From Spongiibacter marinus (GTDB lineage: Bacteria; Pseudomonadota; Gammaproteobacteria; Pseudomonadales; Spongiibacteraceae): a DNA stretch of 64,000 nucleotides. The DNA lies in the NCBI RefSeq assembly GCF_016906995.1, contig NZ_JAFBBD010000011.1, positions 1-64,000 on the forward strand, given 5' to 3'. Both the position numbers and the translations under genes were made by a program. Under the pieces are notes generated by a model, which worked only from the letters and a program-made list of their open reading frames with translations, was not told the origin of the DNA and did not search any database. Shown in pieces: positions 1 to 64,000 of the stretch; the first letter of the stretch is position 1, and each line of letters opens with the position of its first letter.

Positions 1-852
1 TGACTCGGTGCTCATTGGATACTCCAGATCTGAAAAGTCTGGAGCGTAGCGAAGTCCCGGCAGCAATTTTAGGTGGGGTTTATAGACCGCTTACGTATCG
101 TCTAGTTAACACGCTAGCGGAGGAGCGCTGCTTTGATAGAGCTTCGAGCGTTAACTCGGCCCTTCGTTTGATATTCCGCTCTACTTGATGGAGTCCTTGA
201 AGGTAGGGTTTTCTAGCTTGAAGCAAACTAACATGAAGGCAGTCATTTGCAAAAATCAGGTGCTCATTTCACTCGTTTCTGGGTTTTTTAACGAGATGTC
301 GCTGGTACGTGCATGGCGCACTTAGCGGTGGTTATCGGGAGGCTGCCGCTGGGGTTTGCTCCATTGTTTCGAAATATGCTTTTTTTGCCACCATTAGAAC
401 AGGCATTGCGGGGCCAATCTGACCCTACATAATGCCAAAGCCATGTTCCACTCGAGCGCGGATTCTCGACTTTCTTAAGTTGAAGTCGAACTGAGCTTCA
501 GTAAATGTCCGATATCGGCTGTCTGTCTTTTAAGTCTAGTCCAGCGTGGAGTGATCCTTGCAGATCGCACTACATTTTCCGTTCTAAACCCACTCGCCAA
601 AGATCAGCTCTTGTTCGACGCTGCTCGGCCTACGACTCGTTGCCTGTGGATTGGGGTAGAGGTGGGGCAATTGCTATGACTACTCCAAGCTAGGGGGTAA
701 GGTCACATGTCTTCGAGAAAATGCTACTTGAGACTATTCCAGGAGTGCTTCTCGAGGCTTTTTGTCAGGGAAAGTTGTTTTATCGTTTTTGCGATGCCTC
801 TATGATCAGGGTGAGTAACCTTCGTTCGTTGGCAGCTATAATCAAAGGTGTC
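1..852. other. No recognisable gene
   Basis: Only short open frames without recognisable motifs occur here, such as 505-693 and 721-945, and none has a convincing ribosome binding site. A short inverted repeat (CTCCAGA/TCTGGAG) lies near position 23-46 but has no T-run, so I do not call it a terminator. The stretch is probably degraded accessory DNA next to the IS-rich region. Confidence 0.4.
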
Positions 853-1863
853 CTAATTTTTATTCTTAAAATAGTCTCTTGGTGCTACACCATACCAGCG
901 TTTAAATGCGCGGTTAAAAGAACTTTGTTCAGAATAGCCCAATAAGCCGGAGATCTGAGATATTGGTAGTCTATTATCTCTCATGAATTTTTCAGCCTCC
1001 TGCTTCCTGACTGAATCTAGCAGCTGTTCGTAAGTGTATCCGCATTCTTTAAGGCGACGATGTAGGGATCGCTCGTTCATGTTGAGATGCTCAGCTATAA
1101 AAGCGCGAGATAGCTTTGCGGTAGGCATTATTTTTTTAATTAAATCCCTAACTTCAGTGTCCAAAGACTGATGTAGTCCCTCATGTTTGTTTTCATCAAG
1201 ATATTTCACGATTATTTTGTATAACGCAGAGTTACCAGATGGTATTTTTTCCTGAAGGGCTTTGGGGGAGAGTAAATTGCCATTATGGCTTCTGTTGAAT
1301 TTAACTGTAACGGGAAAATGTTTCTTGTATGTATTTTCACTGGAAATCGGAGCGTGTTTAAACCATATGGCATCGACAATAAGGTGGTGATTTATCATAA
1401 TCCGAATAATTTCAAAGCACGCTGTAACCATGTGCTCTGTAGCTTGAGGGAACTGCTCGCCCGTTCTGTCACGTATTTCTAGGCTTGCAATTGTGGTACC
1501 TGATATGTCTTCCAGAGAAAGCTTTATTGCTGGTGTAAAAAAATAAAGGTAGGCGCCAACTGTTACTATAGCCTTTTCAACCGTAGCCGCTGATATCACT
1601 ATAAACGCGACAGGCCCTAGTATATTGTGGTCCTGCTTTTTGGCTAGACGAATGCCAAAATCGGAGCAGTTAAATATTTTAGAACAGTCCTCCAATAAAT
1701 TGCAAAATTCTGAGTAAGGGAATATATAATTTTCGTCTGTAAGTTTTTTTACATCTATATCATGCTTTTGCAAAATTAGAGCCGGGTCACCGTTTAATTC
1801 TTTCACCAATTCACAAAATCCATTTAAACATGTCGGCTTTACATAATTTTTTGAATAATCCAT
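853..1863 (-). CDS. AraC family transcriptional regulator (arabinose-binding-type N-terminus)
   Basis: This 336-residue protein has the layout of the AraC subfamily that carries an 'Arabinose_bd' sensory domain (about residues 20-210) followed by two helix-turn-helix motifs (about 235-333). The C-terminal part shows the family signature, with LLGYSEQSSFNRAFKRWYG as the second recognition region. A GGAG sits about nine bases before the ATG. Members of this subfamily often control alkane, terpene or fatty-acid catabolism. Here the nearest catabolic operon is alkB with its rubredoxins, about 3 kb away across an IS wreck. Control of alkB or of the TonB receptor gene is inference only. It is a more distant relative of the AraC genes at 13.7-14.7 kb and 26.2-27.2 kb. 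Confidence 0.9.
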   Translation of the reverse strand: MDYSKNYVKPTCLNGFCELVKELNGDPALILQKHDIDVKKLTDENYIFPYSEFCNLLEDCSKIFNCSDFGIRLAKKQDHNILGPVAFIVISAATVEKAIVTVGAYLYFFTPAIKLSLEDISGTTIASLEIRDRTGEQFPQATEHMVTACFEIIRIMINHHLIVDAIWFKHAPISSENTYKKHFPVTVKFNRSHNGNLLSPKALQEKIPSGNSALYKIIVKYLDENKHEGLHQSLDTEVRDLIKKIMPTAKLSRAFIAEHLNMNERSLHRRLKECGYTYEQLLDSVRKQEAEKFMRDNRLPISQISGLLGYSEQSSFNRAFKRWYGVAPRDYFKNKN

Positions 1864-2213
1864 TGGTAAAAATCTCCGATTGTAAGAAAGAATTCAACGA
1901 GCATGATGGGTGACGCTACTGCTATTTTAGTAAGCTCTTTTTTTATTGCAATTTCTCGCTTTAATTTGTTCTCTATCTAGTGGTTGAAGAAAGGTACAAA
2001 AGTAGCATTATGCCGCAGTTTCCCTGCACGATCACGCTGGGCTGTAAGCTTCGTTCCTTTTGCAAAGCTGCAGGTTTCACTATCGTATTGTTAGCATTAA
2101 GTCGCGGCCGAAGCTACACTGCTTCGGGCGTTGGCGTCATTTTGTTGTGGCTAGCGCATCGGGGATCGGGATTTTCCGGATAACTCAGGCAACTCCGCGC
2201 AACTCTATGAGCA
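1864..2213. other. Intergenic, no gene seen
   Basis: This 350-base stretch lies upstream of the AraC gene and before the IS3 remnant. It must carry the AraC promoter on the minus strand, but I cannot pick a convincing hexamer pair. The frame 1980-2183 has no recognisable features. Confidence 0.4.
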
Positions 2214-2345
2214 TATCTAAGATATACAGCAGAATTTAAGGATGAGTCCGTTCATCAGATCATTGAAACGAAATATTCAGTCAGCGATGCATCGGAGTGG
2301 ATAGGTGTCTCTGATCACAGCTTGTAAAAGAGGGTTAACGCCGCG
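2214..2345 (+). pseudogene. IS3-family transposase OrfA, N-terminal remnant
   Basis: The plus-strand frame starting at AGA TAT ACA reads RYTAEFKDESVHQII, then SVSDASEWIGVSDHSL, a stop, and KRVNA. This matches the helix-turn-helix N-terminus of IS3-group OrfA, where the usual form is 'RYTxEFKxEAV ... LGVSxHSLYKWV'. An in-frame stop replaces the tyrosine codon of SLYK, so the gene is dead. The remainder of OrfA is missing, replaced by IS256-type sequence. Confidence 0.75.
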
Positions 2346-2391
2346 ACGGGTAGGGTCAAAAATCTTTCGCACATTCTTTGGCGGTGGCTTC

Positions 2392-3530
2392 TCAAGCTGA
2401 GTGTTGTGCCTCCAAATCATGCTGCCTTAGCCAGTCCATTGAGACGTACTTGCGGGTGCCCCATTTGGTGATGGTGATGTGGCGTAACCTGGCTCCGACC
2501 AGCATCACTCCCGACTCCCCATCAGGAAACGCTCCGACTACCCGAGTCCGGCGCCGAATCTCCCGCATGATTCTTTCCATCGGATTATTGGTCTTGAGCT
2601 TAAACCAAGGGGTTGGGGGGATAGCTGTAGTACGTGAGGGTTCCGTTAAACTTGGAGTCGATCAGGTCGGCGGCTTTGGCCAGCGCCATTTCGCAAAGCT
2701 CTGCCACGACTTTGACGGCCCTTTCTTGCGCCGCAGTCCGATTCTCCTGGGCATGAATGGCCTTGAGCATCGCGGCCACCTGCCGCATTTTATTGCGCGG
2801 TACATGGCTGAAGCCATTGCGGAAGAAGTGTACGGCACGGCGCAGCGCTGCCAGTCGGCATCGGAGTAGCAGTCGGCGATGGATTCCACCAGACCCGGGC
2901 AGGCATCCGAAATGATAAGCTGGACGCCCTTCAAACCGCGCTGTTTGAGGTGTGCCAGGAAGCCACCCCAGCCGGTATTGTCTTCCTCGTGGCCTTCATG
3001 AACATCGAGAATGCTACGGTAACCGTCTTGATCAACCCCAATGGCGACCAATACTGAGACATTCTTGGCCTCGCTGGTCCAGCTGTGCTTCAGGACGATG
3101 CCATTGAGGTGGACAAAAGCGAGCTTGCCCTTAATGGGCCGGTCACGCCCCGTCTCAATGTGCTGATAGACTTTTTTGTTTAGCTTGCTGAAAGTGTCAG
3201 AACTGAAACGGGTGCCACACATGGCATCGGTAATATCCTCGACCCGGCGCTCAGATACACCTGCCAGATACATCTCCATCAGCGCCTCCTTGATGGAAGC
3301 TTCCCGTCGCTTGTAGCGCTCAATGATGGCAGTCTCAAAGGCCTGCCTGCGCAGTTTGGGCATCTGCAGCTTGACTTCACCCCCCCCCTTGGAGTGGAGC
3401 GTGCGCGCGCGTATCAACGCGAACTGGGCTGCGCTCGTAGCGTTGGGCGCCGCACATGGCATCGGCCTCGGCATGCTTTGAATGTGTCAACTGCTCGATG
3501 TGTTGGGCGTAGGCATTTATAAGCGGCTTG
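2392..3530 (-). pseudogene. IS256-family (Mutator-like) transposase, multiply frameshifted
   Basis: Three minus-strand frames together give an almost complete IS256-type transposase. The largest (3474 down to 2662) contains KLRRQAFETAIIERYKRRE, then YLAGVSERRVEDITDAM and LIISDACPGLVES, ending at DWQRC. Frame changes then lead to REVAAMLKAIHAQ-type and ERIMREIRRRTRVVGAFPDG segments. A further shift near 3410 joins an upstream EADAMCGAQRYERSP segment. The first catalytic aspartate, normally in 'YLDGIVLK', reads HLNGIVLK here, so the active site is lost too. It is clearly inactive. Confidence 0.9.
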
Positions 3531-3609
3531 CTATACGGCTGCCTGACCGAGCTTTTGAGTATTGCCGTTGCTTATACGCAAATCTTAATATGCCAGCTAT
3601 GATATTTAT

Positions 3610-4258
3610 GTTTTCCCCAGGGTGTTTCAGTAACTCCGTGAAATTGGCGAGCCGTTCGGTGTTCAGCGCTTAATGAAAATCATCCGAAATCACCAAATCA
3701 AGTCAGATCGTGGCTATAAGGTATCGTGTACGATCACTCGCTGAACGGCGATAATTGCACCGAATTAGCTAACTCGGGCATTTATTGAGTTATTGCTGAG
3801 CAGTCAGATCAATTTTCGGTCACCGATATCACCACTATAAGAACCAGGCTTGGGCTGGAGCTATCTCGCAACTGTAGTCGACCTGCCCTACAGAATAATC
3901 CGGGGTTGCTTGATGAAGCCTAATTCAAAAAAACAGTGGTCTAGAAGAGATATTGGCGGCCGCTTGGCGTCGGCGCCCGAGGTAGCGTGAGGCCAAAGAA
4001 ACAGATCAGGAACCAATACGGCAGTCATGCTTGACCGCGATTCTGTACGAAACACGACTAACAACCCAGTATAAGCCGGTGCGGCAACTGCCGTGATTAA
4101 ACGGCTGCGGAGTCCTTCTTCATCGGTTTGAAAAAGGAGCAAATCAAGAAACGCATCTGTAAAACCGGTGACGTTGCCCGCACCGATGTGTTCGACTGCA
4201 TCGAGATGTTCTACAATCAAACCCGCCGCCACAGCCACCTCGGCAGCGTTAGCTTAAG
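3610..4258 (+). pseudogene. IS3-family transposase OrfB, decayed C-terminal remnant
   Basis: Reading the plus strand across several frames gives consecutive OrfB blocks: LREIGEPFGVQRLMKIIRNH, IKSDRGYKV, VTDITTIRTRLG, GWSYLATVVDL, then AAESFFIGLKKEQIKKRI and FDCIEMFYNQTRRHSHLGS. This is the order of the rve integrase domain of IS3-group transposases. Stops and frameshifts separate the blocks, and the segment around DNAVAES is damaged (D-stop-T-A-A-E-S). The long minus-strand open frame over 3888-4238 is only its antisense shadow. Confidence 0.85.
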
Positions 4259-4398
4259 CCTTTGAAGCCACTTTAAAAGCGACGCTTTGTAAATCTATAA
4301 TATCCCAAGAGGTACCGTTTATCCTTCTAGTTCGCCCCGCGCTTGCATTCCGTTGTGATATGGTATTGTCTTTATATGTCGGATGTTATTTTGGGTTG

Positions 4399-4560
4399 CT
4401 AAATAATATGAAAGAAATCTTCCTTTGGTGCCGAACACTCTAAACAGCACCAGCTGTCATCAAGCTCGGAGAATGGCGTACCCGGCTCGATGCCATCTTC
4501 TGGGCAGCCTAGTGCCTCGTCATATATAAACCCGCATGTAGAACACTCAAACTTAGCCAT
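4399..4560 (-). CDS. Rubredoxin (second in operon, 53 aa)
   Basis: This small iron-sulfur electron carrier would pass electrons from an NAD(P)H-dependent rubredoxin reductase to AlkB. The protein begins MAKFECSTCGFIYDEALG and ends with SWCCLECSAPKEDFF. The Fe ligands are CxxC at residues 6/9 and CLEC at 39/42. The second ligand loop has Leu where rubredoxins usually have Pro, and an extra Cys directly before the first ligand (W-C-C-L-E-C). It lies 27 bases downstream of a second rubredoxin gene and the same transcript would come from alkB. The ATG is fixed by the conserved N-terminus. It differs enough from its neighbour that the two may have separate roles. Confidence 0.9.
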   Translation of the reverse strand: MAKFECSTCGFIYDEALGCPEDGIEPGTPFSELDDSWCCLECSAPKEDFFHII

Positions 4561-4587
4561 AAAAATGTATCCCCGTTGTTCGATGAG

Positions 4588-4761
4588 CTATGTTTTATCT
4601 ATAGCAATAAAGTCAGGTTTTTCGCGAACAAAGCAATCTGGGCAAGGGAAATCCTTTGGCAAATCATCCCATGGCGTCCCCTTGGGGTAGCCCTCTCTGG
4701 GGCAGCCATCCTCATTTCGATAGATATATCCACAATCAGGACATTGAAAATCTTTAGACAT
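4588..4761 (-). CDS. Rubredoxin (first in operon, 57 aa)
   Basis: This is a canonical rubredoxin: MSKDFQCPDCGYIYRNEDG, then CPREGYPKGTPWDDLP, then DFPCPDCFVREKPDF. Both CxxC pairs are intact (Cys7/Cys10 and Cys40/Cys43), and the CPDCG/CPDC loops are of the type competent to donate electrons to alkane hydroxylases (the AlkG2-like class, by family knowledge). It starts 96 bases downstream of the alkB stop and 27 bases before the second rubredoxin, so all three probably form one operon. No rubredoxin reductase gene occurs in this window. Confidence 0.92.
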   Translation of the reverse strand: MSKDFQCPDCGYIYRNEDGCPREGYPKGTPWDDLPKDFPCPDCFVREKPDFIAIDKT

Positions 4762-4857
4762 GTGCTCACCTACATTACATCTCTGCCAGCGTTTAAAAGC
4801 TGGCAGGAAGCTTTTCCGGTTAATTATTTACGTTGGAGAAGGGCGATAATATAAAAC

Positions 4858-6060
4858 TCAAGCCCCTGTTAACTTCAGACTCAAGCTTTTGTATTTCTCT
4901 TTTTTGTCTGGCGAGATATTAACCTTGTTGAGGTCACCATTAGCCCAGGTAATAACCCTCTGGTCCATCAAGGCAAACCATAATGGAGGGATCATGGCAA
5001 TACCGAACATGGCGGGATACCCAAATGGCATCGTTGGTACGTTGTCATAATCCCGGAGAACCTGATACGGTTTGGTTGGATGAGCGTGATGATCCGAATG
5101 ACGCTGTAAATGCAACAAGAGTAGGTTTGAGGCTTTGGAGTTGCTGTTCCATGAATGATGTGGTTGGCACCTTTCATATCTACCCGATTGAAGCTTTTCT
5201 CTCAATAGCCCGTAATGTTCAGTATAATTGGCGCATGTTAACTGCCACCAACCATATGCGGCAGATAGTAATAAAAAGGGAATCATAATCCAGCCAAAGA
5301 GCGATACAATGATTGAATAGGCCGTTATCGTTATTAATGCTGGTTGAATAATTTCATTACTAAATGACCAAGATGATTTACCGAGTCTTGCGAGTCTCGC
5401 TTTCTCTAAGTGCCAGGCTCTTTTGGCTGCGCCGGGTATTTCTCTTAGCATAAACTTATAGATGTTCTCGCCGAGGCGACTAGAGGCTGGGTCCTCGGGT
5501 GTCGCAACATCTTTATGGTGGCCCTTGTTATGCTCTATCGTAAAATGACCATATCCACTACATGCCAAGATTATTTTTGCCGCAGCTAATTGCCCCTTGT
5601 CATTTACTTTATGTCCAAGTTCATGTCCTGCTACCAAGGCCAAGCCATTTGCAAGGCCTAGGGAAAGAGCGGCGCCCAAGATGCTGAGCCAGCCCCATGA
5701 CAGCCCGTTCTTCGCAACAGCATAGGACATTGCAAAAACCGCCACCCAATGCATAGCTGTAGCAAAATACATAAGTTTTACATAATATCGATCCTTCGAT
5801 AACTCTGCGGAAAGATCCTCATTCGGATTGGCGGGGTCATCTCCCATCAGGTGATCTATAAAGGGAAATATTAAATAAAAAAAGACAACAAATAGCCAGA
5901 ACCAAGCACCATTACCTGATTTTAGAGCGATATACGCAGAAAGTATCGGCACTAGAGGCAGGGCGAGGGACGACAAATATAAATATTTTTTGCTTGTGAC
6001 CCATGCCGTGTTCGCCAAAGATAAATGTCCCAAAGGATCGTTCGCTGCAATCTTCTTCAT
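4858..6060 (-). CDS. alkB: Alkane 1-monooxygenase AlkB
   Basis: This integral-membrane non-heme diiron hydroxylase converts n-alkanes to 1-alkanols using electrons from rubredoxin. At 400 residues it has the usual length of the family. The histidine boxes are all present: HELGH (146-150), EHNKGHH (176-182), NYTEHYG (278-284) and LQRHSDHH (318-325). Hydrophobic stretches near 27-48, 52-70, 96-115, 122-145 and 243-272 fit its six-helix topology. AGGAG lies six bases upstream of the ATG. Two rubredoxin genes follow on the same strand. Regulation is probably by an AraC-type activator, since three are encoded in this window, but which one acts here is not shown by the sequence. Confidence 0.97.
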   Translation of the reverse strand: MKKIAANDPLGHLSLANTAWVTSKKYLYLSSLALPLVPILSAYIALKSGNGAWFWLFVVFFYLIFPFIDHLMGDDPANPNEDLSAELSKDRYYVKLMYFATAMHWVAVFAMSYAVAKNGLSWGWLSILGAALSLGLANGLALVAGHELGHKVNDKGQLAAAKIILACSGYGHFTIEHNKGHHKDVATPEDPASSRLGENIYKFMLREIPGAAKRAWHLEKARLARLGKSSWSFSNEIIQPALITITAYSIIVSLFGWIMIPFLLLSAAYGWWQLTCANYTEHYGLLREKLQSGRYERCQPHHSWNSNSKASNLLLLHLQRHSDHHAHPTKPYQVLRDYDNVPTMPFGYPAMFGIAMIPPLWFALMDQRVITWANGDLNKVNISPDKKEKYKSLSLKLTGA

Positions 6061-7246
6061 AAAGCACTCCTGGGGCGCCCTTTTTTATCTGAAAAATAAC
6101 AGGCGGCGGAATTGATACGTTAAGGCATATTGGCAACGGTAAATTATATAATGAGAGCGCACTATGTATTGTCATCTCGTTATGTATATTTATCATTTCG
6201 GACGATGTTCGGCGTATTTTTTCGTGGAGTTCGGCTGTCTTAGAGGTCCTGAACGATGTTCTAAGTCTAGTGGCTTTTGGTGACTTCGATTCGTGAATTA
6301 CTGTTGCAAAACCTTGTAAGTAGGGGTCTAAAATCGATTAAGTCAAGAGCGCCTCGGTCGGGACTCCATTTATCACGAGTAATAATGATTCCAGCTAAGT
6401 CGATGTGGTGAGGTGCGTATGCAGGCCTGGTCGCGTCAGTCGTAGAATAATTCTGTGCCACATTGGTTTAGGTGTTTTCTATTTTATAGCCTTTGTTGAG
6501 GTGTATCCTGAGTGTGGAGATTGGAATACTTCTGATTTAGTGTCTTGGCTTGTGAAAAGCAACCATAGCTAAAAAGTTGCGAAGAGTTTTATCTTTGTGT
6601 GCCATTGGGTTGTCATAGCTGGACAAATAGGCATTCATGCTTGGCGGATCGTTGGGTGTCTCTATGGGTTTCTGTCGCATATAAAGTCAATGCCCATCAG
6701 TGTTCAGGTTGTGGTCGTTATTCGCCTGTCGTGATTGGTGCTTTGGGGTCGATTTTACTTGGCGTAAGGCGAGATTTCGTGCGGTCTGGCTGCTGCGGAT
6801 TGCACATACCAATAATTGTTTTAAATTGAGTCGCTCACCTGGTTTGGTGATGGGTTACGGGAGGATGAGGGGCCGCTTTGCAAGCGGGGCACCTGGCTTT
6901 GCGAAGGCCGCTCGGGCTAAGTATGGGGAGGGGTAATTTTCTTCCGTTGGGGAGATGATGTGTGTGACCGCTAATGTAAAGAGAAAGTCCTGATAAGGCA
7001 ATTAATTTGCTTTGTTGTTGGGTAGTATCGCTCATCTATATCTGCAATAAACTGCTGGCGCAGGGGGTTTAGAATAATTGCGTCAGTCCGGAACGTGCCA
7101 GTAGGGGGCAGCCTTGAATGAGTATGTGGCTCCGTTCGAGGAATCGCTTTTAGAACGTCCATCATTTGGCCGATGGCTGGCTGGAATTTTTGGCCCTGGA
7201 GCAGAGGTTGTGGTTTGCCGTCAACCAGTTAGAAGGTTGGCATAAT
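6061..7246. other. Long intergenic region, probably degraded DNA
   Basis: About 1.2 kb separates the divergent alkB and TonB-receptor genes. Short frames occur at 6267-6461 (minus) and 6599-6936 (plus). The latter includes QCSGCGRYSPVVIGAL and a WRKARFRAVWLL segment that could be transposase debris, but I cannot name a family. The stretch should also hold the divergent promoters. Nothing else is recognised. Confidence 0.4.
6143..6148 (-). promoter_or_regulatory. Putative -10 box of the alkB operon
   Basis: On the minus strand TATAAT lies about 80 bases upstream of the alkB start. The 17-base-spaced -35 position reads CAATAC, a poor match. That is typical of activator-dependent promoters. Confidence 0.4.
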
Positions 7247-7252
7247 TATAAT
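7247..7252 (+). promoter_or_regulatory. Putative -10 box for the TonB-receptor gene
   Basis: TATAAT lies 23 bases before the ATG at 7275. No good -35 hexamer is seen at 16-18 bases, so an activator is likely needed. The spacing would give a very short leader with GAGG as the ribosome binding site. Confidence 0.35.
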
Positions 7253-7274
7253 CGACAAACTTTTGAGGTGATTG

Positions 7275-9776
7275 ATGTTTAATCGTTATGTATATCTTGG
7301 TGGCCTAGTGCTGGTCTCCGGGTTTGGCTGTATGAAAGCTGTTCATGCGGCGCCAATGCTTGAGGAGGTTTTGGTAACTGCGCAAAAGAAATCTGAAAGC
7401 ACCCAGGATACGCCTATAGCGATAACGGGGATGTCGGAAAACACATTGGAAAAATTTGGCTTTTCCAGTGCTAACGATATCTCGGCTCAAGTACCAAATA
7501 TGCAGGTTAGTGGTCCTTACGGGGATGTTCAGCCGATATTTTCAATCAGGGGGGTGAGTATGTCTGATTACTCCTCTAATCAAGCCAGCCCTATCGGTGT
7601 GTACAATGATGAGGCATACATGGGCGCGGTATATACTCATGGGATGAGCTTTTTTGATGTGGCTCGCCTAGAGGTACTACGGGGGCCGCAGGGAACGCTG
7701 TATGGTAAGAATACGACTGGTGGTGCGATAAACATCATAACAAAGACCCCAGAAATTAATGAGGGGTTTCACTACAATATTAAGCAAGGTATCGGTAACT
7801 ATAATAGCCAGAAGGGTGACTATGGTGTTGAGGGTACGTTAATAGAGGATGTTCTGGCAGCAAGATTGGCGTATTCATATTCGCGAAGAGATGGTTACTA
7901 CGAAAATCGATTTGGCGGAAATGACCTCTCCCAGCAAGATTTTCAGGGGGCCAGATTAGTTCTTAATGCAAATGTTTCCGACAATATAAATATGGTGTTT
8001 AAGTACACCAAGGCCAGAAATGACGGCCTAGCTAGCCCTAGTAGAAACGAACCTCGTGGCGATTTATCAAAAAACCCTGCATTGGTTACAGCGCTAGAGA
8101 CGGCTGGCGTCGGTGTAAATGATCGGCCAAATAATGGCTACATAGATATAGTTGGCTATTCTCGGCCGGCAGAAGGTCTGGATTATTATGAAGTTGACGA
8201 CAACTTCACTGGTCCTTTGGTCGTTAATCTGGATCAGTTGGTGCATAAGATTGAATATTTGAATGATTCATACACATTGACATCTATTACCTCATATACA
8301 GACAACGACTACGCCCAGGCTCAAAACGTTGATGGTAGTCCCGAGGAGCATCTCGAAATTAACTGGTCCGTAGCAACCCAGGCCTTCAGTCAAGATCTTC
8401 GGCTATCTACAACCCTTGGCGACGATGTCGACTTAATTGCTGGCGCGTACTATGCCTGGGAAGATCAGCAACTCCATAATATTTATAGCCTTTATGGCAC
8501 GCCTCCGGATTTGAGAACTGCGGTGACCTTTCCTGGTGTTACCGGTTACTATCCCTATCTTCTTGACTTTGGTGCTCTTGACCAGAAAATGGACACAGAG
8601 AAGGAAAGCCTTGCTGTTTATTCTCAGCTGAGATGGAATATTACGGCGCAGCTCGGCATGGATTTTGGGCTACGCTATACGGAGGACAGTGTTGATCTTC
8701 GCTACTTGAACATCTCCCGCGTCGGCTATGATGGATCACCCCGCGGAACATATGTACCGGGGAATACGACAGGAGTCGATAACATTTTTATACCCCTCAA
8801 CGTCGCTGGTCAGAGTCCGTTAGAGCCTGGGCTGCTCATACAACAGCTGTTGAGTGGTGATCTAACATTGGACGATATTTTGCTAACAGCTCGTACAGGC
8901 TATACCCATGGCCCGTACACCACAGAATCGGCAACACCGATGAGCTCAAAGGAGAAAGAGTGGACGGGTAAGCTTGGCATTGACTACAGATTTAATGATT
9001 CGCTTATGGTTTATGCGTCATACAGTAAAGGCTTTCGCTCGGGCAATTTCAATTCAGGTGTGTACTATGAGGAGCGTGATTTTGAGAATGCCTATGCCTC
9101 GCCAGAGTTTCTTGACGCTTATGAGTTAGGTTTTAAGGCTGACTTTTGGGATAGAAGAGGCCGTGTCAATAGTGCCTTTTTCTATTATGACTACACAGAT
9201 CAACAATTTATTAATGTGGTTGGTGTGTCTAACTTCCTCGAAAATGCCGGTGGCTCGAAGATAATCGGGTTTGAGTCGGAGATGTTTTTTGCCCTTACAG
9301 AGAAGCTAACGGCGCAAATTGGTGTTGGTATTCTTGAAACTGAATACACTGAGCTTGAGCTTTCAAATGTTCAGACCGTTAATGATGACGATGATGTTGT
9401 TGACCTGTCTGGGAATGAGTTAATTTCGGCGCCGAAAATAAGCGCTAACGTTTCAATTGACTGGGAGCTGTTAAGTAATTCCTACGGCTATCTTAGCTTA
9501 AATGTAAACGGTAATTATCAGGACGATCAGTGGTACAGCGCGTACAATGATAAAATCGGTTACGACAAAATTAAGCAAGATGCTTACGCTATATATAATG
9601 CAAGAGTTACCTGGTTTTCACACAATGAAGATTATAGTGTGGCGTTATGGGGGAAAAACATTACGGAAACCAAGTACGACGCGTATGCAATAAATCTACA
9701 AGCAGGTTTTGGTTTTGATTACTACCAGCAAGGTGCGCCGGCAACTTATGGGCTTGAATTTACCTATAGATATTAA
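7275..9776 (+). CDS. TonB-dependent outer-membrane receptor
   Basis: This 833-residue outer-membrane transporter has an N-terminal signal peptide (to about residue 26, ending VHAAP), then a TonB-box-like segment EEVLVTAQKK, a plug domain (about 40-160) with SIRGVSM and ARLEVLRGPQGTLYGKNT, and a 22-strand-type barrel ending in aromatic residues (FTYRY). A TTG lies one codon upstream, but GAGG at 7265-7268 is spaced better for the ATG at 7275. The receptor belongs to the broad 'TonB-dependent receptor' group common in marine and sphingomonad degraders, not to a named siderophore class. Between the alkB and CYP153 modules, uptake of a hydrophobic substrate is a reasonable inference. The gene for a small secreted protein follows 29 bases later. 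Confidence 0.93.
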   Translation: MFNRYVYLGGLVLVSGFGCMKAVHAAPMLEEVLVTAQKKSESTQDTPIAITGMSENTLEKFGFSSANDISAQVPNMQVSGPYGDVQPIFSIRGVSMSDYSSNQASPIGVYNDEAYMGAVYTHGMSFFDVARLEVLRGPQGTLYGKNTTGGAINIITKTPEINEGFHYNIKQGIGNYNSQKGDYGVEGTLIEDVLAARLAYSYSRRDGYYENRFGGNDLSQQDFQGARLVLNANVSDNINMVFKYTKARNDGLASPSRNEPRGDLSKNPALVTALETAGVGVNDRPNNGYIDIVGYSRPAEGLDYYEVDDNFTGPLVVNLDQLVHKIEYLNDSYTLTSITSYTDNDYAQAQNVDGSPEEHLEINWSVATQAFSQDLRLSTTLGDDVDLIAGAYYAWEDQQLHNIYSLYGTPPDLRTAVTFPGVTGYYPYLLDFGALDQKMDTEKESLAVYSQLRWNITAQLGMDFGLRYTEDSVDLRYLNISRVGYDGSPRGTYVPGNTTGVDNIFIPLNVAGQSPLEPGLLIQQLLSGDLTLDDILLTARTGYTHGPYTTESATPMSSKEKEWTGKLGIDYRFNDSLMVYASYSKGFRSGNFNSGVYYEERDFENAYASPEFLDAYELGFKADFWDRRGRVNSAFFYYDYTDQQFINVVGVSNFLENAGGSKIIGFESEMFFALTEKLTAQIGVGILETEYTELELSNVQTVNDDDDVVDLSGNELISAPKISANVSIDWELLSNSYGYLSLNVNGNYQDDQWYSAYNDKIGYDKIKQDAYAIYNARVTWFSHNEDYSVALWGKNITETKYDAYAINLQAGFGFDYYQQGAPATYGLEFTYRY

Positions 9777-9805
9777 AAAAGTAATAAACAATTGAGAGGT
9801 GTTAT

Positions 9806-10255
9806 ATGAAAATATTAAAGGTCTTACTGATTTGCTTTGCTTTTTTTTCATGGAAAGTGCCTGCATTGGCTCTTGAAGTGCCAATTTTAGGATCCTTAAC
9901 AGTTGGGAACCAGGGGCAGGGCCTGGCTGCGATACTTCCTGCTACTTCAGTTTTGATCGGGGACAACAATATAGTCGACAAAGTGTTGTTTAATGAAAAT
10001 CTTACTGTGTTGTCGAGTTTGCCAATTGTTGGTAGTCTGCCGCCCCTAGATGGTCGTGGCCTTCCGGTGGTTGGCGGAGTAGAAGAGGCCGTTAACATCG
10101 TTAATGGGCTTTTGGGGGTTGTGTTAATAACCCCAGTTTTGAGTGATGGTGACATAGCTATATTAGATGGCGCAGGAGTTTATAATCTTTTACTGGGCGG
10201 TAATATACTGCCGAGTTCGGATTTCCTTGCTCTAGATGCGGTGCTGGAGAACTAG
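9806..10255 (+). CDS. Small secreted hydrophobic protein of unknown function
   Basis: I do not recognise this 149-residue protein. It begins with a clear signal peptide (basic MKILK, hydrophobic core, cleavage near ALA at about residue 23). The mature part is rich in Gly, Leu, Val and Pro, with a loosely repeated P-hydrophobic-hydrophobic-G-S/G motif (PILGSL, PIVGSLPPL, LPVVGG). It contains no cysteine after the signal peptide and no long membrane helix. GAGAGGTG precedes the ATG at good spacing, and the gene starts 29 bases after the TonB receptor stop, so the pair is probably co-transcribed. A periplasmic or surface partner of the receptor is the simplest inference. It could instead be a structural or matrix protein. 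Confidence 0.7.
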   Translation: MKILKVLLICFAFFSWKVPALALEVPILGSLTVGNQGQGLAAILPATSVLIGDNNIVDKVLFNENLTVLSSLPIVGSLPPLDGRGLPVVGGVEEAVNIVNGLLGVVLITPVLSDGDIAILDGAGVYNLLLGGNILPSSDFLALDAVLEN

Positions 10256-10893
10256 AGGCGCGGCAGTTTGAGTGTGAATGGATTTAGCGCTATAAGCAGA
10301 AATTTATCACCAGCTTCTACGAGGAAGGTCGGCCGAGATGTAGTGTGTTAGGCTGAATACTTTCGGGTAATCGTGCGAGGGTTAGCAATACCAATAAAAG
10401 GTAAACGTATGCCAGAAATACGGTTTTACCGAGCTAACCTTCGCCACTATAGTAGTGGCAAATTAGTTCAGACAAATCGTCGTTTGGATTAAACGCACTC
10501 GTTCGCAATGCTAAAACATCAAGAAAGCGTTGGGCCAAACCCGAACCCAAACTTTTACTAACGCGGTACCATGCCTGGGTTTGACCGTAAACTGCGCTAA
10601 GCATTGATGCGGTTTTAGTCGTCTCTCGAATATTCATCCCGAGGTGGAGGTGAGCCACGATTTTCGTTATGTTTTATATTGTTAGTATATGTCTGCTGTC
10701 ATGTCGTAGTCCGCATAGGAAAACCCCTGACATTAGGTTTAGCAGAGTTTTCTACTATGAACGACTGGGTTTTGGGTGTGCTTGCTAAATAGCGGAAAGG
10801 TCAGTCACTGCAGGTACAGTATTCAGTCGTAATGCCCGCGCGCGTCTCGATTAGCAAAAGCAGTGGGATCGGTAGCTATAATCGTTGATTGTC
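10256..10893. other. Intergenic, no gene recognised
   Basis: This 640-base stretch lies between the convergent small-secreted-protein gene and the hydrolase gene. One minus-strand frame of 74 codons (10434-10658) has a methionine start but no recognisable domain and no good ribosome binding site. I treat it as unsupported. Confidence 0.35.
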
Positions 10894-11766
10894 TTACTTT
10901 TGCGAAACAAGACGATGAATGGCGGCGCGTACTGTATCGCTTTTTTCCATCGGAAGAAAATGGGTCGTATCCTCGATCACTTTAACGTCTGCGGAAGGTA
11001 GTAAGGTTTGCAAGCGTTCGCGTGCGGCTAACGAGAAAGTTGATCCTCGCTCCCCGGACAAAGCGACTACTGGGCAACGTAACTGGCGAATACCAGGCCA
11101 TGGATTGTGTTCAGTCTGAGCAAAGGTGGTGCTCTCCCACTCCGGCGAGCAAGCAAGGCGTATGTGATCCTCGTGATCCATGAAAGCAAAGCGAACATAG
11201 GCCTCTAGCCAGGTATCAGGCCAAGTTTTGAAAATACCTCTGCCACGGTAGTGATTCACCGCAGCTTCGTGCGACTCAAAGACTGCGCGCCGACGCGCAG
11301 CTCCCGCAGCAAGCGCTAGGCGTTGTGACCTGCGCAGCCGTTTGGCGAGCCACATCTCCAGACCCTGTTTTCTATCCATAATTACAGGCTCCGCAAGAAT
11401 CAATCCGAGCACTTTCTCTGGGCGACGGGCCGCGGCCATGATGCTTGCGGTTCCACCGATTGAATGGCCGGCCAACCAAATCGGTGTATCGAGGTGATCC
11501 AGTAGCGTAGTTAAATCCTGATAGTAGGTTTCCCATCCGCGGAATGTCGATGCTTCTGCTGCATTGGCACTGAATCCATGACCTCTCATGTCCCAAGCCA
11601 GGACATTGCATTCGGCCTGAATATCATCAAGGAGTGGCTGGTATAGGCGACCATGAAATCCCGTAGCGTGTGCCCAGTGAAGCATTGGGCGCGATTGAGA
11701 CTGTGGCCAGCGCCAGAATGTGATTGCTTGTCCGTCTGTAGCTTGAAATTCGCTTCGCCGAGGCAT
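10894..11766 (-). CDS. Alpha/beta-fold hydrolase
   Basis: This 290-residue cytoplasmic serine hydrolase has a nucleophile elbow GHSIGG (about residues 96-101), an oxyanion-region motif HATGFHG near residue 33, a WDMRGHG strand-turn near 58, and a catalytic His in DTTHFLPME near 265. The substrate is not evident; the family includes esterases, lipases and haloperoxidase-like enzymes. It is the last gene of a tight minus-strand operon, seven bases after a thioesterase-like gene, and the operon diverges from a TetR regulator. The company of two hotdog proteins suggests work on acyl-CoA or ester intermediates. Confidence 0.85.
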   Translation of the reverse strand: MPRRSEFQATDGQAITFWRWPQSQSRPMLHWAHATGFHGRLYQPLLDDIQAECNVLAWDMRGHGFSANAAEASTFRGWETYYQDLTTLLDHLDTPIWLAGHSIGGTASIMAAARRPEKVLGLILAEPVIMDRKQGLEMWLAKRLRRSQRLALAAGAARRRAVFESHEAAVNHYRGRGIFKTWPDTWLEAYVRFAFMDHEDHIRLACSPEWESTTFAQTEHNPWPGIRQLRCPVVALSGERGSTFSLAARERLQTLLPSADVKVIEDTTHFLPMEKSDTVRAAIHRLVSQK

Positions 11767-11773
11767 GGTCTGT

Positions 11774-12265
11774 CTACTGCTCCTGAGCTTCTGTATTCGT
11801 GGCGACTACTGCCGGGAGTAACAGCTGGACTCGTCCGCTGGCAATCGGTGCAGCCCTATTGTCTTGCCAACACATTACCTCGACCAGGCTTGTTCGCCTG
11901 CCTTGTCGAATAATTTCTGCGCTGGCGAAAGTCGGAAGGATAGCCGCGGAGCGCAAATAGTTAATGTGGCTGTCTAGAATGCGTGGGCAACGGTGGTCTT
12001 TATCTCGACGTTGAGCAGCCGTCCGTGCGGTCAGCTCGATTAGTGCGGCTAGAACGCCGCCATGGAGCGCGGGTAGCTTAAAGTTGCCGATCAATGCCTC
12101 ACGATAGGGCAAATGAATTAAGACTCCTCCATTGTCAGTTTGGGCCTGAAGCCCAAGATGCCGGGCATACGGAATGCGTTCCAGTAAGCCTTGCCAGGCT
12201 AAGCACTCGTCGGGGCTATTGGCGGCGCCAGCGGCCTGGTGTTTCGAATTACCGGTAGTGCACAT
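11774..12265 (-). CDS. PaaI-type hotdog thioesterase
   Basis: The 163-residue protein fits the PaaI/YdiI hotdog acyl-CoA thioesterase group. It has the helix motif LHGGVLAALIELTA (about residues 70-83), followed by strands with ILDSHINYLRSA and ASAEIIRQGRRTSLVEV. Such enzymes hydrolyse acyl- or aryl-CoA esters in the cytoplasm, usually as tetramers. It lies in a three-gene operon, eight bases after a second hotdog gene and seven before the hydrolase gene. The two hotdog genes are diverged paralogues and could form a heteromeric enzyme, though that is speculation. Confidence 0.85.
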   Translation of the reverse strand: MCTTGNSKHQAAGAANSPDECLAWQGLLERIPYARHLGLQAQTDNGGVLIHLPYREALIGNFKLPALHGGVLAALIELTARTAAQRRDKDHRCPRILDSHINYLRSAAILPTFASAEIIRQGRRTSLVEVMCWQDNRAAPIASGRVQLLLPAVVATNTEAQEQ

Positions 12266-12273
12266 ACATCCCC

Positions 12274-12747
12274 CTAGGCGCGTTCATTTGCTAGAATTCT
12301 TCCACCTAGAGTGTTGCGCATAAAGGTTGCATTCGCTGTCGCCAGTAGCTCATGGCAGCCTTCGTGGAAAATGTCGCAATGAATGAATGCGACCTCCTCT
12401 GTTAACTTGGGGCAGGTTGCTACCGCCAATAGGGCGCGATCGCCCTTGGCTGGTTGAAAATAATCCACCCGTAAATCTAGCGTGGCAATTGGTGACGAAT
12501 CCCTTGCCTCTGCAAGCACGGCTAACCCGCTGGCTGAGTCTGCCAGGGAGTAAAGCACACTGGCGCAGAATTCCTCGGTATTATCGTCGACGAACAACCG
12601 CGGGTTGGGCGGCAAGCGAATACATGCTTGGTTTTTGGTGATAGAGATAATCTGCATGCCCAGATCCCTGCTGTGAGGGACTTGTTCGGTAAACTGCCAA
12701 GCTATCGCTGTGGCTGAATTCCACTGATTATGCTTCGAATCTGTCAT
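12274..12747 (-). CDS. PaaI-type hotdog thioesterase
   Basis: This 157-residue hotdog-fold protein contains IRLPPNPRLFVDDNTEEF and a central helix FCASVLYSLADSASGLAVLAE, followed by the strand motif ATLDLRVDYFQPA. The central helix lacks the usual HGG-type start seen in its neighbour (VDDNTEEF instead), so its active site may differ or be lost. It is the first gene of the operon. Its promoter region contains the 22-base palindrome at 12862-12883, so the divergent TetR protein probably represses it. Confidence 0.8.
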   Translation of the reverse strand: MTDSKHNQWNSATAIAWQFTEQVPHSRDLGMQIISITKNQACIRLPPNPRLFVDDNTEEFCASVLYSLADSASGLAVLAEARDSSPIATLDLRVDYFQPAKGDRALLAVATCPKLTEEVAFIHCDIFHEGCHELLATANATFMRNTLGGRILANERA

Positions 12748-12861
12748 TTAGGATTTCGCAGCTTGCTCTATATTTCTAACTGGTTAGCGTTGGCGGGAAT
12801 CGCTACTTTTTCATTGGTCATTGTCATCGCATTGACAGCCCGCATATCATTCGTGTCTAAT

Positions 12862-12883
12862 TTTGGTTGGTTAACCAACCAAA
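12862..12883. promoter_or_regulatory. Perfect palindromic TetR-type operator
   Basis: The core TTGGTTGGTTAACCAACCAA (12863-12882) is a perfect palindrome that extends by one more pair on each side. It lies 115 bases upstream of the first thioesterase gene and 113 bases upstream of the divergent TetR gene. Size and position match operators bound by TetR-family repressors. Autoregulation and control of the thioesterase/hydrolase operon are inferred. Confidence 0.8.
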
Positions 12884-12996
12884 GGTCAAGGTTTTTTATG
12901 TGTTATTAGCGGATCACCAGTTTTATGAAGTACGATCGAGGCGACGAGGCACTACTACGAATAATAATCTAAATTGCTCAAGGGTTTGTTATAGCC

Positions 12997-13611
12997 ATGG
13001 TTAACAGACAGATTTTTTCCGCGGGAAAGCTAGGCGATAAGAGCGATGTTTTGACTCATGCAGCTCGACTTTTTCGTGAGAAAGGGTTCGAGAAGACTTC
13101 GCTTAAAGAAATTGCGGAAGCCTGCAGCATGCTTCCTGGGAGTTTGCATTATCGGTACAAGACTAAGGAGGCCCTCCTTGTCGAGCTGATGCGTTGGGGA
13201 ATTGACTTAGTGTCTTCTGAGGTCGAGTCGGCGTACGAGAGCTCTGATGACCCGGCAGAGCAATTGCGACTTTGCATCAATGCGCATTTGCGAGCCTTGT
13301 TGGTGGACTCGGACGCGGTTTACGTGCTGCTGTTTGAGTGGCGAGCGCTGCGTCCGGAGGCTCGCAAAGATGTCATCGACCTGCGTGACCAATACGAATC
13401 CCTGTGGTCAAGAATCATTGAAAACACGGTTGAAAACGGCGTAACACGGAAGAATATCGATCACCGTTTGCTCCGACTCTTCGGGCTTGGGGCACTGAAT
13501 TGGGTCGCGACCTGGTTTGACCCAAACGGTGATCATTCGCTGGACGCTATCGGTGACTTTATCTGGCAGATCGCTATCGACGGGGTGGTTAATAAAGGTA
13601 CGCAAACATAG
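12997..13611 (+). CDS. TetR family transcriptional regulator
   Basis: The 204-residue protein has an N-terminal TetR helix-turn-helix (about residues 20-66), with HAARLFREKGFEKTSLKEIA and then GSLHYRYKTKEALLVELM. It is followed by a helical ligand-binding domain containing FEWRALRPEARKDV, a feature of the TetR_C subfamily found in acyl-CoA-responsive regulators. It is divergent from the thioesterase/hydrolase operon and shares the intergenic region with the perfect palindrome. An acyl-CoA or related ligand is plausible but unproven. Confidence 0.9.
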   Translation: MVNRQIFSAGKLGDKSDVLTHAARLFREKGFEKTSLKEIAEACSMLPGSLHYRYKTKEALLVELMRWGIDLVSSEVESAYESSDDPAEQLRLCINAHLRALLVDSDAVYVLLFEWRALRPEARKDVIDLRDQYESLWSRIIENTVENGVTRKNIDHRLLRLFGLGALNWVATWFDPNGDHSLDAIGDFIWQIAIDGVVNKGTQT

Positions 13612-13669
13612 TATCTGGCTATGCAGGCGCCGGAGCTGTATAGGGCCGCCCGTGAGGGCGATGCGAGGT

Positions 13670-14713
13670 TTATGCTCTACCACTTCTCCTGATTTGCTCA
13701 GGTGGTCGGCCAAACCAGCGCTTGCAGGCACGCCTGAAATTGGCTCCGTCGTGATAGTTCATCAACGCGGCAATGGCCTCGATGGACAATTGGGTATTTA
13801 GTAGGTAGCTCGCTGCTTGCTGAGACAGAATCTCGTCGCGAATTTCGCGAAAGCTAGTGCACTCCTTTTTGAGCTTACGTGCGAGTGTGCGTTTGCTCAT
13901 AAATAATGAAGCTGCGGCCTCATTTTCACTTAGCGTTCCCGGCGGTCGGGATAACATCATTTTCTTCAACCGCGTCTGATAGGTGGGTTGATCAGACTGA
14001 AGCTGCGCAAGCATGACTTCACACTGCTGTAAGGCGAGACGATAATTTTCGTGGTTGGCAGAGGCGTTGGGTTCCCGACACAATGACATCGGAAATCTCA
14101 ATTTTAGCTGTTCGCAGCCAAAGTTAATACGCCCGGACAAGAATTCCGGATATATCGAATGGTATTCGGGCTTAGGATGAGCGAAGAATATTTCTGCACC
14201 GTGCAAGGGCCGGCCAATCATGAATTCGCCGAATTCGAAAAGTGCCTTGACCATCACATCCGCTAGGCACCGCTGTATGTTGTCGTCTAGGGCCTCCTGA
14301 AAGTCTAGAGTACATTCAAGATGCTCACCGACTTCCTGCAAACGTAGTTCAGTGAAGCTCGCGCGAGTAGGCAGGTATACATGAATCGCTTGAAGCGCAG
14401 TGAGGAAGTTGGGGCTGCTGTAGGCAACAAATCCCATCGTTCCATGAGTTGCTGGGGTCAGTCGCTTGCCAAGCAGTAACCCTAATTCAGGCTGGTTGGA
14501 TAGTTCCATAGCGTTGTGTAAGATACGGATCTGCTGTTCGATAGTTATCAGGCTATCGTCTGCCAAAAACTGCGTTATTCCGATGCCAGTGCCCCTTAGT
14601 AGTAGTGGTAATTGTTTGGCGGTCAAACCAAGCTCGCGGGCTATCAGTCGCGAATAATTCGATGGGACATCGCTTCTGCGGCGTTGCGAACCCTCTAATT
14701 CTTGCGCTACCAC
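13670..14713 (-). CDS. AraC family regulator, divergent from ferredoxin-CYP153
   Basis: This 347-residue AraC-type activator has an arabinose-binding-like sensor domain (about residues 25-220, including GFVAYSSPNFLTALQAIHVY) and a C-terminal helix-turn-helix pair (about 255-340, including LFMSKRTLARKLKKE and FRRACKRWFGRPP). It is transcribed away from the ferredoxin-CYP153 operon, the usual layout for CYP153 regulators, so it probably activates that operon in response to alkanes. It is clearly paralogous to the AraC gene at 26219-27226: shared blocks include ARELGL/ARELNL, FVAYSSP/LLAYSSP and YLPTR. Confidence 0.92.
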   Translation of the reverse strand: MVAQELEGSQRRRSDVPSNYSRLIARELGLTAKQLPLLLRGTGIGITQFLADDSLITIEQQIRILHNAMELSNQPELGLLLGKRLTPATHGTMGFVAYSSPNFLTALQAIHVYLPTRASFTELRLQEVGEHLECTLDFQEALDDNIQRCLADVMVKALFEFGEFMIGRPLHGAEIFFAHPKPEYHSIYPEFLSGRINFGCEQLKLRFPMSLCREPNASANHENYRLALQQCEVMLAQLQSDQPTYQTRLKKMMLSRPPGTLSENEAAASLFMSKRTLARKLKKECTSFREIRDEILSQQAASYLLNTQLSIEAIAALMNYHDGANFRRACKRWFGRPPEQIRRSGRA

Positions 14714-14845
14714 TGTTAGTTCTCCTTCCGATAAAGCAGATACATTGTGTCCTAAAATGACCCGGGTTTGTCAAGAAATGACCTGACGCCTGTGTTGTGA
14801 TAAAGCGAAAATTATTATCTCAAAACAACTCGCAGGAGAAGGATA

Positions 14846-15166
14846 TTGGGCAAGGTTACATTTATAGAGCACGATCAAACCAAACATGTCGCTGAGTTCA
14901 AGCATGGTTCCTCGCTAATGCAAATTGCCGTAGACAATGCTATTCCTGGCATCGACGGTGATTGTGGAGGAGAGTGCGCTTGTGGCACTTGCCACGTCAT
15001 TATCGCAGACGAATGGTTCAGCAAGACCGGTGTGCCTAATGAAGAAGAGGAGCAGATGCTGTCGATGACACCTGAGCGAGCCAGTACGTCGCGCCTGGGC
15101 TGCCAGGTGATTGCTACTGACGCGATGGACGGCATTTTCGTCTATTTACCCGAGTTCCAAATGTGA
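14846..15166 (+). CDS. [2Fe-2S] ferredoxin, electron donor to CYP153
   Basis: This 106-residue adrenodoxin/putidaredoxin-type ferredoxin has cluster ligands in DCGGECACGTCH (about 40-51) and a last cysteine in RLGCQVIAT (about 86). It ends with LPEFQM, a tail shared with the second ferredoxin at 25.7 kb. The start is a TTG preceded by AGGAGAA at good spacing; no ATG fits the conserved N-terminus GKVTFIEHD. It lies 14 bases before the P450 ATG, so the two are translated together. A ferredoxin reductase, usually present in CYP153 operons, is absent here. Confidence 0.93.
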   Translation: MGKVTFIEHDQTKHVAEFKHGSSLMQIAVDNAIPGIDGDCGGECACGTCHVIIADEWFSKTGVPNEEEEQMLSMTPERASTSRLGCQVIATDAMDGIFVYLPEFQM

Positions 15167-15180
15167 GCATAGGAGAGCGC

Positions 15181-16599
15181 ATGTCAACAATATCCAAAAC
15201 GCTTTACGATATTCAGTCCCATGTGATTAATGCTACATCCAAAATCGTGCCGATGCACAGGCAAATTCACGGGCTTAAACTATTGATGGGTGCTAAAAAG
15301 AAAGCCTTCGGTACACGCCGCCCGGTACCTGAATTTGTTGAGTCAGCGATTCCGGACGTAAACACGCTCGCCCTAGAGGATATCGATGTCAGCAATCCAT
15401 TTCTATATAGGCAGGATCAGTGGCGCGCTTATTTCAAACGGTTGCGTGATGAGGCTCCGGTTCATTACCAAAAGAAGAGTCCTTTTGGTCCTTTCTGGTC
15501 GGTAACTCGATATGAAGACATCATGTTTGTAGATAAAAGGCACGACCTGTTTTCCGCCGAGCCGCAGATTATTCTGGGTGACCCTCCGGAGGGGCTGTCG
15601 GTGGAGATGTTTATAGCGATGGATCCGCCAAAGCACGATGTGCAGCGCAGCTCGGTCCAGGGAGTGGTCGCACCGAAAAATTTAAAGGAATTGGAAGATT
15701 TAATTCGATCTCGTACCAAAGATGTACTTGATAGCTTGCCCTTGGAAAAACCTTTCAACTGGGTACCCATGGTATCAAAGGAGCTGACGGGTCGAATGCT
15801 TGCAACACTGTTGGACTTTCCTTATGAAGAACGTCACAAGTTAGTTGAATGGTCGGACCGTATGGCTGGTGCGGCATCAGCGACTGGTGGCGAGTTTGCT
15901 GATGAAGGGTCAATGTTTGATGCTGCAGCAGACATGGCAAGATCCTTTTCCAAGCTTTGGCGGGATAAGGAGGCCCGGCGCGCGGCGGGGGAAGAGGCTG
16001 GTTTCGACTTGATCAGCTTGCTACAGAGCAACGAAGACACTAAAGATCTTATCAATCGCCCGATGGAGTTTATTGGCAACCTGACGCTACTTATCGTTGG
16101 TGGCAATGACACTACTCGTAACTCAATGAGTGGTGGTTTAGTGGCCATGAAAAAATTCCCTCAAGAATTTAAAAAGCTGAAGGCAAAGCCGGAGCTGATT
16201 CCTAACATGGTATCGGAAATCATTCGTTGGCAAACTCCGCTGGCTTACATGCGCAGAATCGCGAAGCAGGATGTTGAGTTGGGCGGAGATACCATCAAAA
16301 AGGGTGACCGTGTAGTAATGTGGTATGCTTCGGGTAATCGGGACGAACGAAAGTTCGAAAACCCAGATGATTTTGTCATTGATCGCAGAGATGCGCGGAA
16401 TCACATGTCGTTTGGATACGGAGTTCACCGTTGTATGGGTAACCGTCTAGCTGAATTACAGCTCCGCATTCTCTGGGAAGAGCTTCTTAAACGTTTTGAT
16501 AAAATCGAAGTAGTTGCCGAGCCTGAGTTGGTTCAGTCAAACTTCGTACGCGGCTATTCAGAACTTATGGTTAAGCTATCCCCAAAAAACGACAGTTGA
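15181..16599 (+). CDS. Cytochrome P450 CYP153 family alkane hydroxylase
   Basis: CYP153 enzymes hydroxylate medium-chain alkanes at the terminal carbon in the cytoplasm. This 472-residue protein shows the I-helix oxygen-binding motif GGNDTTRNS (about residue 304), the K-helix ExxR in SEIIRWQTP (about 345), and the heme-binding loop FGYGVHRCMGNRLAE (about 410-424). The N-terminal half carries the family-like blocks LRDEAPVHY and AMDPPKHDVQR. A GTG overlapping the ferredoxin stop lies upstream, but AGGAGA five bases before the ATG at 15181 favours that start. It is co-transcribed with the preceding ferredoxin and probably activated by the divergent AraC protein. Confidence 0.95.
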   Translation: MSTISKTLYDIQSHVINATSKIVPMHRQIHGLKLLMGAKKKAFGTRRPVPEFVESAIPDVNTLALEDIDVSNPFLYRQDQWRAYFKRLRDEAPVHYQKKSPFGPFWSVTRYEDIMFVDKRHDLFSAEPQIILGDPPEGLSVEMFIAMDPPKHDVQRSSVQGVVAPKNLKELEDLIRSRTKDVLDSLPLEKPFNWVPMVSKELTGRMLATLLDFPYEERHKLVEWSDRMAGAASATGGEFADEGSMFDAAADMARSFSKLWRDKEARRAAGEEAGFDLISLLQSNEDTKDLINRPMEFIGNLTLLIVGGNDTTRNSMSGGLVAMKKFPQEFKKLKAKPELIPNMVSEIIRWQTPLAYMRRIAKQDVELGGDTIKKGDRVVMWYASGNRDERKFENPDDFVIDRRDARNHMSFGYGVHRCMGNRLAELQLRILWEELLKRFDKIEVVAEPELVQSNFVRGYSELMVKLSPKNDS

Positions 16600-16656
16600 C
16601 GGGTATACAGTAAAAATAACTTGAGCTGAAGCGGCTCAGGCGTAGTAGTTCAGACT

Positions 16657-16700
16657 TGACCTGACAGATACCGGTTTATTATCGGGCGTCTGTCAGGTCA
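16657..16700. repeat. 12-base inverted repeat at an IS481 end
   Basis: TGACCTGACAGA (16657-16668) is repeated in inverted form as TCTGTCAGGTCA (16689-16700) with a 20-base spacer. The right copy begins next to the stop of an IS481-type transposase remnant and resembles the TGTCAGGTC ends of that family. The left copy could be a second end facing it, or the pair may simply act as a hairpin after CYP153. Confidence 0.6.
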
Positions 16701-16703
16701 GAC

Positions 16704-16965
16704 TCAGTTTGCGAACTTTTCCTTCCAAATTCGTTTACCATCGAACAGGGTTTTCAGCGGTGTTCTGTCGCAGCACTTCTTGCCCTGAGGGGTTTCTTGA
16801 TTGTCGCAGTAGTCCAGCCAGTTTTCCAAATCAGTCCGGAGCTCTTTGGGTGAAGAGCGAGTTGATAAAATTCCTGTAGTATCGTCCTATAAAGGCGCTC
16901 ACAAATACCTTCGTCTGTGGATGGCGCGGTTTAGTCCGGGAGAGCGAGGCCATTTAAATGGACGA
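16704..16965 (-). pseudogene. IS481-family transposase, C-terminal remnant
   Basis: The minus strand reads TKPRHPQT, then in another frame GICERLYRTILQEFYQLAL, then in a third frame ELRTDLENWLDYCDNQE followed by PLKTLFDGKRIWKEKFAN and a stop. This is the C-terminal third of an IS481-type integrase-fold transposase, where the usual forms are 'TNGICERFHKT' and 'DLDEWMDYYNNERTHQGK'. At least two frameshifts and the missing N-terminus show that it is dead. The inverted repeat at 16657-16700 marks its end. Confidence 0.8.
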
Positions 16966-17099
16966 AGCCTGCAGGTCAAATTTTGGCCTCGGTGGAGCGC
17001 GCAAAACAATCGTTACAGAATTAACCGCATGGACCACGAGTCCACTCCAAGGCCACGCCTTATTAGTTACTCAATGTCAGTATGATGCTCTGTGTAACG

Positions 17100-17978
17100 T
17101 CACTGCATCATCTCAATTAATACCCGTTCTGGCGCTGACAACTCCGTACCATGGCGGTGGGCGCAGCAAAGCTCAACAGAGCCCACGTATTCAATAGGTA
17201 ACAGAGAAAAGCGCGTCAGAAAGTCCGCATTGCTGCGATACGCGCGACCAACAAAGGCAACTGCATCCGTTGCCGCGACCACTTCACAAACTAGTGGAAA
17301 ATAGCCGATGATATGAATCTGGTGGTCGAGGGGAATCTCGGTTTTACCCAGCAGCTTGCTGGTAATCTCTGGCGACCCACCATCGCGTTCAGGCAGCACC
17401 AGAGGATAATCCAGAATTTCCTTAGGAGTAACTTTTTTTAACCTGGCCAGGGGGTGGGAAGCGCGCACAAAGAAACAACCGGCAAAAGGCCTGACCGGAA
17501 TGGTTTTTAGCTCAGAATGCTCCCTCAAGGCCCGGCTTGAACCGATGATCATGTCGGCGTCGCCCGCCCGCAACAGACTCACAGCCCGTTCACTCGCCAC
17601 CGATTTGATTTCGACTTTCAGACGCGGGTAGTACTGCAGCAACTGGGGCAGCGCCGAGTTCAACAAGCTCACCAGGGGTGGCGGGGAAATGCAGAGCCGC
17701 AGCTGGGACTCTCGGTACTCACGAAAGGTTCGGGCATCCGCACTTAACTGATCGATATCTGCCAGAATACGCGACGCCCTGTCGATAATATTGCGCCCCA
17801 ACGCGGTTGCCCGCATACCCCGCGCACGGCGCTCAAACAACGCGAAACCCAGCTCCTTTTCCAGTTCTGCCACGGTGCGGGTCAGACTGGGCTGGGAAAC
17901 ATGAATCGCCTCTGCCGCCGCGCTCATCGACCCATAGCGATCCACTGCAACAATGTAGCGCAGTTTATTAGTGTTCAC
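17100..17978 (-). CDS. LysR family transcriptional regulator
   Basis: The 292-residue protein has the LysR winged helix-turn-helix at residues 1-60 (LRYIVAVDRYGSMSAAAEAI, then VSQPSLTRTVAELEKELG) and a periplasmic-binding-fold effector domain (about 90-290). Translation must start at GTG 17978, since no ATG precedes the conserved N-terminus; a G-rich stretch (GTGGGGGCG) lies just upstream. It is divergent from the storage-lipid operon and is a candidate regulator of it. The MITE at 17992-18264 begins only 13 bases before the start codon, so the native promoter has been displaced or replaced. Confidence 0.9.
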   Translation of the reverse strand: MNTNKLRYIVAVDRYGSMSAAAEAIHVSQPSLTRTVAELEKELGFALFERRARGMRATALGRNIIDRASRILADIDQLSADARTFREYRESQLRLCISPPPLVSLLNSALPQLLQYYPRLKVEIKSVASERAVSLLRAGDADMIIGSSRALREHSELKTIPVRPFAGCFFVRASHPLARLKKVTPKEILDYPLVLPERDGGSPEITSKLLGKTEIPLDHQIHIIGYFPLVCEVVAATDAVAFVGRAYRSNADFLTRFSLLPIEYVGSVELCCAHRHGTELSAPERVLIEMMQ

Positions 17979-17991
17979 ACCGCCCCCACGT

Positions 17992-18264
17992 TAGGGCCTG
18001 TTGACACTAATTGAATTGCACCTGCTGGCGGTCATTTTTGCCTCCAGCTAGGCGGAGTGAGCGCAGTTTGGTCATTCCAAATAAGCGAACTCCAACAACG
18101 CTGGGGGCAAAAATGGCCCCAGCCCTCCGGGTTGTGGCTAAAAATCCACCACTCTTCGTTGTTCGTCGTTCATTTGGAATAACCAAACCTCTCTCCTCAC
18201 GCCTTGATTGGTGAATTTTTAGCCACAACAACAGGCGTAATCCAATTAGTGTCAACAGGCCCTA
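17992..18264. mobile_element. MITE-like element with 22-base perfect terminal inverted repeats
   Basis: The left end GGGCCTGTTGACACTAATTG (17994-18013) is matched exactly, in inverted form, at 18243-18262; including the flanking TA the match is 22 bases. A TA on each side fits a TA target duplication of the Tc1/mariner-IS630 type. The 273-base interior has no gene but contains further inverted segments, such as GTTGTGGCTAAAAAT near 18130 against ATTTTTAGCCACAAC near 18216. It could therefore fold into a long hairpin. It lies between the lysR and plsB starts. Confidence 0.85.
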
Positions 18265-18384
18265 GGCTCCAGTACTGTGACATGGTATGCGTAAAACGTA
18301 TATTACAAAAATAATAGTATTGGACGGTATATCTTATAGCGTGTCAAATGCCCCAAATGGCCAGAACAAGCGAAGGAACTCAAC

Positions 18385-20799
18385 ATGCTGGATCGCACCG
18401 AAATGAGCCCTCACGGCGCCGCCAATACGCAGCTAGGCCAAGCCAACACCCAGCATGCAGCCACCCCGATGAACACTGAAAGCCCAAACCGCACGAACAC
18501 GGAAAGTATCCCTAACCTGCAAACTGAAAGCGTGCTGTTTTTGATGGACGCCGGCACAGATGTAGAAGCCCGTTTCCTGAAGGACAAAATCGTCGCCTGG
18601 CAAATGGAAACCGACTTTGCCGGGCGCTGCGACCAAGTCTGTGTTGATATCGCACGCTCCCAGGAGAACATCTCAGCAGACTCTCTTGCCAAAAAGATTA
18701 CCGAGCACGCCGCCAGTATCATCGTGCCGGTCAGGCTGACCTGGCTGACCTCTGTCGACGGTAAAAACGCTACCCCGCGGGTGCGGGATCTGTTATTTGC
18801 AAACCCGAGAAAACCCAACAATAGTAAGGCGGCGTCCATTCTCAAGCACCACCCCGAGTTTTCCCGCTTTATTGTTGCCGAAGCCGCCAGCATGAGCGAA
18901 TTGCTCAACCGCTATCGGACCCAAACCGGTCAAACAGACCCCAATGACAAAACATTTGCCCAATACATTGCCGGTCAGGCCGGACTCGCCCTTGATGTTG
19001 AAGAGCGCAGGCTGCGTGGCGGGCGCTACAAAGTGCCCCGCCGCGTTGCCGAAGCATTGCGCAATGACCAACGCTTCCGCACCGAGCTCGAAGCACTCCA
19101 GCAGGCGCAAGACCAAACACCTGAGCATGTTGATCGGGAAGTGTCCCGTATCATGGAAGAACTGATCGCTAAGCCCAGCACTTTCTGGCAAGACATTTTT
19201 GGCGGGCTCAGCCGCTTTATCTCCTCGCTGGGTTACAACAAGCATGTCCGCCTAGACCGGGACAAGCTGGAAAACGTGCGGAAAATCGCCCGCAATCACC
19301 CTACCGTGTTTCTGTTTACTCACAAGTCTCACATCGATGGCTTTGTACTTAACGCCGTATTATTTGACGAAGACTTCCCGCCCCCACATATTATTGGCGG
19401 CAACAATATGGCCTTTTTCGGCCTCGGTTTTATTGCCCATCACGCCGGCACAATTTTCATACGGCGCAACTTTCAGGACAGCCCAGCTTACAAGCTGGTA
19501 CTGCGTCACTACCTCGGCTATTTGCTGAACAAGCGTTTTCCCATGAGTTGGGCCTTTGAAGGCACCCGCTCCCGCACCGGCAAGCTGATGCCCCCACGTT
19601 ACGGCATCCTCAAATACGTACTTGAGTCGATGCAGCCCCGGGACATTCGAAACCTGCACATTATTCCGGTATCGATTAACTACGACCTGATCGAAGACGT
19701 AAAAGACTACGCAACCGAGCAACAGGGTGGCATCAAACGCCCGGAATCCCTGAAGTGGTTTTTGGAATACCTGCGGGGCATGCAACGCCCCATGGGCCAT
19801 ATTCATATGGACTTTGGCGACGCGGTGGTAGTGCCTGAGGCCCCCGATCTCAGCGACAAACTGGAACTGCAAAAGCTGGCTTTCCGGGTGGGAGTCGAGG
19901 CCAACAGGGTATCACCGCTCACTTCGGCATCTATCGCCTGCATGATATTGTTAGGTGCTTCGCCTCGCGCATTGACCGCTGAAGAACTACTGTTAGACAT
20001 GAGCCGTTGCGTTCAATGGGCCAGGGTGCGCGATATCCCCCTTACCGAGGAGCTATCCACCTCGCCGCAAACCGCGCTGCTGAATCTGCTCGATATTCTG
20101 GTGACCAATAATCTGGTTACCCGCTATGACGGCGGGCCGGAAGTGGTCTACGCCATTCCCGAAGACCAGCACGGCGAAGCCAGCTACTACCGCAATACCG
20201 TCGCCCATCACTTTGTTTCAAAAGCGATCACCGAGATGGCGCTGATGAAGCTGACCGTAGTCTCACCGGAAACCCCCGTTGAGGCCTTTTGGGAAGAAGT
20301 GGAACGCCTGCGGGACTTTTTCAAGTTTGAGTTTTTCTACGCCGACAAACAGCAGTCCCTCACCAATATCAAATCCGAACTCGCCATCTATGACACCGAG
20401 TGGGAAGCAAAACTGCAGGCAGACACCGCTTACGCCAACAATCTGCTGCTGAGCTTTACGCCGATTACCGCTCACGCCGTGTTACTCCCCTATATCGAAG
20501 GCTATCGGGTGGTTGCCGAGGTCATCTCGCTCTACACCGCCAACGAGTCGCCCACCGAGAAGGATGTGCTCAACAAGGCCCTTGCCTATGGCAAGCAGGC
20601 CCTACTGCAACGGCGCATCAGCAGCCCGGCCTCTATTGGCAAGGTGACTTTTCAAAATGCGTACAAGCTTCTCGACTCCCGGAGCCTGATGGCAAGCGGT
20701 GGCGAGGACATCGAACAGGCTCGGCGGGAACAAAGCCAGGAAATCAGAATGCTGGCTCGCCGCCTGGAAAGACTGAGGGCCATTTCTCTTCAGCACTAG
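18385..20799 (+). CDS. PlsB-type glycerol-3-phosphate acyltransferase
   Basis: This enzyme transfers an acyl chain to the sn-1 position of glycerol-3-phosphate, giving lysophosphatidate at the inner membrane. At 804 residues it has nearly the length of E. coli PlsB. The four acyltransferase motifs are visible: HKSHIDGF (about residue 314), GTIFIRRNF (about 355), FEGTRSRTGKLMPPRYG (about 392) and IIPVSINYD (about 428). AAGGA lies upstream of the ATG. It opens a plus-strand operon with the next acyltransferase, WS/DGAT and lipase genes. That context suggests a role in making storage lipid, perhaps as a second copy beside a housekeeping plsB. I leave the symbol open for that reason. Confidence 0.93.
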   Translation: MLDRTEMSPHGAANTQLGQANTQHAATPMNTESPNRTNTESIPNLQTESVLFLMDAGTDVEARFLKDKIVAWQMETDFAGRCDQVCVDIARSQENISADSLAKKITEHAASIIVPVRLTWLTSVDGKNATPRVRDLLFANPRKPNNSKAASILKHHPEFSRFIVAEAASMSELLNRYRTQTGQTDPNDKTFAQYIAGQAGLALDVEERRLRGGRYKVPRRVAEALRNDQRFRTELEALQQAQDQTPEHVDREVSRIMEELIAKPSTFWQDIFGGLSRFISSLGYNKHVRLDRDKLENVRKIARNHPTVFLFTHKSHIDGFVLNAVLFDEDFPPPHIIGGNNMAFFGLGFIAHHAGTIFIRRNFQDSPAYKLVLRHYLGYLLNKRFPMSWAFEGTRSRTGKLMPPRYGILKYVLESMQPRDIRNLHIIPVSINYDLIEDVKDYATEQQGGIKRPESLKWFLEYLRGMQRPMGHIHMDFGDAVVVPEAPDLSDKLELQKLAFRVGVEANRVSPLTSASIACMILLGASPRALTAEELLLDMSRCVQWARVRDIPLTEELSTSPQTALLNLLDILVTNNLVTRYDGGPEVVYAIPEDQHGEASYYRNTVAHHFVSKAITEMALMKLTVVSPETPVEAFWEEVERLRDFFKFEFFYADKQQSLTNIKSELAIYDTEWEAKLQADTAYANNLLLSFTPITAHAVLLPYIEGYRVVAEVISLYTANESPTEKDVLNKALAYGKQALLQRRISSPASIGKVTFQNAYKLLDSRSLMASGGEDIEQARREQSQEIRMLARRLERLRAISLQH

Positions 20800-20862
20800 T
20801 CTGCCAATACGGAATAGCGGCCCTTCGCAGAAGCGACCCAAACGACTTTAGTGAGAGCAGCC

Positions 20863-22332
20863 ATGCCATCGATCACCACAACCAAACCCCTGAACGACCT
20901 GAAAGCCGCCATCGACGCCGCACCCAAGGGAAAGAAAATCGTCGCCTTTTTTGATTTTGACGGCACGATTATCGAAGGTTACTCGGCGGGGCTTTATCTG
21001 AAAAGGCTTTTTAAGGAGCGCAGCCTGTCACCCCGTGATTACGTGGAGATAGTCAGCTTTCTCTTTCTGGAAGACCCCACCGACGACGAGTTTGCCAATC
21101 TGCTTCGATGCTGCTTGAAGAACTGGAAAGGCAAAACCGAAGACGAAGTACGCCAACTTTGGCTGGAGCTATTTATTGCCGAACTTGGCGCCCGCATTTA
21201 CCCGGAAATCAGCGAGATTATTCGCGCCCACAAACGCCGTGGTCACAGGATTGTGGTGGCCTCGTCAGCGCTGAAATACCAGATCGAACACTGCGCCGAG
21301 GCACTGGAGATCGATGAGATTCTGGCATCCCGTGCTGAGCTGGTCGACGACCAGTTCAGCGGCGACATCGACGCACCAACCCTGTGGGGAGAGGGTAAGG
21401 CCCAGGCCGTAAGCGATTACGCCAAACGCCATAAGTTGAATCTCGATAACTGTTTCGCCTATGCCAACGGCAGCGAAGATGTCGACTTTCTCTCCGGCGT
21501 TGGTCACCCCTGCGCGGTAAACCCCTCATCAAGACTGACCGCCGCCGCGCGCAAAAATGCCTGGCCACAGCTCCGCTTTCGCTCGCCGACCAAGGTCAGC
21601 GTTAATGAAAAAGTGCGCACTATCGCCAGCGACGCCGGCATGGGCTTGTCGCTGCTCGGCACCTTGGTTTCAACCGTGGCCGGCACCCCCAAGCGCAAGG
21701 CGCTGAACCGGCTGTTTAATCTGGGTAGTGATATCGGCCTGGCCGCGGCGGGAATCAAGCTGAATATTATCGGCGAACAGAATTTGTGGGCCCAGCGCCC
21801 GGCGGTCTTTATCTTCAACCACCAGTCACCACTGGACCTGATTATTGGCGTAAATCTTATCGGGCGGGACTTCACCGGGGTGGTGAAAAAAGAAGCCAAG
21901 GACATGTTCGGCTGGGGCCATTTTATGCAGTTTTCGGAGATGGCCTTTATCGACCGGGGCAATACCGCCCAGGCCAAAGAGATGCTTGCCCCCGCCATCG
22001 AAAAACTCAGCCGCGGAATTTCAGTGGGTCTCTGCCCTGAAGGCACCCGATCCTATACGCCCAAGCTCGGCAAATTCAAAAAGGGCGCCTTCCATATTGC
22101 CATGCAGGCCGGTGTGCCCATTGTTCCGGTGGTCCTTCGCAACGCCGCCGAGTGCATGTCACGCGACAGCCTGTGGATGCGTCCGGGCACGGTGGATGTC
22201 TGTGTGCTGCCCCCCATCGATTGTATCGACTGGACCCTCGACAACATGCAGTCACACATCGATGAGATTGAAAACAGCTACCGGGAAATCATTGCCGACT
22301 GGCCCGGCACCACCCAGTACGCTATCGCCTGA
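20863..22332 (+). CDS. HAD-IB phosphatase fused to PlsC-type 1-acylglycerol-3-phosphate acyltransferase
   Basis: Residues 20-230 form a HAD-superfamily IB hydrolase with the catalytic motif FFDFDGTI, a VVASSA motif II and a lysine-bearing AVSDYAKRH segment. Residues 270-480 form a PlsC acyltransferase with NHQSPLD (about 320), FIDRGN, CPEGTRS (about 390) and VPIVPVVLRN. The PlsC half would acylate lysophosphatidate to phosphatidate. The HAD half could then remove the phosphate to give diacylglycerol, though that reaction is inferred from context. A GTG lies 12 bases upstream of the ATG, but GAGAG suits the ATG at 20863. The gene lies 63 bases after plsB and 12 before the WS/DGAT gene. Confidence 0.92.
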   Translation: MPSITTTKPLNDLKAAIDAAPKGKKIVAFFDFDGTIIEGYSAGLYLKRLFKERSLSPRDYVEIVSFLFLEDPTDDEFANLLRCCLKNWKGKTEDEVRQLWLELFIAELGARIYPEISEIIRAHKRRGHRIVVASSALKYQIEHCAEALEIDEILASRAELVDDQFSGDIDAPTLWGEGKAQAVSDYAKRHKLNLDNCFAYANGSEDVDFLSGVGHPCAVNPSSRLTAAARKNAWPQLRFRSPTKVSVNEKVRTIASDAGMGLSLLGTLVSTVAGTPKRKALNRLFNLGSDIGLAAAGIKLNIIGEQNLWAQRPAVFIFNHQSPLDLIIGVNLIGRDFTGVVKKEAKDMFGWGHFMQFSEMAFIDRGNTAQAKEMLAPAIEKLSRGISVGLCPEGTRSYTPKLGKFKKGAFHIAMQAGVPIVPVVLRNAAECMSRDSLWMRPGTVDVCVLPPIDCIDWTLDNMQSHIDEIENSYREIIADWPGTTQYAIA

Positions 22333-22344
22333 AAGGATCCGAAC

Positions 22345-23730
22345 ATGACAGCAACAACCCCTTCACCTGAGCCGACAATCTGGCATGCAGATGATAGCCT
22401 CAACGCCTTTGAGTCGCTGATGTGGCGCCTCGACAGATACGACAACCTGCGCTCAGCGGTGTGCGGCATAGAAGTCATTGAAGGCACGCTTTCGAGCGAC
22501 GAGATCCGCAAGGTATGTAACTACTTACTACAGCGCGCACCCCGACTGTCGCAACGCCTGGTAAAAGCCCTGCCCTTTACCAATCCGGTCTGGCAGACCG
22601 ACACCCACTTCTCTCTGGACAACCACCTGATCCTGGTGGACGGGGGCAACTGCGGCCTCGACGAGGTGTTCGACATAACCGCAGATTTCGCCATGGATGA
22701 CTTTAACCGGGCGCATTCCCCCTGGGAGCTGATGTATGTTTCGAATCTCGAAAACAATCAATCGGCCTTGATCATCAAGATTCATCACGCCATGTCTGAC
22801 GGGATTGGAATCGCGCAACTGCTCGACATTCTTCACAGCGATATTCCCGAACAGGTCGACGATTTTGGCAGCCAGGATGGCCAGCCCAAAACACCGGCGC
22901 TGACGGTTTTGCGACGCTCACTGCTCTCTCGCGAAGCACTCAAAACCCGCGCCCAACGTTCTGGCGCCCTGCTCGTCAAACTTTCCCGCCGTAAAGGCGC
23001 TGCCAGCGAGCTCGCCCGCTATGTCTCATCCCTGAGCCGGGTACTCTCCCCGCCGGATGCCAAGCCCTCGCCGCTGATGTCCCACCGCAACGACCGCTGG
23101 CAATTTGACGGCTTCACCCTTCCCCTTGACGCGATGAAAGGCGCGGCAAAAAGCCGCTCGGTCAAACTGAACGACATCTTTATCGCAGGCGTGTTGCGCG
23201 GCTTTTGGCTGTACCACGAGCACGCCGGTGTTGAACACCCCGCAGTGCCGGTCACCATCCCGGTGAATGTCCGCCCGGAAGGCAAACAGGGTGGCGGCAA
23301 TCACTTTGTACCATTGCAGATTTCCGGGCCGCTGTGCGGCGATACCGCTCAGCTGATTTCCGTCGTCAATCGGCAGGTTCAGCGCAAGCGCCGGGAGGTC
23401 GCCCTGACCGCGCCCATGTTACTGATGCCGGTACTGAATTCGCTTCCGGATTCGCTGGTGGCCCGGCAGATGTCTCAGCAGTTGCGCGGCACCGACATTC
23501 AGATGAGCAATGTGCCAGGCACTCAGAATCGGCCCAGCCTGGCGGGTAGGCCCGTCACTGCCCTCTATCCCTTCGCGCCCTTACCGGGTTGCGCTGCAAT
23601 GATCTCGCTGGTTTCTATCGCCGAAGACTGCTATGTCGGCTTGAATCTCGACAGCGCTGCGGTCACCGACAAAGCCCTGCTCAAGCAGATGATTCAGCAG
23701 GGCTTTAACGACATTTTCAACGAGGGCTAA
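22345..23730 (+). CDS. Wax ester synthase / diacylglycerol acyltransferase (WS/DGAT)
   Basis: This bifunctional enzyme esterifies a fatty alcohol or diacylglycerol with acyl-CoA, making wax esters or triacylglycerol at the membrane-lipid droplet surface. The 461-residue length is normal. The catalytic motif HHxxxDG is present as HHAMSDG (about residue 147), and LNDIFIAGVLRGF (about 273) matches the second conserved block. The C-terminal MSNVPG segment (about 388) is typical too. AAAGGA precedes the ATG. Its neighbours supply the diacylglycerol precursor and a monoacylglycerol lipase, which favours triacylglycerol as a main product. Fatty alcohols from alkane oxidation could also make it a wax ester synthase in vivo. 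Confidence 0.95.
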   Translation: MTATTPSPEPTIWHADDSLNAFESLMWRLDRYDNLRSAVCGIEVIEGTLSSDEIRKVCNYLLQRAPRLSQRLVKALPFTNPVWQTDTHFSLDNHLILVDGGNCGLDEVFDITADFAMDDFNRAHSPWELMYVSNLENNQSALIIKIHHAMSDGIGIAQLLDILHSDIPEQVDDFGSQDGQPKTPALTVLRRSLLSREALKTRAQRSGALLVKLSRRKGAASELARYVSSLSRVLSPPDAKPSPLMSHRNDRWQFDGFTLPLDAMKGAAKSRSVKLNDIFIAGVLRGFWLYHEHAGVEHPAVPVTIPVNVRPEGKQGGGNHFVPLQISGPLCGDTAQLISVVNRQVQRKRREVALTAPMLLMPVLNSLPDSLVARQMSQQLRGTDIQMSNVPGTQNRPSLAGRPVTALYPFAPLPGCAAMISLVSIAEDCYVGLNLDSAAVTDKALLKQMIQQGFNDIFNEG

Positions 23731-23736
23731 CAGACC

Positions 23737-24579
23737 GTGAAACTAAGTAAATTCAAAGGCTGCCGCGGCGAAAGCATCGCGTGGCAGTGCTGGACACAGG
23801 ACGCGCCCATCGCCTCGGTGGTGATCTCTCACGGCCTGGGCGAGCACGGCGGTCGTTATGCACCCATGGCGGAACGGCTACACCGGGATGGCTATAATGT
23901 TTTTGCCATAGACCACCGGGGTCACGGCCGGTCCTCCGGACGCCGCGGCGACATTTTCAACTTTGAAGATTGCATCGCCAACCTAGCCACCTTGATCAGC
24001 ACCGTGGTGCGCCCATTGGGTTGCCCAGTGATTCTGTTTGGCCATAGCATGGGCGGCGCCATTGCCACCGGTTACACCTTAAAACATCAGGGCCAGTTCG
24101 CCGCTTTAATGCTCTCTGGCCCGGCCCTGTCTACCGAGCTGGTACCGGGGCCAATGAAGCTCATCAGTAAATATCTGGCTAAGGCGGTGCCGTTTCTGCC
24201 GGTGCTGAAAATCGACCCCAGCCTTGTGAGTCGCGACCCGGAACAAGTGCGCGGCTACGAGGATGACCCATTGAATCTTCACGGCAGCGTGCCCATTCGC
24301 ACCGTTGCTGAACTGGCAGCGGCGATTGACCCAATGCCCAAGCAGTTCTCAAAAATCACTCTGCCGCTGTTGGTAATGCACGGCGCCGAGGACCAATTGA
24401 TACCCGCCGAGGCCAGCAAGGTGCTGTATGACAACTGCACCAGCGAAGACAAAACCCTGAAGATTTATCCTCACTTGTACCACGAGATTCTCAACGAACT
24501 ACCCGAGGATCGCGCCCGGGTACTCGCGGATATCAGTGACTGGGTGCATACCCGCTATGCCAATGCCGAGGTGAGCTAA
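23737..24579 (+). CDS. Monoacylglycerol lipase-like alpha/beta hydrolase
   Basis: The 280-residue protein matches the lysophospholipase/monoacylglycerol lipase group ('Hydrolase_4'). It has SHGLGEHGGRY near residue 31, IDHRGHGRSSG near 61, the nucleophile elbow GHSMGG near 103, and the catalytic Asp and His in HGAEDQLIP (about 211) and YHEILNE (about 248). It starts with GTG six bases after the WS/DGAT stop, so translation is probably coupled. It would finish glycerolipid breakdown by releasing fatty acid and glycerol. Confidence 0.93.
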   Translation: MKLSKFKGCRGESIAWQCWTQDAPIASVVISHGLGEHGGRYAPMAERLHRDGYNVFAIDHRGHGRSSGRRGDIFNFEDCIANLATLISTVVRPLGCPVILFGHSMGGAIATGYTLKHQGQFAALMLSGPALSTELVPGPMKLISKYLAKAVPFLPVLKIDPSLVSRDPEQVRGYEDDPLNLHGSVPIRTVAELAAAIDPMPKQFSKITLPLLVMHGAEDQLIPAEASKVLYDNCTSEDKTLKIYPHLYHEILNELPEDRARVLADISDWVHTRYANAEVS

Positions 24580-24590
24580 AGGCCAGGCCG

Positions 24591-25054
24591 ATGATACGCA
24601 CTCTTGAAAATACCCTTGCCAATGCCTCCTGCTATGAGGAGTGGCGGAACGCTGCGCAAAAGCTCGACGAGCTGACCGGCATGGATTATTGGAAAGAGAC
24701 TGACCGAACCGGTCATTACGACTACCGATCAATACGTCGACGACTGGATTCCCTGCGGGAGCTGCTCGCCGATGGCAACCAACGCGGGGTGCTCTACGCC
24801 TTGAACGAAGGTATTCACGGCAATATGGGCGGCATGGGAAACATGCGTCTGTATACCCAGGCCGGCTTCGGCACCAAAACCCTTATTGTTGAATTCATTG
24901 AGGAGATGGTCGCCGCACTCCAATTTTTGGCAAGCAGCAAATCCGACAATATCCCCCTCGCCGAAAAACAGGATTTTCCGGCGCGCGAGCCGCTGCGCAG
25001 GGCGTTCCGCGCTAATATTAAGCGGCTCCGGCAACTTTTTTTATTTCCATCTAG
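24591..25054 (+). pseudogene. Patatin-like lipase with DUF3336 N-terminus, frameshifted and truncated
   Basis: The first 128 or so residues are a DUF3336-type domain: YEEWRNAAQKLDELTGMDYW, then YALNEGIHGNMGGMGN, then GTKTLIVEFIEEMV. Homologues continue with FFRRAS, GRSAL, LSGGG and FHLGV, the start of the patatin domain. Here that block (FRRASRCAGRSALILSGSG, then FHL) is in another frame, so a small frameshift lies near 24972. At about 25053 the gene stops against IS630-type sequence, before the catalytic GxSxG. The remnant was probably a triacylglycerol lipase belonging to this operon. As it stands it encodes about 160 residues and should be inactive. Confidence 0.85.
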
Positions 25055-25728
25055 TGGCTCATGCGGAAAATAATGTAACGTTAAGACGAGGAGGTGTATA
25101 GCGTTTTTCCTATGCGTACTCCCAAATCTCTACACGTTTCTGACGATACCGCAGCCACTCTTAACGAATGGTGCCGGTCAACGACTTTGCCGCACGGGCA
25201 GATCATGCGAGCGAAGATTATTCTTCAGCTCAGCGAAGGTATGACTCCCACAGAGGTTGCCACCGCACAGCGGACCTCGGCAAAGACGGTTCACCGCTGG
25301 CGCAACCGCTTCGAAGAAGAAGGCGTTGAAGGGCTACAAGAACGCGCTCGCAGCGGAAGACCTACCGTCATTGATAAGAAGACCGTAGACCGGGTTCTGT
25401 TTCTAACGACAAAGCGGATACCACAAGAAGCGACGCACTGGAGTATTGAGCTGATGGCTAAGTACGCTGAAGTGACGCCATGGCAGGTCCGCCAGATATG
25501 GGAAGCGGCTGATTTGCGTCCTCATCGGCTAAAGACATTCAAGATCAGTAATGACCCTAAGTTCTCTGATAAGGTGATCGACATTGTTGGGCTGTACATG
25601 AATCCGCCGGACAATGCTGTCGTTATGAGCGTTGAAGAGAAGACACAAATTCAGGCCTTGGATAGGACGCAACCTGGCTTTCCTCTAAGCCCGAGTCGAA
25701 TTGGAAACCGGACACATGCCTCTATTTA
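25053..25728 (+). mobile_element. IS630-family element, right end missing
   Basis: The left boundary is placed at the TA at 25052-25053, where the patatin gene breaks off; IS630 elements insert at TA. The right boundary is abrupt at about 25728, just outside the stop codon of the minus-strand ferredoxin gene. Only the N-terminal half of the transposase remains. Confidence 0.7.
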
Positions 25729-25729
25729 A
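25094..25729 (+). pseudogene. IS630-family transposase, truncated
   Basis: The 211-residue frame holds the two helix-turn-helix domains of IS630 transposases (EVATAQRTSAKTVHRWRNRF, then the ARSGRPTVI linker and WQVRQIWEAADLRPH) and the start of the DDE domain (MSVEEKTQIQALDRTQPG). Full-length members have about 340-360 residues, so the second Asp and the Glu of the triad are lost. The first catalytic Asp, usually in 'VDEK', is Glu here. The start may be GTG 25094 or ATG 25112; GAGGAGG lies just before the GTG. Confidence 0.88.
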
Positions 25730-26050
25730 TTACATTTGAAATTCGGGAAGTCTAACTACAGCACCTTCAAGAGCGGGAGTTACGACAACCTGGCAAGCTA
25801 ATCTAGAACCCTCGGATATTTCCGGCGTCATGGTCAACAATGATTGCTCATCGCTGCCAATTTCTCCGGAGCTACCCAGCCATTCTTTCTCAATAACTAT
25901 GTGGCAGGTTCCACATGCACAATTTCCGCCACAATCGGCATCGATTCCTGGGACCAGATTATTAATTGCGGCAGACATCAGGTTTTCACCTTCTAGAGCA
26001 TCAACGTTGTGCTCAACGCCGGTGTGTTCAATAAATCTTATTTTGACCAT
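25730..26050 (-). CDS. [2Fe-2S] ferredoxin, CYP153-type
   Basis: This 106-residue ferredoxin is a paralogue of the one at 14.8 kb. Cluster ligands lie in DCGGNCACGTCH (about 40-51) and RLACQV (about 86), and it has the same LPEFQM tail. It would carry electrons from a ferredoxin reductase to a P450 hydroxylase. No P450 lies beside it: its stop codon abuts the broken IS630 fragment, so a downstream P450 gene has probably been deleted. It may still serve the CYP153 at 15-16.6 kb or another P450. It is divergent from an AraC gene, repeating the layout of the first module. Confidence 0.92.
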   Translation of the reverse strand: MVKIRFIEHTGVEHNVDALEGENLMSAAINNLVPGIDADCGGNCACGTCHIVIEKEWLGSSGEIGSDEQSLLTMTPEISEGSRLACQVVVTPALEGAVVRLPEFQM

Positions 26051-26218
26051 TACTCGCTATCTCCTCTAAACACATTTTTATAATGGCAGCGATTTAAAAA
26101 TGTTACAGGTTATTATCTGACAAAGGGGGGGGGCAATTTAAGACAAATGGGGTAATATTATGTATAATAATTAGTAATTAATTGCAGCAGTTTTAATATC
26201 AACAATATGAATTAAAGT

Positions 26219-27226
26219 ATGATAAACAACAGGGCAACGATTTCCACAAGCTATTCAAAAGTTATCGCGAGAGAACTGAATCTTAGCGAAGACGCCTTAG
26301 GGCCATTCCTTAAGGGCACTAATCTCAAGCCGCGTGAATTTATGGATCCAAACACCCTGCTAACGCCAACTCAACAACTAAACATTATTGAAAATGCATT
26401 GGAAATCTATGGGGACAGGGGGCTGGGGCTACAGGTCGGACATAAAATCACCCCTTTTAGTCACGGACCACTGGGTTTGCTCGCCTACAGCAGTCCGACG
26501 TTAATGGATGCAATAAAAGCTTTCTGCAACTATCTGCCAACACGAATTATTCTCACCCATTTAACGACGAAAAAATCTGAGAGATACCTAGAGTGTCATC
26601 TTATTCTTGATATAAAAACAAATGAAAAAATATACCGCTTTTTTATCGAGGCATTTAGTGCCACGCTGGTTTCGATCGTCAATTTTGTTCTAGGATATAC
26701 GCCCGCAGAATTACTAATTGAATACAAATACTCTCAGCCACATTATTCTGGAATCTATGGGCGCTATATCGACTTTAAGTATTCGTTTTCAAAATCACAA
26801 TCTGTACTATTCATACCAATCGAGCTTTGCGAGAAGCGTAATGCAAACGCCGATCAGGAAAATTATCGAATCGCCTTGCAGCAATGCAAAAAGCGTTTAA
26901 GGCAGCTGGGGGGAGGGGTGGTTAATCAAGTTGAGAGCATCATTTTTTCACGAGGGTCTATACATAGCACAGAAGAAGTGGCATCACTGCTGTTAATGAA
27001 TAAGCGGACTTTGGCTAGAAGGCTTAATGATGAAAACAGTTGTTTCCGCGAAATACGTGACAAGGTCCTGGCAACTCTCGCTTGTGAGTATCTTAGCCAA
27101 ACTCAGCTATCAGTAGAAGTTATCGCGCAAATTATTGGCTATCACGACAGCGCTAGCTTTCGGCGAGCATTCAAGCGCTGGAAAAGTATCACTCCCAGTC
27201 AGTTTCGCGAGAAAAATCAGCTCTAA
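26219..27226 (+). CDS. AraC family regulator, second alkane module
   Basis: This 335-residue AraC-type activator has an arabinose-binding-like sensor domain (about residues 20-210; ARELNLSEDALGPFL, LLAYSSPTLMDAIKAF) and a C-terminal helix-turn-helix pair (about 245-330; LLLMNKRTLARRL, IGYHDSASFRRAFKRW). It is paralogous to the regulator at 13.7-14.7 kb and, like it, divergent from a ferredoxin gene. It may control that ferredoxin, or the ALDH-ADH-acyl-CoA synthetase operon 0.9 kb downstream. The ATG is preceded by only a weak ribosome binding site. Confidence 0.92.
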   Translation: MINNRATISTSYSKVIARELNLSEDALGPFLKGTNLKPREFMDPNTLLTPTQQLNIIENALEIYGDRGLGLQVGHKITPFSHGPLGLLAYSSPTLMDAIKAFCNYLPTRIILTHLTTKKSERYLECHLILDIKTNEKIYRFFIEAFSATLVSIVNFVLGYTPAELLIEYKYSQPHYSGIYGRYIDFKYSFSKSQSVLFIPIELCEKRNANADQENYRIALQQCKKRLRQLGGGVVNQVESIIFSRGSIHSTEEVASLLLMNKRTLARRLNDENSCFREIRDKVLATLACEYLSQTQLSVEVIAQIIGYHDSASFRRAFKRWKSITPSQFREKNQL

Positions 27227-27259
27227 TTGCAAAAGAAAAGGCCCTCAATAATTTATCTT

Positions 27260-27285
27260 AAAAAAAGCGCGATAAATTATCGCGC
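27260..27285 (-). terminator. Intrinsic terminator read on the minus strand
   Basis: On the minus strand GCGCGATAA, one loop base and TTATCGCGC form a nine-pair stem, followed by seven T residues. It is well formed for minus-strand transcripts, yet no minus-strand gene lies before it between 27.3 and 28.1 kb. Facing the AraC gene, it could block antisense transcription or end a small RNA. Confidence 0.7.
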
Positions 27286-27554
27286 AAGCTGGGTGGGACG
27301 GTGAAGCATCATGCAATATCATTGCAACAATTAATTAAAATATAGTAATCGATCTCACAACAAAAGGATTCTTTCCCGATATTGCGAATTTTATGCCTTA
27401 ATAAGGTTTTAAGTAGTTTCGGTCGTTCACCATAGTTTTTTAGTTATCTGTGTTTTGCAGATTTTTTCTCACTCCTCTTCTTCTCATCGCCAAAAATCAG
27501 AATTTACAATGCTTTGCGAAGGGTGTTTTTTCTGTCAACTAAGTTTCTCGATCT

Positions 27555-27569
27555 TGGCACCCTTATTGC
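27555..27569 (+). promoter_or_regulatory. Sigma-54-type promoter (-24/-12)
   Basis: TGGCAC, five bases, then TTGC matches the core -24/-12 consensus with correct spacing, as in the glnA promoter of this window. It points towards the aldehyde dehydrogenase operon 565 bases downstream. The AAGGAGGT directly after the expected start of transcription suggests that a short leader peptide once lay here. A chance match cannot be excluded. Confidence 0.5.
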
Positions 27570-28133
27570 CGGCATGCAAATTCTAAGGAGGTTACGAAAT
27601 CTCTTGATTTTACAATGCCTGCCTTCGGCAGTGCTCCCTGTGTTGTGATTAGTTCAGCAATCATAATGGACAACCGGAAATTAACGACTGGCCTCATTCT
27701 CGAATATTTTATTGGATTCATTATAATTTTATATGGTATAGCTGAGCATTCTCGGTAAAAATTATAATACACATTATTAGTGTCAAAAATTCAAAAAATA
27801 CTACTTATATTTTAATTAAATAATTAAGGGCGGATTTTCCTCCGGATGGCTTGTATTCCCTTGGTTGAGCCGTTCTTAGTAATGGTGCACCTAATTTTGG
27901 GGATTGTCTTATCGCATTCGGACAATTGGTTGACATTGGAGGACACATGGTTGCCGGCGCACGTTAAAGATATAAATAGATTGGATTGATCGTATCGCGC
28001 GTGACTCGTACCGCTAAAAGTTGTCCTCAACTGCCAATACTTTTGTTCCATCCAAGCGAAAGAATAAGCTGTCGTCAGAAGCAATGACGCTAAAGTCTGT
28101 TTCCATCAAAAAATAATCGATTAAGGAAGTGAA

Positions 28134-29654
28134 ATGGTATCAATAGCCGAACCGCCATGTTACAACCACATCATTAATGGGCAGGATACACCACCGAAGG
28201 AAAATGCCTACATTGATGTGATTTGCCCCGCTACGGGAAAAATTATTGCATTGACTGCCGACGGCGACGCTCGCGATGTCGATCTGGCTGTAGAGGCAGC
28301 AAGCACAGCATTTAAAAATAAAGATTGGCGGTTTATGGCGCCAGAACAACGCTCAAAACTACTTTATCAATTGGGCAATACCGTGCTGGCCAACGCACAG
28401 GAATTGGCCCAACTGGAAGTTGAAGCTTCCGGGGGAACCATAAAACGAGTAATGGGGCTGGATATGCTGGCCATTGCCGACTTGTTCTTTACGTTGGCAG
28501 AGTCAATTAAAGACTATCCATTTATCGAGAACCTGGCGCCCAAACTGCTTCCAGAGCAGGTTAATACTATGGTGGTTCGCGAAGCAGTTGGCGTCTGCGG
28601 TGTCATCACAGCCTGGAATTTCCCCCTACTCCTGCTTGCCTGGAAAATTGCCCCAGCATTAGCCGCCGGAAATACGGTTGTTGTTAAGGCATCTGAACTT
28701 ACACCAACCTCTACCTATCGAGTTATCGAACTATTTAACACCCTACTCCCACCTGGCGTACTTAATCTGGTCAGTGGTACTGGCGTCAAAGTTGGCGACG
28801 CCCTGGTAAGACATCCCAAGGTCAACAAGATTTCATTTACCGGGTCAACCCGAACCGGCAAGCAAATACAAACAGCAGCCGCAGAAACGCTGAAGCGCGT
28901 CACATTGGAACTCGGTGGTAAAGGTGCCGCGATAGTGATGCCCGATGCCAATCTTGAACTTGTCGCCCACGGTGCACTGTTCGGCATTATGATGAACGCG
29001 GGGCAAGCCTGTGAATCAGCCAGCCGTCTTATTGTGCACGAAGACATTCACGACGAGTTGGTGGCGAAGATGACAGAGGCTGCAGAGAAGATTGCGGTCG
29101 GCAACCCATTCGACCCCAACACAGGAATGGGCCCCATTATTTCGGAACAGCAATTTAACAAAATCATAGCCTATATCGATTCGGCCAGAGAGCAAGGTGC
29201 CAAGATAGTCTGCGGAGGGGAACGCCGTCACGTAGCGGGCTGCGAAAACGGCTACTTCGTTGCGCCGACTATTATCACCGAATGCCGTAATGATATGACG
29301 CACGCCTGCGAAGAAATCTTTGGACCGGTACTCTCGGTGCTGAAATACCGGGACATTGATGCTGCAATAGACACCGCCAACGACTCTGTTTATGGACTTT
29401 CCGCCGGCATCTGGACCGAAGATGTTGTTGAAGCCCAGGCCATCGCCCGACGTCTGGAGGCGGGATCGGTGTGGATTAACGACTGGCATATGATGCGCAC
29501 CGACGCGCCATTTGGTGGCATGAAGCAAAGTGGCTATGGCCGAGAAATGAGTGAACTGAGTCTGCACTCGTACACCGAAATCAAAGCGATTTCGACAGCT
29601 TTCGAACGCGACCCTAGAAAGAAATCAACCTATCAATTGGTGCATTCCTTTTAA
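28134..29654 (+). CDS. Aldehyde dehydrogenase (NAD(P)-dependent)
   Basis: The enzyme oxidises aldehydes to carboxylic acids. The 506-residue protein is a standard ALDH: Rossmann-type segment TAWNFPLLLLAWKIAPAL (about residue 162), the general-base Glu in TLELGGKG (about 261), and the catalytic Cys in NAGQACESASR (about 295). The conserved EIFGPVLSV block lies near 397. AAGGAAG precedes the ATG. It heads a plus-strand run with an iron-type alcohol dehydrogenase and an AlkK-like ligase, so its substrates are probably fatty aldehydes derived from alkanes. That substrate is inferred. Confidence 0.93.
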   Translation: MVSIAEPPCYNHIINGQDTPPKENAYIDVICPATGKIIALTADGDARDVDLAVEAASTAFKNKDWRFMAPEQRSKLLYQLGNTVLANAQELAQLEVEASGGTIKRVMGLDMLAIADLFFTLAESIKDYPFIENLAPKLLPEQVNTMVVREAVGVCGVITAWNFPLLLLAWKIAPALAAGNTVVVKASELTPTSTYRVIELFNTLLPPGVLNLVSGTGVKVGDALVRHPKVNKISFTGSTRTGKQIQTAAAETLKRVTLELGGKGAAIVMPDANLELVAHGALFGIMMNAGQACESASRLIVHEDIHDELVAKMTEAAEKIAVGNPFDPNTGMGPIISEQQFNKIIAYIDSAREQGAKIVCGGERRHVAGCENGYFVAPTIITECRNDMTHACEEIFGPVLSVLKYRDIDAAIDTANDSVYGLSAGIWTEDVVEAQAIARRLEAGSVWINDWHMMRTDAPFGGMKQSGYGREMSELSLHSYTEIKAISTAFERDPRKKSTYQLVHSF

Positions 29655-29697
29655 TCGGCGCTCTCAGGTCAACTTTTACAATTAGCGAGATAATAAG

Positions 29698-30888
29698 ATG
29701 TCATCATCACATTACTATCAATACACTATGCGCACTGCTCTGCACTGTGCAGCGGGATCTATCATTCGGCTACCAGCTTTATTTGACGGCATGGGCGCAA
29801 AACGCGTTGTCTTATACAGCGACACGGGATTAAGACAAGCCGGCATTGTCGACAAGGTCATCTCGGTTTTTGCGAATGGAGCCAGCAATAAGGCGAAATT
29901 AGTCGGTGTTTACACTGAAATCAGTCAGGATGCCGGATGCGAATCAGTAAACGAAGCGACCGCCTTCGCGCGCTCAGTGGGTGCAGACGCCATATTGGCG
30001 GTCGGCGGCGGCAGCGTACTGGACGCCTCCAAAGGCGTTAAATATTCCCTGCAACACGGCGCCTCCGATATTACCGAACTGCTCCAGAGCGGTATTAAAC
30101 TTGAGTCATGGCCAAAGGCGCAACATTCAGCCATTCCTCATATCGGTGTTCCAACAACGGCGGGCACAGGCGCCGAAGTGTCCCCTGTAGCGGTGTTTTA
30201 TAACGAATCGCTCGGTATCAAAACCAATCTCGTTGCCCCATTTTTAGAACCCGACATGGCCGTGCTAGACGCAAATTTAACCCTGGGCCTGCCGCCGTCG
30301 CTCACTGCAGCGACCGGTATGGACGCATTGACCCATGCTCTGGAAGCGATTGCTTCACCCACCTCCAATGCCTTGACCGATGCCCACGCCTTTCATGCCG
30401 CACAGTTAATCGTCGAAAACCTGCCAAAGGTGATTGAACGCGGCGACGACGTTATCGCCCGATCCAATATGCTACAGGCCAGCAGTATGGCGATTGATGC
30501 CTTTGGTGGTAGCTTGAATGCCATCCCGGTTCACAACTGTGCCCACGCCTTTGGCAGCATGTTTCACATTCCCCACGGTGATGCGAACGCCGCACTGCTG
30601 CCGGTGGTAATGGAAGCCTGTCAGGACTTTTATCGCGGGAAGGGCCGGCGTCTGGCTAAAGCACTGAATTTGCCACAAGAAGGTGACGATCTGGAGCTGG
30701 TCCACAATTGCATTGGGTTTCTAAAGGATTTTCAACGCAATATTGGTTGTACGACTGAGTTTTCGCGCTGGAATGCCACCCAAGATAAGAAGGGTGAAAT
30801 CGTGGTTGCTATTGCTTCTGACCCTGCCGCCATGTTCTATCCCATCCCTGCCGACGCGGTTTCTAAGATTATTCAAGCCGTTTCCTGA
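29698..30888 (+). CDS. Iron-containing alcohol dehydrogenase
   Basis: This 396-residue group III (Fe-ADH) dehydrogenase has the nucleotide-binding motif GGGSVLDASKG (about residue 102), PTTAGTGAEVSP (about 151) and MDALTHALEA (about 208). The metal-binding His residues lie in HNCAHAFGSMFHIPHGDANA (about 276-295). It would convert 1-alkanols to aldehydes, using NAD(P). It lies 43 bases after the aldehyde dehydrogenase and 66 before the acyl-CoA synthetase, so the three give alcohol-to-acyl-CoA in one unit. Confidence 0.93.
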   Translation: MSSSHYYQYTMRTALHCAAGSIIRLPALFDGMGAKRVVLYSDTGLRQAGIVDKVISVFANGASNKAKLVGVYTEISQDAGCESVNEATAFARSVGADAILAVGGGSVLDASKGVKYSLQHGASDITELLQSGIKLESWPKAQHSAIPHIGVPTTAGTGAEVSPVAVFYNESLGIKTNLVAPFLEPDMAVLDANLTLGLPPSLTAATGMDALTHALEAIASPTSNALTDAHAFHAAQLIVENLPKVIERGDDVIARSNMLQASSMAIDAFGGSLNAIPVHNCAHAFGSMFHIPHGDANAALLPVVMEACQDFYRGKGRRLAKALNLPQEGDDLELVHNCIGFLKDFQRNIGCTTEFSRWNATQDKKGEIVVAIASDPAAMFYPIPADAVSKIIQAVS

Positions 30889-30954
30889 TCCAACCCTCGG
30901 CCTATCCAATGGAATGGGCCGAGGAACTCAAACAACAAGAAGGTTTAAATCACA

Positions 30955-32586
30955 ATGCTCTGTGGGAATATGCAAACCAACGGTCTACTGATTTCAGATA
31001 TTCTCGAATATACCGTACGCCACAACCCTGACTCTAAAATCACCAGCCGCGACAACGACGGCAGCATTCGGCAATTTAGTTACAGCGAACTCTACCAACG
31101 TGTTTTAAAGCTCGCCAGCGCCCTGGACCAACTCGGCGTAGCCCTCGGCGACCGCATCGCAACAATCGCCTGGAACAACCACCGCCACCTGGAGCTGTAC
31201 TATGCTATTTCCGGTTTAGGCGCCGTTACTCACACCATTAACCCGAGACTGTTCCACGAACAAATTAGCTATATCGTCAATCATGCTGAAGACAAGATGA
31301 TTTTTGTCGACGAAAGCTTTGTCGACATCGTCCGCGAACTCCAGTCCAGCTTTACATCAAAGCCTACCATTGTGCTCATGACGGAAAGACCTACTTCGGC
31401 GGAGCAAGCACTTGAAGGTGCGCTCTATTATGAAGATCTCATTGAAGGGGCCACACCTCTGAACGGCTGGCCGAGCTTTGATGACCAAGCCGCCGCCGCA
31501 CTTTGTTATACCTCGGGCACAACCGGCAATCCAAAAGGCGCGCTCTATTCGCACTCATCGACGATTCTGCACGCCATGAATGCCTGCCGCCCCGATATTT
31601 TCGATTTTGACAAAAGCAGTGTCATCCTTCCAGTCGTCCCTATGTTTCATGTTAGCGCCTGGGGTACGCCCTATGCCGCGTTGATGTGCGGTGCGCATCT
31701 GGTACTACCCGGAAGCGCGCTGGATGGCCAATCGCTGTCTGAGTTAGCGAAACGCTGTGAAGTGGACTGTATGCTAGGCGTTCCCTCTATCTGGTTTAGC
31801 CTGCTCGCCTTTTTGAAAAGCAATGACACCACCCTGCCCAGCCTCAAAAAAGTGGTTGTGGGTGGTTCCGCTGCGCCTGAGAGTATGATCAGTGAGTTTG
31901 AAGATATCCACGACGTACGTGTCATCCACGCCTGGGGAATGACCGAACTCAGCCCTCTGGGTACAATCAATACCGCATCTATCACCCATACCCATCTGGA
32001 GAAGGCGGCATTGCTTCAACTGCAAAAGAAGCAGGGTCGAGCCTCCTTCGGGATCAAACTAAAAATTGTGAACGCGGATAATGAGGAACTCCCCCAGGAC
32101 GGTAACGCGGTGGGAAGATTACTGGTCAAAGGCCCTTGGGTGATTGAGCGCTATTACAAAGCGGATGAATCCGCATTGACGGAAGATGGTTGGTTCGACA
32201 CCGGCGATGTTGCCAGCATTGATGAGCTTGGCTACATGACCATTGTCGACCGGGAAAAAGATGTCGTCAAATCTGGCGGTGAGTGGATCAGTTCAATCGA
32301 ACTGGAAAATATCGCCGTTGGTCACGACGGTGTAAAAGAAGCCGCCGTCATTGCGGCACACCATGAAAAATGGGACGAACGCCCCTTGCTGATCGCCGTC
32401 AAGCATTCGATGGCAACAATTAGCAAAGACGAACTTATCGGCTATTTCGACGGTAAGGTCGCTAAATGGTGGATTCCTGACGATGTCATCTTTGTAGATG
32501 CATTACCCTATAACGCGACAGGAAAAATCCTGAAACGGGATTTGCGCCTGAGTTATGAAGATCACTACTTAAAAAGTGAGCGATAA
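30955..32586 (+). CDS. alkK: AlkK-like medium-chain acyl-CoA synthetase
   Basis: This AMP-forming ligase (543 residues) activates fatty acids to acyl-CoA. It shows the P-loop-like YTSGTTGNPKGALYSH (about residues 183-198), the HAWGMTELSP motif (about 322), the adenylate-binding DGWFDTGD (about 408) and the C-terminal lysine in ATGKILKRD (about 523). From memory it resembles Pseudomonas AlkK closely through its length, including IAWNNHRHLE, INPRLFHEQI and HEKWDERPLLIAV. The AlkK-like N-terminus supports ATG 30955, though ATG 30970 is possible. It is the last gene of the alkanol-oxidation run and feeds beta-oxidation or the storage-lipid operon. Confidence 0.92.
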   Translation: MLCGNMQTNGLLISDILEYTVRHNPDSKITSRDNDGSIRQFSYSELYQRVLKLASALDQLGVALGDRIATIAWNNHRHLELYYAISGLGAVTHTINPRLFHEQISYIVNHAEDKMIFVDESFVDIVRELQSSFTSKPTIVLMTERPTSAEQALEGALYYEDLIEGATPLNGWPSFDDQAAAALCYTSGTTGNPKGALYSHSSTILHAMNACRPDIFDFDKSSVILPVVPMFHVSAWGTPYAALMCGAHLVLPGSALDGQSLSELAKRCEVDCMLGVPSIWFSLLAFLKSNDTTLPSLKKVVVGGSAAPESMISEFEDIHDVRVIHAWGMTELSPLGTINTASITHTHLEKAALLQLQKKQGRASFGIKLKIVNADNEELPQDGNAVGRLLVKGPWVIERYYKADESALTEDGWFDTGDVASIDELGYMTIVDREKDVVKSGGEWISSIELENIAVGHDGVKEAAVIAAHHEKWDERPLLIAVKHSMATISKDELIGYFDGKVAKWWIPDDVIFVDALPYNATGKILKRDLRLSYEDHYLKSER

Positions 32587-32692
32587 GTGTATGCTTAGAT
32601 CTTTAAGGCTATAAAATGGCATTGAAAATTGCCAGTTGGCGCGCATACCAGAAAGTACCAAAGAATTAGGATCATTGCTTTGTTTCAGCTAA

Positions 32693-33643
32693 TTATGCAG
32701 TGACCAATGCATAGTTGGTGCTTCGGCCTCTACTAGGTAATTTTTTCAACGTGCCTTTTTCGATCAAGTCATTAATATCCCGTGTAGCATTATCCTGTGA
32801 TGCTGCTCCGCAGCATCAACGGCTGCCTCAAGGGCCTCCAGAAACCACACCGCCAGGGCGTGATATCTCGACGGCCCTTCTGGGATTTTTCAGGATGTCG
32901 TAATAGGATTTATGCCGCCACTGTATTTCAGCGGACATGCTGTAGAACCGGTGTGGGCTGCCCTCTGCTCGAGCCAGTTGCATATCCGCCGTCGCTCTTA
33001 TTGTTCGCCCATTGCCGTCTTCAAAGGGTCGAATCGTGACGAACCAGAGGTGGGCAATATCCGCCTTTAGATTGAGGTCACCCTTGAAAGGGGGTTCTTA
33101 CCATTCGTGGAAACGCGCCACTTCTTGTGGTAACCAGCATCCGGCGCTTCAAAGTGGACGGATTTGCGGCCTATTGGACCGGATACGATTTGAATAGGGC
33201 CGCCTTCGGCCTGATGCCAGTCACCGACGGTGATTTTGTGCATGCCGCTACGTCCAATGGAAAGCAGCGCTGCATCCCAGGAACACAGGCGCTCACAGGT
33301 AAGAGGCTTATCGAAGTGCTTGGTGGCTCCGGTATCATTTTCACCACGCTTTCCACGGCGTGATCAGCTTTAACCAGCGGTGGAATATCCATTCCCAGAT
33401 ACCGGGCAATAGGGGAGCGCACCTGCTGTTTGTCGAGGATTTCGCCCTCAATTTCGCTGGTGCGTAGTACATCTTCAGTCAGTGTGTAGAGCTCGGCCTC
33501 TTGCTGTAACTCAAAGCCCAGAGATTCATTCTTACGAGCAAGCGACCCTGCTTGCGAAACACCGCGGGTAGCCGCTCCGCGATGAAGCCTTCATCGAAGC
33601 TGAAGTTGGGCCAGTTGGGTAGCTCGTGAATATACTCTGTCAT
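32693..33643 (-). pseudogene. Fic family protein, decayed
   Basis: Joining minus-strand frames gives an almost full Fic protein with its N-terminal domain: MTEYIHELPNWPNFSFDEGF, LGFELQQEAELYTLTEDVL, SEIEGEILDKQQVRSPIARY, IVSGPIGRKSVHFEAP, the Fic core PFEDGNGR, RFYSMSAEIQ, and the C-terminal ATRDINDLIEKGTLKKL. At least three frameshifts separate these blocks, the first near GRLL about 100 bases in. The catalytic His of HPFxDGNGR reads Arg here (RPFEDGNGR). Intact relatives transfer AMP or similar groups to target proteins. Confidence 0.85.
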
Positions 33644-33942
33644 AATCGCCGCAAAATTGACATGTCCGCCAAAGCCACGAGTATTGCTTCGCGAGGTCTA
33701 GTGGGAGATTTGTGGGGGCACATGTCCTCTGCTATGCCAAACTATACCCAGAACAACGGACGCCTCGGATATTTTTAACTTAAAAACAGTAGCTTAGGAC
33801 TTGGTTGGATTTCTCATAACCCGAAGGTCGTGCTTCAGAGTTGACACATAGCTCTGATGTCGTGCATCACTATCGTTCTTTTACTGTGTTTGTTCCTCTA
33901 TCTCCCACTGTATGTCTGAAATTCCATTTCCGGAGGTATACA

Positions 33943-34170
33943 GTGCCAGAACGAGAAATTCTTAATCGAGAAGAAGTAGCCGCCTTGTTGGGAATAGCAC
34001 CTCAGTCATTAACCAATCGAATCGCGAGAGGGGGGGCGTTTCCACCGTATCGGGAGCTTTCTCCCCGGTGTCGGGTTTGGTTGCGGTCGGACGTTGAATC
34101 CTGGATATCAACGATGCCAAAAAGAGCGTCGGCTTCGAGAAAGGCTCGAAATTTCCGGGCGGCTCGTTAG
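33943..34170 (+). CDS. AlpA-like / excisionase-type helix-turn-helix protein
   Basis: This 75-residue protein has a single MerR-like helix-turn-helix (EILNREEVAALLGIAPQSL at about residues 4-22) and the wing RVWLRSDVESWI, as in AlpA and phage excisionase-type regulators. GGAGGT five bases before GTG 33943 fixes the start; an upstream ATG at 33841 in the same frame lacks a ribosome binding site. Next to an integrase gene such proteins usually control excision or phage-satellite genes. The basic C-terminus (KRASASRKARNFRAAR) may add DNA affinity. Confidence 0.75.
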   Translation: MPEREILNREEVAALLGIAPQSLTNRIARGGAFPPYRELSPRCRVWLRSDVESWISTMPKRASASRKARNFRAAR

Positions 34171-34247
34171 CCTTGCTGAGGTGGGGGCTGCATCGCCCCT
34201 ATTTTTAGCCATGCAGGCTGCCCGGTTATCTATATTGGAGTATGCAT

Positions 34248-35318
34248 TTACGATGCTGGTGGCAACACATTCCTCATTTTGCCGAGTAAGTGCTGTGCGT
34301 TCAGGTGTGTATATCGATTGAGCATGGCGATGGTTCGATGGCCAGTAATCAGTTGGGCTTCATGGGGCTCAAGGTGGTGCCGTTCGAATAATCGACTGGT
34401 TGCCTCGTGTCTCAGGTCGTGGAATCGAAGGTCTTGTAAATTGGCTCTCGCTGCACTTCGTTCAAATGCTTGCCGGATCTGAGGTGCGTTGCTGCCAAAC
34501 ACGCGGGAGCCTTCCTCTGTGCTCTCGCTTCGCAGCGACGTAATCTCCTGCGCTAAGTTGTACGAGAGGGGGAATTTCCGCGCATCATTGTTCTTAGAGA
34601 ACTTGCGGTCTACCGTGACGAACGTGACGCCCAGTTGCGGGTCTTTGTATATATCTTGCCAGCGCAGTTGGGCGATTTCCGCCTGCCGCATTGCGGTTTC
34701 CAGTGCAAATCGTACTATTAGGCCTATTGGGGTTGTGCACCGAGTGTCTGTTTCATACTTAGCGCAGGCTTCCAGAAGTTTTTCTTCCTCATTGGGGAGT
34801 AGGCGTCGGTCTCGGGCGTTGTTTACTTTGGGAAGGCAGCCGGGTTTTACGGGGTTGTCGAGATTGAAGCCCAGTCGTGCATTGGCCAGATTATAGGCAG
34901 TGCGAATAAAGCCGACATTTTGCTTGATCGTGGCGGCTGCTACGGGTGGGTGTGCCTTGCGGAGCCGGTTTACCATCTCGGCAATGTGGCTTGTGCAGAA
35001 GGAGTCCGCAGGAATGCCTAACAAATCTGGGTGCTGTGCCTGCAAAGAGCGAATTTTTGAGGTGGTGGTGCGTCGAGTATTGGGTTTCCACTCTTCGGTT
35101 TTCTGCTCAATGAAGACATCGAGCAGTTCGCCAACCGTGATGGTGGCGCCCCGTAATGCGGCGTCAAAGCGGTGGGTGCGGGCGGCTTTGGCAAGCTGAT
35201 TTAGCCACTGTGTGGCCGCTTCTTCGGTATCAAAGCTTCTGCTGATTCGCTGCCCTTGTTGCGTCACCCGTGCTCGGTAGCGAGAACCCCGTTTGTCGAT
35301 AGAGCCAAAAAATTTCAA
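34248..35318 (-). CDS. Tyrosine recombinase / phage-type integrase
   Basis: The 356-residue integrase has an N-terminal arm-binding-like region (YRARVTQQGQRISRSFDTEEAA), a core-binding SAM-like domain (about 60-165) and the catalytic domain (about 175-345). The catalytic residues are Arg in ETAMRQAEI (about 216), HDLRHE (about 302-307), the His in GHRT (about 331) and Tyr in NRYTH (about 340). All are present, so it may be active. It is transcribed divergently from nothing obvious; about 230 bases upstream lie two ATGCCCCC repeats that may be integrase arm sites. Confidence 0.92.
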   Translation of the reverse strand: MKFFGSIDKRGSRYRARVTQQGQRISRSFDTEEAATQWLNQLAKAARTHRFDAALRGATITVGELLDVFIEQKTEEWKPNTRRTTTSKIRSLQAQHPDLLGIPADSFCTSHIAEMVNRLRKAHPPVAAATIKQNVGFIRTAYNLANARLGFNLDNPVKPGCLPKVNNARDRRLLPNEEEKLLEACAKYETDTRCTTPIGLIVRFALETAMRQAEIAQLRWQDIYKDPQLGVTFVTVDRKFSKNNDARKFPLSYNLAQEITSLRSESTEEGSRVFGSNAPQIRQAFERSAARANLQDLRFHDLRHEATSRLFERHHLEPHEAQLITGHRTIAMLNRYTHLNAQHLLGKMRNVLPPAS

Positions 35319-36153
35319 TGCCTGTCTCTCCCGTCGGAAGGTTTCGAGAAGACAGTGGGAGAGTGCGGAACATAGTTAGCGTGTGAGCGGCGCGCATTTG
35401 TCCAGGATTGGTCCAAAACGGCGGCATTGCCACATCGCAATTTTTAAAAGTCTAGGAATATCAAGAAATTAAGTGGTGCAGAGGCATAACATAATTAACG
35501 TATTAACTATTTGATTATTAAGTTTATTTTATTGATAAAATTAGTATATGCCCCCTTTTATGCCCCCGGTTTTTGCGCCTGGGTCGTATGATTCAATTTT
35601 CAAGGAAGATGGTGGCAGGCAAAGAGCTGGCCATCCAGCTTCATTGGTCAATGATACTGGGTGTGATCAACTGCGCCAGAAGTTATACTCGTCTGTACTT
35701 TGGGCGGCTGCATGCTAATTATGGTCAGATTCGATAGCCCTATAATAAAATCAATTTTCCCATACTGGACATTCAGTCGTAAAAACGTCCAGCTATCGGC
35801 TGGGCACGAAATATCTTTCCCGCCGCGTTTGATAAAATGAGCGTTAACGACTTTCCGCATATGGGTATTTGACTAATCTAGCAAACAAAAGACATCTTGC
35901 CGCAAAAGGGGAGTAGTTGACGCGTCGATCAATGGTCTGTTCGGTTCATTTGTTCTGCTGTCCGATTAAAGGACGCCTGTGTCCAGTTTCGTGATGGTGC
36001 TGTCCATCAGCTCGACTTGAAATAACCAATCATTGCTCTAGGTTGCCCAGCTGTTTGACAGTTTCCAATGAAAATACCGAAGTGGTCGATTAAGTCGGAT
36101 ATATTTATACACTAGCTTGACTGAAAGGAAGCATTTGAGGGAGATCAAATTTT
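35319..36153. other. Intergenic stretch of the island, no gene recognised
   Basis: These 835 bases between the integrase and the small membrane-protein gene are AT-rich near 35460-35550. They contain the repeat pair at 35548-35567. The minus-strand frame 35648-35860 shows no domain. The attachment site of the first integrase could be here, but I found no duplicated core. Confidence 0.4.
35548..35567. repeat. Two direct repeats ATGCCCCC, possible integrase arm sites
   Basis: ATGCCCCC occurs at 35548-35555 and again at 35560-35567, a 12-base period, upstream of the integrase at 34.2-35.3 kb. The second integrase has a similar GCCCCCAG array upstream of it. Confidence 0.4.
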
Positions 36154-36465
36154 ATGGGTTTTAAGATTATTATTGCTGCTCTAATTATTGCTGCGGCTAT
36201 AGTGCTATCACCATTTATCTTTAATAGTATTAATAATGCGGTGGAGGAAAAAAAGGTAGATCAAGCCATGAACAATCGAGAAATGGCTGACATTGCGGTC
36301 TTGGAAATGTCTGCTCAAGAATATAAAGACATGTATGGTCGTTGTCCCACCTCTGTTGCAGATATGGTTGGTAAATTTATAGCAAGAGAGCCGCGAGACA
36401 GATATGGAGTAAGTTACCAAACTGATGAACAATGCCAATTCGGCTCTTTGGATAATCCGCTGTAA
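36154..36465 (+). CDS. Small membrane-anchored protein, pseudopilin-like layout
   Basis: I cannot assign a function. The 103-residue protein starts MGFKIIIAALIIAAAIVL, a short leader with Gly, then Phe and a hydrophobic helix (about residues 4-26). A polar helix follows, then YGRCPTSVADMV and EPRDRYGVSYQ, which recalls the 'PKDPWGxPY' end of GspG-type pseudopilins. The Glu normally at position 5 of the mature pilin is absent, and no secretion-system genes lie nearby. Two cysteines (in GRCPTS and EQCQFG) could pair. GGGAG precedes the ATG. Confidence 0.65.
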   Translation: MGFKIIIAALIIAAAIVLSPFIFNSINNAVEEKKVDQAMNNREMADIAVLEMSAQEYKDMYGRCPTSVADMVGKFIAREPRDRYGVSYQTDEQCQFGSLDNPL

Positions 36466-36670
36466 ATCTTGAGCTGGTCTCCGGGTTTCTCGGAGGCTGA
36501 CTTCCGTGAGAGAGTAAGCTGATAAGCAAACGACCTAGATATTCTCTCGAAGTTCGCTTGAGCTATATTCCACTTGAAAGGGGTGGCTGCGAAATTATCT
36601 AAAATTTCGGGGGTTATGCAGAGATTCCTTAGCGTACGCACCTTCATCTGGTATGAAGTGATTATTGGGT

Positions 36671-37990
36671 CTATGGTTCTGTGATATGATTAATAGTGTT
36701 TATTAGTTCGCTGTAATGACAAAGATAGACTCCGAGGGTGGCTGCTAGTTCACGTGCAGATTTCGTATATTGAGAGTTAGTGACTACTACAGCATGGTCA
36801 CAACTGTAAAAACCTTTCCCGGTGTAAACTTGCTGAACTGCGCTATTCCCAACATTCGAGCTGTAATATTTGGCCTGAATTGCAATTCGCTTCCCCTCAG
36901 CTTCAGCCAAAACATCCACTCCTTGGTCTCCCGAGCTTTTGGTGACAAAACTCTTGATTCCGGCTTCCCCCAACAGCTCAACTATTGAATTTTCGAAATC
37001 GATTCCGCTCAATTCAGGCGAGTTATCTAACTCTCGCTCAATCTCATTAGCCGTTTCTTCAATGAAGCCTTTAAGGAGTTTTACAGCAAGAGTGCAAACA
37101 AGGTTGCCAGTGTTTAGCGTATAGCTATGTCTTGCTTCGAAATATTCTTGGGCAACATATTCTATATCCTCGCTATCAACGTTTCCCCACTCATCCGGAA
37201 CTTCTGAAGCCCTCATTTTTCGTAGCAATGTGCCTCTAACTTCTGCCACATCCTTTTGAATAATTTCATAATTATCTGCCAAGTATTTTAAGCCTTCTGC
37301 AATGAACCCCGAAAAGTAGACTAGGACCTTGCTGGCATCCAGATTGTCAACAAAGATGTTGTCTTCATGCAATTCAAAACCATACCCATCAAGATCTTGA
37401 AGGTGAAGCTCTTCTTTTACTATCGCAATTAAAGGCGAAGCTTGGTGCTTTGCAGAAAACTCTAAATCCGAAAAGCAAACACGGCATAACTTTCTTGCTA
37501 CAGCTTCGGAAGAACTGGCTTTTAATAGTATCGAAGGGACTGTATCAAATATATCAGGGTTGTCACGCAAGAGATCAGCTAGGGTTATTATTTGCTCTCC
37601 TTCACCATCGGTTCGTCCGCATAAGTCTGGGTATGGGTCAAAGAAATATTTTTGAAAGGCGCTAATAAGCTCGGTTCTATTAAAGCTCCCAATATCATAG
37701 CTTACTTCTATAATTGAGCGGTTGCTTACATCGTTCATAAACTGACAAAACGAAGTCCGCTTTTCGAGAATATCTATGAGCTCGTCGGAGCTAAGCGAGA
37801 TTTTGTAGTTATAACCCCCTAGATAGTCCTCGCTGGATATTAGCAGACTGTCTCCGCAGAAACTTACTTTCTTATAAATGGATTGATCAATAATGAAATC
37901 CACTACAAAAAGTTTCGTTGAGATCGGAGTGCTGATCATCGAATCTTGGATGTATTCAGCAAATTCTGGTGATTGTGATGTGGTGTTCAT
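36671..37990 (-). CDS. Mrr-type restriction endonuclease with a large unknown N-terminal region
   Basis: The C-terminal 115 residues form an Mrr_cat nuclease domain: FENSIVELLGEAGIK (about 325), the PD-(D/E)xK-like core GDQGVDVLAE and IAIQAKYY (about 350-373), and VVTNSQYTKSARELA (about 404). Such domains cut DNA, often when it is modified or foreign. The first 310 residues match nothing I know; they are acidic and mixed alpha/beta, with no membrane segment. The position between two integrases in a tRNA island fits a defence gene. It stands alone, without a methyltransferase, which suggests a modification-dependent enzyme. The target is unknown. Confidence 0.8.
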   Translation of the reverse strand: MNTTSQSPEFAEYIQDSMISTPISTKLFVVDFIIDQSIYKKVSFCGDSLLISSEDYLGGYNYKISLSSDELIDILEKRTSFCQFMNDVSNRSIIEVSYDIGSFNRTELISAFQKYFFDPYPDLCGRTDGEGEQIITLADLLRDNPDIFDTVPSILLKASSSEAVARKLCRVCFSDLEFSAKHQASPLIAIVKEELHLQDLDGYGFELHEDNIFVDNLDASKVLVYFSGFIAEGLKYLADNYEIIQKDVAEVRGTLLRKMRASEVPDEWGNVDSEDIEYVAQEYFEARHSYTLNTGNLVCTLAVKLLKGFIEETANEIERELDNSPELSGIDFENSIVELLGEAGIKSFVTKSSGDQGVDVLAEAEGKRIAIQAKYYSSNVGNSAVQQVYTGKGFYSCDHAVVVTNSQYTKSARELAATLGVYLCHYSELINTINHITEP

Positions 37991-38044
37991 TATTTACCCA
38001 TGAAATTGAAGTGAATTTTCAGGTGCCCTATGTCGTTTTCTACT

Positions 38045-39274
38045 TCAGAATGATTTGTAAATTTTGATGTTGTCATGACTATTATGGCTCGCCTTTAGTT
38101 TGTCCAAGTAATCCGCCCATGCCTGCATCATTTCAGCGCGCTGAGGTAGGTGCTTAGTCCTGTTATAAGCTCGGCCCAGCGAGTCGCGGACTTGGTGCGC
38201 CAGCTGTTGCTCAATCCATTCAAGTCGATACTCCATGACCTCATCCAGTAAAGTTCTAGCTGTCGCTCTAAAGCCGTGGGCGCAGTGCTGGGTCTTGGTG
38301 TCGTACCCCAATTTCTGTAAGGAATTATTGATAGTGGCGGCGCTAACATGGCTCCGTGGGTTTCTTGCGCCGGGAAAAACATAGGCGCGGTGTGAGGTCA
38401 GGGGCTTTATATCTTCTAGTACGGCGAGTGCTTGATGGGATAGTGGCACAGTGTGAGCAATACCCATTTTCATTTTGCTGGCAGGTATGTTCCAGATAGC
38501 CGCATCTTGGTCTATTTCGTCCCAGCGCATGGCAATCATTTCTCCGGGGCGTTGGAATAGAAGGGGGCAAAGTTTCAGAAGGCAGCGAACAATGTGGGTG
38601 CCATCATACTTGTCGATAGCGGTGAGTAATTTACCTAGTTCGGTAGGGTCGGTAATAGCTGGTCGGTGCCTTGTAGTTTTCGGACGGAGTGCACCTTGGA
38701 GGTCAACTGCAGGATTTTCGGTGACTCTTTGTGTTTGCTTTGCATAGCGGAATATTTGGTTCAGGACTTGGCGGGCGTTGTGGGCGGTGTCGATGGCCCC
38801 CCGGTCTTCTATTCTTTGTAGAGTAGATAGTAGAGAGTGGGTATCAATTTGGTTGACGGGGGTGTTGCCTAACCAAGGGTTTAGATCATTACGTATAAGG
38901 GCTTCTCGCTTTACGGCGGTAGAAAGTGCCCAAGATGGCCGTTGTTTTTCGTACCATTCGGCTGCCAAAGCTGAAAAAGTGTTGTTGGCCTCGAACTTGG
39001 CTTTGGCTTTGGTGGTCTTTCTGAGTTGAGATGGATCTATACCTTCGCGAAGGAGGCGGCGGGCTTCGTCTCGCGCTATACGTGCTTCCGCGAGTGTGAC
39101 TTCTGGATAGACCCCATGCCCAATTCGCTTCTCTTTGCCAGCGAAGCGGTACTTGTGTCTCCAGTACTTTGCGCCACTTGGGTGTATCTCTATATACAGG
39201 CCTTTTTCGTCGCTAATTCTGAAGATTTTCTCACGTGCTTTGGCCTGTTTTATTTTGATATCGGTTAACGCCAT
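38045..39274 (-). CDS. P4-type tyrosine integrase
   Basis: This 409-residue integrase has the N-terminal DUF4102-like arm-binding domain (LYIEIHPSGAKYWRHKYRF, about 26-44), a core-binding domain (about 100-185) and the catalytic domain. Active-site residues are Arg in QRPGEM (about 242), HGFRAT (about 334), the His in QLAHQ (about 358) and Tyr in GRAYNRT (about 367). P4-type integrases insert at the 3' end of tRNA genes, and tRNA-Phe lies 177 bases away with its 3' end facing this gene. The element therefore sits at tRNA-Phe. Confidence 0.94.
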   Translation of the reverse strand: MALTDIKIKQAKAREKIFRISDEKGLYIEIHPSGAKYWRHKYRFAGKEKRIGHGVYPEVTLAEARIARDEARRLLREGIDPSQLRKTTKAKAKFEANNTFSALAAEWYEKQRPSWALSTAVKREALIRNDLNPWLGNTPVNQIDTHSLLSTLQRIEDRGAIDTAHNARQVLNQIFRYAKQTQRVTENPAVDLQGALRPKTTRHRPAITDPTELGKLLTAIDKYDGTHIVRCLLKLCPLLFQRPGEMIAMRWDEIDQDAAIWNIPASKMKMGIAHTVPLSHQALAVLEDIKPLTSHRAYVFPGARNPRSHVSAATINNSLQKLGYDTKTQHCAHGFRATARTLLDEVMEYRLEWIEQQLAHQVRDSLGRAYNRTKHLPQRAEMMQAWADYLDKLKASHNSHDNIKIYKSF

Positions 39275-39318
39275 ATATGCCCCTATTTGGGGGCAACAAG
39301 TTTTGGGTTGTGGTTCTT

Positions 39319-39348
39319 GCCCCCAGAGTGGCCCCCAGTTGCCCCCAG
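39319..39348. repeat. Three GCCCCCAG repeats, probable integrase arm-type sites
   Basis: GCCCCCAG occurs at 39319-39326, 39331-39338 and 39341-39348, spaced about one helical turn apart. An inverted relative (TGGGGGCAA) lies at 39288-39296. They lie between the integrase start and tRNA-Phe, where arm-type integrase sites are expected. Confidence 0.55.
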
Positions 39349-39450
39349 ATTGTAGTAGGCTAACTTGGATGAATATGGGGTATTATAGCGCCGAAATCCG
39401 CGCTATCAGTGGGTTTGTTAGACTTTTTGGGAGTAAGGAGGAGTGCTAAA

Positions 39451-39526
39451 TGGTGCCCAGAGGCGGAATCGAACCACCGACACGAGGATTTTCAATCCAC
39501 TGCTCTACCGACTGAGCTATCTGGGC
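39451..39526 (-). tRNA. tRNA-Phe (anticodon GAA)
   Basis: The minus strand gives a complete 76-base tRNA that begins GCCCAGATAGCTCAGTCGG and ends in CCA. The acceptor stem GCCCAGA pairs with TCTGGGC, the anticodon loop reads TTGAAAA with GAA as anticodon, and the T-arm has GGTTCGATTCC. The CCA is encoded. The 3' end faces the P4-type integrase and is the likely attB. Confidence 0.97.
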
Positions 39527-39563
39527 ATGGCGACGCATCTGATGTGCTTCGCAAGAGGCGCGT

Positions 39564-39592
39564 ATTAAACCTGTTCCGATTCAGGGAGTCAA
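39564..39592 (-). promoter_or_regulatory. Sigma-70 promoter of tRNA-Phe
   Basis: On the minus strand TTGACT (39587-39592) and TTTAAT (39564-39569) are separated by exactly 17 bases, followed by a GC-rich discriminator (ACGCGCC). Transcription would start about 30 bases before the tRNA. This is a typical strong, growth-rate-controlled tRNA promoter. Confidence 0.75.
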
Positions 39593-39610
39593 GCCCCTGA
39601 AAACAGGAAG

Positions 39611-39883
39611 TTACTCGCTGGGCGGCACGTAGCCTTCGGCTTGTTCAAAGTCTTCGCCGGCAAAGAATTTTTCCATTTCTGCCTGGAGGAATTTTCGCGA
39701 GCCGGGGTCCATCATGCTCAGCTGTTTCTCGTTGATGAGCATGGTTTGGTGCGCCTGCCACTCTTCCCAGGCTTTTTTGGAAACGGTTTCGTAAATTTCC
39801 TGACCTTTCGCGCCGGGGTAGGGCGGCTTTGTCAGGCCTTCGAGTTCTTGTTGGTATTTCTTGCAGAAAACGGTGCGTGTCAT
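39611..39883 (-). CDS. yggX: Probable Fe(2+)-trafficking protein YggX
   Basis: The 90-residue protein is a full Ygg[18 protein letters not shown] with the conserved Cys7, [28 protein letters not shown], and a C-terminal acidic tail. It protects iron-sulfur clusters from oxidation and may hand over iron. It overlaps the mutY stop by four bases (ATGA), a gene order found widely in gammaproteobacteria, and MutY is itself an iron-sulfur enzyme. Confidence 0.95.
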
Positions 39884-40950
39884 GGCTGAGGTTCCGTAAA
39901 TAAGTCGTTTTGCAGCAGGCTGTCGAGCAGTTTTTTGACGGGCGCCGCGAGGCCGAGCTGTTGTTGCCCACCCTTATACCAAAGCTGGCGAGTGCCTTCC
40001 ATGATCCGCGTCGGCTCTCGCTGCAGGCGGATGTGCTGCGGTTGAATGTCCAGGTGGTAGTGACTAAAGGTGTGGCGCATGGGACTCAGCGCTTCGGCAA
40101 CGCCAATGTGGCCAACCGTCGCGTCGAGGTAGTCGTCGATATCACCGTCGCTGTCCAGCTCCGGCAGGCTCCACAGGCCGCCCCAAATGCCGCTGCTGGG
40201 GCGCTTTTCCAGCAGGATCTCCCCTTGAAGGTTTTCAATCAGCAGCATATGGGTGGTTTTTACCGGCAGGGCTTTGCGTGGCTTTTTGCCGGGGTAATCA
40301 CTCTGGCGGCCCATGGCCTTGGCCTTGCAATCGTCACTGACGGGGCAGCGATCACACTCGGGTTTGCTGCGCCGGCAAAGGGTGGCGCCGAGGTCCATGA
40401 TGGCCTGGGTGTAGTCGGCGGCCCGTTGTTGTGGGGTGTAAGCCTCGGCGAGCTGCCAAAGCTGTTGTTCAATCTCGCGCTTGCCCGGCCAGCCATCGAT
40501 GGCGCTGTGGCGGCTGAGCACGCGTTTGACGTTGCCATCGAGAATGGCGGCGCTGCCGCCGCAGGCAATGCTGAATATTGCGGCGGCCGTGGAGCGACCA
40601 ATACCCGGCAGTGACGCGATAGTCTCCGGTGTTTGCGGGAACTCGCCGTTGTGCTCGTTCACAATGGTTTGCGCCGCTTTGTGCAGGTTGCGCGCCCGGG
40701 CGTAGTAGCCCAGCCCCGTCCAAAGGGCGAGAACATCGTCGATATCTGCCTGCGCCAGCGCCTCTGCGCTGGGGAAGCGGGCCATAAAGCGCTGATAGTA
40801 GGGGATGACCGTGGTGACCTGGGTTTGCTGGAGCATAATTTCAGACACCCACACCCGATAGGGATTGATGTCTTGCTGCCAGGGCAGGTCTTTGCGGCCG
40901 TGCTGGTCGAACCAGTTCAGCAGGCGGCGGCTGAAGTCGCTGTCACTCAC
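39880..40950 (-). CDS. mutY: A/G-specific adenine DNA glycosylase MutY
   Basis: MutY removes adenine mispaired with 8-oxoguanine. The 356-residue protein has the catalytic Glu in [10 protein letters not shown] (about 37), the helix-hairpin-helix LPGIGRSTA (about 114), the catalytic Asp in LDGNVKRVL (about 138), and the 4Fe-4S loop with Cys spacing 6-2-5 ([17 protein letters not shown], about 192). The C-terminal NUDIX-like 8-oxoG recognition domain is present (about 230-345). It overlaps the genes on both sides. Confidence 0.97.
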
Positions 40951-41344
40951 CGCTGGGGCGCTGCCACTGCCACGTCGATCCTTGATTTTGAAACCCCAGC
41001 TCGGTCAGCAGCGGGCTGAGTTCCGGCGCGCTGGAGATGTCGGCCGACATACTGCGCAGGTCCTCAGGCAATGCTTTCATCGCCTGGATCAATAGCTGGC
41101 GCGCTGCACCGCGTCGACGGGTGATATCGCGAACGGTGAGCCTGGCCAACTGGTAGTCGCCATTGTGGATCGGCGTTAAGGTCATCGCGGCAATCAGGCG
41201 GTCATTAAAGCGTCCACCAATCAGCAAGAGTTGCTCACTTTGCGCGGCGCTGATCAGTTTTTCGGCGTCGTCGGCATACAGACGTTCTAGGTCTACACGG
41301 TCCTCTGGGGCAGGATCGCGAATGTATTCTGAATATACGGGCAT
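40943..41344 (-). CDS. PanM/PanZ-like GNAT protein
   Basis: This 133-residue GNAT-fold protein resembles PanM (PanZ), the acetyl-CoA-dependent factor that triggers PanD self-cleavage in pantothenate synthesis. It has DRVDLERLY, the FNDRLIAAMTL strand, the acetyl-CoA motif LTVRDITRRRGAARQLL (about 67-83) and the C-terminal LTELGFQNQGSTWQW. It overlaps mutY by eight bases. I am moderately sure of the subfamily; a general N-acetyltransferase is the alternative. Confidence 0.75.
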   Translation of the reverse strand: MPVYSEYIRDPAPEDRVDLERLYADDAEKLISAAQSEQLLLIGGRFNDRLIAAMTLTPIHNGDYQLARLTVRDITRRRGAARQLLIQAMKALPEDLRSMSADISSAPELSPLLTELGFQNQGSTWQWQRPSGE

Positions 41345-41385
41345 TTATCCGCACTCTGCTGGCTGTAATACGGGTCGGGATTTTT

Positions 41386-41391
41386 TATAAT
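41386..41391 (+). promoter_or_regulatory. -10 box of the his operon
   Basis: TATAAT lies 34 bases before the hisB ATG at 41426. It overlaps the earlier in-frame start at 41390, which supports the later start. No clear -35 is seen. Confidence 0.5.
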
Positions 41392-41425
41392 GGCGTATTG
41401 TACGCAATCTTCAGTAGAGACGTCG

Positions 41426-42019
41426 ATGACAGAGCGCAAGGCGAGTATCAGCCGCAACACCCTGGAAACCCAAATCACGGTCAGTGTAAATCTGGATGGC
41501 ACCGGCCAGTCCAGCTTTGAGACCGGAGTTCCCTTTCTCGATCACATGATGGATCAGATTGCCCGCCACGGCATGATTGACCTGGCTGTGCAGGCCAAGG
41601 GCGATTTACATATCGACGACCACCACACCGTGGAAGATATCGGCATTACCATGGGTCAGGCCTTTGCCGAGGCGGTGGGCGATAAAAAAGGCATCACCCG
41701 ATACGGCCACGCCTATGTGCCGCTGGATGAAGCCCTGTCGCGTGTCGTTATCGACTTCTCTGGGCGTCCCGGGTTGGAATACCACGTGCCCTATACCCGT
41801 GCCAGCGTGGGTGGTTTCGATGTAGACCTGTTCTCAGAGTTCTTCCACGGCTTTATCAACCACGCCAAGGTCACCCTGCATATCGATAATTTGCGCGGCA
41901 CCAATACTCACCACCAGGCCGAGACGGTGTTTAAAGCCTTCGGTCGTGCCCTGCGTATGGCCTTGTCGGTGGATGAGCGTATGGCGGGCATTACCCCGTC
42001 GACTAAAGGGTGTCTCTAG
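41426..42019 (+). CDS. hisB: Imidazoleglycerol-phosphate dehydratase HisB
   Basis: HisB dehydrates imidazole glycerol phosphate in histidine synthesis. The 197-residue protein is the monofunctional form, without the N-terminal phosphatase of enteric HisB. Metal-binding histidine motifs are [10 protein letters not shown] (about 63-72), and [13 protein letters not shown] and [17 protein letters not shown] further on. The N-terminus [15 protein letters not shown] matches pseudomonad HisB, so I place the start at 41426, downstream of the -10 box. It opens a hisB-hisH-hisA-hisF operon. Confidence 0.97.
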
Positions 42020-42031
42020 GATTTCTGCGAT

Positions 42032-42700
42032 ATGACTAAATCAACCGTTGCCGTTATCGACTACGGCATGGGTAATTTGCACTCGGTGGCCAGTGCACTG
42101 CACAAGGTCGGTGGCGACGACGTTGAGGTACAGGTTACCGATTGCCCGGATACCATCTTTGCCGCCGACCGGGTGATTTTTCCCGGTGTGGGCGCGATTC
42201 GCGACTGCATGGCCGAGCTGAAAAACCGCGGTCTGGATGAAATTGTTCAGGAAGTGGCGGCCACTAAACCCCTGCTGGGTATTTGCGTGGGTATGCAGGC
42301 GCTGATGGAAAGCAGTGAGGAGAACGGCGGCGTCGAGTGCCTGGACGTGCTACCGGGCCAGGTAAAGTTTTTCGGTAAAGACCTGCGCGAGGCAAACGGC
42401 GAGCGCCTGAAAGTGCCGCACATGGGCTGGAACACGGTTAGCCAAACCATCGACCACCCGCTGTGGGAAGGTATTGCCGATAATAGCCGTTTCTACTTTG
42501 TGCACAGCTACTATATCGACGCGCCTGAATTTGTTGCCGCCACGGCTCACTACGGGGTAGAGATACATGCCGCAATGAGTTGCGAGAATGTGTTTGCCGT
42601 GCAGTTTCACCCGGAAAAGAGCGGCGAGACCGGTCTGCGTCTGCTCAGTAATTTTCTGCGCTGGGATGGCGGGCAACCGACCTTCCGGCCCGTATCCTAA
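42032..42700 (+). CDS. hisH: Imidazole glycerol phosphate synthase, glutaminase subunit HisH
   Basis: HisH is the glutamine amidotransferase that feeds ammonia to HisF. The 222-residue protein has the class I glutaminase triad: Cys in GICVGMQAL (about 86), and His and Glu in FHPEKSG (about 198). The N-terminal [12 protein letters not shown] is typical. It lies 12 bases after hisB and 21 before hisA. Confidence 0.97.
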
Positions 42701-42721
42701 GCGTTATCAGGTTTTGTAATT

Positions 42722-43453
42722 ATGTTAATGATTCCCGCAATTGATTTGAAAGACGGCCAGTGCGTGCGCCTTCGCCAAGGTGAAATGGGCGACGCCACCG
42801 TTTATGGCAGCGATCCGGTAGAAATGGCTGCCCGCTGGGTAGAGCAGGGCGCTCGCCGCCTGCATTTGGTTGACCTGAATGGCGCGTTTGACGGCAAGCC
42901 TGTAAATGGCGACGCAGTGATGGCGATCGCCAAGGCCTACCCGGATCTGCCAATACAAATTGGCGGTGGCATCCGCTCGCTCGATACCATTGAGCAATAC
43001 CTGGATGCCGGTGTGAACTACGTGATTATTGGTACCAAGGCGGTGAAAGAGCCCGCCTTCGTTACCGAGGCCTGCAAAGCCTTCCCCGGTGCGGTAATTG
43101 TTGGTCTGGATGCGAAAAATGGCCTGGTGGCCACCAACGGCTGGGCGGAAGTGTCTGATATTCAGGCAACAGAGCTGGCCAAGCGCTACGAGCAAGACGG
43201 TGTGTCGTCCATCGTTTATACCGATATTGCCCGCGACGGCATGATGCAGGGCGTGAATATCGATGCCACGGTTGCCATGGCCCAGGCCTCTGGTCTGAAA
43301 GTTATTGCCTCTGGCGGGGTGACGAATATGGACGATATTCGCGCGCTGAAGGCCGTGGCCGATGCCGGGATTCTCGGTGCGATTACCGGTCGCGCGATTT
43401 ATGAAGGCGAGCTGGATCTGGCAGAAGCGCAGCGCTACTGCGACGGCGAATAA
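42722..43453 (+). CDS. hisA: ProFAR isomerase HisA
   Basis: HisA opens the ribose ring of ProFAR in histidine synthesis. This 243-residue TIM barrel begins [20 protein letters not shown], with catalytic Asp8 in PAIDLK. Phosphate-binding loops are GGGIRS (about 80) and ASGGVTN (about 199), and the second catalytic Asp lies in [10 protein letters not shown] (about 161-170). Confidence 0.97.
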
Positions 43454-43481
43454 GCCCCTTAACAACAAGGTAAGCACAGCA

Positions 43482-44258
43482 ATGGCTCTGGCAAAACGCA
43501 TTATTCCCTGTTTGGACGTTGATAAAGGACGCGTGGTAAAAGGCGTGAACTTTGTCGGTATTCGCGACGCGGGCGACCCGGTTGAGGTCGCCAAGCGCTA
43601 CAACGAACAGGGCGCCGACGAAATCACCTTTCTCGACATCACGGCCACCCACGAGGGACGTGAGACGACCGTGCACACGGTTGAGCAGATTGCTGCCGAG
43701 GTGTTTATTCCCCTTACCGTGGGCGGCGGTATTCGCGAGATTAAAGACATTCGCACCATGCTGAATGCGGGGGCGGATAAGGTGGCGATCAACTCTGCGG
43801 CTATTCACAACCCCGACTTTGTGCGTGACGCCGCCGAGCGCTTTGGCTCGCAGTGTATTGTGGTGGCGATCGATGCCAAGCGTGTCGACGATGAGGCCGA
43901 TGGCAGCCCGCGCTGGGAGATATTTACCCACGGTGGCCGCAAGCCTACCGGCATCAATGCGGTGGAGTGGGCGGCAAAAATGGTTGAGCTGGGCGCTGGC
44001 GAAATCTTGCTGACCAGTATGGATGGCGACGGCACCAAGGCCGGTTACGACCTGGCGCTCACCAGCGCGGTGGCCGACGCGGTTTCTGTGCCTGTTATTG
44101 CCTCGGGTGGTGTCGGTACCCTGGACCATCTGGTCGAAGGGGTAACCGCCGGTAAAGCCGACGCGGTGTTGGCGGCCAGTATCTTCCACTTTGGCGAGCA
44201 CACAGTGCCCGAAGCCAAGGCGTATATGGCCGACAAAGGTGTTGAGGTTCGGCTGTAA
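43482..44258 (+). CDS. hisF: Imidazole glycerol phosphate synthase, cyclase subunit HisF
   Basis: HisF uses ammonia from HisH to close the imidazole ring. The 258-residue TIM barrel starts [21 protein letters not shown], with catalytic Asp12, and has GGGIRE (about 81), [12 protein letters not shown] (about 173) and [10 protein letters not shown] (about 203). An upstream in-frame start at 43362 lies inside hisA and is not used. Genes for the other histidine steps are not in this window. A weak hairpin (AAGGCC/GGCCTT, 44268-44283) follows. Confidence 0.97.
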
Positions 44259-44318
44259 GGCATTGCCAAGGCCCCCAGGCCTTTGGTTCACGGTCTTGCC
44301 GGGTGCAATGAGCGCCGC

Positions 44319-44564
44319 TTAGTCAAAGCAAACTGTGTCGAAATGCGGGTTCTGTACGCCTGCTTTCATGCTCGCCAGTTTATCCAGTACAACCAAGCAT
44401 TCAGCGCCATCCACGCGGATGGCGATACACTCCTCGCCCTGTGCGTCGCGCCTGGTGTCTACCGCCACACCGTCTAGTACCTCTCCGGTTCGCATGGTTA
44501 AGCGCACGGGGTAGCGAAAGGTGCAGGCAATTTCTATGTAATCGTGCAGCTCGCAGCGAATCAT
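44319..44564 (-). CDS. rof: Rho-binding antiterminator (Rof/YaeO family)
   Basis: The 81-residue protein matches Rof, a small acidic beta-barrel that binds Rho and blocks RNA entry. It has CELHDYIEIACTFRYPVRLTM at the start, then an IRVDGAECLVVLDKLASM strand. Enteric Rof has about 84-86 residues with the same 'I-C-D-Y-D-x-LE-AC' start. It is a single gene, convergent with hisF. Confidence 0.8.
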   Translation of the reverse strand: MIRCELHDYIEIACTFRYPVRLTMRTGEVLDGVAVDTRRDAQGEECIAIRVDGAECLVVLDKLASMKAGVQNPHFDTVCFD

Positions 44565-44754
44565 TATCCTAAATATCCGAGAAGGAAAATCGCAGCATAA
44601 CGCATCCGCGCAGGCAAATGCGCCCGAGCTGGGAGAGCGCTGCGGTTAGTTTGCGACTCGCGGTGCTGCGGCTACTTCCCAACTTTGAGTATTGCGCTAT
44701 TATCTGCAGCAACGTGCGCGCCATCCGGCGGGGGCGAGCTTTGAGGAATTCATC

Positions 44755-45471
44755 ATGCTGCGAGCGATACTCGCTATTTCGACAGTGCTGCTGGCCGCCT
44801 GTGCCAATCAGCCTTTGACCCACAACTATCAGGGTGACGTGCAGATACGTAGCCTGACGGTAGACTTTGAATCGCTCAGCGCATTGACGGAGCCAGAAGG
44901 CAAGGATCAGCGGCGCATCAACTCTTGGCAGCGCGTTTTTCAAGCCGTGGAGCGCGCTCTCGATCCGGCCGCCAGTGCTCAGCTGGATGCGCAGTTGCGC
45001 CGCTTTGAGCGCCTGATTGTTGACGGCGTGCGCGAGGTGTCAGGTGTGCCCGTGGTGGAGGCTGGGAAGTCGGAAATGGTAATGGTGTACGGTGATCACA
45101 ATGAGCTGTCGGCCATTCGCTTTGAGTACCCTGTGGACGCCGGCAGAGCCTATATGAATTTGCGCGGCTATTTGTCCTATCCCTCCAGTGATATTACCCG
45201 TGCCGGCATCGGGATTGTGGAAGGACTGGTGGTGAGAGTGTCGCCGAAGCTGTCGCTGGAAGTCGAGGGGGTGAATGGTCAGGGAGAACGCTTCTGGCAC
45301 ACCTCTGTTAACTATAATGCGCTGCGTGAGTACATCGTGAGTGAGCGCTATGTACTAGGAGTGTCGGTGGACGGCGTCAGCGATGGCGATATTTTTCTGC
45401 TGCCTCTTGGCCAGGGCGTGATTAAGGCCCTGGCCGAGTCCCTGCGTGTTGAAGCGGAAAGCGCTCACTGA
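44755..45471 (+). CDS. Putative lipoprotein of unknown function
   Basis: The 238-residue protein starts MLRAILAISTVLLAACAN, a lipoprotein signal with lipobox LAAC (Cys16); GAGG lies eight bases before this ATG, so the earlier start at 44692 is unlikely. The next residue after Cys is Ala, which predicts outer-membrane sorting. The rest is mixed alpha/beta, with YLSYPSSDITRAGIG and VRVSPKLSLEVEGVNGQGE, and no domain I know. It is convergent with ctpA. Confidence 0.75.
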   Translation: MLRAILAISTVLLAACANQPLTHNYQGDVQIRSLTVDFESLSALTEPEGKDQRRINSWQRVFQAVERALDPAASAQLDAQLRRFERLIVDGVREVSGVPVVEAGKSEMVMVYGDHNELSAIRFEYPVDAGRAYMNLRGYLSYPSSDITRAGIGIVEGLVVRVSPKLSLEVEGVNGQGERFWHTSVNYNALREYIVSERYVLGVSVDGVSDGDIFLLPLGQGVIKALAESLRVEAESAH

Positions 45472-46802
45472 GCGTTTGGCGCCTCCAGTTTTTGCCTGGC
45501 CAAACGCTGACTATTGGCCGACATAATATGCAGGCCTTTTAGCAGGTTGAGTGCCTCGTAAAGCTGGTTATCAGTGGCAGCAAGTTCGTTGGCAGCACTG
45601 TCGACAATGCGGTTGCTGCCGTTGTTTTCTTTTCCGCTTTCGTTGCCCAGGTGCCCCGCCAGGTCAGCTTCGGTAACCATTTTTTCTGCACCCAAAGATT
45701 CAATGCGAGCACGCTCGACAATAATGTCCGGCACGATGCCCTGCGCTTGTATCGAGCGGCCGCTGGGGGTGTAGTAGCGGGCAGTGGTCAGTTTTATGGC
45801 GCTGTCCTCAGCCAGTGGCAGCACGGTTTGGACCGAGCCTTTGCCAAAGCTCTGGGTGCCCAAAATAATAGCGCGGCGGTGGTCTTGCAGTGCGCCGGCA
45901 ACAATTTCCGAGGCGGAGGCCGAGCCGCCGTTTATCAGCACCACCAGAGGGGTGTCGTCGGCGTTGTTGGTGTCGCTGGCCATATAGCGACTAAAGGCGT
46001 TGGGTAGGCGCCCTTCGGTGTAGACAATAAGCCCGTCGTTTAAAAAGGTGTCGACCACTTGTACGGAAGCCTGCAGCAGGCCGCCGGGGTTGTTGCGAAG
46101 GTCCAGTACCACTCCGCGCAAGCCACTGCGGTTGGCCTTAAGTTTTGCCAGCTCGCTGCGCAGATCTTCGCCGGTGCGGCTTTGGAACTGCGAAATACGC
46201 AGATAGCCGTAGCCGGGCTGGAGCATGCGGCCGCGCACACTGGCGACGGTGATAATGTCGCGCTTCAGTTCCAGTTCTATCGGCGCTTTTACCCCCTCGC
46301 GCAGAATAGTGAGGGTGATGGGGCTGCCCTTGGGGCCGCGCATCAGTTCGATGGCCTCTTGCAGGCTAAGGCCTTTAATGGGCTGTTGGTCGATCTGGAT
46401 AATCAGGTCGCCGGGCTGAATGCCCGCCCGTTGTGCCGGCGTGTTATCGATGGGGCTAACAACTTTGACAAAGCCATTTTCCATACCCACTTCGATACCC
46501 AAGCCGCCGAACTCGCCGGTGGTGTGGGTTTGAAGGTTGTCGAAGGAGTCGGAGTCCAGGTAGTCGGAGTGCGGGTCCAGGCCGCTGAGCATGCCGCGAA
46601 TGGCATTTTCCAATAACGTTTCGTCGTCCACCTCTTCGACATAGCTACGGCGAATTTGGTTGAAAACGTCGGCAAAATTTCGCAGCGCCTGAAGGGGCAA
46701 CTCGCCTTGCGCGCTGTGTGGCGAGGCGGGTGCCTCGGCCAGACAAAAGGGAGAGAGCAGAGCAAGGTTGAGCACGGCGGCTCGACTAAGATGACGCAGC
46801 AT
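45465..46802 (-). CDS. S41 family C-terminal processing peptidase
   Basis: This periplasmic tail-specific serine protease (445 residues) has a signal peptide (MLRHLSRAAVLNLALLSPF, then CLAEA), a PDZ domain (about 85-165; GGLGIEVGME) and the S41 core with the catalytic Ser in GSASASEIVAGAL (about 297) and Lys in TQSFGKGSVQT (about 322). Family members trim or degrade envelope proteins. An upstream start at 46868 would add 22 residues before the signal peptide and is unlikely. It lies downstream of envC and gpmI on the same strand, a common gammaproteobacterial order. Confidence 0.94.
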   Translation of the reverse strand: MLRHLSRAAVLNLALLSPFCLAEAPASPHSAQGELPLQALRNFADVFNQIRRSYVEEVDDETLLENAIRGMLSGLDPHSDYLDSDSFDNLQTHTTGEFGGLGIEVGMENGFVKVVSPIDNTPAQRAGIQPGDLIIQIDQQPIKGLSLQEAIELMRGPKGSPITLTILREGVKAPIELELKRDIITVASVRGRMLQPGYGYLRISQFQSRTGEDLRSELAKLKANRSGLRGVVLDLRNNPGGLLQASVQVVDTFLNDGLIVYTEGRLPNAFSRYMASDTNNADDTPLVVLINGGSASASEIVAGALQDHRRAIILGTQSFGKGSVQTVLPLAEDSAIKLTTARYYTPSGRSIQAQGIVPDIIVERARIESLGAEKMVTEADLAGHLGNESGKENNGSNRIVDSAANELAATDNQLYEALNLLKGLHIMSANSQRLARQKLEAPNAQ

Positions 46803-46921
46803 TATCAGCTTCCCGATACAACATGCGGCGGGGCGTCCTGCGCCCGCCGACAGAAACAAAGCACCCATTGTAGCCAGCTTTGTCGGGATTTGTCGCTACC
46901 TCTAAATGTGGGCTGCCGCGT

Positions 46922-48082
46922 TCAGCGGCACCAGCGGGCGGGGTCAGTAGGGCGGCCCTTGTGGCGAATCTCAAAATACAGTCCGCTGCGCCGCTGACCG
47001 CCACTGTTGCCGAGCGTGGCAATCGCCTCGCCACCGCGCACCCAGTCGCCTTCCTGGCGGAGCAGACTCTGGTTGTGAGCATAGAGGCTCATATAATCAT
47101 TGCCATGGTCGACAATAATCAGTAGGCCGGCCCCACGCAGCCAGTCGGCGTAGACAACGCGGCCATTGTGGATGGTGCGCACCGGGCTGCCCTCTTCACC
47201 GGCAATTTGCACTCCCTGCCACCGTACCGCGCTGCCTTGGCGCGGCGCGCCGTAACGATTCAGCCGCTTACCGGCAACAGGCCAGGGCATGGCACCGCGC
47301 ATTTGTTTGAAGGGGCGGTAGCTCGATGGAATGGCGATATCGGTAATTTCGCGCTCAATTGCCGAGAGGATGCTCTCCAGGCTCTTGCGTTGCTTGTCCA
47401 GCGAGCCAATGCTGCTCTGTTGCTGTTTCAGCTCCTGGTCGAGTTTCGCGACACTGCGCTGGCGGCGTTGCTGCTGAACTTCCAGTTGCTGGCGCTGCTG
47501 GGCCAGCTGGCGTTCTGTGGCGCTAAGTGCCTCGGTTTGCGCGCTGATTTCGGGGATCAGCGCGTTGAGGGCAGTGAGTGTTTCGCGATAGCTGTCGAGC
47601 TGTTGGCTGCGGGCGGCATTGAAATAGTCGTAGTAGGTGATCAGCCGACTGAGCGATTGAGGGTCTTCCTGATTGAGCAGCATTTTGATCTGCCGCTCTT
47701 GCCCCAAGGTGTACGCACTGCGAATTTGCTCTGCAATCAGTGCTTTTTGCTGGCTTTGGCGCTGGCGCAGGGTTTGTTGTTCGCCCTGAAGGGCGGTCAA
47801 TTTGCTCTGGCGGCGGTCGCGCTCTGCGCGAGTGCTGTGCAGTTTAGCCGCGATTTTGCCGATCTCGACCTCAACCTCGCGAAGCTCCCGCGCGGCACGA
47901 CTACGTTCTTTCTGGGTACTGCCAAGCTGTTTTTTCAGCGAATGAAGCTGCTGGCTGAGGTCTTTCAGCTGTTGGCGGGTGGCGGCTTCATCCTCAGCAA
48001 GGCTGGTACTGGCCAGCAGGCCAGCGAACAGCAGGACGATGAACGGCATCCCTAGATGTGCCAGTTTGCTGCTAATTCGCAA
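46922..48082 (-). CDS. envC: EnvC-like murein hydrolase activator
   Basis: EnvC activates the amidases AmiA and AmiB at the division septum. The 386-residue protein has a signal peptide, a long coiled coil (about 33-255, rich in Gln, Arg and Leu) and a C-terminal LytM/M23 domain (about 275-380; GVQIAGEEGSPVRTIHNGRVVYADW). The zinc ligands of active M23 peptidases (HxxxD) are replaced by RWQGVQI, as in EnvC-type regulators. It lies four bases from gpmI. Confidence 0.9.
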   Translation of the reverse strand: MRISSKLAHLGMPFIVLLFAGLLASTSLAEDEAATRQQLKDLSQQLHSLKKQLGSTQKERSRAARELREVEVEIGKIAAKLHSTRAERDRRQSKLTALQGEQQTLRQRQSQQKALIAEQIRSAYTLGQERQIKMLLNQEDPQSLSRLITYYDYFNAARSQQLDSYRETLTALNALIPEISAQTEALSATERQLAQQRQQLEVQQQRRQRSVAKLDQELKQQQSSIGSLDKQRKSLESILSAIEREITDIAIPSSYRPFKQMRGAMPWPVAGKRLNRYGAPRQGSAVRWQGVQIAGEEGSPVRTIHNGRVVYADWLRGAGLLIIVDHGNDYMSLYAHNQSLLRQEGDWVRGGEAIATLGNSGGQRRSGLYFEIRHKGRPTDPARWCR

Positions 48083-48086
48083 TTCC

Positions 48087-49655
48087 TCAGTGGCTGATCA
48101 GGTTCTTGCCGGTCATTTCTTCCGGCTGAGCAATGCCCAGCAGCGCGACCATCGTCGGTGCGATATCAGCGAGGCGCCCGCCTTCGGCTGTCAGGGTTGC
48201 GGTGTCGTCGCCCACGTACACCAGCGGCACCAACTCGGTGGTGTGCTGAGTGTGTGGTTGGTCGGCGTCGTAGTCGAGCATTTGCTCACAGTTGCCGTGG
48301 TCCGCGGTAATCAAGCAGTGGCCACCGACCTCACGAACGGCATCGGTCACCTGTTTAATGCAGTCGTCCAGTGCTTCCACGGCTTTTACGGCGGCGTCGA
48401 AAACGCCGGTATGGCCCACCATATCGCCGTTGGCATAGTTGCAGATAATCGCATCGTAGCTGCCGCTGCGTATGGCCGCGACCAGCTCTTCAGTGACTTC
48501 CGGGGCGCTCATTTCCGGCTTTAAGTCGTAGGTGGCAACGTCGGGGGAGTTGATCAGCTTGCGCTCTTCACCCTGATAGAGTGCTTCGCGGCCGCCACTG
48601 AAGAAAAACGTAACGTGGGCATATTTTTCAGTTTCGGCGATCCGCAGCTGTGTCTTGCCGTGTTTCTCCAGCAGTTCACCGAGGCTGTTTTGGATATTCT
48701 CCGGCGGGTAGGCCACGGGGGCGTCGATACTGTCGGCGTATTCGGTGGTCATGACAAAGCCGGCAAGCGCCGGGCGAACCCGGCGCTCAAAGCCATCGAA
48801 ATCGTTTTCCACAAACGCGCGAGTAATTTCACGAGCGCGGTCGGCACGGAAGTTCATAAAGATGACGGTATCGCCATCGGCAATGGCGGCGCTGTCCTGG
48901 CCCTCGGCTTGAATAACGCTGGCGGCGACAAATTCATCGTTTTCGTCGCGAGTATAGGCGGCGCTCAGGGCGTCTTGGCTAGTGCTGTAGCGGTGCTCGG
49001 CCTCTGCTTCGGTCAGCAGGCGATAGGCTTTTTCAACGCGGTCCCAGCGGTTGTCGCGATCCATGGCGTAGTAGCGGCCGATCATTGACGCCAGCCTGCC
49101 ACAGCCGAGTTCGGCAAATTTGGCGTCGACTTTTTCCAGCGAGGCCTGGGCGCTGCGTGGCGGTGTGTCGCGGCCGTCTAGAAAGGCGTGTACATACACT
49201 TTTTTGGCGCCGCGTTGAGCGGCCATATCGATCATTGCCAGTATATGGTTTTCGTGGCTGTGGACGCCGCCCGGGGATAGCAGGCCGAAAATGTGCACGG
49301 CTTTATCAGCGGCGACCGCTTTGTCGATATTGGCTTTGTAAACGTCGTTGTCGAAGAAACTGCCATCGGCAATTTCTTTGTCAATGCGGGTAATATTTTG
49401 GTAGATGATGCGGCCTGCCCCCAGGCTCATGTGGCCGACTTCCGAATTGCCCATTTGGCCGTCTGGCAAACCAACATCCAGCCCTGAGCCTGAGATCAGG
49501 GTGTGCGGCTGGTTTTTCCACAGTGCGTCCCAATTGGGCGTATTGGCGTGGTAAATGGCGTTGTCCTGCGGTGCTTCCCGGTAGCCGAAGCCATCCAGAA
49601 TAATCAGAACGACGGGTTGTTTTACCTGTGGGTCAGCCATGCGTAGAAAATCCAT
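48087..49655 (-). CDS. gpmI: 2,3-bisphosphoglycerate-independent phosphoglycerate mutase
   Basis: GpmI interconverts 3- and 2-phosphoglycerate, using two Mn ions. The 522-residue protein has [11 protein letters not shown] (metal Asp, about 22), the phosphoserine nucleophile in [14 protein letters not shown] (about 72), the DGRDTPP motif (about 164) and the C-terminal metal sites in [10 protein letters not shown] and [10 protein letters not shown]. The start could also be ATG 49640, which gives an N-terminus closer to homologues. Confidence 0.96.
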
Positions 49656-49851
49656 TCTTAAGTCGTTGAGGTCTCATCGCCGCTCGCGTGTAGCGCGGTG
49701 AAAACGAAATAAGGCATTGTAACTTTTCCTTTGGGAGGCGGCCACGCTTGGCGTGGTGAGAATTCCCGTTTAGCGGTGTATACTCTGGCCTTTTCGCGCG
49801 CCGGCCTACGGCTTTTTTGACGATGTTCACACGAGTGATTCGAGAGAATTC

Positions 49852-50268
49852 ATGGAAAAACTGATTTTATTTATCGCTGAACAGTGGCTGCTGGTAGCTG
49901 CCCTGCTGTCGTGCCTTATGCTATTGAGCTTTCACGAGTCACGCCGAGCAGGTCGCGCGTTGACGCCACAGCAGGTGGTGAACCTCGTTAATCAAGAAAA
50001 GGCCTTGATGATCGACCTGCGCGACAAGGCTGAGTACAACAAGGGCCACATTTTAGATGCGGTGAGCCTGCCCTTTGCCAAGTTGGACAAGGAGATTGAC
50101 CGCGTCGCGGGTGACAAGGAGCAGCCCTTGGTGTTGATCTGCAAATTGGGTCAGCACTCCAGTGCGGCAGGTAAAAAGCTGGCGGCGCTGGGCTACAGCA
50201 ATGTGCACCGTTTAAAAGGTGGTGTTAGCGAATGGCAGGCACTGCAGATGCCGCTGGTGAAAGGCTAA
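49852..50268 (+). CDS. Membrane-anchored rhodanese-like protein
   Basis: The 138-residue protein has one N-terminal membrane helix (about residues 8-26) and a rhodanese domain (about 38-135) with DLRDKAEYNKGHI and the active-site Cys in LICKLGQHSS (about 87). Rhodaneses carry persulfide sulfur; the exact role of this short, anchored form is not known. A TATACT -10 box lies at 49779-49784. It heads a run with grxC, secB and trmL, conserved in many gammaproteobacteria. Confidence 0.88.
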   Translation: MEKLILFIAEQWLLVAALLSCLMLLSFHESRRAGRALTPQQVVNLVNQEKALMIDLRDKAEYNKGHILDAVSLPFAKLDKEIDRVAGDKEQPLVLICKLGQHSSAAGKKLAALGYSNVHRLKGGVSEWQALQMPLVKG

Positions 50269-50274
50269 GGGCTT

Positions 50275-50532
50275 ATGGCGAAGGTCACTATTTATACCAC
50301 TCGCTTTTGCCCTTTCTGTGTGCGCGCCAAGCACTTGCTTGAGCACAAACAGGTTGCCTACGACGAAGTGCCGGTAGACGGCCGCAGCGACCTGCGCCAA
50401 GAATTGTTGTCCCGTACGGGGCAGCGCACAGTGCCGCAGATATGGGTGGGTGAAACCCATGTTGGCGGTTGTGACGAGCTGTTTGCGCTGGAGCGTGGCG
50501 GCAAGCTGGATCGCCTGTTGGCAGCCAGTTAA
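50275..50532 (+). CDS. grxC: Glutaredoxin 3
   Basis: This 85-residue glutaredoxin has the dithiol active site FCPFCVRAK (Cys12/Cys15), the cis-Pro TVPQIWV (about 58) and the GGCDEL glutathione-binding turn (about 67). It reduces disulfides with glutathione in the cytoplasm. It lies six bases after the rhodanese gene. Confidence 0.95.
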   Translation: MAKVTIYTTRFCPFCVRAKHLLEHKQVAYDEVPVDGRSDLRQELLSRTGQRTVPQIWVGETHVGGCDELFALERGGKLDRLLAAS

Positions 50533-50570
50533 ATAACGAAAATTTACCTATCAGGAGTCGAGACCCGACA

Positions 50571-51056
50571 ATGGCTGAACAAGAAAACGCCCAAGCACAA
50601 GACAATACGCCCAAGTTCGCATTGCAGCGCATTTACATAAAAGATGCTTCCTTTGAGTCGCCGTCCAGCCCTGTGGTGTTCACCAAAAGCTGGAAGCCGA
50701 AAATGCACGTGGACCTCAACACGCGCAGCCAGCCCGTGGGTGAAAACAGCTATGAAGTGACGCTGACGGTGACAGTGACTGCCAAGCTGGAAGAAGACGA
50801 GACCGCGTTTTTGGTTGAAGTGCAGCAGGCTGGCCTGTTTGTCGCAGAGGGCATTGAAGGTGAGGCGCTGCGCCAGCTGCTGGGCATAGCCTGTCCGAAT
50901 ATGCTATTCCCCTACGTGCGTGAGTCTGTTGATGCGCTGGCAGTAAAAGGCGGTTTCCCGGCGCTGGCACTGCAGCCGGTGAATTTTGAGGCGCTTTACC
51001 GCCAGGCCAAAGCGCAGGCGGATGAAAAAGCTGCCGCTGAAGAGACCACTCACTAA
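50571..51056 (+). CDS. secB: Protein-export chaperone SecB
   Basis: SecB holds unfolded preproteins and delivers them to SecA. The 161-residue protein has FALQRIYIKDASFESPSSP near the N-terminus, LEVTVT-like strands (EVTLTVTVTAK), FLVEVQQAGLF and the C-terminal LLGIACPNMLFPYVRE, then FPALALQPVNFEALY. It has normal length and order. GGAG precedes the ATG. Confidence 0.97.
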   Translation: MAEQENAQAQDNTPKFALQRIYIKDASFESPSSPVVFTKSWKPKMHVDLNTRSQPVGENSYEVTLTVTVTAKLEEDETAFLVEVQQAGLFVAEGIEGEALRQLLGIACPNMLFPYVRESVDALAVKGGFPALALQPVNFEALYRQAKAQADEKAAAEETTH

Positions 51057-51146
51057 ACTCTCTGCATATCAGCCGCGCTCCCTGCGCGGCGAGGCCGGGA
51101 TGTCTGTCTCGGCCTGTTTCTTTCCTGCTGCTGTGGTGAATGCGCC

Positions 51147-51614
51147 ATGTTCCATATTGCTTTGCACGAACCCAAGATCGCGCCGAATACCGGCAATATC
51201 ATTCGCTTGGTGGCGAACAACGGCTGCCATCTGCATTTGATCGAGCCCATGGGCTTTGACTTGGAAGAGAAAAAACTGCGGCGTGCGGGCTTGGATTACA
51301 GCGACATGGCGCGGGTTAGCCGCCACGCCGACTATGCCGCGTTTTGCCAGGCGGTGGCGGGGCAACGCATTTTTGCGTTGACGACCAAGGGGCAGCGCAA
51401 CTATGCCGAGGTGGCATTCCAGCCCGGCGATGTGTTGCTGTTCGGTTCTGAAACAGCGGGCCTGCCCGCTGAGATTCGCGATGAACTCGGTCCGGATCAC
51501 TGCCTGCGGGTGCCCATGATGGAGGGCGCGCGCAGCTTAAATCTGTCAAATACGGTGGCTCTGGTCAGCTATGAAGCATGGCGCCAGCAGGGGTTTGCCG
51601 GCGCGCTTCGGTAG
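51147..51614 (+). CDS. trmL: tRNA (cytidine(34)-2'-O)-methyltransferase TrmL
   Basis: TrmL methylates the wobble ribose of leucine tRNAs. The 155-residue SPOUT protein has [15 protein letters not shown] (about residue 6), [11 protein letters not shown] (about 95) and the knot segment [19 protein letters not shown] (about 119-137). Length matches the family. Confidence 0.96.
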
Positions 51615-51634
51615 CGGTATTGCGCTAGCCAGGA

Positions 51635-53053
51635 CTACTCGTCCTCATCGCCACCCATATCCAGTTCTTTGATTTTGCGGGTGAGGGTGTTGCGCCCCCA
51701 GCCGAGTAAGTTGGCGGCATCGCGACGTCGGCCGTGGGTGTGCTTGAGCGCCGTTTCGATCATGATTCGCTCAAACTCCGGTACCGCGCGATCCAGCAGC
51801 TTATCCCTGCCCAGTAGTAATTCTTGGTCGGCCCAGCGGCGTAAATTCTCCTGCCAGTTAGCCGCGGGCGCCGCTTCGCTGTCGCTGTGCTCCAGCAATT
51901 CGGGGGGCAGGTCATTAAGGTGAATCTCCCGCCCCGATGCCATCACCGTTAGCCAGCGGCAGGTGTTCTCCAATTGCCGAACGTTGCCGGGCCAATCGAG
52001 TTGGCTGAGGTATTCCTCGGTGTCGGGCAGCAGGCGCTTGGGCTCCACATTGAGTTCATTGCCGGCAATGGTAAAGAAGTGCTGCATCAGCTTGGGGATG
52101 TCTTCCCGGCGCTCGGCAAGTTTGGGGAGGTGGATGCGGATAACGTTTAGGCGATGAAATAAATCCTCGCGGAAGCTGTTGTCTTGCACCAGCTTTTCAA
52201 GGTTTTGGTGGGTGGCTGCGATAATGCGAACATCGACTTTCACCGGGGTATGCCCCCCCACGCGGTAGAACTCACTGTCGGCGAGTACCCGCAACAGGCG
52301 GGTTTGGGTTTCGGCGGGCATATCGCCTATTTCGTCCAGAAAAAGCGTACCGCCATCGGCCTGCTCAAAGCGTCCGCGACGCTGGGCTGTGGCGCCGGTG
52401 AAGGCCCCTTTTTCGTGGCCAAAGAGTTCCGACTCCATCAGGTCCTTGGGGATCGCAGCCATATTCAGCGCGATAAAAGGTTTGCTGGCCCTCGGGCTGT
52501 GGCGGTGGAGGGCCTGGGCGACAAGCTCTTTACCGGTACCGGATTCGCCGTTAATCAGTACCGTGATATTGGACTGGGACAAGCGGCCAATGGCGCGAAA
52601 CACCTCCTGCATCGCGGGTGCTTCGCCGATAATTTCGGTGCTCTCCAGCGGCACTTCCTCGGGCAGTACCGGGCGGTTTTTATTGGCGTGTTGCAGGGCG
52701 CGCTGGGTTGTTGCCAATACCTCGTCGACGTCAAAGGGTTTGGGCAGATATTCAAAGGCGCCTCCTTGATAGGAGGCAACGGCGCTATCCAAATCTGAAT
52801 GGGCCGTGGTAATAATCACCGGCAAACCGGGGTGGATGTCGCTGATGCGCGACAGCAGTTTTAAGCCATCGATACCCGGCATGCGGATGTCGCTGATAAC
52901 CGCGTCGGGCACCCCCGACTCCAGCTGAGCAAGCAGGGCATCGCCATTTTCGAAACTGCGGGTTTCAATGCCGGCCTGGTTGAGGGCTTTTTCGAGTACC
53001 CAGCGAATCGATTTGTCGTCGTCGGCAATCCATACGGTGTTGCTATAGCTCAT
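51635..53053 (-). CDS. ntrC: Nitrogen regulation response regulator NtrC
   Basis: NtrC activates sigma-54 promoters when nitrogen is short. The 472-residue protein has a receiver domain with phospho-Asp in VISDIRMPGIDG (about 54), an AAA+ domain with Walker A GESGTGKE (about 169), the sigma-54 contact loop EKGAFTGA (about 216) and FLDEIGDM, and a Fis-type helix-turn-helix (LLGWGRNTLTRKIKEL). The start MSYSNTVW overlaps the ntrB stop as ATGA, so an earlier start at 53113 is rejected. It probably acts at the sites upstream of glnA. Confidence 0.97.
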   Translation of the reverse strand: MSYSNTVWIADDDKSIRWVLEKALNQAGIETRSFENGDALLAQLESGVPDAVISDIRMPGIDGLKLLSRISDIHPGLPVIITTAHSDLDSAVASYQGGAFEYLPKPFDVDEVLATTQRALQHANKNRPVLPEEVPLESTEIIGEAPAMQEVFRAIGRLSQSNITVLINGESGTGKELVAQALHRHSPRASKPFIALNMAAIPKDLMESELFGHEKGAFTGATAQRRGRFEQADGGTLFLDEIGDMPAETQTRLLRVLADSEFYRVGGHTPVKVDVRIIAATHQNLEKLVQDNSFREDLFHRLNVIRIHLPKLAERREDIPKLMQHFFTIAGNELNVEPKRLLPDTEEYLSQLDWPGNVRQLENTCRWLTVMASGREIHLNDLPPELLEHSDSEAAPAANWQENLRRWADQELLLGRDKLLDRAVPEFERIMIETALKHTHGRRRDAANLLGWGRNTLTRKIKELDMGGDEDE

Positions 53054-54153
53054 CGGTTTTGCTCCACGGGTATAAACAGCGAAAACTCCGTGCGACCGGG
53101 TTCGCTGTGGCATTCAATAAGGCCTTGGTGATGGTTGAGAATGGACTGTGAGATCGACAGTCCAAGCCCAGAGCCGTCGGCGCGGCCGCTGATCATTGGC
53201 AGGAATATCGACGGTGCCAGGTCTTCGGGTATGCCCGGGCCGTTATCGATAATGTCCACGCGGCACACCAGTCGGTGGCGGTGAGAGCCAATGGTAAATT
53301 GGCGCAGCGTTCTGCTGCGCAGGGTAATTTGTGCGCCGCCTTCAGGAGGGGATTGTTTCAGTGCCTGAAGGGCGTTGCGGACGATGTTGAGTACCGCCTG
53401 AATTAATTGCTCGCGATCGCCAATGATGTCCGGGATGCTGGGGTCGTAATCGCGGATGATGCTTAACTCCTCGCCTCCCTCAACTTCCACTAGCTGGCGC
53501 ACGCGCTCCAGCACTTCATGGATATTGGTGGGCAGCTGGTTGGGCATCTTATTGGGCCCCAGCATATTGTCGACCAGGTTTCGCAGGCGGTCGGCCTCTT
53601 CGATAATGATATTGGTGTAATCGTGCAGGCGCGGGTCGTCGAGTTCGCGTGCCAGCAGCTGCGCCGCACCGCGCAAGCCGCCGAGCGGATTTTTCACTTC
53701 GTGGGCAATGCCGCGCAGCAGCGCTTTGCTGTTTTGCTGGGAAGATAGCAGGCCTTCTTCGCGACTGATGCGAAGCAGTCGATCCAGCGGCTGCAGCTCG
53801 ATGATAAGAGACGTTCGCGGGTGTTCCACGATCGGCGTTACCGCATAGTCCACCGTGATCTCGTCGCCGGAGCGCAGGGTTAATACTGTTTCCCGTTTAG
53901 TGAACGCCTCGCGGTTGTTGATGGCGTCCAGCAGTTTCACGACGGTGTCTTCGTCTTCGTGAAAAAGGTGGGTGATGGCCTCGCCGTGGATGCGCTGGTC
54001 AGACACCGCCAGCAGCGACTCTGCCGCCGGGTTGATATAACTCACGGTGAGGTTGGGCTCGACCAGTAGGATCGCCGTTTTCAGGTTGTCGAGTATGTGG
54101 TGGTGCAAATTCGCTGGGGGCATGGGCTCGCCACTGTCTTCATTATGGTTCAT
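53050..54153 (-). CDS. ntrB: Nitrogen regulation sensor kinase NtrB
   Basis: NtrB phosphorylates or dephosphorylates NtrC under control of PII. The 367-residue cytoplasmic kinase has a PAS domain (about 20-130), the phospho-His motif GIAHEVKNPLGGLRGAAQ (about 150), the N-box NIVRNALQAL, DNGPGIPEDL and the G-box GRADGSGLGLSI. It has no membrane segment, as expected. It is coupled to ntrC by a four-base overlap. Confidence 0.97.
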   Translation of the reverse strand: MNHNEDSGEPMPPANLHHHILDNLKTAILLVEPNLTVSYINPAAESLLAVSDQRIHGEAITHLFHEDEDTVVKLLDAINNREAFTKRETVLTLRSGDEITVDYAVTPIVEHPRTSLIIELQPLDRLLRISREEGLLSSQQNSKALLRGIAHEVKNPLGGLRGAAQLLARELDDPRLHDYTNIIIEEADRLRNLVDNMLGPNKMPNQLPTNIHEVLERVRQLVEVEGGEELSIIRDYDPSIPDIIGDREQLIQAVLNIVRNALQALKQSPPEGGAQITLRSRTLRQFTIGSHRHRLVCRVDIIDNGPGIPEDLAPSIFLPMISGRADGSGLGLSISQSILNHHQGLIECHSEPGRTEFSLFIPVEQNR

Positions 54154-54341
54154 TGCAAAGCAATAATTAGGCCAGTGCCCCGGAATGGGGGCGTTGTTAT
54201 TGAGTGGGCGCTAATTGGGCGTTGTATATGGCGTGGCGCGGTGCTGCGCCGCTGGGGCTGGCCCCGCGATGGCGCGCTCGACCGCCGCTATTGTCTTAGT
54301 GTGCACCAATTTGGTGCTTTGTGTATAGCTTGGCTGGAGGG

Positions 54342-54842
54342 TCAGTTGTTTGGCCAGTGGGCCACGACTGAAACAGTGTCTCGACTCAGCTTTTCCCCGT
54401 TTGGGCCGAGGACTTCTGCGCTGATTTGGTGCCGGCCGCGGTTCAGGCGCTCAATGCGTGCAGAGGTGGCGCTTCCCCGGCTAAGGGTTTTGCCATTGAC
54501 GGCGATGCGCAGGCTCTCGTCGCCGCGCAGGGGGCGCTCGAGTTTTACATTAACGGTGGTGGGAATGCGGCCATTGGGGAATACCTGGCCGTCGCGCGGC
54601 TGGATGATTTGTACCTTGACTGAGGCCGGTACGGGGGTGGCATGGCGGTCCAGCTTGGCCGGTGGTGGCGGCGACACAGCCGGCGTGGTGTTTACCGGGG
54701 GTAGATCGACCGGGCTGCCGCCGTCGCGGGGAGAGTCGCTGTAAACGGTGCGGCCCTGTTCGTCGGTATGACGATAGATTTCTGCATGCAGTGGGCTGCA
54801 GAGCACGCTCGCTACGCAAATAAGGCTCAGCAGACGATACAT
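54342..54842 (-). CDS. DUF4124 domain-containing secreted protein
   Basis: The 166-residue protein has a signal peptide (ending LHAE, about 21) and a DUF4124 segment, IYRHTDEQGRTVYSDSPRDGG (split as IYRHTDEQG and TVYSDSP), at about 22-42. A Pro-rich linker (about 46-66) leads to a beta-rich domain (about 72-160) with LERPLRGDESLRIAVNGK, resembling an Ig-like fold. Function is unknown. The gene is commonly found between glnA and ntrB in gammaproteobacteria. Confidence 0.85.
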   Translation of the reverse strand: MYRLLSLICVASVLCSPLHAEIYRHTDEQGRTVYSDSPRDGGSPVDLPPVNTTPAVSPPPPAKLDRHATPVPASVKVQIIQPRDGQVFPNGRIPTTVNVKLERPLRGDESLRIAVNGKTLSRGSATSARIERLNRGRHQISAEVLGPNGEKLSRDTVSVVAHWPNN

Positions 54843-54916
54843 AAAAAGCCCTCGCTATCACTTTTCTGTAGTGTGCGACGAGTTGATAGGCGCGGCAAGG
54901 TTTAAAAAATGACAGG

Positions 54917-54947
54917 CAAAAAAAAGCCCGCCGAAGCGGGCTTTTTC
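54917..54947 (-). terminator. Intrinsic terminator of glnA
   Basis: GCCCGC (54926-54931) and GCGGGC (54936-54941) form a six-pair stem with a CGAA loop. Eight A residues on one side give a U-tract on the minus-strand transcript just after glnA. A five-T run on the other side makes it potentially bidirectional. Confidence 0.9.
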
Positions 54948-54959
54948 GCACAAGGCGTA

Positions 54960-56366
54960 TTAAACGCTGTAGTACATGTCGAACTCAACGGGGTGAGTTG
55001 TCATGTTCAGGCGCTCGATTTCCTCAGACTTCAGCTCGATGTAAGCATCGATCATGTCGTCGTCGAATACGCCGCCAGCGGTCAAGAAGGCGCGGTCTGC
55101 ATCCAGTGCTTGCAGCGCTTGCTCCAGGCTAGACGCAACAGTCGGGATTTCAGCCGCTTCTTCTGCTGGCAGGTCGTACAGATCTTTGTCTGCCGCATCG
55201 CCAGGGTGGATCTTGTTCTGGATACCGTCAAGGCCAGCCATCAGCAGGGCCGCGAAGGCCAGGTAGGGGTTCGCAGAGGGATCTGGGAAGCGAACTTCTA
55301 CGCGGCGTGCTTTCGGGTTAGTGATGAATGGAATGCGGATAGACGCTGAGCGGTTACGTGCTGAGTAAGCCAGCATAACCGGTGCTTCAAAGCCGGGAAC
55401 CAGGCGCTTGTACGAGTTAGTAGAAGCGTTGGCAAAGGCGTTGATCGCGCGAGCGTGCTTGATGATACCGCCAATGTAGTACAGTGCTGTTTCAGACAGG
55501 CCGCCGTAAGCGTCGCCAGTAAACAGGTTTTGGCCGTCTTTGCTCAGTGACATGTGCACGTGCATGCCGCTACCGTTGTCGCCGACAACGGGCTTGGGCA
55601 TGAAAGTAGCGGTCTTGCCGTAGGCGTGAGCGACGTTGTGTACGCAGTACTTAAGTACCTGTACTTCGTCAGCTTTTTTCACAGCAGAGTTAGGGCCAAC
55701 ACCGATTTCACACTGACCAGCAGTACCCACTTCGTGGTGGTGTACTTCAACTTCCAGACCCATGTCGGTCATTGCGTTACACATTGCTGCGCGCAGGTCG
55801 TGCAGGCTGTCGACGGGTGGTACGGGGAAGTAACCGCCTTTAACGCCAGGGCGGTGACCAGTGTTGCCTTCTTCGAAGCTGTTGCCAGAAACCCAGGCGG
55901 CTTCGTCAGAAGAAATCGCGTAGCTCGCGCCTTCCATTGCCACTTTCCACTTCACGTCGTCAAACACGAAGAACTCGGGCTCGGGACCAAACAGTGCGCT
56001 GTCGGCGATGCCGGCAGAGCGCATGTAGTCTTCGGCGCGCTGAGCGATAGAGCGTGGGTCACGGTTGTAGCCCTGCATAGTAGAAGGCTCAACGATGCCG
56101 CAGCGAATGATAATAGTGGGCTCGTCGGTGAAGGGGTCGAGAACAGAGGCCTCGTCGTCCGGCATGAGGATCATGTCTGACTCGTTAATGCCTTTCCAGC
56201 CTGAGATCGATGAGCCATCGAACATTTTGCCTTCTTCGAAGAAGCCCGCGTCGATTTCGCTCACCGGCATGGTGACGTGTTGTTCTTTACCTTTAGTGTC
56301 GGTGAAGCGCAGGTCCGCCCACTTCACGTCATTATCGGCGATTAACTTCAGAGTGTTCTCTGACAT
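54960..56366 (-). CDS. glnA: Glutamine synthetase, type I
   Basis: Glutamine synthetase joins ammonia to glutamate. The 468-residue protein is a full [15 protein letters not shown] (about 50), [17 protein letters not shown] (about 207), [14 protein letters not shown] (about 257), [13 protein letters not shown] (about 320) and the adenylylation-site loop [15 protein letters not shown]-type C-terminus with Tyr in [11 protein letters not shown] (about 397). GGAGG nine bases before ATG 56366 fixes the start. A sigma-54 promoter and an NtrC site lie upstream, so the gene is under NtrBC control. Confidence 0.98.
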
Positions 56367-56537
56367 TCTTAACATCCTCCAATATAGAGTCTTGTAGTCG
56401 ATTCGGCGTGGCCGAAAGCAGTGGCGATTATAGGTTCATTGCCGCGTGCCGCATAGCGACATCTGCATAGAACCGAAAGTAAACACGCATATGCGCTGCG
56501 GGCCGTGGCGCCGCTGTTTCTGTTCGAAATTTATAGA

Positions 56538-56552
56538 GCAATATGCGTGCCA
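56538..56552 (-). promoter_or_regulatory. Sigma-54 promoter of glnA
   Basis: The minus strand reads TGGCAC, five bases (GCATA), TTGC, an exact core -24/-12 match with right spacing. It lies about 170 bases upstream of the glnA start. Confidence 0.85.
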
Positions 56553-56633
56553 TATTTTTGTGCTGGTTTTTTGTTCAAAATCCGAGCGAAAAACCCACTT
56601 TGCCTGAAAACTGTGCGTTTTACCAAAAAGTGC

Positions 56634-56648
56634 GCACCAATATAGTGC
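56634..56648. promoter_or_regulatory. NtrC-binding site
   Basis: GCAC, seven bases, GTGC (GCACCAATATAGTGC) is the dyad consensus of NtrC. It lies about 85-95 bases upstream of the sigma-54 promoter of glnA, a usual enhancer distance. A weaker half-site (TTTTGGTGC) follows at 56661-56669. Confidence 0.8.
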
Positions 56649-56713
56649 TCTGGTGTTTCATTTTGGTGCGTTGTCGGGGTTTCTGCGGAGCTGAAGCGTT
56701 TTAAGTGAACCGC

Positions 56714-56719
56714 TATAAT
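56714..56719 (+). promoter_or_regulatory. -10 box of thiI
   Basis: TATAAT lies 30 bases before the thiI ATG, with a TGAAGC-type -35 sixteen bases upstream. The promoter diverges from the glnA control region. Confidence 0.55.
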
Positions 56720-56748
56720 GCCCGCCCAGCTATCTCCGTGGTGCCACA

Positions 56749-58203
56749 ATGAAGTTCATCGTAAAGCTCTTCCCTGAAATTATCATCAAGAGCAAGCCTG
56801 TTCGCAAAAAGTTCATCAAACAGTTGCGCGATAACCTGCGCAAGCTGCTGATCCCGATTGACCCTGAACTCCAGATCGTTCGTGAATGGGACCGTATCAC
56901 TATTGAAACCCAGTGTCGTGCCGACGCCGATATTGCGGCGATATTGGCAGTGTTGGGCAATACCCCGGGCATTGCTCATGTCGTCGAGGTGGCAGAGTAC
57001 CCCCTGGTAGATGTGCGCGATATCTATGAAAAGGTCCGGGACGCCGTTGGCGATAGCTTGCGTGGTAAAACCTTTGCGGTGCGCTGCAAGCGCACGGGTG
57101 ATCACGAGTTCAATTCCAATGAGGTTGAACGCTACGTCGGTGGTGGCTTAAATCAGTATTCAGAAACGGGTGGGGTGAAGCTGAAAAACCCCGATGAAGT
57201 GGTGCGCGTCGAAGTCCGTCACAATCAGTTCTTTGTTGTCAGGCGACGCCACGAAGGGCTGGGTGGCTACCCCATCGGCACCGTCGACTCCGTTGTTAGC
57301 CTGATTTCCGGTGGCTTTGATTCCACGGTGTCCAGTTACATGACAATGAAACGGGGCATGCGCACGCATTTTTGCTTTTTCAATCTCGGTGGTCGTGAGC
57401 ACGAGGTGGGGGTAAAAGAAGTCGCGCTGTACCTCTGGCAGAAGTTTGGTGCGTCGCATCGCGTGAAATTTATCAGCGTGCCATTTGAAGATGTTGTCGC
57501 CGAAATTTTGAAGAATGTTGAGAACTCACAGATGGGGGTGGTTCTCAAGCGCATGATGTTGCGCGCTGCCGAGCAGGTTGCGGCGGAGCTGGAGGCGCCA
57601 GCGCTGGTGACTGGTGAGGCGGTGTCTCAGGTGAGTAGTCAGACGCTAACCAACCTCTCTGTGATCGATCAGGTGACTGATACCCTGGTGTTGCGCCCGC
57701 TGATCACCACCGACAAGTTGGATATTATCAATACCGCGTCCAGAATTGGCACCGAGCAATTTGCCGCGAATATGCCTGAATACTGCGGTGTGATTTCTGT
57801 GAAGCCCACCACGCGCGCGCGCCCGGAGCGGATTGCTGCGGAGGAAGAGAAGTTCGATTTTTCAGTGCTTGAGCGCGCGGTTGCCAGTGCCAAATATATC
57901 AACATCGACAAATTGGCAGATGAAGAGGTCAGCCATACCGAGGTCGAGGTGCTGCCGATTCCCTTGGCTGACGCCGTGGTGCTGGATGTGCGCCACCCCG
58001 ATGAAGTTGACCGCAAGCCGCTCAAGTTGGAACGCAATCGCGTGGCGTGCATGCCCTTTTATGAATTGCATAAGCGCTGCGTTGAGCTCGATCGCGACAC
58101 GGTCTACCAGCTGTATTGCGACAAGGGAGTGATGAGTCGTCTGCATGCTGCACACCTGCTTGAGCAGGGGTATGACAACATTAAGGTGTATCGCCCCTCA
58201 TGA
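56749..58203 (+). CDS. thiI: tRNA uridine 4-sulfurtransferase ThiI
   Basis: ThiI makes 4-thiouridine at tRNA position 8 and supplies sulfur for thiamine. The 484-residue protein has an N-terminal ferredoxin-like and THUMP domain (about 60-165), the PP-loop SGGFDSTVSSYM (about 186) and a C-terminal rhodanese domain with Cys in LYCDKGVMSR (about 456). The rhodanese part marks the long enteric-type form. Its stop overlaps the next start by four bases. Confidence 0.97.
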   Translation: MKFIVKLFPEIIIKSKPVRKKFIKQLRDNLRKLLIPIDPELQIVREWDRITIETQCRADADIAAILAVLGNTPGIAHVVEVAEYPLVDVRDIYEKVRDAVGDSLRGKTFAVRCKRTGDHEFNSNEVERYVGGGLNQYSETGGVKLKNPDEVVRVEVRHNQFFVVRRRHEGLGGYPIGTVDSVVSLISGGFDSTVSSYMTMKRGMRTHFCFFNLGGREHEVGVKEVALYLWQKFGASHRVKFISVPFEDVVAEILKNVENSQMGVVLKRMMLRAAEQVAAELEAPALVTGEAVSQVSSQTLTNLSVIDQVTDTLVLRPLITTDKLDIINTASRIGTEQFAANMPEYCGVISVKPTTRARPERIAAEEEKFDFSVLERAVASAKYINIDKLADEEVSHTEVEVLPIPLADAVVLDVRHPDEVDRKPLKLERNRVACMPFYELHKRCVELDRDTVYQLYCDKGVMSRLHAAHLLEQGYDNIKVYRPS

Positions 58204-58619
58204 CTATCTACACGCAACCGCCGTTATTTGATGTCGAGATAGCGCCTCGCTGGGCCGATCAAGACAGCCTGGGGCATATCAATCACGTGCAGTACTTCTC
58301 TTATCTTGAAGAGGCGCGAGTGCACTGGCTGCGCTCCGAGGAAATGCTAGCCCTGGGCGGCTTTCGGCTTGTGATTGCGGCCATCGCTTTGAATTACCGG
58401 CAGGAGTGGCGGCACGGCCGATCGCTGCGGGCGCGCGCCTGGGTTGCGCGCGTGGGGAACAGTAGCTTTAGTTTGCGGCAAGCGCTATTTAGTGACGATG
58501 GTGAGCAGCTGGTGGCAGAGGGCGATGCCACCCTGGTACATGTGAATGAGGATCACCGGCCGGAGGCTATTTCTGCTGCTGCCAGGGTCGTACTGGCGCG
58601 GTCGCTGATCGAAAGCTAG
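58200..58619 (+). CDS. 4HBT-type acyl-CoA thioesterase
   Basis: The 139-residue hotdog protein has the 4-hydroxybenzoyl-CoA thioesterase motif ARWADQDSLGHINHVQY-type start (APRWADQDSLGHINHVQYF, with Asp at about 20) and YLEEARVHWLR. It is translationally coupled to thiI by an ATGA overlap. The substrate is unknown. Confidence 0.88.
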   Translation: MTIYTQPPLFDVEIAPRWADQDSLGHINHVQYFSYLEEARVHWLRSEEMLALGGFRLVIAAIALNYRQEWRHGRSLRARAWVARVGNSSFSLRQALFSDDGEQLVAEGDATLVHVNEDHRPEAISAAARVVLARSLIES

Positions 58620-58632
58620 CGCTTTTGCCGCG

Positions 58633-59067
58633 TCAGGGCGTAGCCAAATTGAAGTTATACAGTTTGAAGCGTTGATCTTGCAGGGTCAGCGTTGCGGTCA
58701 TGATCGCGCTGCCGTTTTCGAAATAAAGCTTGCTGCTGTAACTGAGTCGCGGCGAGTCTGCAAAGAGAGATAGGGCGCCACTCAGGCGAGAAAAGCGCAA
58801 CTCATCCATGCGCTGATATTGCCCTAAATGCTGGTATTGCGCGCTGAGTGCAGCCAGTTGCTTATCATTGACTTGCGCCAGTGTTTCGCGGCTGAGCTGG
58901 GCGCGCAGCGCTGCGGGCTGCCAGCTCGAAATGCTGCTCAGTGCCGTGTCTAAATAACTGCGCGCGGGCTCGCCGTACTGCTCTTCGACTTGGCTGCTGT
59001 AGTAATACAGGCCACCAAAGGCAATGAGACCAACCAAAATAAAGCTGCGGAGCAGGGTGCTGTTCAC
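58633..59067 (-). CDS. Membrane-anchored hypothetical protein
   Basis: I do not recognise this 144-residue protein. It has one N-terminal membrane helix (about 7-24), then a short helical region and a beta-rich C-terminal half (about 88-140; LSYSSKLYFENGSAIMTATLTL). It probably faces the periplasm. It is transcribed with the upstream transporter gene, 29 bases away. Confidence 0.6.
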   Translation of the reverse strand: MNSTLLRSFILVGLIAFGGLYYYSSQVEEQYGEPARSYLDTALSSISSWQPAALRAQLSRETLAQVNDKQLAALSAQYQHLGQYQRMDELRFSRLSGALSLFADSPRLSYSSKLYFENGSAIMTATLTLQDQRFKLYNFNLATP

Positions 59068-59096
59068 AAGTGATCCTAAATGAGGTGCTAGCGGTA

Positions 59097-60443
59097 TCAG
59101 TGGCGCATAAGCCAGCCGAGTAGGCCCAGGCTGTGCAGGAACACCGCGATAATGCCCAGTGGCGCAATGTAGCGCAACAAAAAGCGCCAGGCTTTGAAGA
59201 CCTTGGCGTGCAATATGCCGGTTTCGTCGAGCACCCGGTCGCTAGGCATCAGCCAGCCGACAAATACCGCGATTAACAGGCCGCCAAGCGGCAGCATAAC
59301 GTTGGCCGTCAGGTAGTCCAGGGCGTTGAACACGGACTCGTAATGAATGCTCGCGATGCCGCCCAGCCATGCGATACCGGCCAAGCCGAAGGTGGATACC
59401 GGCCGCTTGACGCCGTGCTTTTCCAGCCACGCGACGCCCGGCTCAATAAGGGAGATCGACGAACTGAGTGCGGCGATGCTCACCAGCGTGAAAAACAGGG
59501 TGCCGAAAAAGATGCCGCCGCTCATGTTGGAGAAGGCGATCGGCAGTGTGACAAACATCAGCCCCGGCCCTTGGCCCGGTGTTAAGTCGTTAGCGAAGAC
59601 CAGCGGGAACATCGCCATGCCCGCCAATAGGGCAATAATGGTATCCAGTGCGGCGATCGTCATGACAGTTTTGCCGATGGACGAATGCCCGGGAAAGTAT
59701 GCGCCATAGGCCATGATGGCGCCCATGCCGAGGCTCAGGGTAAAGAAGGCGTGCCCCATCGCTACCAGTATTGCCTCGCCGTTTAGGCGGCTAAAATCCG
59801 TGTCGAACATAAAGTGCAGCCCGGCTTCGAAATCGCCGTTTACTGCGCTGTAGCCCACCAGTAGTAACAGGAAGAAAAACAGCATGGGCATCAAAATGTC
59901 GACGGCCTTGCCGATGCCCTGTGTGACCCCCGCTGCCACAACGCCGGCAGTGAGCACGCAGAACACGCTGTGCCAAAGCAGCTGTTGGCTGTTGCTGGCG
60001 AGTAAGCCGCTGAAATTGCTCTCGATTTGCGCCGGGTCTAAATTGCTGTAAGTGCCGCCGATACTCTGTGATACGTATTCCAACGCCCAGCCAGCGACAA
60101 CGCTGTAAAACATCATGATAAGCAGGCCGGCGAGCATGCCGACACCCCCGATCACGCCCCAGTAGCGACTGCGTCCGCTTTCTTTTGCCAGTTTGGCCAT
60201 TGAGTCGGCGGGGTCGCTGCGCCCGGCGCGGCCGAGCATAACTTCAGCAATCATCACGGGAATGCCGATCATCAATATGCAGGCGAGATAAACCAGTACA
60301 AATGCACCGCCGCCATATTCACCGGTGATGTAGGGAAATTTCCAAATGTTGCCAAGGCCGACGGCTGAGCCTGTGGCGGCAAGTATAAATGTCCAGCGCG
60401 ATTTCCATGTCACGCCCTCGGGGGCCGAAAGGGCTTTACTCAT
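59097..60443 (-). CDS. Sodium-dependent transporter, NSS/SNF family
   Basis: The 448-residue inner-membrane protein has about 11-12 helices and the neurotransmitter:sodium symporter signature GSAVGLGNIWKFPYITGEYGGGAF (in segments around residues 25-48), which forms the first Na+/substrate site. A further block is GMGAIMAYGAYF. Bacterial members import amino acids with sodium; the substrate here is unknown. Length and topology fit the family. Confidence 0.93.
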   Translation of the reverse strand: MSKALSAPEGVTWKSRWTFILAATGSAVGLGNIWKFPYITGEYGGGAFVLVYLACILMIGIPVMIAEVMLGRAGRSDPADSMAKLAKESGRSRYWGVIGGVGMLAGLLIMMFYSVVAGWALEYVSQSIGGTYSNLDPAQIESNFSGLLASNSQQLLWHSVFCVLTAGVVAAGVTQGIGKAVDILMPMLFFFLLLLVGYSAVNGDFEAGLHFMFDTDFSRLNGEAILVAMGHAFFTLSLGMGAIMAYGAYFPGHSSIGKTVMTIAALDTIIALLAGMAMFPLVFANDLTPGQGPGLMFVTLPIAFSNMSGGIFFGTLFFTLVSIAALSSSISLIEPGVAWLEKHGVKRPVSTFGLAGIAWLGGIASIHYESVFNALDYLTANVMLPLGGLLIAVFVGWLMPSDRVLDETGILHAKVFKAWRFLLRYIAPLGIIAVFLHSLGLLGWLMRH

Positions 60444-60591
60444 ATTATTTTTCCGTCGCGGGAAGGCTTTTTTGGGAATTGTAGCGGTAAATGGTACTTC
60501 GGCCCAAGGTTTGGCCAGTGCGGTGGCCGAGGAAACACTGGCAATATGTCGTAGATGCTGATGAGTTGTGCGTATCTCGGCGCCGCTGGTG

Positions 60592-60597
60592 TATACT
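60592..60597 (+). promoter_or_regulatory. -10 box of typA
   Basis: TATACT lies 35 bases before the typA ATG, preceded by TGGTG. A TTGTGC at 60566-60571 is spaced by 20 bases and is only a weak -35. Confidence 0.45.
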
Positions 60598-60631
60598 GCG
60601 CGCCCAAATTTATCCGACGACGACCTCGCCC

Positions 60632-62440
60632 ATGATTGATAAGCTGCGCAATATTGCCATCATCGCCCACGTTGACCACGGTAAAACGACCCTGGTTGAT
60701 AAACTGCTGAGTCAGTCGGGTACGCTCGACCGCCGCAACCAAGACACCGAGCGTGTTATGGACTCCAATGATCAGGAGAAAGAGCGCGGCATTACCATCC
60801 TTGCTAAGAACACCGCGATCCGCTGGAACGACTACCGCATTAACATTGTGGACACCCCAGGGCACGCCGACTTTGGCGGTGAAGTTGAGCGGGTGTTGTC
60901 GATGGTTGATTGTGTACTGCTGCTGGTAGACGCCGTAGACGGCCCTATGCCGCAAACACGCTTCGTTACACAAAAAGCGTTCGAGCGCGGTCTCAAGCCC
61001 ATTGTTGTCGTCAATAAAGTCGACCGCCCAGGCTCTCGCCCTGACTGGGTAATCGACCAAGTGTTTGACCTGTTCGACCGCCTGGGGGCGACCGACGAAC
61101 AGCTTGATTTCCCCATCATTTACGCATCTGCCTTGAACGGTATTGCCGGCCCAGAGGCCGACGAGCTGGCGGAGGATATGACGCCGCTGTTTGAGATGAT
61201 CGTGGATAAAGTGCCTTCGCCAGATGTCGATGTTGACGGCCCGCTGCAAATGCAAATTTCAGCGCTGGACTACAACAGCTATGTCGGCGTTATCGGTGTT
61301 GGCCGCATCACGCGCGGTACCATGAAGCCCAATGAGCAGGTTGTGGTTGTTGGCGCCGATGGTAAGCAGCGCAAAGGGCGTGTGCTTACGGTGATGGGTT
61401 ATCACGGTCTGGAGCGTGTTGAAGTCGAGCAAGCACAAGCCGGCGATATTGTATGTATCACCGGTATCGAAGGCTTAAATATTTCCGATACCATCTGTTC
61501 GCCCAGTCAGCCGGAAGCGTTGCCAGCGCTGACCGTTGACGAGCCCACCGTCAGTATGACCTTCCAGGTTAACGATTCACCGTTTGCCGGTTTGGAAGGC
61601 AAGTTTGTTACCTCGCGTAATATCAACGACCGTCTCCAGCAAGAGCTGATCCACAATGTGGCGCTGCGGGTTGAGCAGGGCGACAGCCCCGACAAATTCA
61701 AAGTGTCCGGTCGCGGTGAGCTGCACTTGTCGGTATTGATTGAAACCATGCGTCGCGAGGGTTTTGAGCTGGGTGTGTCACGCCCAGAAGTTGTTCAGCG
61801 AGAAATTGACGGCGTTCTGCAAGAGCCCTACGAGCAGGTTGTTATCGACGTTGAAGAGCAGCACCAAGGTGCCGTCATGGAAGAGTTGGGTCTGCGCAAG
61901 GCAGAGCTGACCAACATGGAGCCCGACGGCAAAGGTCGCGTTAAGCTTGAGTTTATTGCGCCTGCGCGTGGCCTGATCGGCTTCCGTGGTCAATTCCTGA
62001 CGCTGACCTCGGGCAGCGGTATTATGACCACAGTCTTCGACCACTACGGTGAAGTGAAAGGCGGTGAGATGGCCAAGCGCCAAAACGGAGTGTTGGTCTC
62101 AATGGTGAAGGGCAAAACCCTTGCCTACGGTTTGTTTAACCTGCAGGATCGCGGTCGCTTGTTCCTCGGCCACGCTGAGGAGATTTACGAAGGGCAGATT
62201 ATCGGTTTGCACAGCCGTAGCAACGACCTGGTGGTGAATGCGACCAAGGCCAAGCAGCTGACTAACGTTCGCGCTTCTGGCACCGATGATGCGCTGACGC
62301 TGACGCCGCCGGTACGTCATACCCTTGAGCAAGCGCTCGAGTTCATTGAAGACGACGAGTTGGTGGAAGTGACGCCGAAGAGCATTCGCCTGCGTAAAAA
62401 GCTGCTAACGGAAAACGAGCGCAAACGCGCGGCAAAATAA
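60632..62440 (+). CDS. typA: Translational GTPase TypA/BipA
   Basis: TypA is a ribosome-associated GTPase that helps 50S assembly at low temperature and under stress. The 602-residue protein has G1 [10 protein letters not shown] (about 11), G3 DTPGHADF (about 77), G4 NKVDRPG (about 131), then the EF-G-like domains and the TypA-specific C-terminus ([13 protein letters not shown]). The track start at 60491 is too early; [11 protein letters not shown] at 60632 is the family start, just after the -10 box. Confidence 0.97.
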
Positions 62441-62524
62441 TTTGCCTGGGGCGAGGGCGGGCAAGCCGTCCCTCGCTGCGCTACACTGAAGGTCTCCGCT
62501 GTTAATCGACCTCAGGTGCGCTGA

Positions 62525-63502
62525 ATGTTGGCACTTTATCCCGATATCAAACCTTATCAACGTCATCGTCTGGCTGTTCAAGCCCCCCACGTTCTCTATG
62601 TAGAAGAATCTGGTAACCCGGACGGTATCCCCGTGCTATTTGTGCACGGCGGTCCCGGTGCGGGTTGCAGCCCCAAGGCGCGCTGCTTTTTCGACCCAGA
62701 AGTCTACCGCATTATTTTGTTTGACCAGCGCGGCTGTGGCCAATCCGAGCCCCATGCCTGTCTGGACAACAATACGACGCAAGCGTTGATCGAAGACATG
62801 GAAGCCATTCGAGAGTATTTGGGTGTACATCACTGGGTGCTGTTTGGTGGCTCCTGGGGATCCACGCTCAGTATTGCCTATGCACAACGTCACCCGAGCC
62901 GCGTGCTGGCGATGATATTGCGCGGTATATTTTTGTGCCGTCCTCAGGAGCTTCAGTGGTTTTACGAGGAGGGAGGTGCGAGCCGCGTCTTTCCCGATTA
63001 CTGGCAGGAGTTTGACGAGGCTGCCCATCGCCAGCCCGGTGAGAGCTGGATCGAGGCTTATTATCGGCAGTTGCACGGCAGTAATGAACTGGCGCGGATG
63101 TCGGCGGCAAAGGCTTGGTGCCACTGGGAGGGGCGCTGCTCAACGCTGCGTCCTAACCACGATGTTGAGTCGCATTTGCTGGACGCTCACACCGCTGTGG
63201 CGATGGCGCATATCGAGAATCACTTTTTCCGCAGTGACCCGTACCTGTTGAATCAGGAAATCCTGGATAATATGTCGGCGCTGGCAGATATACCCGGGGT
63301 TATTGTCCACGGTCGTTACGATATGATCTGCCCGCTGGACAATGCGATGAAACTATCGCAATACTGGCCAGCCGCCGAGTTGTTCGTGGTTCGCGATGCC
63401 GGGCACTCCGCTTTTGAGCCGAGCATGAGTGATGCCCTGGTTAAGGCGACAGATGAGATTGCCGAGGTGCTGGTACGGCAGTTTTCGGGCGAGGGCGCAT
63501 AA
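62525..63502 (+). CDS. pip: Proline iminopeptidase
   Basis: This alpha/beta hydrolase (325 residues) releases N-terminal proline from peptides. It has the oxyanion motif HGGPGAG (about 40), FDQRGCGQSEPH (about 65), the nucleophile elbow GGSWGSTLS (about 110-118), and catalytic Asp and His in HGRYDMICP (about 264) and AGHSAFEP (about 292). Length and order match bacterial Pip. Confidence 0.95.
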   Translation: MLALYPDIKPYQRHRLAVQAPHVLYVEESGNPDGIPVLFVHGGPGAGCSPKARCFFDPEVYRIILFDQRGCGQSEPHACLDNNTTQALIEDMEAIREYLGVHHWVLFGGSWGSTLSIAYAQRHPSRVLAMILRGIFLCRPQELQWFYEEGGASRVFPDYWQEFDEAAHRQPGESWIEAYYRQLHGSNELARMSAAKAWCHWEGRCSTLRPNHDVESHLLDAHTAVAMAHIENHFFRSDPYLLNQEILDNMSALADIPGVIVHGRYDMICPLDNAMKLSQYWPAAELFVVRDAGHSAFEPSMSDALVKATDEIAEVLVRQFSGEGA

Positions 63503-63535
63503 TACTGCGCCACGGATTTACGTATTGAGAATTGA

Positions 63536-63973
63536 ATGAAAGCACTACTTCAACGGGTTCGCCACGCGAAGGTCGAGGTTGATCGGCACTGCGTTGGTGA
63601 AATTAGTCAGGGAATATTGTTGTTTCTCGGGCTGGAAAAACACGACAGTGAAACCGAGCTGGAAAAGTTATTGGAAAGGGTACTGAATTACCGCATTTTT
63701 TCCGATGAGCAGGGGCGTATGAATTTGTCGCTGCGCGATGTTGATGGCGGGCTGTTGGTGGTTTCCCAGTTTACTCTTGCGGCACAAACCAGTAAGGGGC
63801 GGCGCCCCGGATTTTCAACGGCCGCGGAACCCGAGCGCGCCCGCCAGCTTTACGATCATGCCCTGGCGTGGCTTTCTCCTCGCCAGGCAAAACTGGCAAG
63901 CGGAGAGTTTGGCGCGGATATGCAGATCTCTCTGCTCAATGACGGGCCGGTGACTTTTCTACTGGAATCGTAA
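63536..63973 (+). CDS. dtd: D-aminoacyl-tRNA deacylase
   Basis: Dtd removes D-amino acids from mischarged tRNAs. The 145-residue protein begins MKALLQRVRHAKVEVD and has the catalytic motif VSQFTLAAQTSKGRRPGF (about 76-93) and the C-terminal GPVTFLLES. It lies 33 bases after pip. Confidence 0.96.
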   Translation: MKALLQRVRHAKVEVDRHCVGEISQGILLFLGLEKHDSETELEKLLERVLNYRIFSDEQGRMNLSLRDVDGGLLVVSQFTLAAQTSKGRRPGFSTAAEPERARQLYDHALAWLSPRQAKLASGEFGADMQISLLNDGPVTFLLES

Positions 63974-64000
63974 CGTTATCCCACTCCCGACAGATTTATG

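Follow-up and report, generated by a model that had tools for sequence, protein, structure and literature searches.

The window, a stretch of 64,000 nucleotides from Spongiibacter marinus, is likely to contain an accessory Kennedy-pathway operon of mosaic origin, placed behind a regulator and promoter that in same-genus relatives precede a shorter version of the set. The gene set itself is already known from other bacteria; what is new here is its apparent composition from two lineages, together with the LysR–promoter block that precedes it. The locus comprises the following features:

17100–17978, minus strand: LysR-type regulator, divergent from the operon (PF00126, PF03466)
17992–18264, no strand assigned: 273-bp MITE-like element lying between LysR and the promoter block; inverted ends: TAGGGCCTGTTGACACTAATTG
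18284–18350, plus strand: conserved regulator/promoter block, common to same-genus LysR–HAD-PlsC loci
18385–20799, plus strand: plsB-type glycerol-3-phosphate acyltransferase (GPAT), 804 aa (PF19277, PF01553)
20851–22332, plus strand: HAD-IB domain fused to PlsC, 493 aa from GTG 20851
22345–23730, plus strand: WS/DGAT-family acyltransferase (PF03007, PF06974), HHxxxDG motif intact
23737–24579, plus strand: monoacylglycerol-lipase (MGL)-like alpha/beta hydrolase (PF12146, 251 bits)
24591–25073, plus strand: patatin-like lipase gene reduced to a DUF3336 remnant (PF11815, 124 bits)
25094–25729, plus strand: truncated IS630-family transposase (NF033545 positions 2–167 of 299)

Reading frames and profile matches bear out an initial annotation of five genes in this order on one strand, with gaps of at most about 63 bases. 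The measured gaps are 51, 12, 6 and 11 bases, the first becoming 63 if HAD-PlsC begins at ATG 20863, which is probably its true start; spacings of 6–63 bases suggest that the operon is co-transcribed. In profile searches the plsB product scores 726.5 bits against NF002886 (cut-off 721), and the fusion protein is above cut-off for both TIGR01490 (134.2 bits) and TIGR00530 (105.6 bits). The WS/DGAT, whose HHxxxDG motif reads HHAMSDG in translation, is above cut-off for PF03007 (84.5 bits) and PF06974 (59.3 bits) and below the curated cut-off of TIGR02946 (206.4 versus 309.95 bits), which the three other WS/DGATs of the genome pass, unlike the window copy; its solved relatives at E 0.1 are 7nxg and 6chj only. 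The best solved relative of the MGL-like hydrolase is the M. tuberculosis monoglyceride lipase 6eic (201.5 bits).

As had been proposed for the first three families, the core enzymes cover, by family, the steps from glycerol-3-phosphate through lysophosphatidate to phosphatidate, and from diacylglycerol to triacylglycerol (TAG). With acyl-CoA as the presumed donor, PlsB would turn glycerol-3-phosphate into lysophosphatidate, the PlsC part of the fusion protein would form phosphatidate, the HAD half would probably dephosphorylate phosphatidate to diacylglycerol, and WS/DGAT would complete the synthesis of TAG; the MGL-like hydrolase may help in the turnover of partial glycerides. If so, the locus is one more testable case in which a single operon leads from glycerol-3-phosphate to storage fat.

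Assignment of the HAD domain as a phosphatidate phosphatase is plausible. The window HAD has all of D35, D37, S138 and K183, which we take to be the DxD nucleophile (D35, D37), the motif II Ser/Thr (S138) and the motif III Lys (K183). At motif IV, D210 is present and the first Asp is replaced by Asn206. The AlphaFold model of HAD-PlsC has a mean pLDDT of 91.6 and a pTM of 0.87, and its Foldseek matches include 3fvv, SerB and 5kym. It is possible, if on the doubtful side, that TAG is made by the three acyltransferases with the phosphatase step supplied from elsewhere by a PAP2 enzyme, and that the HAD half acts on another substrate or has a regulatory role. The genome holds two PAP2 matches, Asn206 occupies a position that is Asp in phosphoserine phosphatases, and the top Foldseek matches are function-unknown HAD hydrolases and phosphoserine phosphatases, with no named lipin among the best 50. 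Cited passages of Amara 2016 (PMC4850399) name PAP2 as the enzyme earlier proposed for the step, and PAP enzymes in TAG synthesis of Streptomyces coelicolor are the topic of PMC3599759. However, the HAD core is preserved in nearly all of 95 fusion rows spanning several phyla (D35 in 92, D37 in 87, T39 in 89, S138 in 81, K183 in 95 and D210 in 93), the first motif-IV position being Asp in 61, Asn in 29, Gly in 4 and Ala in 1; fusion to PlsC and linkage within the operon suggest that both halves work on the same lipid; and Galván 2023 (PMC10351704), in the passages cited, saw no PAP2 near its WS/DGAT genes. Those passages describe the function of the HAD-PlsC fusion as remaining to be elucidated, and the passages of the cited literature show no activity for any such fusion. 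If the main reading is true, this operon is a compact test of whether the HAD half provides the missing phosphatidate phosphatase, an issue that dates from 2016 and was still termed open in 2023; the naturally occurring division between Asp and Asn at motif IV offers two enzyme classes for comparison.

The operon had also been regarded as self-contained. Self-containment for lack of a phosphatase elsewhere was rejected, given the two PAP2 genes. The genome also encodes a separate PlsB of the E. coli type (TIGR03703, 779 bits). Because it holds, in addition, one 250-aa PF01553 frame and the three other WS/DGATs, the window operon is considered an accessory set. A second Kennedy operon on contig 4 was considered and rejected, since the 842-aa frame there is this E. 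coli-type PlsB and the 569-aa frame is OlsF. OlsF is the ornithine-lipid synthase.

The gene set is conserved and co-diverging among relatives. In 75 full-length HAD-PlsC loci from named records, with partners counted within 5 kb, plsB is found in 59 (same strand in 56) and WS/DGAT in 41 (same strand in 34); both occur in 38 and neither in 13. The gene-neighbourhood search suggested in the initial annotation thus finds linkage above chance, with plsB and/or WS/DGAT at 62 of the 75 loci, which are not independent because many come from related mycobacteria and other actinomycetes. Some of the 13 partnerless loci lie on short contigs, and four (L082, L106, L113 and L118) have full flanks. Among 19 regions from genomes of the same taxonomic order, 18 carry one partner or more and 7 carry both; five HAD-only partial matches are all without plsB or WS/DGAT. 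The order plsB–HAD-PlsC–DGAT–MGL recurs at L135 and L136 of the same genus and at L052 and L054 of Nevskiales, and five-gene sets that include a DUF3336-patatin gene are present at L148 and L149 (same genus) and at L074, L094 and L127 (Sphingomonadales). Distances computed without the window genes are strongly correlated between HAD-PlsC and WS/DGAT, both within the genus (n=15, r 0.945, reached by 0 of 2000 permutations) and over all loci (n=55, r 0.881), and likewise between HAD-PlsC and plsB (n=8, r 0.97 within the genus; n=68, r 0.865 over all loci).

The set had been thought unusual, its genes being scattered in most bacteria, and an unprecedented operon was entertained as a candidate description. 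Prior art from Rhodococcus, mycobacteria and gammaproteobacteria overturns both, the same one-operon idea being found in the cited passages of Amara 2016 (PMC4850399) and Galván 2023 (PMC10351704). In the former, atf9-plsB-plsC of Rhodococcus jostii RHA1 is transcribed as an operon, and it is proposed that one operon encodes all TAG enzymes, with HAD as phosphatidate phosphatase. GPAT, the HAD-PlsC fusion and WS/DGAT are likewise adjacent on the same strand in the window, as the RHA1 operon brings together WS/DGAT, plsB and the AGPAT-HAD fusion plsC; in contrast, the RHA1 order is atf9-plsB-plsC, and the cited passages of PMC4850399 name no MGL or DUF3336 gene. The mycobacterial Rv2482c-Rv2483c-Rv2484c-Rv2485c cluster, proposed for TAG synthesis in cited passages of PMC10699116 and PMC3503283, similarly adjoins plsB2, HAD-plsC and a TAG synthase, the fourth gene there being a carboxylesterase. 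Unlike the window, the 13 mycobacterial loci with all three genes on one strand have the order WS/DGAT–HAD-PlsC–plsB, and mycobacterial HAD-PlsC is 37–39% identical to that of the window. PlsB2 of M. smegmatis acylates sn-1 of glycerol-3-phosphate from acyl-CoA, according to the cited part of PMC10593935. In the passages cited, Galván 2023 describes Kennedy clusters that are complete in gammaproteobacteria, and Sphingomonadaceae are also credited with complete sets; the marine gammaproteobacterial clusters resemble the window in combining GPAT, AGPAT/PAP and WS/DGAT with an alpha/beta hydrolase or lipase. The two-lineage mosaic and the shared LysR–promoter block are features of the window that those passages do not describe.

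The genes are related by descent to the known atf9-plsB-plsC operons, with plsB on a different branch from the other two. In the trees the window plsB falls in a gamma/alphaproteobacterial clade, whereas HAD-PlsC and WS/DGAT fall in a Nevskiales clade. AU tests, which cover plsB and HAD-PlsC, reject both a grouping of the window plsB with Nevskiales-type plsB (dlnL 277, p 1e-68) and a position of the window HAD-PlsC inside the gamma/alpha clade (dlnL 55, p 1.9e-4); the groups were defined after the first trees had been inspected, and the tree tool flags the window proteins as lying on long branches. Placement of WS/DGAT comes from a quick tree, in which it pairs with that of Panacagrimonas L051 (SH-aLRT 99). 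The L051 operon has the identical order plsB–HAD-PlsC–WS/DGAT and is closest to the window among the rows compared (HAD-PlsC 47%, WS/DGAT 39% identity), but has a plsB of the other lineage. By these trees the operon combines parts of two such lineages: plsB would have come from one and HAD-plsC with WS/DGAT from the other, and the combination lies behind a regulator and promoter that other species of the genus use for a different HAD-PlsC–WS/DGAT pair.

The nine closest same-genus LysR matches (49–70% identity) are all divergent to a HAD-PlsC gene, with 90–128 bases between match ends; none of nine further LysR matches (41–45%) adjoins a HAD-PlsC match. Alignment of the block at 18284–18350 beats all 200 shuffles in eight of the nine relatives and in none of 10 control upstream regions, L147 (LysR 49%) being the relative without an alignable block. 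The divergent LysR protein probably controls the operon through this block. The core 20-mer has a single perfect occurrence in its own genome, and an own-genome regulon was rejected (one perfect site, one with three mismatches; reversed control 0). A generic scan for promoters and terminators remained at chance level (6 found versus 5.4 expected; 9 versus 9.8).

The LysR cassette precedes a HAD-PlsC–WS/DGAT pair in 9 of 17 other genomes of the genus, and the same-genus relatives carry a different pair from that of the window; the pairs of four LysR-linked relatives that were placed in the trees belong to the gamma/alphaproteobacterial lineage. We lean slightly towards the joint reading that LysR and promoter form a fixed control cassette before exchangeable fat-synthesis payloads, and that in the window this cassette fronts four genes: a gamma-type plsB, a Nevskiales/actinobacterial-type HAD-PlsC–WS/DGAT pair and MGL. 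With the same cassette before another payload, regulation of storage lipid would therefore have been kept while the enzymes were replaced. The locus may thus exemplify enzyme exchange under a retained regulator, and a shared block before differing payloads would provide a handle on when lipid synthesis switches on. LysR is absent from the main text of Amara 2016 (PMC4850399) and is not mentioned among the related literature matches listed.

A role in storage cannot be taken for granted, because the cited passages of PMC4850399 report lower expression of the homologous RHA1 operon during TAG accumulation. It seems unlikely, but is conceivable, that instead of storage TAG the operon is for making wax esters or other acyl esters, or for turnover of membrane lipids or housekeeping acylglycerols. 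The WS/DGAT family takes fatty alcohols or diacylglycerol (PMC10351704, cited passages), MGL and a lipase gene are part of the set, Amara 2016 terms the RHA1 homologue "house-keeping", and genes for a CYP153-type P450 and an alcohol dehydrogenase lie close by. The plsB and plsC partners, however, are glycerolipid genes, needless for wax esters, and conservation of the P450 as a neighbour is not seen. The P450 gene is real (5fyf, 955.5 bits; 8b2p, "Cytochrome P450 alkane hydroxylase", 865.9; 3rwl, CYP153A7, 451.6), but the 99 related loci hold 8 P450 matches of at most 30.2% identity, and a conserved P450 neighbour was rejected. The suggestion that hydrocarbon carbon is stored directly therefore finds no comparative support. 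ALDH (10 matches, at most 42%) and acyl-CoA ligase (20, at most 41%) have relatives near some operons in the same 99 loci.

The MITE-like element, of which the genome has four more near-full-length copies (81–85% identity) plus fragments, and the IS630 fragment mark the two ends of the locus and could mean decay. That the locus is decaying after these insertions and is weakly or not expressed is nevertheless improbable: the MITE-like element sits between LysR and the block, and the lipase and transposase genes are truncated, but four frames of 280–804 codons remain open with their catalytic motifs, and on the far side of the MITE the promoter core is conserved. Further IS630 copies were sought in the genome and none was found. 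The terminal lipase gene appears to have been cut off beside the IS630 fragment; 24591–25073 matches PF11815 alone and the catalytic patatin domain is missing there. No paper joining a DUF3336/patatin gene to a wax ester synthase operon was found in a search that covered literature outside subscription. Elsewhere in the genome, a frame of 500 aa carries both a DUF3336 and a patatin domain.

The operon opens with plsB and runs through a fusion of a HAD-IB domain to PlsC (HAD-PlsC), a WS/DGAT of the TAG/wax-ester acyltransferase family and a monoacylglycerol-lipase-like (MGL) hydrolase to a DUF3336 fragment of a patatin-like lipase gene.

Features of the operon and its surroundings
15163-16599, CYP153-type P450 gene, neighbour of the operon
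17100-17978, minus strand, LysR gene, divergent to the operon
17992-18264, MITE-like element of 273 bp, near-perfect inverted ends that start and finish with TA
18385-20799, plus strand, plsB, first gene of the operon
20851-22332, plus strand, HAD-PlsC, better start at ATG 20863
22345-23730, plus strand, WS/DGAT
23737-24579, plus strand, MGL-like hydrolase
24591-25073, plus strand, DUF3336 fragment without the patatin domain
34251-39274, two integrase genes of phage type plus a gene for an Mrr-like restriction endonuclease, near the alkane-type genes

The initial annotation placed these five genes correctly, on one strand and tightly packed, and its 63-base gap is reproduced by the better HAD-PlsC start. 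The translations contain the catalytic motifs of PlsB (HX4D, as HKSHID, and EGTRSRTGK), HAD-PlsC (DFDGT; NHQSPLD/PEGTR), WS/DGAT (HHAMSDG) and MGL (GHSMGG, HGAED, YHE). Next after the DUF3336 fragment is an IS630 transposase gene that is cut short, covering 2-167 of the 299 positions of NF033545, and has no second copy elsewhere in the genome; a 500-residue frame with both DUF3336 and patatin domains occupies another genome site.

According to Amara 2016 (PMC4850399), atf9-plsB-plsC of Rhodococcus jostii RHA1 is one transcribed operon and its expression is lower under TAG-accumulating nitrogen limitation; that paper proposed both the HAD domain as the phosphatase and a single operon for the entire route. 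Other reports describe complete clusters in the Actinomycetota as well as in Alpha- and Gammaproteobacteria (Galván 2023, PMC10351704) and, earlier, the mycobacterial cluster (PMC3503283, PMC10699116). Since these accounts precede ours, the operon type is already known. The parts of which no published account appeared among the matches listed (subscription journals lying outside the search) are the mosaic ancestry of the operon and the shared LysR-promoter block.

At E 1e-30, 15 of 57 genomes contain HAD-PlsC matches, and a single genome of the window's genus can carry as many as four; at E 1e-60 the matches extend over 36 of 390 genomes from the order. Both counts include the window's own genome. 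Among the 80 best loci from named records, 75 hold a full-length fusion; within 5 kb of it plsB is found in 59, WS/DGAT in 41, at least one of the two in 62 and both in 38, and the 13 with neither include several on short contigs. Regions from further genomes of the window's taxonomic order contain at least one partner in 18 of 19 cases and both in seven. The window's gene order, plsB-HAD-PlsC-DGAT-MGL, recurs in L135, L136, L052 and L054. Other orders also occur: HAD-PlsC-DGAT-patatin-MGL-plsB (L148, L149), HAD-PlsC-plsB-DGAT-patatin-MGL (L074, L094, L127), plsB-DGAT-HAD-PlsC (L138, L140, L142) and, in 13 mycobacterial loci, DGAT-HAD-PlsC-plsB. The operon genes co-diverge; HAD-PlsC and WS/DGAT correlate within the genus as well (r 0.945, n 15), a level at which species history could not by itself account for it. 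L138, L140 and L142, though of the window's genus, have HAD-PlsC, WS/DGAT and plsB all in the mycobacterial clade, which suggests that the whole gene set moved between phyla. The HAD-PlsC of L070, titled Rhodococcus sp. IEGM 1409 and labelled Cyanobacteriota in the origin table, groups with Rhodococcus.

In most operons the partners stay together across the trees of the three genes; the window operon is an exception. Its plsB groups with gammaproteobacterial and sphingomonad plsB (bootstrap/aLRT 100/100), and the AU test rejects a grouping with Nevskiales-type plsB (dlnL 277). Its HAD-PlsC pairs with that of the Panacagrimonas operon L051 (100/99), with placement in the gamma/alpha clade rejected (AU, p 1.9e-4), and according to a quick tree its WS/DGAT likewise pairs with that of L051 (aLRT 99). 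Because the AU groups were defined after the first trees were inspected, and the window rows are long branches, the exact sister is less certain than the split.

The nine closest same-genus LysR matches (49-70% identity) are all divergent to a HAD-PlsC gene, the two match ends lying 90-128 bases apart, and in each of the nine HAD-PlsC is followed by a WS/DGAT match; neither plsB nor MGL was found in the region of the four that have wide flanks. Upstream regions of eight of the nine align to the window's intergenic region above all 200 shuffles, as did none of ten control upstream regions of other operons; L147 gave no such alignment. Judged from these alignments, the upstream regions of the window and its LysR-linked relatives are homologous. 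The best alignment (L144, 65 of 77 identical, 18273-18350) overlaps the opening codons of the LysR gene in L144; the alignments with L139, L034 and L040 occupy 18300-18350 and stay clear of such codons. The core 20-mer of the conserved block has one mismatch-free site in the genome. Between block and LysR gene sits the MITE-like element, one of about five near-full-length genomic copies, accompanied by fragments. The simplest reading would be that regulator and promoter were retained and the payload exchanged. Three same-genus genomes (L043, L049 and G001:C1:410816) have a LysR gene of a second type (41-43%), at a distance of 10.7-11.2 kb from the HAD-PlsC match.

The initial annotation assigned the phosphatidate phosphatase step to the HAD domain. 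A profile built from 43 fusions finds as its matches phosphoserine phosphatases, the PlsC of T. maritima (5kym) and a HAD protein that is uncharacterised (3fvv), and Foldseek with an AlphaFold model of the fusion (mean pLDDT 91.6, pTM 0.87) agrees. Conservation across 95 aligned rows is high at D35 (92), D37 (87, with an alignment gap in five more), S or T138 (93), K183 (95) and D210 (93). Where phosphoserine phosphatases have the leading Asp of their GDGxxD motif, the aligned residue is Asp in 61 rows, Asn in 29, Gly in four and Ala in one. Since 28 of the 29 Asn rows fall in one tree group of 37 (SH-aLRT 93), which includes the window, Nevskiales and Rhodococcus jostii-type fusions, Asn is a lineage feature and not single-gene decay; the lone row outside is L109. 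The variant weakens the assumption that every HAD-PlsC is a Mg-dependent phosphatase.

Elsewhere in the 3.57-Mb genome (29 contigs) are three further WS/DGAT genes, each above the TIGR02946 cut-off, below which the operon's own copy falls; an E. coli-type PlsB (TIGR03703, 779 bits) near an OlsF ornithine-lipid synthase; 11 PF01553 matches, among which a 250-residue frame could be the housekeeping PlsC; and two PAP2 matches, which could be a source of the phosphatase step. Given these other WS/DGATs, PlsB, possible PlsC and PAP2, the operon is an accessory set.

Placement between alkane modules had been read as a link to hydrocarbon storage. The CYP153-type neighbour is indeed present, but P450 matches near 99 related loci number eight, at no more than 30.2% identity. 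Relatives of the downstream aldehyde dehydrogenase and acyl-CoA ligase, which accompany an Fe-alcohol dehydrogenase gene, occur in 10 (up to 42%) and 20 (up to 41%) of the 99 loci; acyl-CoA synthases are likewise reported from such clusters by Galván 2023 (PMC10351704). Ferredoxin and AraC-type genes flank the operon on both sides. GC3 is 0.61-0.71 in the operon as against 0.39-0.58 in the measured flanking genes, LysR (0.61) excepted, and the neighbourhood may be recent. Genes for a fatty acid desaturase and a TonB-dependent receptor (4858-6060 and 7272-9776) lie upstream in it.
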